A stretch of 64,000 nucleotides of DNA from an uncultured SAR116 cluster alpha proteobacterium (lineage in GTDB: Bacteria > Pseudomonadota > Alphaproteobacteria > Puniceispirillales > Puniceispirillaceae). Within the stretch, counting starts at the first letter, position 1; each line of letters opens with the position of its first letter. Below are positions 1 to 64,000 of this stretch, piece by piece. The notes beneath the pieces were generated by a model. That model was not told where the DNA came from. It saw only the letters and a list, made by a program, of their open reading frames with translations, and did no database searches. The stretch covers positions 43,494 to 107,493 of the forward strand of contig CABXZZ010000001.1 in assembly GCA_902516825.1 (NCBI GenBank). Direction: 5' to 3'. Position numbers and translations under genes: made by a program.

Positions 1-1680
1 AATAGTTAAATTAGCATCAGAAGCCGTGACTGTTTCCGTAGTATCAAGGAAGCCAACATCTGCCAAACTCACATTTCCTGCAGAAGAGTTATAGGTGAGT
101 GTAAGTGCATTTGTTCCAGCTGAAACAGTAAAATCCATATCACTATAGCCTGTCGCTGAAGTAATTGCCGTTACAACGGCAGCTAGGTCAGCTGGCGTTG
201 AACTAAATTCTACTGATAGCGAATTAGTACCATCGTGAAAAAATAATGTCTTTCCGTTAAGAGAACTTATTTCAGAACTAGTAAAGCCCGCAACTGATTG
301 GACCTCCGCTGTAGAACTAGCTACTCCTTTGGTTGTTTGAGTAACGGCCAAAGCACTAGAAGGCAAAATGCTTACATCTGATAGCTCAACATCTCCATCT
401 GAAGAATTAAATGTTAAAGTTAAAGCATCTGTTCCAGCCGCAACAGTAAAATCCATATCACTATAGCCCGTCGCCGAAGTAATTGCTGTGACAACAGCAG
501 CTAGGTCTGCTGGGGTTGAACTAAACTCTACTGACAGCGAGTTTGTGCCATCATGAAAAAATAAAGTTTTTCCATTAAGAGAGCTAAGGTCTGATGACGC
601 AAAACCAGAGACTGACTGAACTTCTGCAGTATTACCTGTTACACCCTGTGTTGTTTGAGTCACTGTCATATCTTTGGCAGGATTATATGAATTTGAACCC
701 TCGGTTTCATAATTCGTAAGGTAATACAACTGACTATCATCTGGACCGCCTGTTGACAAAATACTCACATCTGCAAGTTCAACGTTACCATCAGAGGAAT
801 TATAAGTAAGGGTAAGCGCATTAGAGCCCGCTGAAACAGCAAAGTCCATATCGCTGTAGCCTGTTGCGGAAGTAATAGCTGTAACCACAGCAGCAAGGTT
901 TGCTGGTGTTGAACTAAAGTCTACAGATAACGAGTTTGTACCGTCGTTTAAAAATAATGTCCTTCCATTAAGAGAACTTAAGTCTGATGATGTGAACCCA
1001 GCAACTGATTGAACCTCTGCTGTTGTATTTAAAACACCTGCTGTTGTTTGGCTGACTGTTTTACTAGTACCCATAGAAATTCGCATAGCGTTGCTTTCAC
1101 CCTCCTGCGATTTTAGAACTAGGGCATAATTAGAGTCGGATTTTTTCATTATTGAAGCTGTTACACCCAAACCTGCTGCATTTATTGCAGACTTAACTTC
1201 TAAAAGGGTATCGGAGCCATTGCCAATAGAAACGGTCCCTCCTGTAGTATCACTATTTACGGTAAAACTTCCGCTGGCCCATGTTCCAAATTCAAAAGTT
1301 AAGGCACCAGTTCCGACATTTGTTGTTTCAGATGCGAATCCGTCAAAAACCATAGTTTGTCCTGCAGCGAGTTGGCTTATCGACATAGTACTGCTGAATT
1401 CACCTGCTAAAGATGAATCAGATATTTCAAGGTCAAAATCACTGCTGATATTGGAAATAGTTAACCCTGTAACACCATCAAGCTGGGTTAAATTAGTGCT
1501 TAGTTCAGAAAAATTTTGTTTTAATGTTCCAAAACTTGAGATTGAGACCTCTATCTCTTCAGTTTTCTGTGTAATTAATGTTTCAGCGGGCGCCCGTTCC
1601 GCTTCGACCAAAGAATCTATTATTTCTTTGGTATTCAAGCCGCTTCCTGCATTCAAAATATTTATGTAATCTGTCGTCAT
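1..1680 (-). CDS. fliD: Flagellar hook-associated protein 2 (FliD), 3' end truncated by window edge
   Basis: Reverse-strand translation from ATG at 1680: MTTDYINILNAGSGLNTKEIIDSLVEAERAPAETLI..., a FliD N-terminal signature; open to position 1; next to fliS. Absent from the ORF track. Confidence 0.85.
   Translation of the reverse strand, partial: MTTDYINILNAGSGLNTKEIIDSLVEAERAPAETLITQKTEEIEVSISSFGTLKQNFSELSTNLTQLDGVTGLTISNISSDFDLEISDSSLAGEFSSTMSISQLAAGQTMVFDGFASETTNVGTGALTFEFGTWASGSFTVNSDTTGGTVSIGNGSDTLLEVKSAINAAGLGVTASIMKKSDSNYALVLKSQEGESNAMRISMGTSKTVSQTTAGVLNTTAEVQSVAGFTSSDLSSLNGRTLFLNDGTNSLSVDFSSTPANLAAVVTAITSATGYSDMDFAVSAGSNALTLTYNSSDGNVELADVSILSTGGPDDSQLYYLTNYETEGSNSYNPAKDMTVTQTTQGVTGNTAEVQSVSGFASSDLSSLNGKTLFFHDGTNSLSVEFSSTPADLAAVVTAITSATGYSDMDFTVAAGTDALTLTFNSSDGDVELSDVSILPSSALAVTQTTKGVASSTAEVQSVAGFTSSEISSLNGKTLFFHDGTNSLSVEFSSTPADLAAVVTAITSATGYSDMDFTVSAGTNALTLTYNSSAGNVSLADVGFLDTTETVTASDANLTI
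34..1059 (-). repeat. Three in-frame tandem repeats in fliD (34-348, 349-666, 667-1059; 105/106/131 codons)
   Basis: Repeated core AEVQSV.GF.SS..SSLNG.TLF..DGTNSLSV.FSSTPA.LAAVVTAITSATGYSDMDF.V.AG..ALTLT.NSS.G.V.L.DV. Confidence 0.9.
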
Positions 1681-1745
1681 TTCGAATTCTCATTCAAAGA
1701 ATGTCTAAATTTAACATCTCATGTTTAAGATAACGACAATCTAGT

Positions 1746-1760
1746 GCAAATTTTATGCCT
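1746..1760 (-). promoter_or_regulatory. Candidate sigma54 promoter of fliD
   Basis: Minus strand AGGCATAAAATTTGC: GG-N10-GC, about 65 nt upstream of the fliD ATG. Confidence 0.55.
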
Positions 1761-1905
1761 AAATGAATCCAAGATATTTTATAAAATAGAATTAACTTCT
1801 ATGAAAATAATTTAATTACAAAAAGTTTTGAGCACAGCGTGTTTATGGGTATGGTTAAAAAGATTTTTTTACGAATTTTTAGCAAAAAAGCGGGTGTTAG
1901 TGAAA

Positions 1906-3636
1906 ATGTCAAAAACTAAACCTGACTATGATATTGTTTCCTCTTTGCGATTAATACCTATTGTCATGATAACTGGCATCGGTTTTGGCATAATGATGTC
2001 TTTAGTTTCAAATGCTTTCGTTGGTGGTGTGGACTTCGTATTTAACACTAGAAATCAATTTAGTTTTCTAGAATTCCACTTTTTAAGTAAAAAATTTTCC
2101 GCAGCACCTATCATTTATCTTTTAATAGCTGTTTGTGCATTGCTATTAGTTCGACGCCTTTTTTCCATAGACCGTTGGCATGGACCGGCAGACTCCATTT
2201 ACGCAGCGCATCGGACTGACAATGAATTAGACATTAAGTCAGGTTTTGGCTCAACAATTGCTGCATTTATTTCAGCAGGAAGTGGAGCCTCAGTAGGGCA
2301 ATACGGGCCATTAGTTCATTTCGGCGCCACGGTTGGAAGTTATATAAGAAGACTTACTAAAGGAACTATAAGCGCGGATGTATTCATCGGTTGTGGGGTC
2401 GCGGGGGCTATAGCTGCGGGCTTCAATGCACCAATTGCAGGGACTATCTTTGCATGTGAGACTATTTTAAGGCACTTTTCTTTGCGCGCGGTAGCTCCCG
2501 TTGCAATTACTAGCATAACAGCCGCTGGGATTAGCAAGATTTTCTTCGGTAATTTAAATACTTTTTCATTATCTGGAGTTTCACCAGACTTAATGTATTT
2601 ATTACCACTAGCTCTTGTATCTGGCCCAATATTTGGTTTTTTGTCAATTATTTACATGTTGATGCTTCGGAAATCAGCTGCCATCGCGAAGGCTACTAAC
2701 TGGTTGCCTTGGAGACTACTATTAATAGCGGCTATCTTAACTGGCGCTGTTGGGATGTTTTTGCCAGAAATTCTTGGTTTAGGAATTGAACATATTGAGA
2801 ACATATTGAACGATGGTTTCCCAGTTTATTATTTATGTTTACTATTATTGGGAAAACTAGTCATAACCAGCGTTTGTATTGGTTTTGGTATGTTTGGAGG
2901 AATATTCTCTCCTGCCTTATTTATTGGGGCAACAGCCGGAGCATTGTTTACCAAATTGGCTACGGTACTTGGCGGTGCGACCGTTGGTTTAGCTATTGGC
3001 CCGGGACTCATAATATGTGGAATGGCCGCAATATCTAGCACCGTTGTTGGCACCCCAATAGCTGGCGTGCTAATTATGCTGGAATTAACAATGAGCTACG
3101 AACTAGCACTCGCCGCTATGTTGAGCGTTGTAACAAGTGCTTTGATTTCACATTTATTATTTGGCCACTCATTTTTTGATAGACAATTACTCGACCGGGG
3201 AATTGATATATCTCAAGGAAGGAGTCAAATAGAGTTAATGGAGCAACCTATTATGCATCTAGCAACCGATGATTTTGTTCAACTTTCTAGAGAAACATCA
3301 ATAAAAAGCGCAATTCGTCAAATGGCTGAAGCGAAAGTAAGCGAAGCATATGTCACCACCAACGGAAATAAATTTTTGGGCAAAGTAAGTCTTCATGGTT
3401 TGTTAAACAGTGAAGATGCACTTTTTGTAACCTCTTCTTTAATAGAGAACCCTACAAATATAAAACATGATGCCTCACTTCAACAAGGAATTGAAATTGC
3501 GAGTGAATTTGTCGGCGAATCTATACCCGTCATTAATTTTGAAACAGGCGAATTACTTGGTGTATTGAGTGAAGCAGATCTATTCCAAGCATATTTATCT
3601 ACACAGAATAAAATTATCGACTTAGAAAAAAAATAA
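1906..3636 (+). CDS. ClC-family chloride channel/transporter with C-terminal CBS domains
   Basis: ClC motifs (GQYGPLVHFGA, NAPIAGTIFACE, GMFGGIFSPALFIGA, GTPIAGVLIMLELTMSYE) and CBS-like C-terminus; ATG at 1906 chosen over the upstream start. Confidence 0.85.
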   Translation: MSKTKPDYDIVSSLRLIPIVMITGIGFGIMMSLVSNAFVGGVDFVFNTRNQFSFLEFHFLSKKFSAAPIIYLLIAVCALLLVRRLFSIDRWHGPADSIYAAHRTDNELDIKSGFGSTIAAFISAGSGASVGQYGPLVHFGATVGSYIRRLTKGTISADVFIGCGVAGAIAAGFNAPIAGTIFACETILRHFSLRAVAPVAITSITAAGISKIFFGNLNTFSLSGVSPDLMYLLPLALVSGPIFGFLSIIYMLMLRKSAAIAKATNWLPWRLLLIAAILTGAVGMFLPEILGLGIEHIENILNDGFPVYYLCLLLLGKLVITSVCIGFGMFGGIFSPALFIGATAGALFTKLATVLGGATVGLAIGPGLIICGMAAISSTVVGTPIAGVLIMLELTMSYELALAAMLSVVTSALISHLLFGHSFFDRQLLDRGIDISQGRSQIELMEQPIMHLATDDFVQLSRETSIKSAIRQMAEAKVSEAYVTTNGNKFLGKVSLHGLLNSEDALFVTSSLIENPTNIKHDASLQQGIEIASEFVGESIPVINFETGELLGVLSEADLFQAYLSTQNKIIDLEKK

Positions 3637-3660
3637 CCTTTTCGATTTCTTAATTTCAAA

Positions 3661-4050
3661 TCACGCTAAGATGTCAATTTGGTCTCTAAATCTTGGCATC
3701 TCCTCATGTATATTTGATGTACGTGCATCTCGAGTTGCTGCCATATTCTGAACATATCCAGGAGACATTCCTGAACGTGCAATTAGAAACTGCTCTGAGC
3801 TAATTGAAGAAGGAGTTAAACGCGGGTGTGATATTGTTGTCTGAGGACGGTTTTCTTCATATTTATTTGAACGTGTGCTCTCTTCTAGCGGAGCCAATCC
3901 ATAGATTGTTTGTTGCAATGTTGGCATAGTGTTTGCACGTAGGGATGTAAGCGGCTGAGCTCCTGTTTCATTTTTTTGCTGAGGCAAGGCGGGACTCAAT
4001 TGTGAAGACACTGGGTAAAACATACAGTAAATTAACAGATTTCTTTGCAA
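3661..4050 (-). CDS. Hypothetical protein, divergent from fliS
   Basis: ORF of up to 129 aa in the gap between ClC and fliS, no family recognised; start uncertain. Confidence 0.4.
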   Translation of the reverse strand: MQRNLLIYCMFYPVSSQLSPALPQQKNETGAQPLTSLRANTMPTLQQTIYGLAPLEESTRSNKYEENRPQTTISHPRLTPSSISSEQFLIARSGMSPGYVQNMAATRDARTSNIHEEMPRFRDQIDILA

Positions 4051-4078
4051 AACACAAATACTAGAGACGGAAATTACA

Positions 4079-4471
4079 ATGAACTATGGCAAAATGTTAG
4101 ACGCATATTCGAATTCTGAAAAGAAAGCAGTGATCGAAGCAGAAGATTCCCACGCAATGGTGCTTCTTTTATTTGACGAACTAATTAAAACAGCTCGTAT
4201 CTTCAGTAAAAACATAAGTGCTGACACTGGAGACTTAAAGCTTAGGTCAGAGACAATGAGTAAAGCTCTAACTATTATTTATGCGCTCCAATCTAGCCTT
4301 GATTTTGAGAGAGGTGGCGAAATAGCTGAGAATTTATATAGACTTTATGAATATACACGTGAACAAATTTTGATCGATAATAAAAGTGGTAAGGCTGCAG
4401 GTATACTAGTGGCGATTTCTTCACTAGAGGATATTAGAGAGGCTTGGGTTGAGATCAGATCAATATTATGA
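4079..4471 (+). CDS. fliS: Flagellar export chaperone FliS
   Basis: FliS-like pattern (MLLLFDELIKTAR... ALQSSLDFERGGEIAENLYRLYEYTREQIL). Confidence 0.85.
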   Translation: MNYGKMLDAYSNSEKKAVIEAEDSHAMVLLLFDELIKTARIFSKNISADTGDLKLRSETMSKALTIIYALQSSLDFERGGEIAENLYRLYEYTREQILIDNKSGKAAGILVAISSLEDIREAWVEIRSIL

Positions 4472-4761
4472 ATAAACTTCAAAATGCACTCAAACTTTTC
4501 AATGATCTCTCTGTAGATTTATATCAGGCCATCAGTAAAAATGATTACGAAACAGTATGTGACATAACCACAGAACAAAGAAAATTGATACAGGGACTTG
4601 CTATCTCTGATATTATTGTGAATGCAGAACTAAGAACAAATTGGGAGCAAGCCCTCGAGCAGTTTAAGTCTCAAAGACGGAAGCTACAAATTGACCTCAA
4701 AAAGCTTAATAATAATACGCAAAAAAACTTGAAACGTTTAAAAGGATATTCCCAAAAATAA
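4468..4761 (+). CDS. FliT/FlgN-like small helical flagellar protein (putative)
   Basis: 97 aa, start overlaps fliS stop (ATGA), helical composition, position after fliS. Confidence 0.5.
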   Translation: MNKLQNALKLFNDLSVDLYQAISKNDYETVCDITTEQRKLIQGLAISDIIVNAELRTNWEQALEQFKSQRRKLQIDLKKLNNNTQKNLKRLKGYSQK

Positions 4762-4813
4762 CTGACGAATTTACTTTAGCTGTAGCTATAAAAATATTTG
4801 GTTAGTGCAGCAT

Positions 4814-5917
4814 TTAAGTTTCTTCCACATCTAGCAACTTTTCATGACTTTTTATCGGTTTTTCAATCATAAGCTTTTTCATTTTTTCTATCAAAGTTGT
4901 CCTACGCAGCTTTAAAGAAGAAGCCGCTTGACTGACCATTCCCTCAGTTTTCGCCAGAGCAGCCTCAATCAGAACTACTTCAACATCTCGTAAATGTCTT
5001 CTCAGATCAATTGTATCAAAATAGGAAAACCAATCCTTGTAGTGAGAGGGATGCGGGATTGGATTTTCTACATCCGGCAACTTTTGAATCTCCTCTTCAG
5101 ATAGCAAATCGGCGGTAGCATCCCACAATAATGACTGTTCTTCGTCACGATCCGGAACTTTTAATCTCAGCAAATTTTGACGAACGTTATTATTATTTAT
5201 TTGGCTATCTGGGAATAAAACACTTGCGCGTTCTATAACATTGCGCAATTCACGGACATTACCTGGCCAGGGATACCTAGACAATTCTGCCAAGCCAGTT
5301 TCGTCAAAATGAGGTATAGTTAAATTAGGTATCTGGTTTGATATAGCTTTCACTAAGACAGGAATATCTACTGCACGTTCTGCTAGCGAGGGAACCTGAA
5401 TAGGGAATACGTTTATCCGATAAAATAAGTCCGACCTGAATAGTCCCTCATCAATTTTCGTTTGCATATTTTGATGCGTAGCGCAAACAAGGCGAAAATC
5501 AATTTCTATTTCTTCGTTGCCACCTACACGCTGGATGACTCTCTGTTCAAGTGCTCTTAAAAGTTTGGACTGAAGAGGAATAGGCATATCACCAATTTCA
5601 TCAAGGAATAACGTACCTCCATTGCTTTGTTCAAATCGTCCCAACCTGGTTTTTTCAGCGCCAGTAAATGAGCCTTTCTCGTGACCAAATAGCTCTGACT
5701 CGAGCAATTCAGAAGGGATAGCAGCGCAATTTACGGATATTAATTTGCCCTTTCTTCCTGACAATTCGTGGATGGCTCGTGATATCACCTCTTTTCCCGT
5801 GCCAGTCTCACCTTGCACCAAAACTGTAGTGGTTGTTTTTGCAACAGCTTGAACAAGATTTTTTACTTCTTTGATTGCAACTGACTTGCCAATAATAATG
5901 TCATCAATTCGTGTCAT
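4814..5917 (-). CDS. Sigma54-dependent transcriptional activator, AAA+ plus Fis-type HTH, no receiver domain (FleQ/FlrC-like)
   Basis: GETGTGKE Walker A, ESELFGHEKGSFTGA, GGTLFLDEIGDMP, YPWPGNVRELRN, C-terminal Fis-like HTH. Confidence 0.85.
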   Translation of the reverse strand: MTRIDDIIIGKSVAIKEVKNLVQAVAKTTTTVLVQGETGTGKEVISRAIHELSGRKGKLISVNCAAIPSELLESELFGHEKGSFTGAEKTRLGRFEQSNGGTLFLDEIGDMPIPLQSKLLRALEQRVIQRVGGNEEIEIDFRLVCATHQNMQTKIDEGLFRSDLFYRINVFPIQVPSLAERAVDIPVLVKAISNQIPNLTIPHFDETGLAELSRYPWPGNVRELRNVIERASVLFPDSQINNNNVRQNLLRLKVPDRDEEQSLLWDATADLLSEEEIQKLPDVENPIPHPSHYKDWFSYFDTIDLRRHLRDVEVVLIEAALAKTEGMVSQAASSLKLRRTTLIEKMKKLMIEKPIKSHEKLLDVEET

Positions 5918-5986
5918 GTACTATACCTTACCCACTATTAGCGTCATTATTTTGTTCACATTTAACTAATAAAAGCAATACTCGTG

Positions 5987-6000
5987 TCAGATTTTTGAAT
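5987..6000 (+). promoter_or_regulatory. Candidate activator-binding (enhancer) motif TCAGATTTTTGAAT
   Basis: 13/14 match to TCAGCTTTTTGAAT at 17302; starts 94 bp upstream of a sigma54-type -24 element. Confidence 0.4.
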
Positions 6001-6080
6001 ATATGTAAAGTTGGAAACAATTGTTATTTTTATGTTTTTTTTCAGTTAGTTAATAACTTTATTTGTAGTTTTTTATTTTT

Positions 6081-6095
6081 TGGCAAGGTTTTTGC
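6081..6095 (+). promoter_or_regulatory. Candidate sigma54 promoter TGGCAAGGTTTTTGC
   Basis: GG-N10-GC spacing; 42 nt upstream of ATG at 6137. Confidence 0.65.
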
Positions 6096-6136
6096 CTTAT
6101 TCAAACAGGCTAATTATTTTGAGTAAGGAAAAGAAA

Positions 6137-7315
6137 ATGAGCGACGTTCACTTAATTACAGCTATGTTTGCTTCGGTGGACCGCCTAACTAATATTTTGC
6201 AGGTTCGTCACATACCTTTTAACTGCACTGATAATTTCGATCAAGAAAATGCATCTTCTACCAAATGCAAAACTCTTATTATCAGTCATGACTATATGTG
6301 TAAGGTGGGAAAAGATGCTGTCATTGACTTCGCTAAATCTGCGAAAGCTAGCCAAGTTTGTGCTGTAAGCAACAATCAACCAGAGTTCAGAATTAGCTCC
6401 GAACTTGGCGGTAAGTTACTCATATTCAGCCTTCCAAATGCGACAAACGATGTTATTGCCGAAGACTATGGGTTGCAAATGCTAACAACGCTTATATCTG
6501 ACCAAAGTGCAATAGCAGCGTCTGATGAGAAAAGCCTAAAATTATTTGAGTTGGCAAAACGTGTTGCCCGAACGGACGTTACTGTATTTATTAATGGTCC
6601 AACTGGAACTGGCAAAGAAGTTTTGTCCAAATTAATTCACACTCACTCGAAACGTGCTGAAGCAGGTTTTGTTGCCGTAAATTGTGCGGCAATTCCAGAA
6701 AATATGTTAGAGGCTCTATTATTTGGCCATGAGAAAGGCTCATTTACCGGCGCATCTACAACAAATAAGGGAATCTTTAGAGCAGCAGATGGGGGAACAT
6801 TATTACTAGATGAAATCTCTGAGATGCCGATTTCTTTACAAGCGAAATTATTGCGAGCTTTGCAAGAAAAATCTATAACACCTATTGGTTCTCAGGAATC
6901 TATCCCAGTTGATATCAGGGTAGTTGCAACAACCAACAGAAATATGGTTGAAGAGATCAGGAACGGTAATTTTAGAGAGGACTTATACTACAGATTAAAT
7001 GTTTTTCCTCTTTCAACATTAAGCTTGGTAGATAGACCATCAGACATCATTCCTATTTCGACAGTTCTAATTAGCAGACACTGTCAAGATAAACAGGCCA
7101 TTCCCTTTTTATCAAGACCAGCGTGCAATTTACTAGTTAATTATGATTGGCCTGGCAATGTGCGCGAGCTAGAAAATGTAATTCAACGCGCCCTGGTATT
7201 GTCAGATGGCAAAACTATCAGTGCAGAAGATATCATAATTGATAATGCTCTTCATGATGGTGGATGTCAGGCGCATATTCAAAATATGTTAGAAAAACAA
7301 GCAATTGCAGGATAA
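6137..7315 (+). CDS. Sigma54-dependent activator (FlbD-like) without recognisable DNA-binding HTH
   Basis: AAA+ motifs GPTGTGKE, LLFGHEKGSFTGA, GGTLLLDEISEMP, YDWPGNVRELENV; short C-terminus; ATG at 6137 follows AAGGAAAAG. Confidence 0.8.
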   Translation: MSDVHLITAMFASVDRLTNILQVRHIPFNCTDNFDQENASSTKCKTLIISHDYMCKVGKDAVIDFAKSAKASQVCAVSNNQPEFRISSELGGKLLIFSLPNATNDVIAEDYGLQMLTTLISDQSAIAASDEKSLKLFELAKRVARTDVTVFINGPTGTGKEVLSKLIHTHSKRAEAGFVAVNCAAIPENMLEALLFGHEKGSFTGASTTNKGIFRAADGGTLLLDEISEMPISLQAKLLRALQEKSITPIGSQESIPVDIRVVATTNRNMVEEIRNGNFREDLYYRLNVFPLSTLSLVDRPSDIIPISTVLISRHCQDKQAIPFLSRPACNLLVNYDWPGNVRELENVIQRALVLSDGKTISAEDIIIDNALHDGGCQAHIQNMLEKQAIAG

Positions 7316-7325
7316 GGGGTATAAT

Positions 7326-7640
7326 ATGACTAGTATAAACTCATCAATCGCAAAAATTGATGGCCTACATGATAGGGTTTTGGAAAAGGCCTCTGAAACT
7401 CTCAATCAATCTGGCCAAAATGTAAATTTTTCAGACCGAATGCAGAATGCACTAACCGAAGTTGCTGATGCCCAAAAGCAAGCCGCTGATAGCATGAAAG
7501 CATTTGACCTAGGCGTGGAAACTGACCTTAGTAAGGTAATGGTTGACCAGCAAGTATCCTCTCTTGGATTTCAGCTTACTTTGAATGTGCGAAATAAGAT
7601 GTTGAGTGCATATAAAGATATTTTGAATATGCCAGTTTAA
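7326..7640 (+). CDS. fliE: Flagellar hook-basal body complex protein FliE
   Basis: C-terminus SSLGFQLTLNVRNKMLSAYKDILNMPV and position before fliF. Confidence 0.85.
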   Translation: MTSINSSIAKIDGLHDRVLEKASETLNQSGQNVNFSDRMQNALTEVADAQKQAADSMKAFDLGVETDLSKVMVDQQVSSLGFQLTLNVRNKMLSAYKDILNMPV

Positions 7641-7695
7641 TCTTCCAAGCGATCTTTATGATGACTGCGAAACCAATTTAATTAGGAAATAAAAA

Positions 7696-9408
7696 ATGGC
7701 AGAAACTACAACAATGGATAATATGAATTCAACCGCAGTAGTTGAACAAGGTGGCGGTGTTTTGTCTAATGTGCGGAGATTCACTTCTGATCCTAGCTTC
7801 AAGAAATCCCTACCAACTATTATCGCTGTAGTTGTTGCAGTATTGGGCCTTATTTTGTATGTAGCGTTGCAACAACCTAGCCTAACACCGTTATATGCAT
7901 CGCTACCAGAAGCTGAAAAAGCACGTGTTGTAGATGCTCTAAAAAATGCTGGTTATGATGTGTCGATAGACCCCTCAACTGGGGATGTTTTGGTACCAAC
8001 AAATGATTATCATCAATCAAGAATGACCCTTGCAGCGCAAGGACTACCGGCTTCAATTCCTGATGGCTATTCTGCCGTTGCTGATATCCCAATTGGCTCT
8101 AGCAGATCTGTTGAAAATATTAGATTAAAACAAAGTCAAGAGATTGAGCTAGCGCGGTCGATCGGAGAAATTCAAAGCGTAATTGCAGCTCGCGTTCATC
8201 TTGCCATTCCTGAGAAGTCCGTTTTTGCGAGGACATCAATGGCGCCAACTGCGTCAGTTTTTGTCCAATTAAATGAAGGAAGAACATTAAGCAGACAGCA
8301 AGTTAATGCTATAATTCATCTAGTTTCGTCATCAGTTCCTAGCCTTGCTAAGTCTGATGTGACGGTAGTCGATCAATATGGGGGATTGCTCTCCAATCCT
8401 AATGATGACCCAGCTAGTGCGCTTTCCGATGCACAGCTGGAACACCGTATAAAAGTTGAAGCAATCTACAGAAGCCGAATTATATCCTTAGTTTCTCCTC
8501 TTGTCGGGGCAGGAAACGTAACCGCGCAGGTGAATCTTGATATTGATTTTACAAAAAGTGAAATTACAGAAGAAAGCGTTGACCCAGAAGGAAATGCCCT
8601 ACGCAGTGAGCAAAAAAGCCTTGATTTAACTGCGCAAGAAACCGCAAAAGGCGTACCTGGTGCAACTACTAACAGGGCTCCAACACAAGCGCAAATTTCC
8701 ACCCAACAAAGTCCAGGTAATGACCCAGACGAATTTAAAACTCGCTCTTCAAACGAAGTGCGTAATTATGAAGTTAGTCGTAAGGTAGAGACAACCCTTA
8801 GACCATCAAATAAGATAAACCGAATTCAAGCGTCAGTATTAGTCAGGGAAAAAGAAAGCGTAAATCCTGAGACTGGTCTTTTAGAGGCCGTAGCTTTAAC
8901 ACCAGAGCAAATTGCCAATATTGAGCAACTCGTAACGAATGCTATTGGCATTAATCTAGAGCGCGGTGACCAATTAACTGTGGATAGTGCCGCTTTCGTG
9001 TCAGATATTGAGGGTATCTCCAAACCCTGGTACGAAATCGATTTTTTCATCAATCTAGTTCAACAGGTTATGACTTTCCTTATAATGGGCGTTGTTGTTC
9101 TTGGAGTTATCCGCCCACTAATCAACAGGATTATGATACCAACAGCATCTGGGAAGCCTGGAGAAGCAATGGTTGGGTTGGATGATGATGTCGATTTAGA
9201 AGAAGTTGAAATTCAAGAAGGGGAGAGCCTTGAAGATATTAAAGCAAAATTGAAACCTAAAAAAGCATCAATTTCACCTGAAATGTTAGATACGGCAAAC
9301 TCCTATGATGATAAGGTAGCTATTATAAGAATGATCGTTGGTGAAGAATCTGGTCGTGTCGCCAATGTATTTAAGTCCATGATGAGTGCCGACAAAGAGC
9401 CTTCATAA
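7696..9408 (+). CDS. fliF: Flagellar MS-ring protein FliF
   Basis: TPLYASLPEAEKARVVDALKNAGYDV..., two TM segments, gene order. Confidence 0.95.
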   Translation: MAETTTMDNMNSTAVVEQGGGVLSNVRRFTSDPSFKKSLPTIIAVVVAVLGLILYVALQQPSLTPLYASLPEAEKARVVDALKNAGYDVSIDPSTGDVLVPTNDYHQSRMTLAAQGLPASIPDGYSAVADIPIGSSRSVENIRLKQSQEIELARSIGEIQSVIAARVHLAIPEKSVFARTSMAPTASVFVQLNEGRTLSRQQVNAIIHLVSSSVPSLAKSDVTVVDQYGGLLSNPNDDPASALSDAQLEHRIKVEAIYRSRIISLVSPLVGAGNVTAQVNLDIDFTKSEITEESVDPEGNALRSEQKSLDLTAQETAKGVPGATTNRAPTQAQISTQQSPGNDPDEFKTRSSNEVRNYEVSRKVETTLRPSNKINRIQASVLVREKESVNPETGLLEAVALTPEQIANIEQLVTNAIGINLERGDQLTVDSAAFVSDIEGISKPWYEIDFFINLVQQVMTFLIMGVVVLGVIRPLINRIMIPTASGKPGEAMVGLDDDVDLEEVEIQEGESLEDIKAKLKPKKASISPEMLDTANSYDDKVAIIRMIVGEESGRVANVFKSMMSADKEPS

Positions 9409-9473
9409 TAGTGTATTGCGAAACTAATAAATGTTTTACCATAGATTTAATCTAAATTAATGTGAGAGAAAAA

Positions 9474-10517
9474 ATGGCCGAGTCACAAAACAAATCAGAT
9501 GATGCTGACAAATCAGTATATGAGTCATTAAATGGTATCCAAAAATCAGCTATATTGATGATGCTACTTGGCGAGGAAGAAGCGGCTGAAATAATCAAGA
9601 ATCTTGGACCAAAAGAAGTTCAAGCACTGGGAGCTGCAATGTATTCCGTTCAAGGTTTAGGGCAGGACACTGTAAACGAAGTACTAGACGAGTTTTTGCA
9701 TATAATTAAACAACAAACTAGTCTGGGGCTTGGTGCTGGTAACTATATAAAAAACGTGCTGAATAAAGCAATCGGAGAAGAGCGTGCCCAATCTGTTCTA
9801 AGCAGGATTTCACCATCAAACTCACAGCGACCTATAGAGATTTTAGATTGGATGGATGGCCCATCAATTGCTGATCTTATTTTAGATGAGCATCCGCAAA
9901 TTATTGCGTTAATAATTTCTTATCTAGATTCGGGATTAGGCGCGGATGTTCTAAATCTACTACCTGAAGAAATGCAAGCTGATGTCATCGCTCGAATAGC
10001 AAACCTTGACACTGTTGGGCCAGATGCACTGCTTGAACTTGAAGATGTAATGCAGAAGAAATTCAAAGCCAATACGTCTCTTCGCGCTACTCAGGTGGGC
10101 GGCATTAAAGCAGCTGCTGCAATTATGAACTTCACTAATCAAGAGCAAGAAAGCAAAATTATGAAATCTCTTGGCAAGGATGACAAACATCTCGTTATTG
10201 CCATACAAGAGAGTATGTTTGTATTTGAAAATCTGCTTAAATCAGATGATAAGTCCCTTCAAATGCTTCTTAGAAATGTCGAAACTGATGACCTTATTCT
10301 GGCCTTAAAAGGCGCAGATGATATTCTTAGGGAAAAATTATTTTCATGTATGTCATCTCGTGCAGCAGCAAATATTGTTGATGAAATGGAAGCGCTTGGA
10401 CCCGTTCGGTTAAGCGAGGTTCAAGAGGCTCAGAAACGCATTATTAATGTTGCAAGACGCATGTCAGATGAAGGCTCTATCGTGCTAGCCGGGCGTGGCG
10501 GAGACGACTATGTCTAA
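9474..10517 (+). CDS. fliG: Flagellar motor switch protein FliG
   Basis: KSAILMMLLGEEEAAEIIKNLGPKEVQALGAAM, EHPQIIALIISYL; ATG 9474 with GAGAGAA upstream. Confidence 0.95.
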   Translation: MAESQNKSDDADKSVYESLNGIQKSAILMMLLGEEEAAEIIKNLGPKEVQALGAAMYSVQGLGQDTVNEVLDEFLHIIKQQTSLGLGAGNYIKNVLNKAIGEERAQSVLSRISPSNSQRPIEILDWMDGPSIADLILDEHPQIIALIISYLDSGLGADVLNLLPEEMQADVIARIANLDTVGPDALLELEDVMQKKFKANTSLRATQVGGIKAAAAIMNFTNQEQESKIMKSLGKDDKHLVIAIQESMFVFENLLKSDDKSLQMLLRNVETDDLILALKGADDILREKLFSCMSSRAAANIVDEMEALGPVRLSEVQEAQKRIINVARRMSDEGSIVLAGRGGDDYV

Positions 10518-10558
10518 TTTAAAAGACTTGTCTTGATTGTATTGATTGGAAACTCTTA

Positions 10559-11881
10559 ATGGCAACTGAACCAATGACCTATGCTGACGAACAGGCTGAG
10601 ATGCCAAATGCGCTTGAAGATACTGAAATCGCAAGACTTATGAAACTTGTGAGTGAGTCAGGCTATAAAAAGTCAGAAGACGCCCCAACTTTAAAAAAGC
10701 AGGCGTTTATGCCAAGATCACTTGTTGAAATAGCAATGGAATCACAGAAGAATCGAGAACAAAAAGAAAGTACAACAAACACCGAAACAAATCAAAAAGG
10801 AAGTATAAATCAAAGCGCAGATATAGATGTCCAAGGTGAAGGGACTATCAGCGATAACCCTACTGGTGAAAGTTCAATTTCAAATGAATTGACCTCTCAA
10901 ACAAAGGATACGGAGCTAGCCGATTTGGCACCTCCTTCCCTGTCAGATAAAGATATTATTAGGACTGAAGTTTCTCAACAGCCTAACACACAAGATGAAA
11001 ACCTAGACGCAGATAAGAACTCTGAAGAAGCTGATGTTTTGCAAGCTTCAACACTGCCAAAAAATAATAAAGATGATGAAAATGCCAAATTGGAAATTAC
11101 TCAAAATGAGACAAGTGACTTTAATAAGGAAATCTTGACGGAAGCTGAGCTTTCCAAGGCAGTTGAGAATGCATCCGCGCGCTATGATGAGGGGTTTAGT
11201 GCTGGACTGGAAGCTGGAAGAAATGAAATCAAGAAAGCACTAGAGCAGAAATTTTCTGAAAAACAAAATACATTTGAATTGCTAATAGCTAAACTAACTA
11301 GTATGAGCTCTGCGGAAACAAAAGAATTGGAAGCAGATATTCAGGCAGCTATTTTGTCGCTCGCGAGTGAGAGGGCTGGAATTGCAATTTTAGAAATGCC
11401 AGAAAACTTTATGACTCGAATTGAACAATTAATGAGCCGCCTTGGTAGTAGTTTAGATAGTCCTATAATCAAATTGAATATGGCCGACCTAAGACATATC
11501 GAAGCAGCAAAAGAAAACTCCGAAACACTCTCAAATATAAGAATCATTGGGGATGAAACGCTCAACCACGGAGATATTTCGATTAGTCTTGCTGGTATCG
11601 AAATAGAAGACATTATTGAAAATAGAACCTTTGTTTACCCAATAGATGTTGATTTAGAAACAGATATGGAACAGCCTTCCTCAGAACTTCATTCTGATAA
11701 ATTAGTCCGCCCTGAAACCGTTGATAAGAACACTTTGAAGGATGATATTTCAGACGACATTAATGAGAATAAAACAGACCAAGAAGAAGCTCAAGCGATC
11801 CCAAACCAAGAAATCGGGGATGAAAAACAAAATATTGAGGATGAAAATTCTGATATTAATCCGTCAGATGGGGTAGCATGA
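10559..11881 (+). CDS. fliH: Flagellar assembly protein FliH-like, long acidic N-terminal region
   Basis: Between fliG and fliI; YDEGFSAGLEAGRNE, FliH-like C-terminal part. Confidence 0.75.
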   Translation: MATEPMTYADEQAEMPNALEDTEIARLMKLVSESGYKKSEDAPTLKKQAFMPRSLVEIAMESQKNREQKESTTNTETNQKGSINQSADIDVQGEGTISDNPTGESSISNELTSQTKDTELADLAPPSLSDKDIIRTEVSQQPNTQDENLDADKNSEEADVLQASTLPKNNKDDENAKLEITQNETSDFNKEILTEAELSKAVENASARYDEGFSAGLEAGRNEIKKALEQKFSEKQNTFELLIAKLTSMSSAETKELEADIQAAILSLASERAGIAILEMPENFMTRIEQLMSRLGSSLDSPIIKLNMADLRHIEAAKENSETLSNIRIIGDETLNHGDISISLAGIEIEDIIENRTFVYPIDVDLETDMEQPSSELHSDKLVRPETVDKNTLKDDISDDINENKTDQEEAQAIPNQEIGDEKQNIEDENSDINPSDGVA

Positions 11882-13200
11882 TATCAGTAAAAGATCGACT
11901 TACACAAAGTATTAGCTCTGTCTCTTTGGAAAAAACGGTATCTATTTCAGGTAGAGTAAATAGATATGATGGGCAAATGGCAGAATGTGACGGATTCCCA
12001 GCAACAATCGGTTCGTTATGTCAGATTGATACCGAAACAGGTATTCCAGCAACAGCCGAAATAATTGGGTTTAATAAAGGGAATAATTTATTAAGCCTAC
12101 ATGATTTTGGAGCACGGATCAGCGTCGGCGCCAAAGTTTGTGTCATTGATGATGGTTATTTGATACCAGTTGGGGTCGGATTACTTGGGCGGGTTACTGA
12201 TGCTCTTGGAAAACCTCTAGATGAGATGCCCCTTCCCAAACTCAATAGCAAATGGCCTCTTCTCGGCAAAGAATTGAACCCACTTGCAAAAAATCCCGTA
12301 GACACACCACTAGATGTCGGCGTTCGGGCAATTAATAGCCTTCTTACCGTCGGAAAAGGTCAGCGCATTGGTATTATTGCGGGCTCTGGAGTGGGAAAAT
12401 CAGTTTTGCTTGCAATGATGAGCAGATATACAGAAGCAGATATTGTTGTTGTCGGTATGATTGGCGAGCGTGGAAGAGAGGTCGGGAGTTTTGTTAAAAC
12501 CATTCTTTCGGGTGAGGCAAAAAAACGCACCGCTGTTGTTGCTGTACCAGCAGACCGCTCTCCACTGTTGCGGATAAGAGGTGCAGAGAGAGCGACTGCT
12601 ATCGCTGAATTTTTTCGAGATCAAGGTAAAAATGTTCTTCTTATAATGGATTCTCTTACTAGAGTTGCGCATGCGCGTCGTGAAATTGGCCTTGCACTTG
12701 GCGAGCAGCCTACGTCAAAAGGTTATCCACCATCTGTTGTGTCCATGATTCCACGTTTGATTGAGAGAACAGGGAGTGGTATCAAAAATCAGGGGACCAT
12801 TACAGCTATTTACACAGTACTAGCAGATGGGGATGACGCAAATGACCCGGTCGTCGACACAGCACGAGCCATTTTGGATGGTCATATATTGTTATCTAGA
12901 AAACAAACACAAATGGGCATTTACCCAGCTATAGATGTCCCCATGTCCATTAGTCGAGTTATGAGCGAAATTACGGATGAAACTTTACAGAAAAGCGCGC
13001 AAAAATTTCGCCGGCTTGTCTCGTTATATATGGAAAATCGTGATTTAATTTTAATGGGTGGCTACACCTCTGGACAAGACCCAGAATTAGATGAAGCTGT
13101 TGCACTTTGGCCAAGATTAATGGCGCACATACAACAGGTTGAAACACAAAAAGCTGATTTTATCGAAAGTAAAGATGCATTAAATAGCCTGATGAAATGA
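11878..13200 (+). CDS. fliI: Flagellar type III export ATPase FliI
   Basis: GIIAGSGVGKSVLLAMM, ERGREV, LLIMDSLTRVAHARREIGLALGE. Confidence 0.95.
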   Translation: MISVKDRLTQSISSVSLEKTVSISGRVNRYDGQMAECDGFPATIGSLCQIDTETGIPATAEIIGFNKGNNLLSLHDFGARISVGAKVCVIDDGYLIPVGVGLLGRVTDALGKPLDEMPLPKLNSKWPLLGKELNPLAKNPVDTPLDVGVRAINSLLTVGKGQRIGIIAGSGVGKSVLLAMMSRYTEADIVVVGMIGERGREVGSFVKTILSGEAKKRTAVVAVPADRSPLLRIRGAERATAIAEFFRDQGKNVLLIMDSLTRVAHARREIGLALGEQPTSKGYPPSVVSMIPRLIERTGSGIKNQGTITAIYTVLADGDDANDPVVDTARAILDGHILLSRKQTQMGIYPAIDVPMSISRVMSEITDETLQKSAQKFRRLVSLYMENRDLILMGGYTSGQDPELDEAVALWPRLMAHIQQVETQKADFIESKDALNSLMK

Positions 13201-13231
13201 AACCTATTTTAGAAAATTCTCGTAAATAATC

Positions 13232-13657
13232 ATGAAACAGAAATCAATATATGAGAGATATACTCTAAAGCAGCAAATTGATATTTCAAAAAGAGCTGAG
13301 ACAATGCGCACGCTTAACTCGGAGCTTAAAAAATCTCAGGAATTAGCACAGCAACTTACAGAAATTGCGAAACAAACTAAAATTAAGACAGGTGAAACTA
13401 ATGCAATGTCTTTACGATCTTCTTCCTGGTATAGTAACGTTGTCCAAGAGCAGTTGGAAACGACAGAAAACAGAAATCAATTCTTACAACGAGAAGTAGA
13501 TGACAACCGCAGAACTCTTGCCAAAGCGGTTCATCGGAAAAATAAATCTCAAGAATCATGGCATCGTTATGAGGCTATTGAACAAGCAAACAAAGAAGAG
13601 AAACTTGAACAAGAACTCTTCAGCAGAAAACGAAATGCTAACAAATTTGGAAACTAA
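13232..13657 (+). CDS. FliJ-like coiled-coil protein (putative)
   Basis: Charged coiled-coil ORF between fliI and fliK. Confidence 0.6.
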   Translation: MKQKSIYERYTLKQQIDISKRAETMRTLNSELKKSQELAQQLTEIAKQTKIKTGETNAMSLRSSSWYSNVVQEQLETTENRNQFLQREVDDNRRTLAKAVHRKNKSQESWHRYEAIEQANKEEKLEQELFSRKRNANKFGN

Positions 13658-13707
13658 AAAAAACTATTTTTGGACTATTAAGGGTCACTTTACCACCATA
13701 AAAAGTT

Positions 13708-13722
13708 TGGCATTTTATTTGC
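13708..13722 (+). promoter_or_regulatory. Candidate sigma54 promoter TGGCATTTTATTTGC upstream of fliK
   Basis: GG-N10-GC; 42 nt upstream of ATG at 13765. Confidence 0.65.
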
Positions 13723-13764
13723 ATCGGGAACCGCAACAATTAATTCCAGAGCTAAATTGATAGT

Positions 13765-15288
13765 ATGACACACGTTACCAGCAGTACGAATTCAAGTATT
13801 TCATCCTCGCATAATGAAAAACAATCTGAAATATCTGATAATCAGACAGATACATTATTTAACGATTTATTTTCAATTGTAAGCGAACTTGATGCAGAAT
13901 CGGTCGAGTTAATAGCCAGAAAATTATCTAAAAATGGCTCAATTGAGCCTGCGCTCAGCTCGGATGCGGAAAAAATCAACTTGTTTCCTGAAAATATTAC
14001 CAAAAACAACAAACTGGTTTTTAAAAAAGATGTTAGTAGTGAAGATCAAATACACGTGCTTACGCCTTTTATAGAACGATTAAACTCATTTCTTGAGAAT
14101 AGAAATTCTGATGATGATAAAGCCAACGAGACATTAGAAATGGATTTCGTTGACAAAACTATAAATGAGGCAACTAATCTGAGTGCTATCTTAACAAATG
14201 CTGATAAGAACAGGGAACTTCCCATTCAAAAGGAACTTCGTGTATCACACCCTAACCTACCTTATGTAAACGTTAATTCAAATCCAATACGATACGGCAA
14301 CTCCACCAGTTTTAAAAATGACGCGGATAAGAACGAAAAACTTTCGTTCGTTGTTAAACTAATAGAGGATGCTATTTTCTCAAGAAAAGCTAAGGAGCCC
14401 GTTTCTGAAAAAGAAGCCGATAAAAAAAATGCATCTTCTGCTAAGCTTACGGAATTCAGTGCATTGGATGAAGCCATTGAAGCCGTTAGTGAGCTTAAAA
14501 ACAAAAAGAGGAGAAACATTGGGTTAGACGCAGCTACTAGCCCCAAAAAAATAGAGTTATCCGACTTATTGAGAGATAATCCCAAAAATAAAGATTACCT
14601 GAATACAGTGGAATCAAAGAATACTTCGATAAGTTATGCATCTGCAAGCGCGCCTAACAGTAAGAACAGAATGGCAGAAATCAACGCTCAAGCCCCAACA
14701 AGACAGGTAGAGTTAAGTCAACAATTAAACTCAAACTCTGTAAATCAAACATATACTCAGATTATTGGTGCAGACATGCATTCAGGTGGAGATAACGGGC
14801 AGGATGGTAGCGATAATCGGCAATCGTCCCAGCCGCTTCGAACAAGCTCTCCCCTTTCAGCTATTCAGAAGCTAGATATGGCGGACAAAGCCTGGAAAGA
14901 GGCGCTATTACGACGTGTTGAAATGCAAATAAAAGATGGTGGTAAAACACTTGATTTATCGCTTAATCCTAAACAATTGGGCAGAATGACCGTTTCAATC
15001 AACATGGTTGGTGATGATACTTCAATTCAAATTTCAACAGAAACTTCCGCTGCCGCAACCTTGTTATTAGAATCAGAGAGTAAACTAGCACAGATGATGC
15101 ACGACATCGGATTGAGATTAAATCTGCTTCAAGCTGGATTATCAGGCAAAAACGACAAAAATTCGACACAGGATGAGAGCAGCAAAAAATCGGAAAACTC
15201 AGCCAAGAGCAAAACTGGTAATGAAACTAAAATAAATGAAATAAATTTAAATAAATTAGATAAATCAATTTTAAATATAGTTGCATGA
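13765..15288 (+). CDS. fliK: Flagellar hook-length control protein FliK
   Basis: C-terminal LDLSLNPKQLGRMTVSINMVGDDTSIQISTET; long low-complexity N-terminus. Confidence 0.85.
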   Translation: MTHVTSSTNSSISSSHNEKQSEISDNQTDTLFNDLFSIVSELDAESVELIARKLSKNGSIEPALSSDAEKINLFPENITKNNKLVFKKDVSSEDQIHVLTPFIERLNSFLENRNSDDDKANETLEMDFVDKTINEATNLSAILTNADKNRELPIQKELRVSHPNLPYVNVNSNPIRYGNSTSFKNDADKNEKLSFVVKLIEDAIFSRKAKEPVSEKEADKKNASSAKLTEFSALDEAIEAVSELKNKKRRNIGLDAATSPKKIELSDLLRDNPKNKDYLNTVESKNTSISYASASAPNSKNRMAEINAQAPTRQVELSQQLNSNSVNQTYTQIIGADMHSGGDNGQDGSDNRQSSQPLRTSSPLSAIQKLDMADKAWKEALLRRVEMQIKDGGKTLDLSLNPKQLGRMTVSINMVGDDTSIQISTETSAAATLLLESESKLAQMMHDIGLRLNLLQAGLSGKNDKNSTQDESSKKSENSAKSKTGNETKINEINLNKLDKSILNIVA

Positions 15289-15315
15289 TCTTATAATAAT
15301 CTAAAGGAATGCGAG

Positions 15316-15891
15316 ATGGCTGAAGAAGAACAAGAAGAAAAAAAATCTAGAGGTGGTTTGATAAAAATCATTTTGTTTGCAGTCAGTGGCATTATGCTTG
15401 TTGTGATAGGTCTTGGTGCTGGTTATTTCGTATTTGGAAGTAGCCAACCTGATCCATCTGAAGAAATTGAAGCCATCATAGAACGAAAAATGGAAGAAGC
15501 TGAGGCTGAAAAAACAGCTGTGGATAATAACTCTCGCGAGAAGGTCTCAAAAGAAACTCCTGAACAAGAGAATTTTGTTACAATTTATTATGAATTTCCA
15601 GGAACCTTTACTACGAATTTACGTGGTTCTCGTAAAATGCTTCAAGTTGGAATTGGTGTTTCTACACAATATGACGATACTGTTATGATTAATGTGGAGT
15701 CACACGAATTGGCACTTCGTTCAACAATATTGGGTGTTTTAAGCGAATTTGGTGAAGATGACATTCAGGGTTCAAATGGCAAAGCTGCACTTGCTTCTGC
15801 GCTAAAAGAAGGCATAAACAATAAATTAATATTGTTAGAAAATTTTGGTGGTGTGGGAGAAGTTCTATTTACCTCATTTGTCCTTAATTAA
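15316..15891 (+). CDS. fliL: Flagellar basal body-associated protein FliL
   Basis: Single TM then FliL-like domain; between fliK and fliM. Confidence 0.85.
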   Translation: MAEEEQEEKKSRGGLIKIILFAVSGIMLVVIGLGAGYFVFGSSQPDPSEEIEAIIERKMEEAEAEKTAVDNNSREKVSKETPEQENFVTIYYEFPGTFTTNLRGSRKMLQVGIGVSTQYDDTVMINVESHELALRSTILGVLSEFGEDDIQGSNGKAALASALKEGINNKLILLENFGGVGEVLFTSFVLN

Positions 15892-15918
15892 GAATGAACT
15901 TTATTAGGAGTAATAAAA

Positions 15919-16896
15919 TTGGCCTCTACCCGTAAGTTAAGCACTGAAGAAGTCAATGCGCTAATTGAAGGGCTAGATGGCAGTGATGAAGAAACAAATT
16001 CCTTTGAAAGTGTTGATAATGGAAATGTAAGGCCGTTTGTATTTGGTTCGGATGACTTATCTCTAATGGGAGATTACTACGCTCTTCGGATGATTAATGA
16101 GCGATTTGCTCGGTTTGCAAGAAGCATTTTTTTGCCAATGCTTAGGCTTCAACCTCGTATTTCGTCATTTCCACCAGAGGTAAAGTCATTTGATGAATAC
16201 GCTGCAAATATCGATGGGTTTATGAGTATGAATATAAGCCGCATGGAAGAGTTACGCGGCAACATGATGATGGTGATTGATCCCACATTTATATCGATCC
16301 TTACAAATGCATATTATGGTGGCAAAATCGAGTCTTTAAAAAACAGACGCTCTGAATTCACAACTACAGAAGACCGGCTCATAGAATTAATCACAAAAGG
16401 CCTTAATAACGTTCTTCAAGATGCTTGGAACGACTTAACACCAACTACAATTTCATATCTAAGTAGAGAAATTAATCCGCAATTCGCATCATTTGTCGAC
16501 GGCTCAGATTTAGTAATCATATGCTCGTTCGTCGTTCAACTGCCAAATATCGATGCAGCCAGTTTTGATATAATATACCCGCTTCAAATTCTAAAACCGA
16601 TAGCATCGCAACTCCGCTCTCGTGTTCAATCAGATATGTCAGACAATGATGAGACATGGCGAGAGCGAATGGAAAAGGCAGTTCTCGAGATTCCACTTAA
16701 AATTAAGGCAAAATTAAGCGAGCCCAAACTACCTATGAAAACATTAATAAACTTGAAACAGGGAGATGTCTTCCCAATCCAAATTGGTGAGGGCGTCGAA
16801 ATACTAATGGATGAAGAGTTATTGTTCAAAGGTGAAATAGGCGAAGTAAGCGGTCAAGCTGCTGTTAATTTAACTTCGAGAATCACTAAAATTTAA
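15919..16896 (+). CDS. fliM: Flagellar motor switch protein FliM
   Basis: RKLSTEEVNALIEG, FARSIFLPMLRLQPRI; TTG start. Confidence 0.9.
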   Translation: MASTRKLSTEEVNALIEGLDGSDEETNSFESVDNGNVRPFVFGSDDLSLMGDYYALRMINERFARFARSIFLPMLRLQPRISSFPPEVKSFDEYAANIDGFMSMNISRMEELRGNMMMVIDPTFISILTNAYYGGKIESLKNRRSEFTTTEDRLIELITKGLNNVLQDAWNDLTPTTISYLSREINPQFASFVDGSDLVIICSFVVQLPNIDAASFDIIYPLQILKPIASQLRSRVQSDMSDNDETWRERMEKAVLEIPLKIKAKLSEPKLPMKTLINLKQGDVFPIQIGEGVEILMDEELLFKGEIGEVSGQAAVNLTSRITKI

Positions 16897-16953
16897 TACA
16901 AATTTTTACTAGTGTTTTCAACTAGTTTAAAAGAGGAGCAGAAAGGACAACAG

Positions 16954-17253
16954 ATGTCTGATGAAAACGAAACAAAGAATGAAGAAAATGTAGGTTATGA
17001 TAACTTACGTATTCTCGAGAATATTGAAGTAAATCTCACGGTTGAAGTTGGAAGCGCTGAGCTTAAAATTCGCGACCTTCTGCGACTAAGTGAAGGCTCT
17101 ATTATAGAACTTGACAGGTTAGCAGGTGACCCACTAGATATTTTGGCCAATGGTACCATGATAGCTAAAGGAGAAGTTGTTATGGTTGGAGAGAGATTTG
17201 GCATTCGCTTCTCTGAAATCGTATCACCAGAAAAAAGAGTAGAAAACCTATAA
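16954..17253 (+). CDS. fliN: Flagellar motor switch protein FliN
   Basis: IEVNLTVEVGSAELKIRDLLRLSEGSIIELDRLAGDPLDILANGTMIAKGEVVMVGERFGIRFSEI. Confidence 0.95.
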   Translation: MSDENETKNEENVGYDNLRILENIEVNLTVEVGSAELKIRDLLRLSEGSIIELDRLAGDPLDILANGTMIAKGEVVMVGERFGIRFSEIVSPEKRVENL

Positions 17254-17301
17254 ATAAGTAGCTTAAAGTGATAGGGAATAGAATAGTCAATATTATGACA
17301 T

Positions 17302-17315
17302 TCAGCTTTTTGAAT
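17302..17315 (+). promoter_or_regulatory. Candidate activator-binding (enhancer) motif TCAGCTTTTTGAAT inside a perfect inverted repeat
   Basis: ACATTCA-GCTTTT-TGAATGT (17298-17317); starts 92 bp upstream of the sigma54 -24 element. Confidence 0.4.
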
Positions 17316-17393
17316 GTTAAATCACATAAAACACTAAAATAATATCAATTAAATACAAAGTGTTAAACGAATTAACAAAATATTTGGTCAGTA

Positions 17394-17408
17394 TGGCACG
17401 CGTTTTGC
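17394..17408 (+). promoter_or_regulatory. Candidate sigma54 promoter TGGCACGCGTTTTGC upstream of fliO
   Basis: Matches consensus TGGCACG-N4-TTGC; 41 nt upstream of ATG at 17450. Confidence 0.8.
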
Positions 17409-17449
17409 CTTTTTAAAACATCTTATTCAGTTAAGGGTTTTTCAAAGCA

Positions 17450-17935
17450 ATGGTTGCCATCAATCCATTTAGTTACGAACAGGTTGCAATTATATTTCTA
17501 TTCCTATCCGTCATGGTAGGAGTACTTCTATTTGTGCGCCTCAACAGAGGCAAGCTAAAATTGAAACTTCAACCTGAAAAAATAATTAATATCTTAGAGG
17601 ATACAGCTATTTCTCAAACAGAGCGTCTTCGCTTAATAAAAGTTGGAGATGAAGCATTTTTGATGTCCTCTGTAAAGGGGCAATCGCCACAACTCATTAA
17701 ACTGGAGTCAGAAAACCGCGCAATTAAGCTGGCTGAAAAACAGATAGAATTAAGCCAGAAAAAATCAAAATCGATTCACATAAGGTCACCATTTGACCTC
17801 CGAACACCCAAAAAACCTAAAATTGACACAAACACAGCAGCTAACTCACAAGCTAATGCTGCCCAAACAGAATCAATATTTAATGCGATTAAGCAAGCCC
17901 GCGATAAAAACCCCTTACTAGGACTAGATAAATGA
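17450..17935 (+). CDS. fliO: Flagellar biosynthesis protein FliO-like
   Basis: Single N-terminal TM, FliO-like region, precedes fliP. Confidence 0.7.
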   Translation: MVAINPFSYEQVAIIFLFLSVMVGVLLFVRLNRGKLKLKLQPEKIINILEDTAISQTERLRLIKVGDEAFLMSSVKGQSPQLIKLESENRAIKLAEKQIELSQKKSKSIHIRSPFDLRTPKKPKIDTNTAANSQANAAQTESIFNAIKQARDKNPLLGLDK

Positions 17936-18774
17936 ATTTTTTGTCGTTGATAAAATCAAATGTTAAATTTTGGAATGGTAAAAAGCCTCACAAAATAAAA
18001 TTAGCATTAATATTCGCCAGTATTTTTTGTTTTTCGATATTAAGCAGTAATGTAGCAATTTCTCAAACAATGTTAGAAACAAGCCTTTCTGGTTTACCAG
18101 CATTAAATGTAATAAATGGTGATGGTGTAGCAGGCACCACCTATTCTTTGTCATTACAAATTCTGGCTCTTATGACCGTGTTGACAATTCTTCCTTCACT
18201 TGTATTAGGAATGACCTCTTTTACTAGAGTAATAATTGTTTTATCGATTCTCAGACAAGCAATGGGTACACAGCAGACTCCACCTAATCAGGTTCTTATA
18301 GCAATAGCATTATTTTTAACTTTTTTTATTATGGCTCCTACATTTGAGACTTTATACAATGACGCCATTTCCCCCTACCTTGAGGGTCAGATGGCGGCAG
18401 ATATCGCAATTTCAGATGGAACAAATGTTATGAAACAGTTCCTCGTTCAGAATACCAGAGTAACAGACTTAAATATGTTCTCAGATATGGTTGGCATTTC
18501 AAATTATGAGTCGTCAAAGGAGGTGCCTCTATCAGTGTTGTTGCCAGCATTTATTACATCAGAGCTAAAGACTGCCTTTCAAATAGGCTTTCTTCTGTTC
18601 CTACCTTTTCTTGTCATTGACATGGTTATTGCCTCCATTCTGATGTCTCTTGGCATGATGATGCTAAGCCCTATGCTAGTAGCTATGCCATTCAAATTAT
18701 TATTATTTGTCTTGGTAGACGGATGGGCAATGACAGTTGGCTCTCTTGTTGCCACCTATTCTATCGGAGGATAA
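17932..18774 (+). CDS. fliP: Flagellar type III export protein FliP
   Basis: TSFTRVIIVLSILRQAMGTQQTPPNQVLIAIALFLTFFIMAP. Confidence 0.95.
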   Translation: MNFLSLIKSNVKFWNGKKPHKIKLALIFASIFCFSILSSNVAISQTMLETSLSGLPALNVINGDGVAGTTYSLSLQILALMTVLTILPSLVLGMTSFTRVIIVLSILRQAMGTQQTPPNQVLIAIALFLTFFIMAPTFETLYNDAISPYLEGQMAADIAISDGTNVMKQFLVQNTRVTDLNMFSDMVGISNYESSKEVPLSVLLPAFITSELKTAFQIGFLLFLPFLVIDMVIASILMSLGMMMLSPMLVAMPFKLLLFVLVDGWAMTVGSLVATYSIGG

Positions 18775-18776
18775 AA

Positions 18777-19055
18777 ATGAACGCCGCGTATTTATTTGAT
18801 CAGAATGTCGAATTTTTGAGAATTGCGTTTTGGCAGATTATTATGGCAGCTGGCCCGTTGCTGGCAATAGCCCTTGCAGTTGGACTTATTATAGGGATAA
18901 TTCAAGCGGCTACTTCCATCAACGAAATGACGCTAAGTTTTGTCCCAAAACTTGTTATTGTAATGATATCATTTGGACTTCTTTCTAGCTTTATTTTAAC
19001 CCAGTTATCTGATTATTTTGGGTTTATTTTTGATCAAATCGTTAATATCAGCTAA
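18777..19055 (+). CDS. fliQ: Flagellar type III export protein FliQ
   Basis: GLIIGIIQAATSINEMTLSFVPKL. Confidence 0.95.
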   Translation: MNAAYLFDQNVEFLRIAFWQIIMAAGPLLAIALAVGLIIGIIQAATSINEMTLSFVPKLVIVMISFGLLSSFILTQLSDYFGFIFDQIVNIS

Positions 19056-19061
19056 TCCGAT

Positions 19062-19883
19062 ATGCTTCCACTTACAGCCCAATCAATGACCGGACTACCA
19101 GGACTTGAGCTCCAAGGACTTATTACGGTTATTTTACAGTTTTTTGTGGCTATGTTGAGAATTGGTGCGTTTATGATTTCATCTCCACTACTTGGTGCAA
19201 GATGGGTCCCCTTACAAGTAAGATTAACCATGAGTGTCATGCTAACACTTATTATTTGGCAATATACGGCCCCCGTCAGTGTGGAAGTACTTACCTCAAA
19301 TCAGGTAATATTTATCGTATTCTCCGAAATTATTATAGGACTTTCTGCTGGTCTCATTTTAACGATCTGGTTTTCGGCTGTAATGCTAGCAGGTGAGAAA
19401 GTAGCAGGCTCGTCCGGATTGAGTTTCGCAGCGCAAATAGACCCGTCTACTGGCGGTCAAACACCTGTAGTTAGTCAAATTTTTTACCTTTTTCTGCTGG
19501 TATTATTTACAAGCACTGATGGCCATTTAGTAGCTATAAACACACTTCTTGATTCCTATCGAATTTTGCCAATTGGCATTACACCGTCATTTGAAATTTT
19601 TATATCTGCGGGAATTAGTGCCGCGGGGACAATGTTTTATGCGGCTTCAATAATCATGTTGCCATTTTCTGTAATTTTACTGTTGATTAACGTTAGTATT
19701 GGCATAATTACTCGCTCTGCTCCATCTTTAAATCTTTTTTCAATTGGTTTTCCTATCACACTTATAGGTATATTTTTTGTTTTATATTTTTCAACTAACT
19801 CCCTGGCTAATTCATTGAGCAATTTAACAGATTCAAGCTTGATAAACTTAAAAGAAATAATGGAGGGTATGTTCGATGGCTGA
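19062..19883 (+). CDS. fliR: Flagellar type III export protein FliR
   Basis: Multi-TM; PLLGARWVPLQVRLTMSVMLTL; FliPQR order. Confidence 0.9.
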   Translation: MLPLTAQSMTGLPGLELQGLITVILQFFVAMLRIGAFMISSPLLGARWVPLQVRLTMSVMLTLIIWQYTAPVSVEVLTSNQVIFIVFSEIIIGLSAGLILTIWFSAVMLAGEKVAGSSGLSFAAQIDPSTGGQTPVVSQIFYLFLLVLFTSTDGHLVAINTLLDSYRILPIGITPSFEIFISAGISAAGTMFYAASIIMLPFSVILLLINVSIGIITRSAPSLNLFSIGFPITLIGIFFVLYFSTNSLANSLSNLTDSSLINLKEIMEGMFDG

Positions 19884-21024
19884 AGAATCCCAAGATGGTC
19901 AGGAGAAAACCGAAGAACCCTCCCAACGAAAAATCGATAAGTCCAGGGAAGATGGTCAGGTACTACAATCCAAGGAAATGTTTGTGTTTTCCTCTATTGC
20001 AATGGGCCTTCTTATTTTTCTATTTATACCCGAGTTTGCAATACCAAGTATGAATCAATGGGGGAGACTATTTCAAATAGAAAGTAAAGAACAACTCTCC
20101 AGCCTTCCTTTTATACGTCTATATCAAGTTTTTGAGATCATCGTCATTATTGCGTTATTTTTAGGTGTTCCGTTGATGATAGTAAGCCTTTTAACACAAC
20201 TAGCAGTCGGTGGAATAAATTTTGCCCCTAAAGCAGCCGCGTTTAAAGGCAATAAGATTAATCCTATAAAGGGGTTAAAACGAATGTTCTCGATGAAAGG
20301 GTTAGTAGAACTTGGGAAGTCTGTGCTTAAAGTTGTCCTATTAATTGGTCTTGCAGCTATTGTGATTTACATAATGCTACCTCAATTGCTCCAGATCTCG
20401 CATGGTTCTCTTAAAAGTGCGTTAGAAGTTATGTATTATGCCTTCCCATTTCTAATAGGAACGCTGCTAACCGCTTTAGCCGTAATCGCTGCTATTGATT
20501 ATTTCTGGCAACGACATGTTCACATTCAGCAATTAAAAATGACTAAGCAAGAACTTAAGGACGAACATAAACAGACTGATGGATCCCCGGAGGTAAAAGC
20601 AAAAATTCGTCGTATGCAAATGGAAAAATCACGTGAATCAAGTAAGCAAAGAGAAGCACTAGAAAACGTATCAAACGCAACAGCAGTTATCACAAACCCC
20701 ACTCACTTTGCTGTAGCTCTTAAATATAATCCAGGCGAAATAGGTGCACCTACCATTCTAGCAATGGGTCAGGGAGTTATCGCACAAAAAATAATTGAGC
20801 GTGCCAATGACAATAAAATTACAGTTTTTCGCAGTCCTTTACTTGCAAGGGCGTTATATTTCACAGGAGAGATTGGGCAAGAAATATCCGACAAACTCTA
20901 TAATGCTGTTGCAGTAGCGCTTGCGTATATTTATAGAATTGAACAAGGTGACCCTGTTGAAGAACCTGATATCTCAATTCCCGATGAATTGTCGTTTGAC
21001 GAGTTTGGTAACGTAAAAACGTAA
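19876..21024 (+). CDS. flhB: Flagellar type III export protein FlhB
   Basis: NPTH autocleavage motif (ATAVITNPTHFAVALKYNP), GQEKTEEPSQRKIDKSREDGQV. Confidence 0.95.
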   Translation: MAEESQDGQEKTEEPSQRKIDKSREDGQVLQSKEMFVFSSIAMGLLIFLFIPEFAIPSMNQWGRLFQIESKEQLSSLPFIRLYQVFEIIVIIALFLGVPLMIVSLLTQLAVGGINFAPKAAAFKGNKINPIKGLKRMFSMKGLVELGKSVLKVVLLIGLAAIVIYIMLPQLLQISHGSLKSALEVMYYAFPFLIGTLLTALAVIAAIDYFWQRHVHIQQLKMTKQELKDEHKQTDGSPEVKAKIRRMQMEKSRESSKQREALENVSNATAVITNPTHFAVALKYNPGEIGAPTILAMGQGVIAQKIIERANDNKITVFRSPLLARALYFTGEIGQEISDKLYNAVAVALAYIYRIEQGDPVEEPDISIPDELSFDEFGNVKT

Positions 21025-21072
21025 GAAATAGTTATATTAAGTTTGAAAAGAAAGTTCTTGGTTAGAGAAACG

Positions 21073-21291
21073 ATGGCACGGAATCCAAAAAGTATTGGTG
21101 AGATAATCTCCACTTTCACATTCTTTGGTGTAGCGGTGGCTTGTGTGATTCAGGCACTTGAATTTTACGAAGCAGAACAGCAATTTAGAAGCTGGGCAAG
21201 CGCTTTTGCTGGCTTATTATGCGTACTAGGAGGGTTGCGATTTTTCATCGCTGATATGACGAAAGTTATCAAGGAGAGGTTCCGAAAATGA
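21073..21291 (+). CDS. Small two-TM membrane protein, function unknown
   Basis: Two hydrophobic segments, coupled to the next ORF. Confidence 0.6.
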   Translation: MARNPKSIGEIISTFTFFGVAVACVIQALEFYEAEQQFRSWASAFAGLLCVLGGLRFFIADMTKVIKERFRK

Positions 21292-21542
21292 GCTCAGCCA
21301 AAAATATCCAAAATCCTAACTCTGCTGAAACAAGACATGTAAATTGTTATCGATGTGAATATTTATTTATTACTCATGAAAAAAATAAACGTTACGGATG
21401 CAAAAAATTTGGGTTCAAAGGACCTTATTTCCCCTCAATTACTGTATTTTCCACAACTGGCACGAAATGTGCTTATTTCAAACTGAAAAAACGACTGCAA
21501 GATGGTGAGTCGTTGTTAAACCAATCCAGGGGTAGAGAATGA
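21288..21542 (+). CDS. Small four-cysteine (zinc-ribbon-like) protein
   Basis: CYRC...YGCKKFGFKG...GTKCAYF; start and stop overlap neighbouring ORFs. Confidence 0.7.
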   Translation: MSSAKNIQNPNSAETRHVNCYRCEYLFITHEKNKRYGCKKFGFKGPYFPSITVFSTTGTKCAYFKLKKRLQDGESLLNQSRGRE

Positions 21543-22276
21543 GCACGGATTATAATGCAGTTCAAGAAAGCATCAAAATTGCCCTTGATGCAGCCGATGC
21601 GGCAACAGATGTTACTGCCGAGTACAACAAGATCAGACGCGACCATAAGAAGTTGGAGAATTCCATGAAACAGTCCCAGCGATTTATTTCTATCGTTTTT
21701 GTAAGTTCTGTAGCTGCTGCAATTGCCGCATTAGTATTTGCTGGATTAATATATTTTCGTACTTTGTCAGAACTCTCTACTATGACAACGACGAGTAGAG
21801 AAGCTCTTATCGTATTTGCCGAAAACGTAGATAATATGAATAGCTCACTAGAGCGTCTTGAGGTGTCTCTTGAAACCCAAACACAGCTTGTTTCTCTGAA
21901 CGAAACATTAATTGATGAGTTAAGCTCGCTCAAACAAACTATCGCTGACTCAAATACAACAATGGTTTCTAAATTAGATGTCACAGCAAATGCACTTACA
22001 TCCAGCAATGGTTCTCTTGCAGAGGCTCTAACTAAGGCAATCGCAAACGAATTAAACAGTCAGAATCGAAAAATGTTAGGGCAATTGCAGAAAATTGAGA
22101 AACTTACTACTAGCTCGATGTCCCAACTATCCTCTCGTATGGCGAGTGACCAAACACTATCTAAAGTTGCAGGGAGCCAGCAAGTACTTGCAAAAAGACT
22201 AGATGGTCTAGCAAATCAAAACCAACTGATATTAGAACAAATGGAAATACGTGACAACAAAATTACCTTTCCATAA
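21539..22276 (+). CDS. Single-TM coiled-coil protein, function unknown
   Basis: N-terminal helical segment, TM (ISIVFVSSVAAAIAALVFAGLIYF), long coiled-coil-like C-terminus; start overlaps upstream stop. Confidence 0.7.
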   Translation: MSTDYNAVQESIKIALDAADAATDVTAEYNKIRRDHKKLENSMKQSQRFISIVFVSSVAAAIAALVFAGLIYFRTLSELSTMTTTSREALIVFAENVDNMNSSLERLEVSLETQTQLVSLNETLIDELSSLKQTIADSNTTMVSKLDVTANALTSSNGSLAEALTKAIANELNSQNRKMLGQLQKIEKLTTSSMSQLSSRMASDQTLSKVAGSQQVLAKRLDGLANQNQLILEQMEIRDNKITFP

Positions 22277-22321
22277 GATAATATACTAATTTATGAGCCA
22301 CGATTATTTGGATTCTAACCA

Positions 22322-23158
22322 ATGGTACAAGCAGATGAAGCACCTCTTGAAGAGCAAACTGAAAAAAAGGACTCTTCATCTTCGATTAGTAATTCAGAAA
22401 CCAGTGATAAAATCGCTGAGAATTTTATTTGCATTAAAGAAGTACGTTCTATTTCTCGTGCTAAGGCGCTTCGTTTAAAAGTAGGAGACGTAATTGTTGG
22501 TATTGAGGGTAAGCCCTTTAATGGTAATGTCGAAGAACTGCTTGATATTTTTGATGAGATAGATGAACGAAAAGGCGCCCTTCTAACTATTTGGAGAGAT
22601 GACGTAGTATTTAACCTAATTATTTTAGGACCTCTTGGATGTGTATTTGAATTAACAAAAGAAGATGTGACTAAAAAAATACATGATATAATACCCAACA
22701 TAGAATTTGGAGATATTAGTGAATACGTAACGTTTGAACTGCTTCGAAATATAAGAAGTGAGTGCGATGTTTTTGATACTAGAGTATCTCAATTAGGAAT
22801 TTTTTTACCTCCTGTTTGGCTTATACAGAATAGATTATGGGAACCGTTATTAGCTACACTAGCTATTTATGCTATAACTCTGTCTGTCCACTGGGCGCTA
22901 TTTATAATTTCCTCAGTCTTATTGGCTCTTTATTTTCGTAAAGCACAACTGGTTTTACTTCGGAGTTTCAGCTTGAACAAAGAAAAAGAGTTCTGGATGA
23001 TAATAGCAGCTAAAACCATGTCTGATGCTCAAAAAATCGCACGGCTATTTAGTAATAGAATGACATTCAAACCAGATTTGATTGGGCCTCCCCCCCCAGC
23101 TAAAATAGAGCCCTCTAAAAAGAAAAAAAATCGAAAATCTTCTATACCCAGAATGTAG
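22322..23158 (+). CDS. PDZ-like domain protein with TM segments and basic C-terminal tail
   Basis: ISRAKALRLKVGDVIVGIEGKPFNGNVEELLDIFDEI (PDZ-like); hydrophobic segments near LLATLAIYAITLSVHWALFIISSVLLALYF; C-terminus KKKKNRKSS. Confidence 0.7.
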   Translation: MVQADEAPLEEQTEKKDSSSSISNSETSDKIAENFICIKEVRSISRAKALRLKVGDVIVGIEGKPFNGNVEELLDIFDEIDERKGALLTIWRDDVVFNLIILGPLGCVFELTKEDVTKKIHDIIPNIEFGDISEYVTFELLRNIRSECDVFDTRVSQLGIFLPPVWLIQNRLWEPLLATLAIYAITLSVHWALFIISSVLLALYFRKAQLVLLRSFSLNKEKEFWMIIAAKTMSDAQKIARLFSNRMTFKPDLIGPPPPAKIEPSKKKKNRKSSIPRM

Positions 23159-23200
23159 ATAATATCATTTCAAAAATTTGGTATCATTGCATTTATCTGT

Positions 23201-23277
23201 TGGTGGGCCCGGCAGGACTCGAACCTGCAACAACACGGTTATGAGCCGTGGGTTCTAACCAATTGAACTACAGGCCC
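23201..23277 (-). tRNA. tRNA with CAU anticodon (tRNA-Ile2 or elongator tRNA-Met), CCA encoded
   Basis: Minus strand GGGCCTGTAGTTCAATTGGTTAGAACCCACGGCTCATAACCGTG...GCAGGTTCGAGTCCTGCCGGGCCCACCA; cloverleaf pairs. Confidence 0.93.
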
Positions 23278-23291
23278 AGAACAGATAATTA

Positions 23292-25289
23292 TCAGTGCTC
23301 AAGAAAACTTCTTAGTTTTCTAGAACGTGAAGGATGTTTAAGCTTTCTGAGCGCCTTTGCCTCAATCTGCCTTATTCTTTCTCTAGTCACAGAGAATTGC
23401 TGTCCAACCTCCTCTAAAGTATGGTCTGTATTCATACCAATACCGAAACGCATTCGCAAGACGCGTTCTTCTCTCGGGGTCAAACTTGCTAAAACTCTTG
23501 TAGTTGTTTCTCTTAGATTAGAGTGAATGGCGGCTTCTAAAGGCTGTATCGCATTTTTATCTTCAATAAAATCTCCTAGCTGACTATCATCTTCATCACC
23601 AATAGGTGTCTCAAGACTTATTGGCTCTTTTGCAATTTTCATCACTTTACGGACCTTATCTAAAGGCATAGATAGTTTTTCTGAGAGTTCTTCTGGGGTA
23701 GGCTCTCTGCCAATTTCATGCAACATCTGACGCGAAGTGCGAACAAGCTTATTAATTGTTTCTATCATGTGAACAGGAATACGGATAGTTCTTGCTTGAT
23801 CAGCAATAGAGCGTGTAATAGCTTGTCTTATCCACCATGTCGCATAAGTTGAGAACTTGTACCCACGTCTATATTCGAACTTATCAACAGCTTTCATAAG
23901 CCCAATATTTCCCTCTTGGATCAAGTCAAGGAACTGCAAACCCCGGTTAGTATATTTTTTAGCAATAGAAATAACCAGCCTGAGGTTTGCTTCAACCATC
24001 TCTTTTTTCGCGCGAGCTGCCTCTCTTTGACCACGTTGAATAGTCAGAAACACCTCTTTAAATTCTGGAATTGATAACCCTACATCTTCTGCTAAGATAG
24101 ATATCTTACCTTTGATATCTGAAACCTTTTGCGAATGTAAAACGCTAAGTTTCTGCCATGCCTTTGTCTTATATTTAGGGTGGGGCCAAATTTCATCTAA
24201 CTCATGCCCTAACCAAGCTTCCAGAAACTGACCTCTGGCGATACCACTGCCTGTAGCAACCAACATTAATTGGCCTTCTAATGAAGTGAGATGTTTATTA
24301 AGCTCTGATAGCTGGGAAGATAAAGCTTCGAGCCTGCTTGCATTAAGATAAATGTTTTGCATTTGCTCAGCCAGCGCAATACGTTTTGATTGCAATTTCT
24401 GAAATTCATCTTCACTAAGTTCTTCGCCTGCAAGTTGTCTTTCCTGCAAGTATTCATAGATTTTAAAAGTGCCCGCAATTTCATTCAAAGTAGCCATAAC
24501 ATCGTCAAAAACAGCCTCCTCCATTGCCGCTAGCGATAATGTTAAATCATCTCCATCATCTCCATCTTCAGAATCTGATACTTCTTCTGTCCTCTCTTTA
24601 TTAGAGGATAATTCTTCTGTTTCATCATCCTCATGTTCTTCATCTTCATCTTCATCTACAACACCTTCAGAAATCTCGTTAGATACGGAAATATTATGCA
24701 CAGGCATAGTAGAGTTCACCGACATATCTTCAATTGGCGTGCCATTAAGCTTTGTATACGTAGTATCAAGATCGATAATATCTCTTAACGGCACTCCTCC
24801 TTCTATAATTTGCTGCTGCCATTGGAGGAGTGCTCTTATTGTTAGTGGGCTCTCGCAAATTCCGCCAATCATCATTTCTCGGCCTGCTTCAATTCGCTTT
24901 GCTATCGCAATTTCACCTTCACGCGATAATAGCTCTACAGAACCCATTTCTCGCAAATACATTCGCACCGGATCATCCGAGCCAGCGCTGTCATTATCTG
25001 ATACGTTTCCAGTAGCGGCCTCAGTTTCATTTTCATCGGAGTTAGTTTCTTCTTGTTCGGCAGATTCAATAACCGAAACACCCATTTCTGAGAGAGCGGA
25101 CATTACATCTTCGATTTGCTCAGATGTTAGTTCTTCTTGCGGAAGCGCTGCATTCAGTTCGTCGTGGGTCACAAAACCTGCGCTTTGACCCTTTTTTATG
25201 AGTGCCTTAATTTTTAAATTGTTAGTATCGAGCACAGGCGCATCTGCTACCTCTGCTGAAACGGAAGCCGCAGCTTGTTTTCTTGCCAT
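23292..25289 (-). CDS. rpoD: RNA polymerase primary sigma factor RpoD
   Basis: [59 protein letters not shown]. Confidence 0.97.
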
Positions 25290-25343
25290 CGATTTAAATC
25301 CTCCAGATCACCGAGCCAACGGCTAGCAACCAGCTTAAGTATA

Positions 25344-27008
25344 TTATCGTCGCCTTGGTGTGAGAAACAGCGTTATAATTTCATCAATCCTTTGCCGAGC
25401 TTCATCCATATCAACATTCAATTCTTTCTGGTTTAACAAAAGTTCATTCTTCGTCTCGTCAATTTGGATTAGTAATTCTTTATACCCTGATTCAGATAAA
25501 TGATATCTAATTCTGTCCTCGTCAAGATCTGGTTCACGAATTAAAATATCAAATAGATGATTTTTCATTTTTTCGCAATCCAAATTACCAAAATCTAACT
25601 CAGAAAGGGTTTCTATTTTATCTATAGTGATTTGTGGAAAAGCTATCAGTAATCCAAGTAGTGTTTGACTTCGCCTCAGGGCACCTGTTTTTGGTCTCCT
25701 AACTGATAAATAGTTCCCCACCCTAAAAGGTGCGTTACCACCTCTACTAACCGCGCGCATTGTTTGTATCCTTCGCTCTATTTCATCTCCAAAAGCAGCA
25801 CGGGTTTGATTATGTGCGATTGTGCGAACTAACTTTCTTATTTCCTGCCAAAATGCGGCACGCTGTTCTGGCAGGCTCAAATCATATAAGCTTGCTTTCC
25901 GATACCAAGCAGCATCTACCAATGAAGAGGCAGTGCTTATGATTCTTAACAATCCGTTGCCACCCTCAGCTCGTATTATATCATCAGGATCCTTTCCCTC
26001 TGGTAAGGTTGCTATTCTTACCGACTTGCTAGGTTCGAGAATGGGCAAAATCCGCTCTATTGCTTTACCGGCTGCATTCTGGCCAGGTCTATCACCATCA
26101 AAGCAAAGAATAGGTTCATCATGTAATTTCCAGGCAAGACCAATCTGCTCTTCTGTAAGTGCAGTCCCGAGAGGAGCAAGTGCTGCTGCTTTTTGTGATG
26201 CCGTTACTGCAATAACATCCATATATCCTTCTACCAATAATAATGGAAGATTGCGTCTTACCCTCTCTCTTGCTTGCAGCCAGCCATAAAGTACGGATTT
26301 TTTAGAAAAGCTTGGACTATCAGGTGAATTTAAGTATTTCGGCTGTGCTCCACCCATTGCTCTTGCGCCAAAGGCTATAACCATGCCTTTCCTATTTTCA
26401 ATTGGGAAGATGACTCTATCCCTAAAATAATCATATTTTTGCCCATCATGTTCTGAGATGCCTATAAGGCCCGCCAATCGGGATATTTCCTCTCCGTATC
26501 CTCTCTGTTGAAGATGCGAAAAGAGTCCTGAATGTGTTGCATATCCTAGGCGAAACTCAGCTACAATTTGCTCAGAGAGACCGCGTTCTTTTAGATAATC
26601 TAGACCCCTTTTCCCATCAACCTTTCCCAAATTTCCTTGAAAAAAACTAGCTGCATAGTCAAGACAAGACAGTAAATTTTTTTGGCGTTCTTGTTTGGCC
26701 TTATCTATCGGCCCAATTTCGGGCATTGCCAATCCAGCTATACCTGACAGCTCCCGCACTGATTCGATAAAATTGAGGCCATCAGTCTCGCGAAGATAGC
26801 TGATTGCATCCCCGCTTACACCACATCCAAAACAATGATAAAACCCTTCATCATCATTTACATTGAAAGAAGGGGTTTTCTCCCCGTGAAAGGGACAAAG
26901 CCCTATGAACCTAGAGCCTTTTTTAGTAAGTTTTACTCGCTTACCAATAACACTGGAAAGGCTAACTTGGCTTCGAAGATTTTCAAGGAATTCAGGCGTG
27001 ATAGTCAT
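25344..27008 (-). CDS. dnaG: DNA primase DnaG
   Basis: CPFHGEKTPSFNVNDDEGFYHCFGCGVSGDAISY zinc finger and TOPRIM LLVEGYMDVIA. Confidence 0.97.
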   Translation of the reverse strand: MTITPEFLENLRSQVSLSSVIGKRVKLTKKGSRFIGLCPFHGEKTPSFNVNDDEGFYHCFGCGVSGDAISYLRETDGLNFIESVRELSGIAGLAMPEIGPIDKAKQERQKNLLSCLDYAASFFQGNLGKVDGKRGLDYLKERGLSEQIVAEFRLGYATHSGLFSHLQQRGYGEEISRLAGLIGISEHDGQKYDYFRDRVIFPIENRKGMVIAFGARAMGGAQPKYLNSPDSPSFSKKSVLYGWLQARERVRRNLPLLLVEGYMDVIAVTASQKAAALAPLGTALTEEQIGLAWKLHDEPILCFDGDRPGQNAAGKAIERILPILEPSKSVRIATLPEGKDPDDIIRAEGGNGLLRIISTASSLVDAAWYRKASLYDLSLPEQRAAFWQEIRKLVRTIAHNQTRAAFGDEIERRIQTMRAVSRGGNAPFRVGNYLSVRRPKTGALRRSQTLLGLLIAFPQITIDKIETLSELDFGNLDCEKMKNHLFDILIREPDLDEDRIRYHLSESGYKELLIQIDETKNELLLNQKELNVDMDEARQRIDEIITLFLTPRRR

Positions 27009-27092
27009 GAAAATTTAGATAACTTTATGAATTATTCGCAATTAAGTGAGAACCTAATAATAAGCATAATCCACCTCAAAGAGCAAAATTTA

Positions 27093-27566
27093 TCACCGTC
27101 CGTCTTTGGATAAATCCATTAACGAGGTCTTTACTTGCGCGCTAATTTTGCTAAAGTCCATTTTCCCTGCATATTCCTGCTTAAGATATGACATGACCTT
27201 TCCCATATCTTTCACCGAAACTGCGTCAGTTTGCGAAATCGATGCCTCGATTGCATTGACAATTTCATAGTCACCTAATTGCTCTGGCAAAAATTCCTGA
27301 ATTATTTTTATCTCTTTTTCTTCGATCTCAGCAAGTTCCGCTCGCCCAGCATCGCGATACATAGTAGACGATTCGCGACGTTGTTTAATCATCGTTTGTA
27401 ACATACTTAATATCTCGTCATCACCTATGCCTTCAGACACACCATTTCCTCTTGCGGTAATATCTCTATCTTTCAGCGCTGCAGCAATGAGCCTAATTGT
27501 AGACAAAGCAACTTTGTCGCCCGCTTTTAGTGCATTCTTCATGGAACTTGATATCTGCTCTCTCAT
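27093..27566 (-). CDS. GatB/YqeY domain protein
   Basis: YqeY-like (MREQISSSMKNALKAGDKVALSTIRLIAAALKDRDI); ATG at 27566. Confidence 0.88.
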   Translation of the reverse strand: MREQISSSMKNALKAGDKVALSTIRLIAAALKDRDITARGNGVSEGIGDDEILSMLQTMIKQRRESSTMYRDAGRAELAEIEEKEIKIIQEFLPEQLGDYEIVNAIEASISQTDAVSVKDMGKVMSYLKQEYAGKMDFSKISAQVKTSLMDLSKDGR

Positions 27567-27845
27567 AGGTAAAATCAATCTTTACAGTTTAGGTTAATCG
27601 GGTGATTATTTTTCATTCCATACTAAACGCAAACAAATCTTGCAAGGCTATGTTAAATTTACATGTGATATTCTCAATCATGGCCTTGACCTTCTTATCT
27701 GAGTTTTGTAAAAAGCGAAAGTTTTGCTGATAAAAAAAATTCTTATCGTATTTTATGGAAAAAGAAACATAAAATTCGATTGATATTTAATAGTTAAACC
27801 CCTAAATAGTCACGAATATCCTTTTAAGGGGTGTAAAAAAAAATC

Positions 27846-29018
27846 ATGCATAGCGATTTGAATCCTGCCAAAAATGCTCTGTTATTATTAGATAATGGAG
27901 CTGTTTTTTATGGGAATGGGTTCGGTGCTGAAAAAGAATCTGTGGGTGAAATCTGTTTCAATACTTCGATGACCGGCTATCAAGAAATTTTATCTGACCC
28001 TTCCTATGCTGGACAAATTATAAACTTCACATTCCCGCATATTGGAAATGTTGGCACGAACCAGTTAGATGTGGAGACTGATAAGCCATCCGCATTAGGG
28101 CTAATCACTAGAAATCAGATAACCCCTCCCTCTAATTGGCGGAGCACGCAACCCTTTAATCAGTGGCTAGAAACCCATAATTTACCAGGGATAAGCGGCA
28201 TTGATACACGAGCTCTTACTCGCCAGATACGAGATGAAGGCGCCAGAACTGCGTTAATAAGTTATAGAAAAAATGCGGTTTTTGATTTATCAGCAATCGC
28301 TGCAAAAGCATCTGACTGGCCAGGCTTGGAAGGAATGGAGCTTGCCAAGCTGGTAACCCGACTCAACCCGACTAACTGGTCTGGCAGTCTGTTTCGTTTT
28401 GATTTTGAGCACGAACCTGCAAGCAACCACAAAAAAGCATTTCAGTATAAAGTTGTAGCACTCGATTTCGGCGCAAAACATAATATTTTGCGATGTCTTG
28501 AAAGCGCCGGATGCAAAGTTGTGGTGCTACCAGCAGATAGTTCTGCTGACAAAGTTCTTGCTCATAACCCGAATGGAATTTTTTTGTCTAACGGTCCTGG
28601 CGACCCTGCAGCGACAGCTAAATATGCGGGTAGCGAAATTCGTAAACTGGTAGAAACAGGAATACCGATATTTGGTATTTGTATTGGTCATCAATTGCTT
28701 GCGTTGTCATTAGGTGGCAATACCTCAAAAATGGATAAAGGACATAGAGGAGCAAATCATCCAGTGAAAGACCTGAAGACGGGCCAGATAGAGATTACAA
28801 GCCAAAATCACGGTTTTATCGTAAATGAGGAGAGCCTGCCAGATTGTCTGGAAGTTACGCACCGATCTTTGTTTGATGGTAGCGTTGAGGGTCTAAGACA
28901 TAAGAGACTGCCTGTATTTTCGGTTCAATATCACCCTGAATCATCTCCAGGCCCTCACGATTCTCGAAATTTGTTTTACCGTTTTACTTCCCTTATGAAA
29001 AGTGTAGGGAATTTCTGA
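27846..29018 (+). CDS. carA: Carbamoyl-phosphate synthase small subunit
   Basis: [20 protein letters not shown] glutamine amidotransferase motif; adjacent carB. Confidence 0.97.
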
Positions 29019-32000
29019 TGCCAAAACGAAGCGACATATCATCTATACTAATTATTGGCGCCGGCCCTATAATAATTGGGCAAGCCTGTGAGTTTGATTA
29101 TTCAGGAACCCAAGCTTGCAAGGCGCTTAAAGAAGAGGGATATCGAATTATCCTGATAAATTCTAATCCGGCCACTATAATGACTGACCCTGAGATGGCA
29201 GATGCAACTTATATAGAGCCTATAACTCCTGATATGGTTGCCACGATTATTGCAAAAGAGCGTCCAGATGCCATTCTGGCTACAATGGGTGGTCAGACCG
29301 CACTAAACACAGCTTTAAAGTTACATGAAATGGGCGTTCTCGTAAAATACAATGTGGAGCTTATTGGCGCAAAACCAGACTCTATTAAAAAAGCAGAGGA
29401 TCGCTCTTTATTTAGGTTAGCGATGGACTCAATAGGACTTGAATCAGCGCGTTCTAGTACAATAAGTTCAATTGACGAAGCTGAAGATGCTCTTCGACTA
29501 GTTGGCTTGCCTGCAATTATTCGTCCTTCATTTACGCTTGGCGGTGAAGGTGGTGGAATTGCCTACAATAAGGCCGAATATCTGCAGATAGTGGCTGATG
29601 GATTAAGGCTCTCTCCTGTTAGTGAAGTGCTAATTGAGGAATCACTACTTGGCTGGAAAGAGTTTGAGATGGAGGTCGTACGCGACAAAGCAGATAATTG
29701 TATTATTGTTTGCTCAATTGAAAATGTTGATCCGATGGGTGTACATACCGGTGATTCCATTACAGTTGCCCCTGCACTTACCCTAACCGATAAAGAATAC
29801 CAGGTATTACGGAATGCCTCTATTGCTGTTCTACGGGAAATTGGTGTTGATACTGGTGGCTCTAATGTTCAATTTGCTGTATGTCCTGATACGGGCAGAA
29901 TAATTGTAATTGAAATGAACCCAAGAGTGAGCAGATCATCTGCACTTGCTTCAAAAGTAACTGGATTTCCAATTGCTAAAATTGCTGCAAAACTTGCTGT
30001 GGGTTATACATTAGACGAATTAGCCAACGACATAACCAAAGTAACACCCGCCAGCTTTGAGCCAACAATTGATTATATTGTGACCAAAATTCCGCGCTTT
30101 ACTTTTGAAAAATTTAATGGTGCGGAAGAACACTTATCAACATCAATGAAGTCTGTTGGTGAGGCGATGGCTATAGGGCGAAGTTTTCAAGAGAGTCTGC
30201 AAAAGGCTCTTCGCTCACTTGAAACAGGTTTATCCGGTCTTGATGAAATTGAGATGCCGGTTCGAGCAGTAGACATAAGCAAGGATATTTTATATGGATG
30301 GCTTTCTGAGCAAACACCCGACAGAATTTTGAGAATAGCCCAAGCCATGAGAAGTGGCTTGAGCGTGGATGAAATTAATAAAGCTACAAAATGGGATAAA
30401 TGGTTCCTAAACGAAATTGAGTCTTTAATCAAAATCGAAAATCAACTTGCAAATTTTGGGTTCCCCACAAATAAATCAGAGTTAATGTTCTTAAAATCTG
30501 CAGGCTTTCACGATAAAAGGATTGCACAATTAACCGCTGTAAGTGCGCAAACAGCGATGAACAAACGCCACGAACTAGATGTCCATCCAGTTTTTAAGCG
30601 TATTGACACATGTGCAGCAGAATTTGCCTCTGAGACGGCTTATTTTTACTCGACTTATGAAGTTGGCGATGATGCTGAATGTGAGGCACAACCCTCCAAG
30701 CGAGAGAAAATTGCGATATTAGGTGGAGGCCCAAATAGAATTGGTCAAGGAATAGAATTTGATTATTGTTGCGTTCATGCAGCCTACGCTCTTTCTGAAG
30801 CTGGTTATGAGACCATCATGATTAACTGTAATCCAGAGACTATATCAACAGATTATGATACGTCTGATAGGTTGTATTTTGAGCCCCTAACAGGTGAAGA
30901 TACAATTGAAATCTTGCTCAAAGAGCAGGAAAAAGGGACTCTAAAGGGAGTTATTGTCCAGCTAGGAGGGCAAACACCTCTTAAAATTTCAGGAGATCTA
31001 GAGGCTGCCGGCATCCCCATTTTGGGTACAAGCCCAGATTCGATTGACTTGGCAGAAGACAGAAAAAGGTTTCAACAGCTTATAAATCGTTTATCCTTAA
31101 AACAGCCTGAAAATGGAACAGCTACCTCCTTAGATGAAGCAATTGAAATAGCAAAAAATATTGGTTTGCCCTTAGTTATACGACCATCTTATGTTTTAGG
31201 AGGCAGAGCTATGGAGGTTGTCCACCAAATCTCCGAGTTAGAGCGTTATATGCAAAATGCCGTAGAAGTTTCAGGTGAAAACCCTGTGTTGATTGACCGG
31301 TTCATCGAAAACGCAATTGAAGTTGATGTAGATGCTTTATGTGACTCGAAAGATGTTTATATCGCAGGGGTTATGGAACATATTGAGGAGGCGGGCATTC
31401 ATTCTGGTGACTCTGCCTGCTCACTTCCGCCACAAACACTACCCAACGGTATTCTTGAAAAAATTAAAGAACAAACGCGTACCCTTGCATTTGCACTCAA
31501 TGTGGTTGGATTGATGAATGTACAATTTGCTGTGAAGGATGAGGATGTGTATTTGCTTGAAGTCAATCCAAGAGGAAGCAGAACGGTTCCTTTTGTCGCA
31601 AAAGCTACTGGGAATCCAGTAGCAAAAATCGCAGCAAGAATAATGGCCGGAGAAAAATTATCTTCAATCCCCTTGATGACAGCAAAACAGGAACACGTGG
31701 CTGTAAAAGAGGCTGTTTTCCCGTTTGCACGTTTTCCCGGTGTTGATGTGTTTCTTGGCCCTGAAATGAAATCAACCGGTGAAGTAATGGGTATTGATGA
31801 GGAGTTCGGCATCGCATTCGCTAAAAGCCAATTAGGGGCAGGTTTATATTTGCCTACTTCTGGGACGGTATTTATTTCGATTAAAGATGCTGATAAACCT
31901 GCTTTTGTTGAGATTTGTTATTCACTTATAAAATCTGGTTTGAAAATCTTGGCGACAGATGGAACAACCAAATATCTGAATGAAGCTGGTATACCTGCTA

Positions 32001-32266
32001 GGAGAGTTAACAAGGTTCTTGAGGGGCGGCCACATGCCGTAGATGCCATGCTTTCTGGTGAGATAGACCTTGTTTTTAATACCGCCCACGGTGTTTCATC
32101 TATCCAAGACAGCTTATCACTAAGACAAACAGCGCTTACCAATAAAATCCCATATTATACAACTGTATCAGGTAGTAGAGCAGCTGCTGCGGCTATTCGT
32201 GCATTGCAAACAACCAAACTTTCTGCAAAATCTATTCAAGATCATTTGCAATTAGTAAGTAGCTAA
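29018..32266 (+). CDS. carB: Carbamoyl-phosphate synthase large subunit
   Basis: Two ATP-grasp halves, C-terminal MGS-like domain, 1082 aa. Confidence 0.97.
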
Positions 32267-32357
32267 AAAGACACAAAGCCTAGACGATTAAATTGAATCA
32301 CTTTAGTATGATTATTTTAATGTCGGTACTATATTCCAAAGTGATAAGAGGCCTAAT

Positions 32358-32840
32358 ATGGAAAAAATTCCATTTACGCAAGGTGGATTGGACAAAACAA
32401 AGTCAGAATTGCACCAGCTTAAAAATGTTGAAAGACAACAAGTTATTCGTGCAATTGCGGATGCAAGAGAACATGGTGATTTGTCCGAAAACGCTGAATA
32501 TCATGCCGCTCGTGAACGTCAATCTTTTATTGAGGGTCGAATCAAAGAGCTAGAAGATGTGACAAGTCGTGCTGAAGTAATTGATGCCAGCAGAATAACG
32601 GGCAAGACGGTCACATTCGGAGTTACGGTTGTTATTATAGATGAACTTACAGATGTGAAGTATAGCTACTCTATCGTTGGTCCATATGAAGCGAAACTTG
32701 AAGATCGGAAAATCTCAACTGCTTCCCCAATCGCTAAAGGTCTAATCGGCAAGCAAGTTGGAGATTCTGTTGAAGTCCAGACCCCACGTGGTCCGCATCC
32801 TTATGAAATTTTATCCATCAGCGTTTACGATGGTAATTAA
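32358..32840 (+). CDS. greA: Transcription elongation factor GreA
   Basis: ADAREHGDLSENAEYHAARERQSFIEGRIKELED. Confidence 0.95.
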   Translation: MEKIPFTQGGLDKTKSELHQLKNVERQQVIRAIADAREHGDLSENAEYHAARERQSFIEGRIKELEDVTSRAEVIDASRITGKTVTFGVTVVIIDELTDVKYSYSIVGPYEAKLEDRKISTASPIAKGLIGKQVGDSVEVQTPRGPHPYEILSISVYDGN

Positions 32841-32877
32841 AAAAAACCTGTTGGCTTTTAGTTTTTAGTTAAATTAT

Positions 32878-33354
32878 CTAATCCTTCAAAGGAACGCCAG
32901 GCAAATCTTTTTCAGACCTTATTGAAAGAGCTGATTTAACGTGGCTTACATTAGGCGCGGGTGTAAGCTTACTTGTAAGAAACTTCTGAAAATCATCCCA
33001 ATCAGTCGATACAATTTTCAGCAAGAAATCAATTTCTCCCATAAGCATATGGCATTCTCTTACCTCTTCCCAGCTTGCAACCATCTCCTCAAATTTCTTT
33101 AAATCTGCTTCTGCCTGACTAGTAAGCCCCACAAAAGCAAAAACAGTGACAGTATATCCTACTGATTCGGGGTCTATTTCAGCGTTGTAGCCAAGGATTA
33201 TACCGGCATCTTCAAGAGCACGCACACGCCGTAAACATGGAGGCGCAGATATCCCAGCATTCTTAGCAAGCTCTACATTGCTTAATCTCCCATTTTTTTG
33301 AAGATCATACAAAATTTGTCTATCAACTTTATCTATCTTGTGCTTTTTTACCAT
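32878..33354 (-). CDS. Lrp/AsnC family transcriptional regulator
   Basis: LDKVDRQILYDLQKNGRLSNVELAKNAGISAPPCLRRVRALEDAGII-type N-terminus. Confidence 0.93.
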   Translation of the reverse strand: MVKKHKIDKVDRQILYDLQKNGRLSNVELAKNAGISAPPCLRRVRALEDAGIILGYNAEIDPESVGYTVTVFAFVGLTSQAEADLKKFEEMVASWEEVRECHMLMGEIDFLLKIVSTDWDDFQKFLTSKLTPAPNVSHVKSALSIRSEKDLPGVPLKD

Positions 33355-33466
33355 AAACTTAATCCCTGTTTGATTTTCAAATCATAAATAGTTAAACCAG
33401 TTCACGCAAGAATATTACAAAATTGAGTGTAAATTTGTTTACTAGAACAAAAGTTAGTGAAAAAAC

Positions 33467-34450
33467 ATGTCTGACAACAGCAAAGTAAAATCATGTTGGA
33501 TTGTAACAGATGGAACTACCGGCATGCTAAAACAGTCCATCGCTGTTGCAAAATCCTTGAATATTGAGCCTGCTATACTGCAGGCAGTTCCAACGCCAAT
33601 TCTGCGATTATTTCCAACTCTTGCCAAAATACCCACTTGGAGACTTACAATGGGTCGCAGCCCAAGCTGGATAAAAGGACCTTTCCCTGATTATATTATT
33701 AGCTGTGGGCGCAGGATGGCTGGATTATCAATTGGTTTGCGCCGAATATCGAAAGGTAGAAGTAAAACTATTCATATACAAGATCCACGCATTTCACCTG
33801 ATAATTTTGATGTGCTGGTTGTACCATCCCATGATAGAATAGCAGCTTTGGAAAAGAACTTTTCTAATCTTGTAATTTCTACAGGCTCATTAAGCTGGCT
33901 TGTTAAAAAACAGATACTGGCAGGTAAATCAAATATGGTTGAACGCTTTGGGCCGTTAGATACCCCCCAAATAGTAGTAATGCTTGGGGGAAATAATAAG
34001 CGCTATAGTCTATCCTCTTCCATTATTGACAAAGTGGCTCATAACATAATTGACTATGCGCGACGAAACAATTCAAGACTTATCATCATCCCCTCTCGGC
34101 GCACACCGAAAAAAGCACGAATGCTCTTCGAAAAACTTGATGAAGAAAAAAAACATATTTTCTGGGATGGTGAGCACGGAAACCCGTATCCTGACATTTT
34201 CTCTATCGCAGATGAAATTATTGTAACTTCAGATTCTGTAAACATGGTCACTGAGGCGTGCCTTCTTGGAAAGCCAGTTATTATTGCTCATTGGGGGCAA
34301 GAGCATGGAAGGCTTGCTAAATTTCATGAAATAATGAATGATCGTGGTTTCACAAGACCGCTTTCACAAACAGAAGAGCTGTTTGAGCCGAAAATACTTA
34401 ATCAGATGCCTCATATTGCAAGGAAAATAAATGCCATTTTAGATAGATGA
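33467..34450 (+). CDS. Mitochondrial fission ELM1 family protein
   Basis: ELM1-like features (WIVTDGTTGMLKQSIAVAKSL, PDYIISCGRRMAGLSIGLRR, VTSDSVNMVTEACLLGKPV). Confidence 0.8.
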   Translation: MSDNSKVKSCWIVTDGTTGMLKQSIAVAKSLNIEPAILQAVPTPILRLFPTLAKIPTWRLTMGRSPSWIKGPFPDYIISCGRRMAGLSIGLRRISKGRSKTIHIQDPRISPDNFDVLVVPSHDRIAALEKNFSNLVISTGSLSWLVKKQILAGKSNMVERFGPLDTPQIVVMLGGNNKRYSLSSSIIDKVAHNIIDYARRNNSRLIIIPSRRTPKKARMLFEKLDEEKKHIFWDGEHGNPYPDIFSIADEIIVTSDSVNMVTEACLLGKPVIIAHWGQEHGRLAKFHEIMNDRGFTRPLSQTEELFEPKILNQMPHIARKINAILDR

Positions 34451-34678
34451 GCTTTAATAATACCTATTCATATAAAGTTTGTTATGCTGGTAATCTTTGA
34501 ATATCTTGCTAGTATTTGATGTCTAATAATCTCTTTCAAAAATACCTCTCAGATGCTAGACTTAATCTTTGTTAAGCATGATTAGCTTTGTGAGAAGCGC
34601 ATTTGAATAAAAAACACGACTCTGGGTTTCAAATTTGGGTAAAAATTTTTCTCAAATTGATATTGAACTGACCAGATA

Positions 34679-35620
34679 ATGATTATTTCCATTTTAATGC
34701 TTGCAAGTGGTCTTATTATATTGCTAACTGCTGCTCATGTTATAATCCCAGGCACGATATCGGTAGCCTATTATTTTCGTGTTCCTGCGAATGTTTTGGC
34801 TGTTCTTTTAATCGCAGCTGGAACTTCCGCCCCTGAATTAATAGTTGCAATACAGGCTGGCTTGAACGGGACGCCTCAGATTGTTTGGGGAAATATCGTT
34901 GGCTCAAACATTACCAATATCTTAGTCGTCTTAAGCATCGCTGGTTTGTTTTTTCCAATTGCCACAACCGATAATGCAACAAAAAGAGATATGATAATTT
35001 TGTTGTCTATCAGTGCTATTATAACGATATCAACCTATAATTTTTTTTCTCTCCCACTATTAGTCAGCATCCTATTAATTATAATTCTTGCTTTTTATAC
35101 ACTATTTTTAGTTCGGTTAAAACCAGATGAAGAGGAAGCGGAAAAAAACACTGAAGACAGTAAACTGTCATTTAAGCGCTCACTAATATATTGTGTTGCT
35201 GGCATCGCTGGCCTTGTACTTGGAGCCGATTTGATGGTAGACGCAGCTGTTGAACTTGCGGTTAAACTTTCCATCTCAAAAACCGTAATCGGACTAACCA
35301 TTATTGCATTTGGAACGTCTCTTCCAGAAATAGCAGCTGCAATTGCGAGTTTGTTCCACCGAAGAATTGATATGGCACTCGGAAGTATTATTGGCTCCAA
35401 CATATTCAACATTGTTGCAGGATTGGGTATCACTCGGCTTGTAAGTGAACTTCCAGTAACAAACGAAATTCTGGTAACTGGAATGCCAATAATGATTTTA
35501 TCAACTCTAATATTAGCACTGTTGATTTTTTTAAAACAGCCATTAGGAAAGATTATAAGCATCTGTTTTTTAGTAATTTATTGCTTGTTTTTATGGCTAA
35601 ACTTGGCCATTGGTATTTAA
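34679..35620 (+). CDS. Calcium/sodium antiporter (CaCA family)
   Basis: Two homologous halves: GTSAPELIVAIQAG...NIVGSNITNIL and GTSLPEIAAAIAS...SIIGSNIFNI. Confidence 0.9.
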   Translation: MIISILMLASGLIILLTAAHVIIPGTISVAYYFRVPANVLAVLLIAAGTSAPELIVAIQAGLNGTPQIVWGNIVGSNITNILVVLSIAGLFFPIATTDNATKRDMIILLSISAIITISTYNFFSLPLLVSILLIIILAFYTLFLVRLKPDEEEAEKNTEDSKLSFKRSLIYCVAGIAGLVLGADLMVDAAVELAVKLSISKTVIGLTIIAFGTSLPEIAAAIASLFHRRIDMALGSIIGSNIFNIVAGLGITRLVSELPVTNEILVTGMPIMILSTLILALLIFLKQPLGKIISICFLVIYCLFLWLNLAIGI

Positions 35621-35851
35621 AAATACCCATATGTATATACTATTTTTAAAAAATATCTGTTTAAAACAAAAAGTTGTTCACATCTATAAATACAAATTAC
35701 AAATATGTTATAATTTGTTACTTTTTTTTAAGCACACCTTCTTGACAAGACTTAACTATCTGTTTTATATAACTTTATTATTGTTGCCTAATATTTAAGC
35801 AAACAAGTTAAAATGCCTTATTTCTGCGGTTTATTGGAGTAAAAAACATTC

Positions 35852-35886
35852 TTATCAACAACCTTATCCACAGCTAAAGTGGATAA
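35852..35886. other. Cluster of three DnaA-box-like 9-mers
   Basis: TTATCAACA (35852), TTATCCACA (35864), AGTGGATAA (35878; reverse complement TTATCCACT). Confidence 0.55.
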
Positions 35887-36058
35887 AAACAGTGACACCA
35901 TTTTAAATTCTGATTCGCCTATTAATTGCTTTGAAATAATCGACGAGACTCAGTTGATAAAAGAGGGAAATTATAAAATTAATTAAGAAAGTTACATACT
36001 GTATTGAAAACGAAATATTTTATTAATATTGCATTTGCAATCATCTATGAGGTCTAAG

Positions 36059-37939
36059 ATGTCGCCTGAAATAATAGAGGTCAAGAGTGGATTAGACTAT
36101 ATAAAGAGTCAGGTTAAACACTTGCCGAAAAAGCCGGGTGTATACCGAATGTTCGATTCAGATGGGCAAGCTCTTTATGTGGGCAAGGCAAAATGGCTTT
36201 CTTCCAGAGTGACAAGCTACACACATCCAAACAGACTAACAAATAGGCTTCTTCGGATGGTTGCAGAAACACGACATCTTGAAATTACAGTTACCCACTC
36301 AGAAGTTGAGGCCTTACTGTTAGAGGCTAATCTAATCAAAAAACTCAAACCTCGTTATAATATCTTGCTTAAAGATGATAAAAGTTTTGCCTATATAATG
36401 GTAACTGAAGACCACGAGTTCCCACAATTAACAAAACATAGGGGAATACAGCGAAAGGCTGCTAGCTATTATGGTCCATTTGCATCTGCGAGGTCTGTAA
36501 ATAAAACACTAACATCATTATCGCGTGCTTTTTTATTACGTAATTGCAGTGATTCCTTCTTCACTTCAAGGACACGACCTTGTCTGCAATATCAGATAAA
36601 GAGGTGCACTGCCCCATGTGTGGACAAGGTAACTAAAACTGAATATGGGAAACAAGTAATAGCGGCAAAGCAATTTCTATCCGGTTATTCTGGTAAGGTA
36701 CAGCACGACTACGCAACACAAATGCAAAATGCATCTGATGCGTTGAAGTTCGAAACGGCAGCTATCTGGCGAAATCGTATCAAAGCGCTTACCGCCATTC
36801 AGGCAAATCAAGATATTAATCTTAAATCTCTGAAGGAGGCTGATATAATTGCAGCCTCCATTTCTGGCGGCATATGCTGCGTTCAGGTCTTTTTTGTCCG
36901 GAACGCAAGCAATTATGGTAACACGGCATTCTTTCCCAGGACAAACGCCTCTGAGGAAATAAAATCAGTTCTCACTGCTTTCATTGGACAGTTTTATAGT
37001 AACAAAATCCCGGCCAGCTTAATTCTGGTAAGTGAGCTTCCTAATGAAGTCGAATTGCTAGAATCTGCCTTATCAAAACAGTCTGAGAGTAAAATTGAGA
37101 TCTCAAAACCAGAGCGTGGCGACAGACGGAAAATAATGACTATGGCGGTAAAAAATGCCGAAGAGGCAATAGCACGCAAGCTTGCCGACACAGCCTCTCA
37201 GCGCATATTACTAGATGAGCTAACCGATATATTGAAGCTTGACAAGCCCCCTCGTCGCATAGAAATATATGATAACTCACACTTTCAAGGCGTATTTCCT
37301 GTAGGTGCAATGGTTGTAGCTACGCCTGATGGGTTTGTGAAATCTTCTTATCGAAAATTTAATATGCGAAATGAAGGTAAATATCCCGTCCAAGATGGCG
37401 ATGATTTCGCCATGATGAGGCAGATGATATTTCGACGCTTTGATCGAGCACTGAAAATTGATCCTAATCGTGAGACTGCTAATTGGCCAGATCTTTTGTT
37501 GATCGATGGTGGCAAAGGACAAATCAATGCTGTATATGAAGTATTATACGAACTTGGAATTGAGGACATAACAGCGATTGGTGTTTCAAAAGGACCCGAT
37601 AGAAACGCGGGAAGAGAGCAGTTCCATAAAAGAGGCGAGGAAAGTTTTACCCTGCAACCAGATAGCCCAGCCATGCATTATCTACAGCGGTTGAGAGATG
37701 AAGCACATCGATTTGCTATAGGTAGTCATCGTACACAACATGCTAAAGCGCAGTTCAAAAATCCTTTAGATAATGTGCCAGGTATCGGATCTAAACGAAA
37801 AAAAGCACTCCTTAACCATTTTGGATCTGCGCGCTCTATCACCGTTGCAGGTATTAAGGATTTAAAAGCAGTTGATGGGATATCTGCAAACATCGCCCAA
37901 CAAATATATGACTGGTTCCATAGCCAGGATAAAAGATAA
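36059..37939 (+). CDS. uvrC: Excinuclease ABC subunit C
   Basis: KKPGVYRMFDSDGQALYVGKAKWLSSRV; HhH region at C-terminus; ATG 36059 chosen. Confidence 0.95.
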   Translation: MSPEIIEVKSGLDYIKSQVKHLPKKPGVYRMFDSDGQALYVGKAKWLSSRVTSYTHPNRLTNRLLRMVAETRHLEITVTHSEVEALLLEANLIKKLKPRYNILLKDDKSFAYIMVTEDHEFPQLTKHRGIQRKAASYYGPFASARSVNKTLTSLSRAFLLRNCSDSFFTSRTRPCLQYQIKRCTAPCVDKVTKTEYGKQVIAAKQFLSGYSGKVQHDYATQMQNASDALKFETAAIWRNRIKALTAIQANQDINLKSLKEADIIAASISGGICCVQVFFVRNASNYGNTAFFPRTNASEEIKSVLTAFIGQFYSNKIPASLILVSELPNEVELLESALSKQSESKIEISKPERGDRRKIMTMAVKNAEEAIARKLADTASQRILLDELTDILKLDKPPRRIEIYDNSHFQGVFPVGAMVVATPDGFVKSSYRKFNMRNEGKYPVQDGDDFAMMRQMIFRRFDRALKIDPNRETANWPDLLLIDGGKGQINAVYEVLYELGIEDITAIGVSKGPDRNAGREQFHKRGEESFTLQPDSPAMHYLQRLRDEAHRFAIGSHRTQHAKAQFKNPLDNVPGIGSKRKKALLNHFGSARSITVAGIKDLKAVDGISANIAQQIYDWFHSQDKR

Positions 37940-38118
37940 TTCAAAAGATATTTTGTACCATCATGATTATCTTTAATTATAATTTATCACTCTTTCTAAT
38001 CGGCTATTTTACGCCATTGAAGAAGATAACCTGTTATGAGATGATATGAAAAAGCGCGAGTAGCATTATTAGCTAAACTAAGTAATAACACTCTTTATGT
38101 TTTTTTTCTGAGAGAGAA

Positions 38119-38670
38119 ATGAACTTTCCCAATTTACTGACAATTCTAAGAATAATTGTGGCTCCCATTATAGCTATCCTTGTTTGGAGAGAAACCAGCA
38201 ACGGACAACTAATTATCGCATTTTTGCTTTTTTGTGTCGCGGGCCTAACTGATTGGCTAGATGGTTATGCTGCAAGAAAATTTAAGATAGAATCCCATCT
38301 AGGTAGGATCTTAGACCCCATTGCAGATAAAGTGCTACTTGCCTGTGTTTTATTAGCGCTTGCGTCACATCATACCAGAGATTGGCTGTTTATTGCTCCA
38401 GCACTAATTATTTTTCTGAGAGAATTCTTAATATCTGGCTTTCGAGAATACATGTCTAAAGAGGGTATTGTTATAAATGTATCCAAGTTGGCAAAATGGA
38501 AAACAACACTGCAACTCTTTGCTGTTGGACTCATTATTCTTTCCATGATTTTCTCCGAAAACGAGTTTGTTTACCGCACAAGCATTGCCACTTTGTGGCT
38601 AAGCGCCATTGTTACAATACAAACAGCCTACGATTATCTTAAACTGAGTTTATCAAAGCTTAAAGAATAG
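38119..38670 (+). CDS. pgsA: CDP-diacylglycerol--glycerol-3-phosphate 3-phosphatidyltransferase
   Basis: CDP-alcohol phosphotransferase motif TDWLDGYAARKFKIESHLGRILDPIADK. Confidence 0.92.
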   Translation: MNFPNLLTILRIIVAPIIAILVWRETSNGQLIIAFLLFCVAGLTDWLDGYAARKFKIESHLGRILDPIADKVLLACVLLALASHHTRDWLFIAPALIIFLREFLISGFREYMSKEGIVINVSKLAKWKTTLQLFAVGLIILSMIFSENEFVYRTSIATLWLSAIVTIQTAYDYLKLSLSKLKE

Positions 38671-38724
38671 CACTTCAACCTTACTAGAGAATATATATTA
38701 TCGCCTATAGAGCCCAATTTTTTT

Positions 38725-39600
38725 CTACGTGTTTGTTATATTCGTATACGCTTCAACCAGAGTTCTACAAGCTGTGTCTGGTTTAAAATTGTAATCACCA
38801 ATTTTTGAAACGGGCGTGATTTCAGCTGCTGTTCCGGTAAGAAAGGCCTCCTTCGCATTTTCCAACTCGTTTGGCATAATGTGCCTCTCGACTACCTGTA
38901 AGCCAGCTTGCTTTGCAAGTTCTATAACCGTTCTTCTTGTTATCCCATCTAAAAAACAATCTGCTTTCGGAGTATGAATTTTCCCGTCATTCATTATAAA
39001 GAATATGTTCGCCCCAGTTGCCTCTGCAACATAACCACGATAATCAAGCATTAATGCGTCCTGATATCCTTTTCTCTCAGCTGTATGTTTAGCAAGTGTG
39101 CAAATCATGTAAAGGCCAGCGGCCTTGGCTTGGACAGGCGCCGATTCTGGGGATGGCCTGCGCCATTGTGCAATATCTAAGGTAATACCCCTCATCTTTG
39201 TTTCTGGGTCAAAATAACTTGGCCATTGCCATGCTGCCACACCAACATGAGTTGTTGTTTTTTGCGCCGAGATTGCCATCATCTCGGACCCGCGCCAACA
39301 AAATGGTCGCAAATATCCGTCAGAAATTTCATTTGCATCTAGTACTTGGTATTTTATTTCTTCCATTTCCTCATCTGACATTGGCAAGTCGAAATCAAGA
39401 AAATTACAAGATGCTCTCAGCCTTGCCGTATGTTCAGCAGATTTAAAAATAGTTCCATTATACGAGCGCTCCCCCTCAAAAACTGAAGAGGCGTAATGTA
39501 AACCGTGACATAAGGTATGTGTTTTTGCCTCACGCCAGGGCACCATTTGCCCATCTAACCAAATAAATCCATCTCTATCGTCAAATGGGATGAGAGCCAT
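38725..39600 (-). CDS. ilvE: Branched-chain amino acid aminotransferase
   Basis: LHYASSVFEGERSYNG, EATGANIFFIMNDGKIHTP, FLDGITRRTVIELA. Confidence 0.93.
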   Translation of the reverse strand: MALIPFDDRDGFIWLDGQMVPWREAKTHTLCHGLHYASSVFEGERSYNGTIFKSAEHTARLRASCNFLDFDLPMSDEEMEEIKYQVLDANEISDGYLRPFCWRGSEMMAISAQKTTTHVGVAAWQWPSYFDPETKMRGITLDIAQWRRPSPESAPVQAKAAGLYMICTLAKHTAERKGYQDALMLDYRGYVAEATGANIFFIMNDGKIHTPKADCFLDGITRRTVIELAKQAGLQVVERHIMPNELENAKEAFLTGTAAEITPVSKIGDYNFKPDTACRTLVEAYTNITNT

Positions 39601-39722
39601 GCCAATTTCCTCGTCTTTATATTATTACAAAAATTATTTGTGTAGCAACGGGTATGGAATAAAATAATCTAAATCCATAACAATACTTTATTTTTCTATC
39701 AGGATCAGTATTATTGGTCAAC

Positions 39723-40217
39723 ATGGCTGACATAAAATCATCTCAAAAAGCATTATTCCTTCGTAGGGAAACATTAAAGCGCGGAATAGAGTTGCTGTTT
39801 TATGCTTATCGTGATTTTACAAAAGAGGCTGATTCTATATTATCTGAGATAGGATTGGGGCGCGCTCATCACCGTGTAATTTACTTTGTAGGCAAATATT
39901 CTGGCATGACGGTGAGTGATTTATTGAGTATCTTGCTAATTACCAAGCAAAGCCTGTCACGTGTGTTGTCACATCTGATATCAGAGGGATATGTTCAACA
40001 ACAGGTAGGTGAAACGGACAAACGTCAACGATTGTTGTTTCTCACTTCGAAAGGCGTTGAGCTAGAAGCGCGTTTGACTGATATTCAATGCAAAAGATTT
40101 GCGAATGCGTACCTTCAATCTGGTGCAAGTGATGTTGCTGGCTTTGAGCAAGTGCTAAATGCCCTTTTGGACAAACAAATTGCGAACCATAAAAAAAGCA
40201 AAAACGAATATGGCTAA
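39723..40217 (+). CDS. MarR family transcriptional regulator
   Basis: wHTH pattern (GMTVSDLLSILLITKQSLSRVLSHLISEGYVQQQVGETDKRQRLLFLT). Confidence 0.85.
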   Translation: MADIKSSQKALFLRRETLKRGIELLFYAYRDFTKEADSILSEIGLGRAHHRVIYFVGKYSGMTVSDLLSILLITKQSLSRVLSHLISEGYVQQQVGETDKRQRLLFLTSKGVELEARLTDIQCKRFANAYLQSGASDVAGFEQVLNALLDKQIANHKKSKNEYG

Positions 40218-40914
40218 TCCCACAGATTCCAGATCGCATATACTAGTTGTTGACGATGATCAGCGACTATTAGAGCTTCTAAAAAAATTTTTAGAGGAAA
40301 GCGGATTTCGCGTTACAGGCGCAAGTGATACAAAACAAGCAAACGCTTATATGAATGGCATTCACTTTGATTTACTTGTGATTGATATTATGATGCCTGG
40401 AAAAACAGGAATTGAATGGCTTGTTGAGTTAAGAGAAAATACAGCCATACCGGCTATTTTTCTTACTGCCCTTGGCGAAACTGAAGAAAGAATAGATGGT
40501 CTTTCTGCTGGCGCGGATGACTATCTTCCAAAACCTTTTGAGCCTCGAGAACTTATATTAAGAATAACGCGCATACTTGAACGCTCAATGACAACATCTT
40601 ACGGATATAGTGATATTATATTCGGAAACTTTGTTTTTAATTTAGAAAGTAGGAAATTATCTAAAGACGAGATACTTATTCATTTAACCACCTCCGAGCA
40701 GGATTTACTTAGCTGTTTTGCAAATAACCCTAATAAAACCCTATCCAGGGAAAATTTAATTGAGCTTCTTGAAGAGCGAATGAAAGGCAGGTCTATAGAT
40801 GTGGCTATTGCTAGATTGCGCTCGAAAATTGAAAAAGACCCTAAGCAACCTTATTATCTTACTACAGTAAGAAATCTGGGTTGGCGGTTACAAATAGATA
40901 AAGTGATTGGTTAA
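40210..40914 (+). CDS. OmpR-family response regulator
   Basis: REC domain and winged-helix DNA-binding domain; start overlaps the MarR gene by 8 nt. Confidence 0.93.
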   Translation: MANPTDSRSHILVVDDDQRLLELLKKFLEESGFRVTGASDTKQANAYMNGIHFDLLVIDIMMPGKTGIEWLVELRENTAIPAIFLTALGETEERIDGLSAGADDYLPKPFEPRELILRITRILERSMTTSYGYSDIIFGNFVFNLESRKLSKDEILIHLTTSEQDLLSCFANNPNKTLSRENLIELLEERMKGRSIDVAIARLRSKIEKDPKQPYYLTTVRNLGWRLQIDKVIG

Positions 40915-40971
40915 AGCCAAAACCTGAGTAATACTTAATTACGCTCTGAAATGGGATTCAAGGAGGGGTTA

Positions 40972-42294
40972 ATGCAATTAAGACATTATTTGCCAAAAAC
41001 GCTGTTTAACCGCTTAGTAGCCATTATTTTGGTTCCGATGTTTCTGGTACAGCTGATCACTATCCTTATTTTTTATGAACGTCATTGGGATTCAGTTACC
41101 CGCCAAATGGCGGATGCTCTTGCAAGTGAAATAAGGTTATTAGTGGATAGATTACCTTCAGAGCCAACATCTGAAAACATCGAAAATCTCAAGTATTACG
41201 CAAAAAAATATTTTCATTTTGATATTGATTATGTACCTGACTCAACTTTGTTCCCAAAAGACATCGAAACAAATTCCAGCTATACAGCGTATGTATTCAA
41301 ACGGGCGGTAAATACACGAATTAACTATCCGTGGACGGCTGGCCTAGATGAAAACTCGGAAAAAATTTCGGTTAATATGCAATTTCCAAACGGCGTGCTT
41401 ACTATCAGAGCTGGCAAAAAGCGACTATTTAGTTCTACCAGCTGGCTTTTTATTGGCTGGACCATTGGTAGCTCGTTAATTTTATTTCTGGTTGCTCTTA
41501 TCTTTATTCAACGCCAAGTAAGGCCCATTAGACGCCTTTCCATTGCAGCGCGCCAATTAGGACTTGGTCGAGATATCACAGAGAATTTTCAACTGGAAGG
41601 CGCAAGAGAAATAAGGTCAGCAGGTCGCGCTTTCCAAGCTATGAGGCATCGCATAAAACGTCATCTCAATGAGCGAACAACGATGTTGGCAGGTGTAAGT
41701 CATGACCTAAGAACTCCTCTGACTAGAATGCGTCTTCAGCTTGCCTTAGTCAAAAAAACACCCGAAATTGAAGAATTATCGAAAGACATCTCAGAAATGG
41801 AGGCAATGATTGAGACATATCTTGCTTTCTCCAGAGGAGAGGTATCAGACCCCCCCCACCAGGGAGATATCAGGCAATTACTCAGAAACATCACTGAACA
41901 ATTACAAAAGTCATACCCAGATCGACTTACGCTTATTTTTAACGAAGATGACATTCCTGAATTTCCGATTCGCGCATCATCTCTTCGTCGTGCATTAATA
42001 AATATATTAGAAAATGCCCTTCGCTATGCTAAGAATTCGGAAATAAGATTAAGAAGAAAGGAAGACACTGTTTTAATCCAGATAGATGATGACGGCCCGG
42101 GCATTCCACTAGAAAGACGAGCTGAAGCTATTCTACCCTTCAAAAGACTAGAGGCTTCCAGAAATCAGCAAACTGGTGGCACTGGTCTTGGTTTATCAAT
42201 AGCAAGCGACATTATTTTAAGTCATGGCGGTCAGCTTGATTTGCTAGACTCGCCGAAAGGCGGACTTCGGGTACATGTGATTTTGCCGATATAG
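40972..42294 (+). CDS. EnvZ-like sensor histidine kinase
   Basis: TM, HAMP, H-box AGVSHDLRTPLTRMRLQL, N/G boxes; GGAGG upstream of ATG 40972. Confidence 0.93.
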   Translation: MQLRHYLPKTLFNRLVAIILVPMFLVQLITILIFYERHWDSVTRQMADALASEIRLLVDRLPSEPTSENIENLKYYAKKYFHFDIDYVPDSTLFPKDIETNSSYTAYVFKRAVNTRINYPWTAGLDENSEKISVNMQFPNGVLTIRAGKKRLFSSTSWLFIGWTIGSSLILFLVALIFIQRQVRPIRRLSIAARQLGLGRDITENFQLEGAREIRSAGRAFQAMRHRIKRHLNERTTMLAGVSHDLRTPLTRMRLQLALVKKTPEIEELSKDISEMEAMIETYLAFSRGEVSDPPHQGDIRQLLRNITEQLQKSYPDRLTLIFNEDDIPEFPIRASSLRRALINILENALRYAKNSEIRLRRKEDTVLIQIDDDGPGIPLERRAEAILPFKRLEASRNQQTGGTGLGLSIASDIILSHGGQLDLLDSPKGGLRVHVILPI

Positions 42295-42312
42295 TTTAGA
42301 TGACTTTTAGGT

Positions 42313-42642
42313 CTAATATAATCTTACCCCATTTTCAACATTCATCTCAGGTGCCACCAAAACAACATATCCATTGCCATCAGGAACGCCCAAGATTAAT
42401 ACCTCTGACATAAATGGGCCTACCTGTAGCGAAGGAAAATTCACCACAGCCAATATTTGTTTTCCGATCAACATGTCTTTATTATATAACTCTGTTATTT
42501 GAGCTGATGATTTTTTATTGCCAAGATGACCAAAATCTATTTCCAATTTATATGCAGGTTTTCGAGCTTCAGGGAAATTCTGTACATCTATTATGGTTCC
42601 TGCTCTTATATCAATTTCCATAAACTTATTAAATTTTGTCAT
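42313..42642 (-). CDS. tRNA-binding domain protein (CsaA-like)
   Basis: MEIDIRAGTIIDVQNFPEARKPAYKLEIDFG...KQILAVVNFP. Confidence 0.88.
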   Translation of the reverse strand: MTKFNKFMEIDIRAGTIIDVQNFPEARKPAYKLEIDFGHLGNKKSSAQITELYNKDMLIGKQILAVVNFPSLQVGPFMSEVLILGVPDGNGYVVLVAPEMNVENGVRLY

Positions 42643-42684
42643 GCAATGTGACCCTCAATATCTGACAAATTAAATTTATATCTT

Positions 42685-43356
42685 TTAAATATTCAGGTCA
42701 GCATTTTCATTAGTAGGCTTTACATCAAATAATTTCAAACTCTGCCCCCATTCACTTGCTTTCTGCAATAATTTATCAAGCTCTCTGAAAGTGGGTGCGA
42801 GATCGTCGCTCAAATCCTTAAACCAAACTGAACTGATTCTTACCAACAAGACTATCAACCCTTTAACTCTAAGATGACGCTGAAATTTAGGAATCAACAT
42901 ATCTTGATATGTGTCCCCGGCTATTACTAGTATTCGATCACAGACCTGATATGCAAATTTTGCTAATTCAACACCAAATTTAGGCTCTCTTAATGCCCAG
43001 CCATGGATTATTTTTAATATGTCACGCTTACTTGCAAAAGCTTCAAGCAGAGCCATTAGTGCTTCCAGAATTTTCTCTTGAGTAGATGAGTTACTATCTT
43101 CTAAAAAATCCTCCACCAGCCCAACCAATAACTGACTTACCTGTATATCGAACCAGTAAAGAAATAGTTGATATACATCATTTACAATTGCGCTAGCCAA
43201 ATGTGGTTCTATTTCAACATCTAAGGCCAGGTCTTGAATTGTTATTTCCGCGATATTCGTGCTCTGATGAAGCCTTTTAATCAAGGCATCAGCAAGAACT
43301 GACTTTAACATGAGGGTACCTTCAGCATTAGTATTCACAGTTTTCTCACAATCCAA
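42685..43356 (-). CDS. TetR-like/hypothetical helical protein
   Basis: 223 aa with possible N-terminal HTH (ITIQDLALDVEIEPHLASAIVNDVYQLFLYWFD); weak. Confidence 0.45.
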   Translation of the reverse strand: MDCEKTVNTNAEGTLMLKSVLADALIKRLHQSTNIAEITIQDLALDVEIEPHLASAIVNDVYQLFLYWFDIQVSQLLVGLVEDFLEDSNSSTQEKILEALMALLEAFASKRDILKIIHGWALREPKFGVELAKFAYQVCDRILVIAGDTYQDMLIPKFQRHLRVKGLIVLLVRISSVWFKDLSDDLAPTFRELDKLLQKASEWGQSLKLFDVKPTNENADLNI

Positions 43357-43409
43357 AATTAGTTAAATCAATTATGTAGAGTTAATATCATATTTGAATT
43401 TTGCAAGTC

Positions 43410-44279
43410 TCACTGACCAAGCTCGCGGCTCCTATCCCTTGCATCTCGCATTGCTTCCAGCACAAGATTGGCGAGAGCATCCTCTCTCATCAGAACAGAT
43501 AATGCAGCAGCGGTGGTGCCACCCTTGCTTGTTACATTCTCACGCAACAAGGATGCGTCAGATATATCTTGCATAAGAAGTTTGCCTGCGCCGAATATAG
43601 TTCCTAGCGCCAATTTTTTTGACAGCATTTTTGGAAGCCCCAGTTTAGTACCTGCAGATTCCATCGCCTCTGCCAGCAGAAAAACATATGCTGGTCCAGA
43701 CCCTGACAGAGCTGTCACAGAGTCCATCAATCCCTCATCTGATATAATTATTACCTCTCCCACTGCGCCTAACAAGCTAATGCAAAATTCTCGCTGATGC
43801 TTTGCAATTTTCTTACTTGCGTAAATAGCCGTTATTCCTGCTCCCACGGAAGCAGGCGTGTTTGGCATCGCTCGAACAATTTGTCTATTACCACCTAGTT
43901 GCCTCGATATCCAATCACATGATAATCCTGCAGCGATTGATAAAAACACAATTTCATCGAGTGCTATCTGCGCAAATGGTGCTATAGCATCCGCCATCAT
44001 CTGTGGTTTTACGGCAAGGACCACAAAATCAATGGGCTCTGAATTTGATTTCAACAATGCGTCTAGCGAAGAATAATACGATATCAAATCTGATGATACG
44101 ATTTCGGGGTTAAAACCTTCAGTTTCTATAATGCTAATATGCCTAAATTGATCTGGCTGCTGAAGCCAACCTTTGAGCATTGCTGAACCCATCTTACCGC
44201 ACCCTAAGAGTACTAGGTTCCGCTTCTCCCTTGGTAACTTAATATTTTGGGAATGTTTATTGGGTGCAGGGGAATTCAT
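43410..44279 (-). CDS. proC: Pyrroline-5-carboxylate reductase
   Basis: LLGCGKMGSAMLKGWL, VRAMPNTPASVGAGITAIYA, SGSGPAYVFLLAEAM. Confidence 0.95.
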   Translation of the reverse strand: MNSPAPNKHSQNIKLPREKRNLVLLGCGKMGSAMLKGWLQQPDQFRHISIIETEGFNPEIVSSDLISYYSSLDALLKSNSEPIDFVVLAVKPQMMADAIAPFAQIALDEIVFLSIAAGLSCDWISRQLGGNRQIVRAMPNTPASVGAGITAIYASKKIAKHQREFCISLLGAVGEVIIISDEGLMDSVTALSGSGPAYVFLLAEAMESAGTKLGLPKMLSKKLALGTIFGAGKLLMQDISDASLLRENVTSKGGTTAAALSVLMREDALANLVLEAMRDARDRSRELGQ

Positions 44280-44297
44280 TAAATTTGTCCGAATGGA

Positions 44298-44789
44298 TCA
44301 GGCATGTCCGTGACTTTGAGTCATCCCGAAGGCAACAATATCACGAGCAGCGTATGGACCATTTAAAACCTGATAGATAGTGGGAAAAGCCTGCTCAGCT
44401 TCCCCTAACAAGATTTCAATTAAGTCCTCAATTTGTTCTGATGACGCCCCACCTGTGCCTCGTAATAAGAGTTTATGTTTTATTTTGATAGTATTTGTGC
44501 GCTCACATGCAACAAAATGACCAAGCCAAAGATTTTGATTTAACAGAGATGTCAATGTCGTTACTTCTGAAAGCTGTATATTATCAAAGGTAACATCAAG
44601 ATTACAGCTTACATCAAGGGTCTCTTCAGTTTCAAACCATTCCGCAAATAGTTGGTGCTGCCCCCACCTTCCGGGGACGTCAGCAATGAGCCGATTAATA
44701 TTACTGCGATTTAAAAACCAGTCGTTCTGGCATACAAACTGAGCCACCAATTCCAATGGGTTTGCATTTATCAATTCTGTTTCACTCAA
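44298..44789 (-). CDS. YbjN domain-containing protein
   Basis: YbjN-like fold pattern and position next to proC. Confidence 0.75.
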   Translation of the reverse strand: MSETELINANPLELVAQFVCQNDWFLNRSNINRLIADVPGRWGQHQLFAEWFETEETLDVSCNLDVTFDNIQLSEVTTLTSLLNQNLWLGHFVACERTNTIKIKHKLLLRGTGGASSEQIEDLIEILLGEAEQAFPTIYQVLNGPYAARDIVAFGMTQSHGHA

Positions 44790-44987
44790 CGCAATTTCCT
44801 TAAAATTAAAGCGCGGATTTTAATTTATTTTTTTTTATTCTACCATAAACACGCCTGACGCTATTAACTTAAACAAATACAGGGGAGGTGAGCAACACAA
44901 TATTTAGTGTGCATTTTGATCTACACCCACATTTTGTGGTATAGAATCTATAACTTCTCTTATTTTTCAACGAGTCGCTAACGATAT

Positions 44988-45275
44988 TTAATCTTTCTTT
45001 CTTTGTGCAGATTTTTTTGGGCTTGCTGATGTTTTTGGTGATTTATTATTCTCAATCAGAGCCTCAAGAAACGTGATTCGCGAAGCCAAACTTTCAAGCC
45101 TAGAGGTGAGTGCTTCAAAATCCTCATAGGTAACTAAATTGGCGTTGTGTTGTCTACGCTCATCACGTGCTTTCATCAAACCTTTCACTTCTAAGTGCAT
45201 ATCATCAAGAAGGGATGCCGCACCTTTTGCCATTTGACCTATATCTGAGATAATTGTTGAACGCTGTTTCATCAT
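44988..45275 (-). CDS. UbiK/BMFP family accessory factor
   Basis: Short protein, C-terminal coiled coil (FEALTSRLESLASRITFLEALI), basic tail. Confidence 0.75.
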   Translation of the reverse strand: MMKQRSTIISDIGQMAKGAASLLDDMHLEVKGLMKARDERRQHNANLVTYEDFEALTSRLESLASRITFLEALIENNKSPKTSASPKKSAQRKKD

Positions 45276-45441
45276 TTTTCCTTGAATATAATAGCTAGTA
45301 GGAGTAATCCGCTACCTTTTTAGATTTAATGCGTCTTTGACCTTATGACAATAGCACGATAGAAGAAAGCAAGATTATATTACAAAAAGGCAATAGAGTC
45401 TTTTCACTATGGCGTTGTAACGGAATTTATTTGGATAAAAA

Positions 45442-46260
45442 ATGGATAAGCAATGGTTCACATTTCCAGATATTGATCCGGTTGCGATAAATCTCGGACC
45501 GCTAGAAATTAGATGGTATGCACTTGCCTATTTAGCTGGAATAATCATTGCTATGTTGCTAATGAACCGAGAGGCGAGAAAGAGCCAAACGCCTTTTGCA
45601 GTCGATGATATTGCCAGACTCGCAAATAACTGTGTTCTAGGTATTATTATCGGAGGAAGGCTTGGGTTTGTTTTATTTTATAATGCTGAGTATTATCTAT
45701 CAGCGCCGTTAGAAATCTTTAAGGTTTGGAATGGTGGCATGTCATTTCATGGTGGCTTCTTAGGTGTTATTTCTGCAACTATTCTAACTGTTAGAAAAAC
45801 AAAAATTCCACTTTTTTCCATTGGCGACCTTCTTGCTTGCGTAGCTCCGATAGGATTATTTTTTGGCCGAATAGCAAATTTTATCAACGGAGAATTATTT
45901 GGAAGAATCACAGAGCATCCCATTGGTATGGTTTTCCCAAATGGGGGTCCTTTGCCGAGACACCCGAGCCAGCTTTATGAAGCATTTCTTGAGGGTTTCT
46001 TAATATTTATTATCCTAAACTGGTTAAGGTTTTCAAAACCAAATTTACCGGCTGGCTTTCTAACTGGACTTTTCTTTATCTCATATGGAATTGGCCGCAT
46101 TCTCGCTGAATTTACAAGAGAACCAGACGCCCACTTAGGTTTTATAAATACAATTGGTGAAATACAAATTACCACCGGTCAATTATTATCTGCACCAGTA
46201 CTACTAACTGGCGTCATCTTGATCTATTTTTGTCTGAAAAATAAACTTGAAGTAAAATGA
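45442..46260 (+). CDS. lgt: Prolipoprotein diacylglyceryl transferase
   Basis: FFGRIANFINGELFGRITEHPIGMVFPNGGPLPRHPSQLYEA. Confidence 0.96.
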   Translation: MDKQWFTFPDIDPVAINLGPLEIRWYALAYLAGIIIAMLLMNREARKSQTPFAVDDIARLANNCVLGIIIGGRLGFVLFYNAEYYLSAPLEIFKVWNGGMSFHGGFLGVISATILTVRKTKIPLFSIGDLLACVAPIGLFFGRIANFINGELFGRITEHPIGMVFPNGGPLPRHPSQLYEAFLEGFLIFIILNWLRFSKPNLPAGFLTGLFFISYGIGRILAEFTREPDAHLGFINTIGEIQITTGQLLSAPVLLTGVILIYFCLKNKLEVK

Positions 46261-46267
46261 GAATAAT

Positions 46268-47356
46268 GTGAGTTCAGAAAAATTTCGTGAATGGGCAAAA
46301 AATGAGATATCAAAATCTGGTCCTTTGCGCCTTTCTGATGCTATTACTGCTGCATTGATTCATCCAGATTTTGGCTATTATCATTTAAAAGAGATAATTG
46401 GTAGTGAAGGAGATTTCATTACAGCGCCTGAGGTAAGCCAAATGTTTGGTGAACTAGTTGGCGCTTTTTTAGCTTATATCTGGGTGCAGTCAGATCGACC
46501 TGCAAACAGTCTGCTATGCGAATTTGGACCTGGTCGCGGTACATTGAGTGCTGACATTAATTCAGCGTTAGCTCAAATCTCGCCTCAGTTTTCTCGCTCA
46601 CCGCTACATCTAATTGAAACAAGCACTTCTCTTCGAGAAATTCAGGAAACTTCTCTTAGAAGACAAACTGTATTTTGGCATGATGATTTCAAGAAAATAC
46701 CAAATCAGCCCTTATTTGCTGTTGCAAACGAGTTTTTTGACGCGCTTGGTGTTAACCAAGCTATTTTTGATGGTGAGAATTGGCGACATAGACTTTTAGA
46801 TTTCGATATGCACTTCGAATTAGTAACTGGCCCTATTTTGAACAAAGCTGAATTAAAAGCATTCAATGCATTTTCACTTAAAAACCAAGACAAAGGAACA
46901 ATTATTGAGTATTCGCCCAAAACAGTCCAAATTAGCGCCGAAATAGCCTTGCATATAAAACAATTTGGCGGCGCTTTTTTGATCGTTGATTATGGAAAAA
47001 CTAACCAGATAGGAGACACAATTCAGGCTGTTTCAAATCACAAACCTGCGGAGCCGTGGTCTAACGCGGGAAATGCCGATATATCTCACTGGGTAGACTT
47101 TGAATGCATTAAACGAACCGTGGAAAATGCAGGTGCTCGCTTTATTGGGCCCATATCACAATCAAAATTCTTTACGCAAATTGGCATTAAACAGAGAGCA
47201 CAAATGTTAGCAAACTCAGAAAGCCCAGAAATTAATAGAGCGCTGTTTGCAGCTGTTGACAGGTTAATATCACCAACTCATATGGGAAATCTTTTTCAGG
47301 TTGGATTAATCATCCCCGTAGGAGAGGGCTTGCCACCTGGCTTCCAAACTGAGTAA
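46268..47356 (+). CDS. SAM-dependent methyltransferase, MidA/NDUFAF7 family
   Basis: GDFITAPEVSQMFGELVGAFL, CEFGPGRGTL, VANEFFDALGVNQ. Confidence 0.9.
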   Translation: MSSEKFREWAKNEISKSGPLRLSDAITAALIHPDFGYYHLKEIIGSEGDFITAPEVSQMFGELVGAFLAYIWVQSDRPANSLLCEFGPGRGTLSADINSALAQISPQFSRSPLHLIETSTSLREIQETSLRRQTVFWHDDFKKIPNQPLFAVANEFFDALGVNQAIFDGENWRHRLLDFDMHFELVTGPILNKAELKAFNAFSLKNQDKGTIIEYSPKTVQISAEIALHIKQFGGAFLIVDYGKTNQIGDTIQAVSNHKPAEPWSNAGNADISHWVDFECIKRTVENAGARFIGPISQSKFFTQIGIKQRAQMLANSESPEINRALFAAVDRLISPTHMGNLFQVGLIIPVGEGLPPGFQTE

Positions 47357-47407
47357 TCTAGCCAAAGATTAAAAACGTGTTTGTAAAAACGAGAAGGTTC
47401 ATGAAAA

Positions 47408-48253
47408 ATGCACTCCTTTCAGCTCCAAAAATCATATACTGGCGCTGCATATTATCAGCATGAGCTCCTATCCTCAGACACCGTTATTCACGGGTTCTTC
47501 ACTCGAAAGGGCGGACTATCGAAAGGCGTTTTTTCTGGGCTCAATAGTGCAATAAATTCTGGAGACCAGATTAATGATGTAAATAAAAATAGGCAAATCG
47601 TCAAACAGAGCCTGACACATAAAAAATACCAGCTTATTACTCTTAAACAAATACATGGGAATAGAGTTATAATCATAGATAGTCACAATACCGGGAAAAC
47701 CTATGACATCAAATACCCGAATTCTAGTCTTCAAGCTGATGGCCTTGTTACCAAGAAAAAAGATGTGCTACTTGGGATATTAACAGCTGATTGTGCTCCT
47801 ATATTAATGGCAGATTACAAAGTTGGTGTTATAGGTGCGTGCCATGCAGGCTGGAAGGGCACCACTTCAGGAATAATTGAAAATACCCTATTTGCAATGT
47901 GTAAGATTGGGGCAAGCAGGCAAAATATCCGTTGCGTAGTTGGACCCGCAATAGCACAAAAAAATTATCAGGTTGGGCATGATTTGAAAAATAGTGTTTT
48001 GGAAGTTTATCCATCCGCTCTTGAACTTTTTGCTCCGGACGCGCAAGGAAGCATGATATCTGGCGAAAATAAGTTTCTGTTCGATTTGCAAGGTTTCTGC
48101 TCACTGGCTCTAGAACAAGCACAGATAAAACATCAAAAGAGAATTAATGTCGATACTTATCAAAATCAAGATTTGTTATATAGCTATCGTCTTTCCCGCC
48201 AAGCGGGAACACAACAATATGGCCGGCAAGTTTCGGTAATTGGATTGAGATAG
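47408..48253 (+). CDS. pgeF: Peptidoglycan editing factor PgeF (multicopper polyphenol oxidase/laccase-like)
   Basis: KQIHGNRV, TADCAPILMAD, GACHAGWKGTTSGIIENT. Confidence 0.92.
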   Translation: MHSFQLQKSYTGAAYYQHELLSSDTVIHGFFTRKGGLSKGVFSGLNSAINSGDQINDVNKNRQIVKQSLTHKKYQLITLKQIHGNRVIIIDSHNTGKTYDIKYPNSSLQADGLVTKKKDVLLGILTADCAPILMADYKVGVIGACHAGWKGTTSGIIENTLFAMCKIGASRQNIRCVVGPAIAQKNYQVGHDLKNSVLEVYPSALELFAPDAQGSMISGENKFLFDLQGFCSLALEQAQIKHQKRINVDTYQNQDLLYSYRLSRQAGTQQYGRQVSVIGLR

Positions 48254-48261
48254 AGGTTAAA

Positions 48262-48330
48262 ATGCCACATTTATGGATGTTCTTTTTATTTTGTTTTATT
48301 GGTTTGTTAGCGTCCTGTTTCATGGGCTGA
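48262..48330 (+). CDS. Candidate 22-aa micro-lipoprotein MPHLWMFFLFCFIGLLASCFMG
   Basis: GAGGT ribosome-binding site before ATG; hydrophobic signal ending in LASC lipobox; not in ORF track (length cut-off). Confidence 0.4.
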   Translation: MPHLWMFFLFCFIGLLASCFMG

Positions 48331-48411
48331 TCTATATATAATCTTCGCTTGTCATAATGCTATCTGGTTGTTAAACAAATTAAGAATTAGAATAAAAATG
48401 GGTATGCATCA

Positions 48412-49344
48412 ATGAAGGTCCTATCGTGTAATTCAAATCGACCCCTTGCTGAAGCTATCGCAACCTATCTTAATGTATCTCTTACAGAAGCAGATGTTAG
48501 ACGCTTTGCCGATATGGAAGTGTTTGTTGAAATTCATGAGAATGTCAGGGGTGAAGATGTCTTTGTAGTTCAATCTACCTCTTATCCAGCTAATGATAAT
48601 ATAATGGAACTTCTGGTTTGTTTGGATGCACTTCGGCGCGGTTCTGCAAGACGTGTTACAGCCGTACTTCCATATTACGGATATGCAAGACAGGATAGAA
48701 AATCAGGTCCTCGCACACCGATTTCTGCCAAGCTTCTTGCTAACTTAATTACTTCGGCTGGTGCAGATAGGGTTTTAACAATAGACTTGCACGCAGCACA
48801 AATTCAGGGCTTTTTTGATATTCCTGCAGATAACTTATACTCCGCACCAGTTTTTAAAACTGATATTATTTCTCGTTATAAGTCGGAAGAATTGGTCGTT
48901 GTCTCTCCTGATGTTGGCGGTGTTATTCGTGCACGAGCTATTGCAAGTAGAATCGAAGCTGACCTTGCAATTATTGACAAAAGAAGACCACGAGCCGGCA
49001 TATCTGAAGTAATGAATATTATTGGTGATGTTGCTGGGCGATATTGTATTATGGTTGATGATATTGTTGATTCTGGTGGTACGTTATGCAACGCTGCCCA
49101 AGCTCTAATTGACGCAGGTGCCGTAAGTGTTGACGCTTATGTTACCCATGGCGTCTTATCAGGTGGAGCAGTAAGCAGAGTTGCATCTTCCCCTTTAAAC
49201 TCGCTAGTAACCACTGACTCGATACAATCAACAGAGGCCATGCGCGTTGCAAAAAACATTCGCCAAATAACCGTTGCACCGCTGCTAGGAGAAGCCATAA
49301 AGCGAATTCATGAAGAACGGTCCGTATCCTCTTTATTCCAGTAA
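48412..49344 (+). CDS. prs: Ribose-phosphate pyrophosphokinase
   Basis: [57 protein letters not shown]. Confidence 0.96.
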
Positions 49345-49468
49345 AAATGTTAACAGACATTTTATTCTGAATTATCAGATATATCTTGTTTTTTAACCGT
49401 AAAATGCCTATCAAAACACATCCATGCACCCCTGGAGGCATGGAGCTGATGATGATAAGGAGAAAAAC

Positions 49469-50101
49469 ATGTCAGAAAACACTTTGATAAGCGCAGATCT
49501 GCGTGATCGGGTTGGTAAGGGGTCCGCCCGTGCGGCACGCCGTGCAGGTAAGATTCCAGCGGTCATTTATGGCGATAAAAAAGAGCCTATTGCGATTGAA
49601 ATTGAAGCAAGAATGATGCGCAAAATAATCCATGAACCCGGGATTTTTAGCCGTTTACTAGATATTAATGTCGATAACGGAAAACACACTGTTTTAATGC
49701 GTGATATCCATTTTCATCCAGTAACAGATGACCCTTTGCATTTTGATTTCCTTCGGGTTGGAGAATCAAGCACTATATCTGTTGCAATTGGTGTTGAATT
49801 TATAAATGAGGATATTTGTCCTGCGTTAAAAGTTGGAGGTGTATTGAATATTGTTAGATATGAGGTGGAGTTAAACTGTTTGCCTATTGCTATTCCTGAG
49901 AAAATCACAATTGATTTAGCAGAAGCAAAAATAGGTGACTCAATTCATATAAGCGCTGTTGAACTTCCCGATGGTGTAACGCCAACAATTGCAGATCGTG
50001 ATTTTACAATTGCAACACTGCAGTCACCTGGCGGGGGCGTTAAAAATGAAGATGATGAAGCTGGTGATATTGATTCTAGCGACAACACTGAAACAGAATA
50101 A
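49469..50101 (+). CDS. rplY: 50S ribosomal protein L25/general stress protein Ctc
   Basis: RDRVGKGSARAARRAGKIPAVIYGDKKEPIAIEIE; AAGGAG upstream of ATG 49469. Confidence 0.95.
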   Translation: MSENTLISADLRDRVGKGSARAARRAGKIPAVIYGDKKEPIAIEIEARMMRKIIHEPGIFSRLLDINVDNGKHTVLMRDIHFHPVTDDPLHFDFLRVGESSTISVAIGVEFINEDICPALKVGGVLNIVRYEVELNCLPIAIPEKITIDLAEAKIGDSIHISAVELPDGVTPTIADRDFTIATLQSPGGGVKNEDDEAGDIDSSDNTETE

Positions 50102-50122
50102 CAAAAACAATAACGAATTGAC

Positions 50123-50145
50123 AAAGGGGCCAAAATGGCCCCTTT
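50123..50145 (+). terminator. Hairpin AAAGGGGCCA-AAA-TGGCCCCTTT downstream of rplY
   Basis: 10-bp perfect stem, 3-nt loop, 22 nt after the rplY stop; short T run only. Confidence 0.75.
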
Positions 50146-50184
50146 ACTATGTAACCATTTAATTAATTTGATATGGATATTGTT

Positions 50185-50808
50185 ATGCTATTATGGGTTG
50201 GCCTTGGAAATCCTAGCAAGAAACACGACAAGCAACGCCACAATATCGGGTTTATGGTTGTTGACGAAATTGCCTCAAAATATTCTTTTGGATCATGGCG
50301 AGATAAAATGAATGCGCTTATAGCTGAAGGGGAAATCGCGGGTCAGAAAATATTATTGGTAAAGCCCCAAACTTTTATGAATAAATCGGGTATTCCTGTC
50401 TCTCAGATTGCGAAGTTTTTTAAGGTTTCTGAAAATTTGATTTATGTATTTTACGACGATATAGATCTAAAACCTGGCCAAATAAAAATAAAAAATGGTG
50501 GAGGACACGGGGGTCATAATGGTATTCGTGACATTGATCAGTCTATTGCTAGGGAATATTGGCGAATTAGAATTGGCATTGGAAGGCCTCACGAAAAGGC
50601 ACTGGTACATAACTGGGTTCTCAATGATTTTAGTTTGGAAGAACACAGGAATTGGCTTGGTGCACTTCTTGAAGTGATGGCAATGGAAGCACCTATTTTG
50701 GCTGAACAACAACCAGAGAAATTTATGTCGCGCGTAGCATGGCGAGCACCCTCGCCAGCTCAAATGCAGAAAAAAAATCAAAAAAACGGAGACCAAAATG
50801 GGATTTAA
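50185..50808 (+). CDS. pth: Peptidyl-tRNA hydrolase
   Basis: LLWVGLGNPSKKHDKQRHNIGFMVVDEI; KPQTFMNKSG. Confidence 0.95.
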   Translation: MLLWVGLGNPSKKHDKQRHNIGFMVVDEIASKYSFGSWRDKMNALIAEGEIAGQKILLVKPQTFMNKSGIPVSQIAKFFKVSENLIYVFYDDIDLKPGQIKIKNGGGHGGHNGIRDIDQSIAREYWRIRIGIGRPHEKALVHNWVLNDFSLEEHRNWLGALLEVMAMEAPILAEQQPEKFMSRVAWRAPSPAQMQKKNQKNGDQNGI

Positions 50809-51895
50809 TTGCGGTATCGTAGGCCTGCCTAATGTCGGAAAATCCACTTTATTTAACGCTCTTACAAAAACAGCAGCAGCAGAAGCAGCAAACTATCCAT
50901 TTTGCACCATTGAGCCAAATACTGGGCGCGTTGGGGTACCAGATGAGCGGTTAGAGCAATTAGCCCTTTTAGCAAAATCAGCACAAATATTACCAACACA
51001 GCTTGAGTTTGTTGATATTGCTGGACTCGTTAAGGGTGCTGCTCAAGGTGAAGGGCTTGGAAACAAATTTCTTGCCAATATTAGGGAAGTAGATGCCATC
51101 GCACATGTACTTAGATGTTTTTCTAGTGAGGACATCACTCATGTAGAAGGAGATATTAACCCAGCTAGAGATGCAGAAATCGTTCAGACCGAGCTTATGC
51201 TTGCAGATATTGAATCACTTGAAAAAAGGATGGTGAGCCTCACAAAAAAGAGCAGAGGAGGCGATAAGCAAGCTATGAGAGATCTTGCGCTAATGGAAAA
51301 AATATTTCAGCATCTCTCTGCAGGAAATCCAGCAAGAACTATATCTTTAACAGAAGATGAAGTTGTAAGAATGAATTTAATGCAACTTCTAACAGCTAAA
51401 CCAATATTATATGTGTGTAATGTTGCAGAGGAGGATGTAGTTAACGGTAACTCCTTTACCCGTTCTGTGTTTGATAAGGCTGAGGCAGAGAATTGCAATG
51501 CTGTAATTATATCTGCTGCCATTGAAGCTGAGATAGCCTCCCTTCCAGAGGAGGATGCAGGTGAGTTTCTAAGTGAATTAGGCCTTAGCGAAGCAGGTTT
51601 AGATAGAATGATAAAAGCAGGATATGCGTTATTGAACTTAACTACATTTTTTACTGTCGGACCAAAGGAAGCTCGTGCATGGACGGTACAAAAAGGAGCT
51701 AAAGCACCAGAAGCAGCAGGGGTAATACATACAGATTTTCAGCGCGGCTTTATTCGTGCGGAAACCATTGCATATTCTGATTATGTTGAGCATGGTGGCG
51801 AAGCTAGATGCAAGGATTATGGAAAATTTCGGATTGAAGGTGCTGACTATCTGGTTAAAGATGGTGATGTTTTTCATTTTAGATTTAACGTATAG
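50798..51895 (+). CDS. ychF: Redox-regulated ATPase YchF
   Basis: GIVGLPNVGKSTLFNALTKTAAAEAANYPFCTIEPNTG. Confidence 0.97.
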   Translation: MGFNCGIVGLPNVGKSTLFNALTKTAAAEAANYPFCTIEPNTGRVGVPDERLEQLALLAKSAQILPTQLEFVDIAGLVKGAAQGEGLGNKFLANIREVDAIAHVLRCFSSEDITHVEGDINPARDAEIVQTELMLADIESLEKRMVSLTKKSRGGDKQAMRDLALMEKIFQHLSAGNPARTISLTEDEVVRMNLMQLLTAKPILYVCNVAEEDVVNGNSFTRSVFDKAEAENCNAVIISAAIEAEIASLPEEDAGEFLSELGLSEAGLDRMIKAGYALLNLTTFFTVGPKEARAWTVQKGAKAPEAAGVIHTDFQRGFIRAETIAYSDYVEHGGEARCKDYGKFRIEGADYLVKDGDVFHFRFNV

Positions 51896-52009
51896 TTGCA
51901 AATCTGCGGCAAAATTATAATACAACTAAAAATCGAGAAACTTAGTAAATGTCAAAAAATGTTGGTGTGATTAAAACTACCTTTTTATAGCGCACCTCCA
52001 CTGCCCGCT

Positions 52010-52774
52010 TTAGGCTTTTTTTACATCTGCCCAGATAAATTTCATGGCGCCATAACTCATTCCAACCATTATCAGCAAGAATATCATCACTTTAACCCCT
52101 GTGCGTTTTCGCTTTTCCAAGCTAGGCTCTGCAGTCCAAGTAAGGAAATATACCAAATCACTAGCGATGGCAGAAACATCTGTCGGCGCGCCATCTGCGT
52201 AAGTCACATCTTCACCATAAATAGGCTGAGGCATAGCGATTAAATAGCCTGGGTAAGCAGCGTTATAATACATCCCATCTGGCACGTCTTTATCTTCAGG
52301 AGCATCTTTATAAGATGTTAGCAAGCTATACAGATAATCCGGTCCTTTTGCTCTTGCTTTAGTAATCAGTGACAAATCTGGGGGATAAGCGCCATTGTTG
52401 CCTGCACGTGCGGCAGCGTCATTTGGATAGGGCGATGGAAATCTATCTGCAGCGATACCAGGGCGTATAAACATTTCGCCCTCGTCATTAGGTCCGTCTT
52501 CCACATCATATTCTGCAGCAAAAGCTTTTATTTCGTCATCGTTATACCCAAGATCGGATAAGTTCCTAAACGCTATGTAATTGAGTGAATGACAAGAAGC
52601 GCAAATTTCCCGGTAGGCTTGAAATCCGCGCTGCATGGCCGCTTTATCCAAAGTGCCAAACGGACCGTTAAAGCTCCAATCCTTTTGCTTTAAGACAACA
52701 TCCCCAGACCCTGCGGCAATAGCATTACTTGCAAAGAGAGCACAGCTAAAAATAATAGCTTTGCACCATTTCAT
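52010..52774 (-). CDS. petC: Cytochrome c1
   Basis: CASCH heme motif, cytochrome c1 features, C-terminal TM. Confidence 0.95.
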
Positions 52775-54027
52775 CGCACCTTCTCCTTAACAGCAGACGC
52801 AACACCCGCCATAGCGTTACCTCCCAACACCGATTTAGACAACGATTGAGGCAACGGTCTAGGCGTTTCTATTACCGACAATAATGGGAGAATGGCAAGA
52901 AAATGGAGGAAGTACCAAGCGGTTGCCACCCTTGATAAAACAACATAAATTCCTTCAGCGGGCATACCACCAAGATAACCAAGAGCAATACAATCAACTA
53001 CAAAAACCCAAAAGAAAATTCTAAAGATAGGGCGGAAGTTGCCTGAACGAATCGGAGATCTATCCAGCCACGGTAGAATAAATAATACAGCAATCGCTCC
53101 AAACATGGCTACCACTCCACCGAGCTTATCGGGGACAGCGCGCAGGATTGCATAAAATGGCAGGAAATACCATTCTGGCACAATGTGCGCAGGCGTTTGC
53201 ATTGGATTTGCAGGAATATAATTATCTGGATGCCCCATGAAGTTTGGAAAGAAAAATATAGCTGCGGCAAATAAGGTCAAAAAGATAGAAAGACCAAAGA
53301 AATCCTTTATTGTGTAGTAAGGATGAAACGGAACAGTATCTTGTGGGCCACTAGGGTCTATACCAATCGGGTTATTAGAGCCAAAGCGATGCAATGCCAC
53401 AAGGTGAAGAATAACAACGCCAACAATAAGAAATGGCATTAAATAGTGTAAAGCAAAAAATCTATTTAAAGTTGGATTATCAACAGAAAATCCTCCCCAG
53501 AGTAGCGTTACTATTGAATCACCAACCAATGGAATAGCTGAAAATAAATTGGTAATCACTGTTGCACCCCAAAAACTCATTTGCCCCCATGGTAATACGT
53601 AGCCCATAAACGCTGTTGCCATCATCAACAGAAGGATAAGAACGCCTAAAATCCACAATAACTCTCTTGGAGCTTTGTATGAACCGTAATATAACCCCCT
53701 AAAAATATGAATAAATACAACTATAAAGAAGAAACTTGCTCCATTCATATGAATGTAACGAAGCAGCCATCCATGATTAACATCACGCATAATTCTCTCA
53801 ACAGACTGAAATGCGTAATCAACATGCGGCGTATAACTCATCGCCAAGACAATGCCCGTTACGATCATAATCACTAAAGATATTCCAGCAAGCGAACCAA
53901 AATTCCAGAAATAGTTCAAATTTTTAGGTGTTGGATATTCATTAAGCTCATGGTCCATAAACGTGAAAATGGGGAGCCTGTGATCAATCCAACGGACGAC
54001 AGGGTTTGAAAATTTATCTGCTGACAT
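52771..54027 (-). CDS. petB: Cytochrome b
   Basis: Cytochrome b features ([35 protein letters not shown]). Confidence 0.97.
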
Positions 54028-54048
54028 AAATCTATTCCTTATATGAGA

Positions 54049-54603
54049 TTAGCCAATTTTAATGACTGCATCTGATGCAAATTGATAGGGAGGGATTTCC
54101 AAATTCAGGGGTGCCGGCCCTTTTCTTATTCTACCAGAGCTATCATAGTGAGAGCCGTGACAAGGACAAAACCAGCCATCATATTCTCCTTTGACATCTC
54201 CACTCTTCTGCCCAAGAGGAACGCACCCAAGATGCGTACAAACACCAAGCATAACCAAAAATTGTGGGTTTGTTACACGCTCGTCATCAGTTTGAGGGTC
54301 TTTCAAATCAGATAACTGAACCGACTGTGCGGAAGTAATTTCAGTTTCAGTTCTATGTCTGATGAAAACTGGTTTTCCGCGCCATTTGACAGTGATAGAC
54401 TGTCCCATCTCAATTTTTGATATATCGACTTCAATAGAAGCGAGCGCCAATGTGTCGGCCGCTGGATTCATTTGATCTATTAATGGCCAAGCCACCGAAG
54501 CTAGGCCGATGCCTGCCATCGCATAACTCGCGACAACTATAAAATCACGTCGACCCTTATTGGGCGAACCATCACCTTGTTTCAATGTCTGTATTTTTGC
54601 CAT
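54049..54603 (-). CDS. petA: Ubiquinol-cytochrome c reductase iron-sulfur subunit (Rieske)
   Basis: CTHLGCVPLG and CPCHGSHYD; ATG at 54603. Confidence 0.96.
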   Translation of the reverse strand: MAKIQTLKQGDGSPNKGRRDFIVVASYAMAGIGLASVAWPLIDQMNPAADTLALASIEVDISKIEMGQSITVKWRGKPVFIRHRTETEITSAQSVQLSDLKDPQTDDERVTNPQFLVMLGVCTHLGCVPLGQKSGDVKGEYDGWFCPCHGSHYDSSGRIRKGPAPLNLEIPPYQFASDAVIKIG

Positions 54604-54795
54604 CTTCCCCTCACCACACATCAACAATTGGGCGACCAAATATATTTTTATGACTGTTATAACTTTATGATAATGAACTTAGGGCGATATTAGCCGAAAG
54701 CACACAAAATTCCATAGTATACTCCCCGAAAACAGCTCCAAATGCTAATGTTTTTCCCCAGATGGAACAATTTGTCGCAAGCGTACGAGTTTAGA

Positions 54796-55644
54796 TTAGG
54801 GCCAGCGAACTCTTGGCGGCAAACTCATCAAAATAGCCTCAATATTTCCCCCTGTTTTTAGTCCAAAAAGTGTCCCACGATCGTAAAGTAAATTGAATTC
54901 AACATATCTTCCGCGACAAATTTCTTGAAATTCACGGTCAGCTTCAGTCCAAGTACTATCTTTCGTCGCTCTTACGATTTTTGCGTAAGAATCCTTAAAT
55001 GCAAGGCCAATATCTTTGGTAAACTCAAAATCAGAATCCCAATTGCCACTATTCAGACTATCAAAAAAAATTCCTCCTGCACCACGAGGCTCATCGCGAT
55101 GTTTTAGGTAAAAATATTCATCGCACCATTTTTTATATTTTGGATAATAATCTTTATCATATTTATCGCATGCTTGCTTCATATCAGCATGAAACTTTTC
55201 AGCTTCTTTAATAGCGGGTCGAATAGGAGTTAAATCTCCACCACCGCCAAACCAAGATTTGCTGGTAACAATATAGCGTGTATTCATGTGTGCTGCAGGA
55301 ACAAATGGGTTTTGAGGATGCGCCACCACTGAAATACCGGCGGCCCAGAATTTACCGTTTTCGCTCGCTCCAGAGATTGAAGCTCTAAATTCTTCTGAAA
55401 ATTCACCAAAAACAACAGAAGTATTGACACCAACTTTTTCAAATATACGTCCATTCATAACACGCATTCTGCCACCACCACCGCCTTCTCTATTCCATTT
55501 TTTTTCATGAAAAGTACCCGCCGGTAAATCTGACAAACCCAATGCCCCTTCACCTTCAATCTTCTTAAATTCATTACAAATCTGATTCTGCAACTCTTGA
55601 AACCATCTCTTAGCCGATTCTTTTTTTTCGTCCAAACTATCCAT
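54796..55644 (-). CDS. hemF: Oxygen-dependent coproporphyrinogen III oxidase
   Basis: [49 protein letters not shown]. Confidence 0.97.
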
Positions 55645-55767
55645 AGTCCTTTAAATTTCTTTGATAAGTTTCATATTGTTATTATCCAATGTTAATAAAT
55701 CCAAGCTCAAGCTTTTTAGCTCATTAATCTTATTAATAATAGGCAAAAAATAGAGTAAGAATAGGGC

Positions 55768-57024
55768 TCAATTTAGTTTGGGACTTTCAGGATGTATGAC
55801 CTCATTTATATTGTTCTTTATGTTTTTGGGCAAAAAATTAGTGTCTGACGGTATCTTAAAGTCATTCAAAACCCATATACGCTCTAGCTCAACTAGCTTC
55901 CTCCCCAATTGAGGCCCCGGCGTCCAGCCTAGTTGGATTAAATCTTCGCCTGAAACAGGGAATTTTTGTTTCTGAAACGCATCGATTTCTTTTAACAAAT
56001 TCTGCCCAAACATAAAACCTGTTCGAACAGAATAGATACGCGCCATATATTGAATGTCGTTCTCATGCCAATAGGCTATCTGTTTCCACTTCATGGTTGT
56101 AAGCCCTACAGCTTCAACCTCCGTGAGTCCTTTCATTAAGCGCTCAAAACGCCTTTGCTGCTGACGAGAGAATTGCATAAAGCTATAAAGCTTATTTTTA
56201 TTACAAATAGGTGTGATTGCGGCTAGCCTTGCTAGCCAATCCAATTGTAAAAAAGCCTTCTCCAACTGGTCAATTTTCAGGTTATCCAGCAAAAAATTAA
56301 AGCCAAACCCATGCCTGTCTAGTCCAATTTCGTGCGCAAGGTTAAGAGCCGCAATTGGAGTCTCTGCAGAAAGCAATTTTCTGAATTCGTCTGTAATTCT
56401 GTCTGCTGAGAGGGTGTTTAATTTGTGGCAATGCCTTTTGATTGCTTCGACATCACTTTTTGGAAGTGCAAACTCAGGCAGACAGGCAATAAAACGAAAT
56501 GCTCTTAAAATTCTAAGGTAGTCCTCTTCAATACGGGCATCCGCACTACCTATAAATTTAAGCTTTTTGCGCTTTATATCTAACGCGCCATTATACGGGT
56601 CGTATAGTATACCGTTATCTGTCAAATAGATCGCATTCATGGTGAAGTCACGTCTTTTGGCATCCACCAACCAATCTGTAGTTTCTTTCACCTCACTATG
56701 ACGACCGTCACTTTTAACATCAATACGCGTTTGAGTGATTTCAATAGATACATCATCCTGCAAAACCGTTATGGTGCCATATGCTAATCCAGTTTCATAG
56801 AATTTTAATTTTTGCTCAATCAATATGTTAATAAATTGGATTATCGGCATATTAATTGCCATATCAAAATCGTTTACCGGTTTTCTCATTAACCAGTCTC
56901 TAACGGCGCCACCAACAATACGAGCCTCCGAGCCATTTTCTCGGGCGATATTTTGAATTTTAGTAATCAAAGCCATCGCTTTTCCAACTGGAAAATCTGA
57001 CACAAAGTTTATTTTTTTGCTCAT
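55768..57024 (-). CDS. cca: CCA tRNA nucleotidyltransferase/poly(A) polymerase family
   Basis: ARIVGGAVRDWLMRKPVNDFDMAI; RRDFTMNAIYL. Confidence 0.92.
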   Translation of the reverse strand: MSKKINFVSDFPVGKAMALITKIQNIARENGSEARIVGGAVRDWLMRKPVNDFDMAINMPIIQFINILIEQKLKFYETGLAYGTITVLQDDVSIEITQTRIDVKSDGRHSEVKETTDWLVDAKRRDFTMNAIYLTDNGILYDPYNGALDIKRKKLKFIGSADARIEEDYLRILRAFRFIACLPEFALPKSDVEAIKRHCHKLNTLSADRITDEFRKLLSAETPIAALNLAHEIGLDRHGFGFNFLLDNLKIDQLEKAFLQLDWLARLAAITPICNKNKLYSFMQFSRQQQRRFERLMKGLTEVEAVGLTTMKWKQIAYWHENDIQYMARIYSVRTGFMFGQNLLKEIDAFQKQKFPVSGEDLIQLGWTPGPQLGRKLVELERIWVLNDFKIPSDTNFLPKNIKNNINEVIHPESPKLN

Positions 57025-57064
57025 TTGCGCCTAGCACCAAAATTCTGTTCGTGAACGAGCAAAT

Positions 57065-57352
57065 TTATCTGTCATCAGCATCTTTAGATTCAAACTCACC
57101 TTTTTTAATCCTGCCATCCTCTATTTCAGCCGGAGAATATTGTGTTTCCGGGGGCGCTCCCCTTAATTCAAAAATAGCAAATGAAAAAACGCTCACAATA
57201 ATACTGACCAAAAGGATCAAAATTATTCTATTTTTTTCGATAAACTTTCGAAACTTATTATCCTCTGACATCCTTACAGAGACTAAACGCAGCGATTCTA
57301 TAAGAATAATAGCAACCAAAATTGCACAAGCGATATATAAATATCGTTTCAT
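57065..57352 (-). CDS. Small TM protein (DUF6111-like)
   Basis: Two TM segments; position between cca and NUDIX genes. Confidence 0.6.
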   Translation of the reverse strand: MKRYLYIACAILVAIILIESLRLVSVRMSEDNKFRKFIEKNRIILILLVSIIVSVFSFAIFELRGAPPETQYSPAEIEDGRIKKGEFESKDADDR

Positions 57353-57366
57353 TTAATTGACCTTTT

Positions 57367-57942
57367 CTAATTTTTTGATGGCACTATAGCACAAAATTGT
57401 CTGAGAATGGCTGCTGTTGCGCCCCAAACTACAGGATTTGTATTTTTAATTTCCCAAAACGTTTTGCTACCCGTTTTTGTTTTATATACTGCTCTACAAT
57501 AACAGTTAGGATCAAGATATAATGATAACGGAGAAATTATTATTGACGCAACTTCTGCTGGATTACGAATGAGTTGTCGCATGGCTTGTCTGGGCGTTTT
57601 GGCAAGATAGCCTACTACTGGTGATATATAAAAGCCAGTTGATGTTGCAACTGGTGAAAGATACCCCAGAATATCAACTCCGCTTGATGTAAGCCCTATC
57701 TCCTCTCTCGCTTCCCGCAATGCCGCGTCAACAATAGATTTGTCCTGAGAATCAATTTTACCTCCAGGGAAGCTCATTTGACCTGCGTGTTCATTCAAAT
57801 GAGGTGCGCGTTTTGTGAGTAAAATTGAGGGTGCAACATCCTCTCCAACTATAAGGCACAAAACTGCGGCATGCCTCATACCTTCTCCAAATGCAGTGCC
57901 ATTCATCTTACTTGAAACGCCCAATTTAATCTGTTTTAACAT
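57367..57942 (-). CDS. NUDIX hydrolase (CoA pyrophosphatase-like)
   Basis: Nudix box GGKIDSQDKSIVDAALREAREEIGL. Confidence 0.92.
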   Translation of the reverse strand: MLKQIKLGVSSKMNGTAFGEGMRHAAVLCLIVGEDVAPSILLTKRAPHLNEHAGQMSFPGGKIDSQDKSIVDAALREAREEIGLTSSGVDILGYLSPVATSTGFYISPVVGYLAKTPRQAMRQLIRNPAEVASIIISPLSLYLDPNCYCRAVYKTKTGSKTFWEIKNTNPVVWGATAAILRQFCAIVPSKN

Positions 57943-58059
57943 CTATCTATTACTTCTTTGTCAAACTTTTAAAAAAAATAAAGTTGGAAACTAGTCCTAA
58001 GTCATATTCTGAACTAAAGACAATAAGTTGTTTTTTTAACGTTAAAAGATCCACTCTAA

Positions 58060-58533
58060 TTATACTTGCAAGACAACAAATTTATCGGCTGACCAAACAC
58101 CCATTTCGCCTTTTTTATTTCGTGTAACCATATCCATAAGTTGATAATATACAGGGCGACTTATTTTAGCAGTTAGACCATCATTTAGGCGTAAATAAGG
58201 CTTTTGTCTTTGTCTCTTATCTTTCTTAAAAAAAATTGGGTGGTCTGGGCCTGCAATAAAGTTTCTTTCCATATTATCAACCAGCTCTAATTTTGGTTTT
58301 TCTTTTTCCACATCATTTATTAAATTCAGGCTAACTATTATAAACGGAGCGTCTTCGACAGTTATCTCTCCTTTCTCGACGGGAGTTTTAAGCCAATATT
58401 TACCTTTTTCGTCTCTGGATAATACAGATGCAAATAATTTTATGATTGCTTGACGCTTTATCTCACTGCCTTGATGAAACCATCGACCATCAGACGCAAT
58501 GCGTATATCAAATTCTTCAAGTTTCTGTGGCAT
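58060..58533 (-). CDS. DUF1285 family protein
   Basis: DUF1285-like (FDIRIASDGRWFHQGSEIKR...LVKLFA-type), gene neighbourhood. Confidence 0.8.
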   Translation of the reverse strand: MPQKLEEFDIRIASDGRWFHQGSEIKRQAIIKLFASVLSRDEKGKYWLKTPVEKGEITVEDAPFIIVSLNLINDVEKEKPKLELVDNMERNFIAGPDHPIFFKKDKRQRQKPYLRLNDGLTAKISRPVYYQLMDMVTRNKKGEMGVWSADKFVVLQV

Positions 58534-59434
58534 GAAAATTTATTTCCACATCCCTTATCAAGATTATACCTCTTGATTGTTATTACTCACAAATCAATCT
58601 TTTACTAACAATTTTATGAAAAAATAGTTAAATTAAAAAAAGTAATAAAAACTTTTAAACTAAATGAACATAACCTAATTTATCCTCAAAGAAAGAACAC
58701 TTTTCAATTAAATTTTATAATGTAATAAGAAGGACCCAAATTCTTATTGAGAAGAGGTTTAACCTCTCATACCGTTATTCGAAAAAGCAGGTCAATTATT
58801 GCTTTACTGGGTTTAAGTCGTATTAGGTAAGCCTACGAAAAACATATTCATGTTACTCATAACCAGTTCAACGAAAAAGTTAAAATTGTCCCCATGCTGG
58901 CGGATATTTTTCGTATGGTAATTGCTTAGTTCACATTATTAAAAATAAAGGCAAGGAGGCAAAAGTTTTCTCAATATTATTCAAATTCGAAATGCTGCCT
59001 CGACCGATTGAAATCAAAAATATTAATTCTAAAATAATGTCAATTTTGAGTGTCATCAGTAATATTAGAAGATTGCAAATCTTGGACGAAATAGCAGTCG
59101 GGCGCGAAAATCAGTATCAGAATTGAAGTGTTTCGTTCTTGGGTAAAGTCATTCTGATTTATCTCAGCATTCAGGAAGATTTAGATGAGCTTATAATGTC
59201 AAACCTAGACGTGATAGCCAATTCCTATTTTATTTAGTTTAAAGTGTTGAAGTGCTCTAAATATTTAAGTTTTTAACAAAGATGTCTGCAAATCATTTCG
59301 GTATTGGAATAACGAACACTGACGATGGCTAATTGGTATGGTTTATTAATTTGAACTTTCATTTAGCGCTACTTTGAGGTAAATTAAAATGATATCCGCC
59401 GTGCCAGTTCGGATTACACCGTAAAGCTTATGCT

Positions 59435-60349
59435 ATGTATATTTACTTCCCCATTGCTGAAATTTCTCTGAACCTTTTCATAGTGATCGGCTTGGGGGGC
59501 TTTATCGGGTTTTTGTCAGGTTTATTTGGTGTTGGCGGTGGTTTTTTAATGACGCCACTGCTTATTTTCCTCGGAATTCCTGCACCCGTGGCTGTTGCAA
59601 CAGAAGCGAACCAGATTGTTGCCTCTTCTGTATCTGGAGTTATTGCCCATTGGCGGCGAAAAAATGTTGATTTCAAGATGGGTTCTATCCTATTGCTTGG
59701 AGGAATCGTTGGCTCATCTCTTGGCGTCTTGCTATTCGCGGTGCTAGAAAAAATTGGACAGCTTGATTTGGTAATCAAGCTGTCCTACTTATTTTTTCTC
59801 GGAATAATAGGTATTTTGATGCTTTGGGAGAGTATTCGAACTTACATAAGATCAAGAAAACCAGAATTTTATAGACGAAAATTACATGATCATAACTGGC
59901 TTCATGGTCTACCTTTGAAAATGCGTTTTAGACGCTCTAAGCTTTACATTAGTGCCCTTGTTCCCTTCTCTATAGCGGCTTTTGTTGGTGTGTTATCTGC
60001 CATCATGGGTGTTGGTGGTGGCTTTATTATGGTTCCGGCAATGATTTACCTACTTGGCATGCCAACATCAGTCGTAGTCGGAACCTCGTTATTTCAGATA
60101 ATTTTTGTAACGGCTAACGTAACCCTACTTCAATCGGTGCAAACCCAGACTGTTGATTTCCTGTTAGCAGTAACTCTTTTATTTGGCGCTGTTATTGGGG
60201 CTCAAATTGGGACACGATTCGGAGGAATGTTGCGCGGCGAGCAATTGCGCGGAATGCTAGCTCTAATTGTATTATTTGTTTGTATAAAAATTGGTTATGA
60301 GCTTGTTGTACCGCCATTAGACTTATTTTCAACAGAGATTTTAAAATGA
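59435..60349 (+). CDS. TauE/SafE family sulfite exporter-like permease
   Basis: Two repeats with GLFGVGGGFLMTPLLI and SAIMGVGGGFIMVPAMIYLLGMPT. Confidence 0.92.
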   Translation: MYIYFPIAEISLNLFIVIGLGGFIGFLSGLFGVGGGFLMTPLLIFLGIPAPVAVATEANQIVASSVSGVIAHWRRKNVDFKMGSILLLGGIVGSSLGVLLFAVLEKIGQLDLVIKLSYLFFLGIIGILMLWESIRTYIRSRKPEFYRRKLHDHNWLHGLPLKMRFRRSKLYISALVPFSIAAFVGVLSAIMGVGGGFIMVPAMIYLLGMPTSVVVGTSLFQIIFVTANVTLLQSVQTQTVDFLLAVTLLFGAVIGAQIGTRFGGMLRGEQLRGMLALIVLFVCIKIGYELVVPPLDLFSTEILK

Positions 60350-61146
60350 TCTTTGTTCGTTTCTCGTCAACTAATTTCATTATAAGCAGGATAGCGTATA
60401 TTTTTGTGTCAGCAATTTTTGTTAATCTGTTCTTTTGTTCAGCTAGTTATGCAAAATCAAATGCAATTGTAGCTGATTTATCACAATCAAACATTTCAAT
60501 AAACACAGACTTTAATGGCGCCTCATTATTACTGTTTGGATCAATATCAGGAGAACAAGGTGATGATATTATTGTTGTGATCAGCGGACCTTCATCAGAA
60601 GTAGTGACAAGGCAGAAATCTTATATGGGTGGCATTTGGGTAAATTCAAATTCTGTAAAATGGAAAAATGCGCCAAGCTATTATCAGATATTTACGACAA
60701 AGCCACTTTCTCAAATAGCATCTCGCGAAGTTTTGAAATCCTTAGCAATTGGTACAGAATTTTTAAATCTTCGATACGAATCTGCCGAAGACTTTGACAA
60801 TGATGACTATATCGAGTGGGCTGATGCGTTAGAACGTAATATGCATTCTGCTTCTCTTTGGAAAACCAATGAGACAACTGTTCAAGTAATGCGTGGCGCT
60901 CTTTTCAGAACACAAGTTTCTCTTCCTGCAAATATAACAACAGGTGATTACGAGGCGCGAATCATCCATTTTAGGCAGGGTAATTTTATAGCAGAGGAAA
61001 GAACTGCCATTGCCGTAAAAAAGGCAGGTTTTAGTGCTATAATTTATCATTTAGCGCACGACTATTCTATTTTCTATGGCATTTTTGCTGTTGTTTTTGC
61101 TGTTTTTGCTGGCTGGCTAGCTGCTGCAGTTTTTCCAAAACCTTAA
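60346..61146 (+). CDS. TIGR02186 family protein
   Basis: Signal peptide, VADLSQSNISINTDFNGASLLLFGSISG, C-terminal TM, downstream of TauE/SafE. Confidence 0.8.
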   Translation: MIFVRFSSTNFIISRIAYIFVSAIFVNLFFCSASYAKSNAIVADLSQSNISINTDFNGASLLLFGSISGEQGDDIIVVISGPSSEVVTRQKSYMGGIWVNSNSVKWKNAPSYYQIFTTKPLSQIASREVLKSLAIGTEFLNLRYESAEDFDNDDYIEWADALERNMHSASLWKTNETTVQVMRGALFRTQVSLPANITTGDYEARIIHFRQGNFIAEERTAIAVKKAGFSAIIYHLAHDYSIFYGIFAVVFAVFAGWLAAAVFPKP

Positions 61147-61232
61147 TCTGATCTTGATACTAATTGTAACAACAAGTTGCCATCTTTAACAAAAATTCGA
61201 TAAACTATTCAAAGGTTAATAAAAGGTGTTCT

Positions 61233-61709
61233 ATGCAAGACGAAACGAAAAATCGGTTCTTTTTGGTAGTCGTAGATGAAACAGAAGAACTCCATCAAGC
61301 TCTTCATTTTGCGTGTGCACGAGCAAAATCTATAGATGCTAACATCGCGCTCGTTTACGTGATTACACCAAATGATTTTGGTCATTGGGCAGGAGTAAAT
61401 GCCCTGATGCGCAAAGAAGCACGTGAGCAGGCTGAGGAAATTATTAAAACACACTCTGATTATGCGAATAGATTTATAGGGAAAACGCCACTCGTTTTTA
61501 TTCGAGAGGGTGAAACTACAGACCAGATATTGCAGCTAATCGAAGAAGAAACCCAAATCTGTCAATTAGTGCTCGGTGCAGATACAAAGTCAGAATCTGC
61601 TGGGCCTATTGTGAACTATATTACAGGTCGCGGCGCAGCAAGATGCAAAGTTCCAGTTGTAATAGTTCCTGATAGCTTATCAGATAGCCAGATAGAAGAC
61701 CTATGCTAA
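61233..61709 (+). CDS. Universal stress protein (UspA family)
   Basis: VVVDETEELHQALHFACARAKSIDANIALVYVI; LVLGADT. Confidence 0.85.
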   Translation: MQDETKNRFFLVVVDETEELHQALHFACARAKSIDANIALVYVITPNDFGHWAGVNALMRKEAREQAEEIIKTHSDYANRFIGKTPLVFIREGETTDQILQLIEEETQICQLVLGADTKSESAGPIVNYITGRGAARCKVPVVIVPDSLSDSQIEDLC

Positions 61710-61803
61710 AAACTAACTATTTTGAGATTCGATGCTTGACTAATCAATGGTAGCAACCCTATTTCAATTGATAACATTTAAATTTGTAAATGGGACCAAT
61801 TTA

Positions 61804-62316
61804 ATGCGCGCACTTTTTTTATTTTACATTCTTCTAACGGGTTTTATGATGACGCAAACACAAGCAGAGACAAATTCACAACTAATTCTGGAGACTAGCG
61901 CAGGACAGTTAAAAATTGACTTACTGCCTAAAATTGCACCAAATCATGTTGCGCGTATATCTGAGTTAGTTGAGTCTGGATTTTATAATGGGATAATATT
62001 TCATAGAGTCATTCCAGGGTTTATGGCGCAAACTGGAGATCCTGATGGGAACGGAACGGGAGGTTCCGGACAAAAGCTAGCTGCAGAATTTTCTGATTAT
62101 CCCTATCGTGAAGGTACAGTTGGAATGGCTAGAACGGCAAACCCCGATAGCGCAGACTCGCAGTTTTTTATCTGCTTTGATGGGTGTGGTCATCTGACTG
62201 GACAATACACCGTTTGGGGCCAGGTGGCAGAAGGTATGGATGTGGTCTACAACTTAGCAACGGGCCAGCCACCCAGTGAACCTGATGAGATTATTTCGGC
62301 CAAACTTGCAGACTGA
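61804..62316 (+). CDS. Periplasmic cyclophilin-type peptidyl-prolyl isomerase
   Basis: FYNGIIFHRVIPGFMAQTGDPDGNGTGGSG; N-terminal signal peptide from ATG 61804. Confidence 0.92.
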   Translation: MRALFLFYILLTGFMMTQTQAETNSQLILETSAGQLKIDLLPKIAPNHVARISELVESGFYNGIIFHRVIPGFMAQTGDPDGNGTGGSGQKLAAEFSDYPYREGTVGMARTANPDSADSQFFICFDGCGHLTGQYTVWGQVAEGMDVVYNLATGQPPSEPDEIISAKLAD

Positions 62317-62357
62317 CAACTGCAAGAAACAGCCAATTATTTATAACCAGTTATTTT

Positions 62358-63263
62358 TTAATATGACTTATTGCCTTTAAAAAACATGGGTGAGAACTGT
62401 ATTAACAGCCCTGTCCAAATCAACACGAACACAATGATATCTGAGACATTAAATGGCTCACCAAGTATAATGCTGATAATCAACTGGCTTGTTGGATTAA
62501 GGTAAAAAATCAATCCTGCAATAGCTAAAGGTAAGACCTTATTACCATTGTGAAATAGGTATAATGGTACAATAGTTAACAATCCGCAAAAAACAGCAAG
62601 CATCAGACCGATAAAATTTCCTCCCAAAAATAGTGTTGTTCCGTTTTGCGCTTGCCACTCAAAATAAATCACAGCAATAGGCGCGAGCATTATTGTCTCT
62701 ATCATTGTTCCAGTATCTGGTTTGACAGGCAATTGTTTGCGAATAATCGTGTAGAATGCAAATGTTGTAGCCATACTCATCGCAATCCATGGAAAATTTG
62801 AAAAAGTCAGGCCCTTTAGTAAAGTGGCTGTAAAAGCAAATAGTAACGCAACCTTGGTCGATTTTTCTAGGCGTTCGCCGAAAAAATAATATCCCATTGC
62901 AGCAGTAAGTAACGGAAAAATATAATAGCCGAGTGCAGACTGCATTAGCTGCCCATATTTAATAGCGAATATAAACAACAGCCAATTTGTTCCGATCAAA
63001 GCAGAACAAATTATAAATAAAGAGATATTTTTGAACGAGCTTAGTGCATGCCTTATTTCTGGCAGCCGATTTTGGATAATAAAAACAACAATAAATATAA
63101 AACAAGACCAGAATGCGCGCTGTGCAACTATTTCAATAAGCGGAAATTCATTTAATAGGCGATAATATAAAGGTGCCATTCCCCATAAAAGCGCTCCTGA
63201 GGTTGTACTTACATATCCATAGCTCATTTTATTCATATTTTTTGGGTTTCCAATAAAGCGCAC
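62358..63263 (-). CDS. EamA/RarD-type transporter
   Basis: GYVSTTSGALLWGMAPLYYRLL...EIVAQRAFWSCFIF, multi-TM. Confidence 0.85.
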   Translation of the reverse strand: MRFIGNPKNMNKMSYGYVSTTSGALLWGMAPLYYRLLNEFPLIEIVAQRAFWSCFIFIVVFIIQNRLPEIRHALSSFKNISLFIICSALIGTNWLLFIFAIKYGQLMQSALGYYIFPLLTAAMGYYFFGERLEKSTKVALLFAFTATLLKGLTFSNFPWIAMSMATTFAFYTIIRKQLPVKPDTGTMIETIMLAPIAVIYFEWQAQNGTTLFLGGNFIGLMLAVFCGLLTIVPLYLFHNGNKVLPLAIAGLIFYLNPTSQLIISIILGEPFNVSDIIVFVLIWTGLLIQFSPMFFKGNKSY

Positions 63264-63426
63264 CTTCGCAGATGAGATTATATAAAAAAAGCCTAATTAA
63301 CTACAAAAAGGGCATCTGGGAATAAATAATGTAGCCCAAACATTGGTTCAAAATCAGGCTACTAAAATAATGTCTGTTAAATAAAGGAGGCTGTCATTAA
63401 CATTAAAAAAAATTAAAAGAGCTCGC

Positions 63427-64000
63427 TTAACTCACGTTTTCCAAAAGTTTTTCGAATAGCTGTTTTAAGGGAATCCGGTCATCTGCAATCATTTCTGGAG
63501 ATATATCCATATCTAGCTCAAGTATTCTTTTTCCTAATATAAAAGATTGTGGATCACTTATCGCTTCAACACACACAAGTTTATCTTGATACCAACTCCA
63601 TACCGAGAAGCTTCCCTCTTTCTTGCCTGAACGCACTTCGCTATGAATTAGTTGCGCTTCCCTCTTTTGTGGCAGAATTCCTGCTATCTGCAATTTCACA
63701 CTATGCTGATCAGACCAAAACCAAAACGCTTCTTGTTCTGGCAAGGCGGAGCCTGTAATTGAAGCTGCAGCCACTGTAGCGCTAAACTGCGCATGATATA
63801 CCGATTCTATCCTTGTTTTTGTTCTCTTCTCGGAGAAAGCAAGGTCGCCTATGACATAGATGTCATCTGATGCCAGGTAAGTTTCATCGACCTTAACACC
63901 GTCTACCACACAAAGCCCTAGGCCTTGAGGTAAATTTATATTAGGTTCAACACCAATTCCAAAAACTAGTACATCGCAATCTAAAAGCTTCCCAGAGTTC
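63427..64000 (-). CDS. FAD-dependent pyridine nucleotide-disulfide oxidoreductase (putidaredoxin reductase-like), 5' part outside window
   Basis: Frame stays open upstream of 63909 to the window end: ...DCDVLVFGIGVEPNINLPQGLGLCVVDGVKVDETYLASDDIYVIGDLAF. Confidence 0.8.
   Translation of the reverse strand, partial: NSGKLLDCDVLVFGIGVEPNINLPQGLGLCVVDGVKVDETYLASDDIYVIGDLAFSEKRTKTRIESVYHAQFSATVAAASITGSALPEQEAFWFWSDQHSVKLQIAGILPQKREAQLIHSEVRSGKKEGSFSVWSWYQDKLVCVEAISDPQSFILGKRILELDMDISPEMIADDRIPLKQLFEKLLENVS

Follow-up and report, generated by a model that had tools for sequence, protein, structure and literature searches.

Directly behind flhB, an uncultured SAR116 alphaproteobacterium carries four genes, and the question is what they contribute to the flagellum. 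The initial annotation described a two-transmembrane (TM) protein, a four-Cys protein, a single-TM protein and a PDZ-TM protein, which together resembled an envelope-spanning accessory complex of unknown function, possibly serving motor placement, the stator or export quality control. We analysed the genes and their surroundings in a window of 64,000 nucleotides (contig CABXZZ010000001.1, positions 43,494 to 107,493) and in related genomes.

Four intact genes behind flhB

Four open reading frames, P1 to P4, lie on the plus strand 3ʹ of flhB (19876–21024, plus strand), all intact and in operon order, as had been described. P1 (21073–21291) encodes 72 aa, P2 (21288–21542) 84 aa, P3 (21539–22276) 245 aa and P4 (22322–23158) 278 aa. 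The 4-nt start/stop overlaps reported for the first three genes are present as two ATGA sequences, at 21288–21291 for P1/P2 and at 21539–21542 for P2/P3. P4 starts 45 nt downstream of P3 in the window, and in Octadecabacter these two genes overlap by 4 nt. The start of P1, originally placed at TTG 21043, had to be moved to the conserved ATG 21073 (MARNPKSIGE...), which is preceded by 'agaga'; the TTG was rejected, as relatives have no conserved upstream extension. Because homologues of P1–P4 stand in the same order in dozens of genomes, we regard them as conserved genes and not as chance reading frames. The nearest copies belong to named relatives that place the host in SAR116 (Puniceispirillales).

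P1 consists of two TM segments with short basic ends, and it was found in every module locus as well as in Octadecabacter. P2 is a soluble protein with the Cys spacing CxxC-x14-C-x22-C; all four Cys are invariant in 22 homologues and lie in the strongly kept motif FxTHxxxRPxGCxxFGFK..LPSxxVxxxTGxxCAY. No Pfam family matched P2 at the cut-off, and its AlphaFold model reached a pLDDT of only 41; structure prediction was confined to eight close sequences. A sigma-54-like site inside P2 (21458–21473, 66 nt before P3) was discounted, as it overlies the codons of the conserved TGxxCAY.

For P4, the description as a PDZ-TM protein was confirmed by both profile and fold. Its PDZ domain (residues ~30–100) gave a profile match to the DegQ/DegP PDZ in the PDB (E = 7e-5) and a Foldseek match to the RseP PDZ (E = 4e-4), and PDZ_6 was matched in 15 of 23 P4 members, with single-sequence Pfam scores below the gathering cut-off. 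The AlphaFold model of P4 had low overall confidence, with the PDZ part alone being usable. A hydrophobic part of ~40 residues (~166–207), followed by a basic C-terminus, probably forms a membrane hairpin, so that the PDZ domain would be cytoplasmic. DUF2628 missed its gathering score in this membrane part (19.4 vs 23 bits) and matched weakly in 10 of the 23 members. Neither a signal peptide nor a protease domain was found in P4.

Taken by these predictions, P1 and P4 resemble hairpins in the inner membrane whose ends face the cytoplasm, P2 looks cytoplasmic, and no outer-membrane or secreted component was found among P1–P4. The term "envelope-spanning" therefore fits P3 only, which has the sole large periplasmic part. 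This topology bears on the possibility that the genes serve to place the basal body or to form a periplasmic scaffold, acting in polar positioning or in widening of the stator ring. The model for such a set is PflC of Campylobacter, a motor accessory protein whose PDZ domains build the motor disk (PMC12222027), and a scaffold would suit both the PDZ domain of P4 and the ring-building FlgP and FlgT of the same motors. However, PflC is periplasmic and HtrA-like, whereas P4, with its membrane hairpin, lacks the signal peptide and the protease domain and has a PDZ domain predicted to be cytoplasmic; the module also has no element of the FlhF/FlhG type. We consider a scaffold role distinctly improbable.

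Distribution with one flagellar type

To what extent the module belongs to the flagellum was assessed in 61 relatives surveyed for flhB, P3 and P4. The genes were present in 43 (flhB), 42 (P3) and 43 (P4) genomes; all three occurred together in 42 and none of them in 17 (Fisher p = 1e-14), the latter including a genome that is 99% complete in a single contig (G043). The order flhB-P1-P2-P3-P4 was seen in all loci read. Two apparent exceptions, which retain other flagellar genes, were set aside as assemblies broken between flhB and P4: the contig of G018 starts inside P4, with motAB adjoining, and that of G030 stops 20 codons into flhB. This joint presence and absence upholds the idea of a flagellar module coupled to flhB, and the module was found in none of the non-flagellated relatives, where its presence had been set beforehand as grounds for giving the idea up. 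Separately, a bin of the same genus with 7% contamination (G008) contained a strongly divergent flhB followed by the whole module on contig C172, and this copy is probably foreign DNA.

Outside SAR116, the distribution is narrow. P3 and P2 were found in the class sample (338 genomes) only in SAR116 and three other families, to which a second sample added one family, and a phylum sample of 339 genomes yielded no further credible P3. Coiled-coil matches to the P3 profile in G150, G275, G252 and others were treated as noise, covering the helical part only and lying mostly in longer ORFs. P1–P4 follow flhB in the same order in SAR116 and the four other alphaproteobacterial families, where P4 was seen in locus L122 and lies beyond the stretch read in locus L175.

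FlhB itself was present in 133 of 202 class genomes. The module accompanied all six FlhB proteins scoring at least 280 bits and none of the 127 others, the best of which scored 221 bits. A maximum-likelihood tree was built from 38 FlhB rows; being unrooted, it gives by itself neither the date nor the direction of a transfer. The 17 module carriers stand on one side of a single branch of this tree (support 100/98), corresponding to one change. A survey of Rhodobacterales names the Fla1 cluster of Rhodobacter (Cereibacter) sphaeroides (RSP_0032–RSP_0083) fla3-type and describes this type as horizontally mobile (PMC12363192). The FlhB of the window falls into the clade of Octadecabacter, which serves as the fla3-like reference and is so classed by gene content. 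This clade is separate from the FlhB of fla2 and from the ordinary FlhB of alphaproteobacteria. The fla2 cluster of Marinovum has no module, and its FlhB lies outside the module clade. Conservation across the alphaproteobacteria, which had been proposed as a check, was thus not observed; the module tracks one flagellar type only.

Two further observations concern the FlhB tree. Two genomes of one family (G197 and G071, f15) carry an FlhB that branches as sister of the module clade and has no module behind it; this lineage could serve as an outgroup when the gain of the module is dated. Two genomes of another family (G158 and G257, both f102) have FlhB of different flagellar types, which suggests replacement or transfer.

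A cluster of this type was found on plasmid pOA238_118 of Octadecabacter arcticus (NC_020909.1), reached through a P2 match on the plasmid. Here P1–P4 stand behind flhB in the same order (E = 1.7e-20, 1.5e-21, 8.7e-26 and 1.8e-39, respectively), with rpoN and motAB next; FlgT and an LPP20 (FlgP-type) lipoprotein are encoded in the same cluster. The module is unnamed there, with P1 and P2 unannotated, and the P3 homologue (WP_245581584.1, ~36.1–37.4 kb) is annotated from a late start that removes the conserved N-terminal motif. A plasmid search outside Octadecabacter found no P3 and, for P2, one weak match, a 72-aa Rossellomorea protein (CP128836.1, 5705–5920). Its label as a uracil-DNA glycosylase seems mistaken, and the four-Cys domain may not be confined to flagella.

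That a mobile cluster is carried on a plasmid in Octadecabacter would also be expected if P1–P4 were passengers travelling with it and had no part in motility. The order of the four genes is nevertheless kept across FlhB divergence down to ~43–47% identity, their residues are strongly conserved, and the module is lost only together with the flagellum, which makes passenger genes very hard to credit.

P3 and MotF of R. sphaeroides

The flagellar cluster of the window was compared with that of R. sphaeroides. A FleT-like sigma-54 activator without HTH (6080–7315, plus strand) is followed by fliE, F, G, H, I, J, K, L, M, N, O, P, Q and R, and this run (6080–19883, plus strand) is collinear with RSP_0051–RSP_0065. 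The order in R. sphaeroides is torF/fleT (RSP_0051), fliE (RSP_0052), the same genes from fliF to fliR, flhB (RSP_0066) and a hypothetical gene, RSP_0067 (PMC9779115). The window shares this Fla1 order, with sigma-54 activator, fliE to fliR, flhB and then the module. RSP_0067, the next annotated gene after flhB, is presumably motF, and P3 occupies the corresponding position, behind flhB at the end of a fleT-fliEFGHIJKLMNOPQR-flhB cluster.

The FleT-like gene forms a divergent pair with a FleQ-like sigma-54 activator carrying HTH_8 (4814–5917, minus strand), and the two resemble fleQ and fleT of R. sphaeroides. The whole window is enriched in sigma-54 (-24/-12)-like sites, with 24 observed vs 8 expected; examples are 3922–3937, 13708–13723, 17394–17409 and, on the minus strand, 5974–5989, and several are located in the gaps that precede flagellar genes.

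P3 begins with a short N-terminus, predicted to be cytoplasmic, that bears the very conserved motif SIKxALDAADAATDVTxE. One TM segment is predicted at ~49–67, with a positive N-side (+3 vs +0.15), and the long, Gly/Pro-poor C-terminal region is predicted to be periplasmic. The end of the protein (22262–22273) reads [IV]x[FY]P in nearly all members, while the middle part varies freely. MotF (Ramirez-Cabrera et al. 2012; reviewed in PMC7277832) is a protein of 24 kDa with a TM segment at 54–74 and a periplasmic C-terminus. By prediction, P3 has the same topology, being bitopic and in the range of ~24–27 kDa, with a TM segment at ~50–70 and the C-terminus in the periplasm.

The flagellar setting is also alike. 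The accessory parts of Fla1 in R. sphaeroides are FlgT, FlgP and MotF (PMC7277832). Of 10 module genomes examined, 9 contain FlgT_N. FlgP and FlgT are neighbours in the genome of the window, FliL and the sigma-54 activators are encoded in the window itself, and rpoN lies beside the module in relatives. Considering synteny, topology and the Octadecabacter homologue, P3 is probably the counterpart of R. sphaeroides MotF (RSP_0067), the likeness being one of position and topology. The verdict "function unknown" was too pessimistic for P3, for which MotF is a strong counterpart. P1, P2 and P4 are uncharacterised and are not described as partners in the papers on MotF consulted here. MotF was described mainly from Rhodobacteraceae; P3, in contrast, is found in SAR116 and further marine alphaproteobacteria.

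Other proteins of similar name or role were compared. The rhizobial MotF (ATU8132/SMc03057), which has a FliL-superfamily domain and a signal peptide, was rejected as a counterpart; P3 gives no FliL match, and the name alone is common to both. MotE/MotK of Cereibacter Fla2 and MotC/MotE of Sinorhizobium are likewise lineage-specific and needed for stator work, but they are secreted periplasmic proteins with signal peptides from another flagellar type, set apart here by their descriptions, with no common domain seen.

Proposed action on the stator

The neighbours on the other side of the module are stator genes. P4 directly adjoins motB-motA and rpoN in G018 and in three complete SAR116 genomes, G015, G022 and G037. 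The genome of the window has MotA/B encoded on contig C3 and not at the module; here P4 is followed on the opposite strand by tRNA-Met(CAT) (23201–23277, minus strand), where the flagellar block of this lineage ends, and by rpoD. The region 23159–25289 of the window, as opposed to motB-motA-rpoN in the three complete genomes, is a rearrangement. "Stator" was among the earlier guesses, and this one gained support.

We propose, with a probability of roughly 0.6, that P1–P4 form an accessory module of the Fla1/fla3-type motor that acts on the stator and not on export, with P3 as the MotF counterpart. In R. sphaeroides, loss of MotF paralyses Fla1 and is suppressed by plug mutations in MotB, as is loss of FliL, and MotF acts with FliL in activating the MotA/B stator (PMC7277832). 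By analogy, P3 would be anchored in the inner membrane and its long periplasmic helix would reach the plug/linker region of MotB. It would act with FliL and the FlgT ring in helping incoming MotA/MotB to release the plug and open the proton channel. P1 and P4 may keep both P3 and the stator positioned in the inner membrane next to the rotor, the PDZ domain of P4 binding a protein tail on the cytoplasmic side as a putative docking site, and P2 could be a small cytoplasmic metal-binding factor that helps to assemble or stabilise the set.

The main rival is that P1–P4 serve the export gate, which they would fold, protect or switch, either in quality control of FliPQR-FlhB or in the substrate switch. 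Such a role would account for the constant position of the module directly behind flhB, with which it is probably co-transcribed and co-translated, and it would suit P1 and P4 as small inner-membrane hairpins, the PDZ domain of P4 being able to read a C-terminal tail. Yet the 127 other flagellated alphaproteobacteria with FlhB manage without the module, motB-motA adjoin it on its other side, and the defect after MotF loss in R. sphaeroides is one of rotation that is suppressed in MotB. Given this narrow distribution and the MotF phenotype, we judge an export function unlikely in spite of the flhB linkage.

A more specific form of the stator reading is that P1–P4 make up a single stable subcomplex of the inner membrane that is new as a unit and defining for Fla1/fla3-type motors. 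In it, a cytoplasmic PDZ scaffold and the four-Cys protein would control from within the cell when the MotF-like arm opens the stator. We offer this tentatively and with considerable doubt; if true, it would mean a cytoplasmic gate on stator activation that is not described in other motors.

Action on the stator would make these anonymous genes, from a marine bacterial group that is widespread, the source of a testable prediction on how stators open. MotF, whose mechanism is unsolved, would gain three candidate partners in P1, P2 and P4, and dozens of diverse P3 sequences are usable for structure prediction of the MotF family. The module can serve as a genomic marker that identifies the Fla1/fla3 flagellar type at one look, and the placement of the Octadecabacter plasmid cluster beside marine alphaproteobacterial lineages in the FlhB tree bears on the proposed gammaproteobacterial origin of R. 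sphaeroides Fla1.
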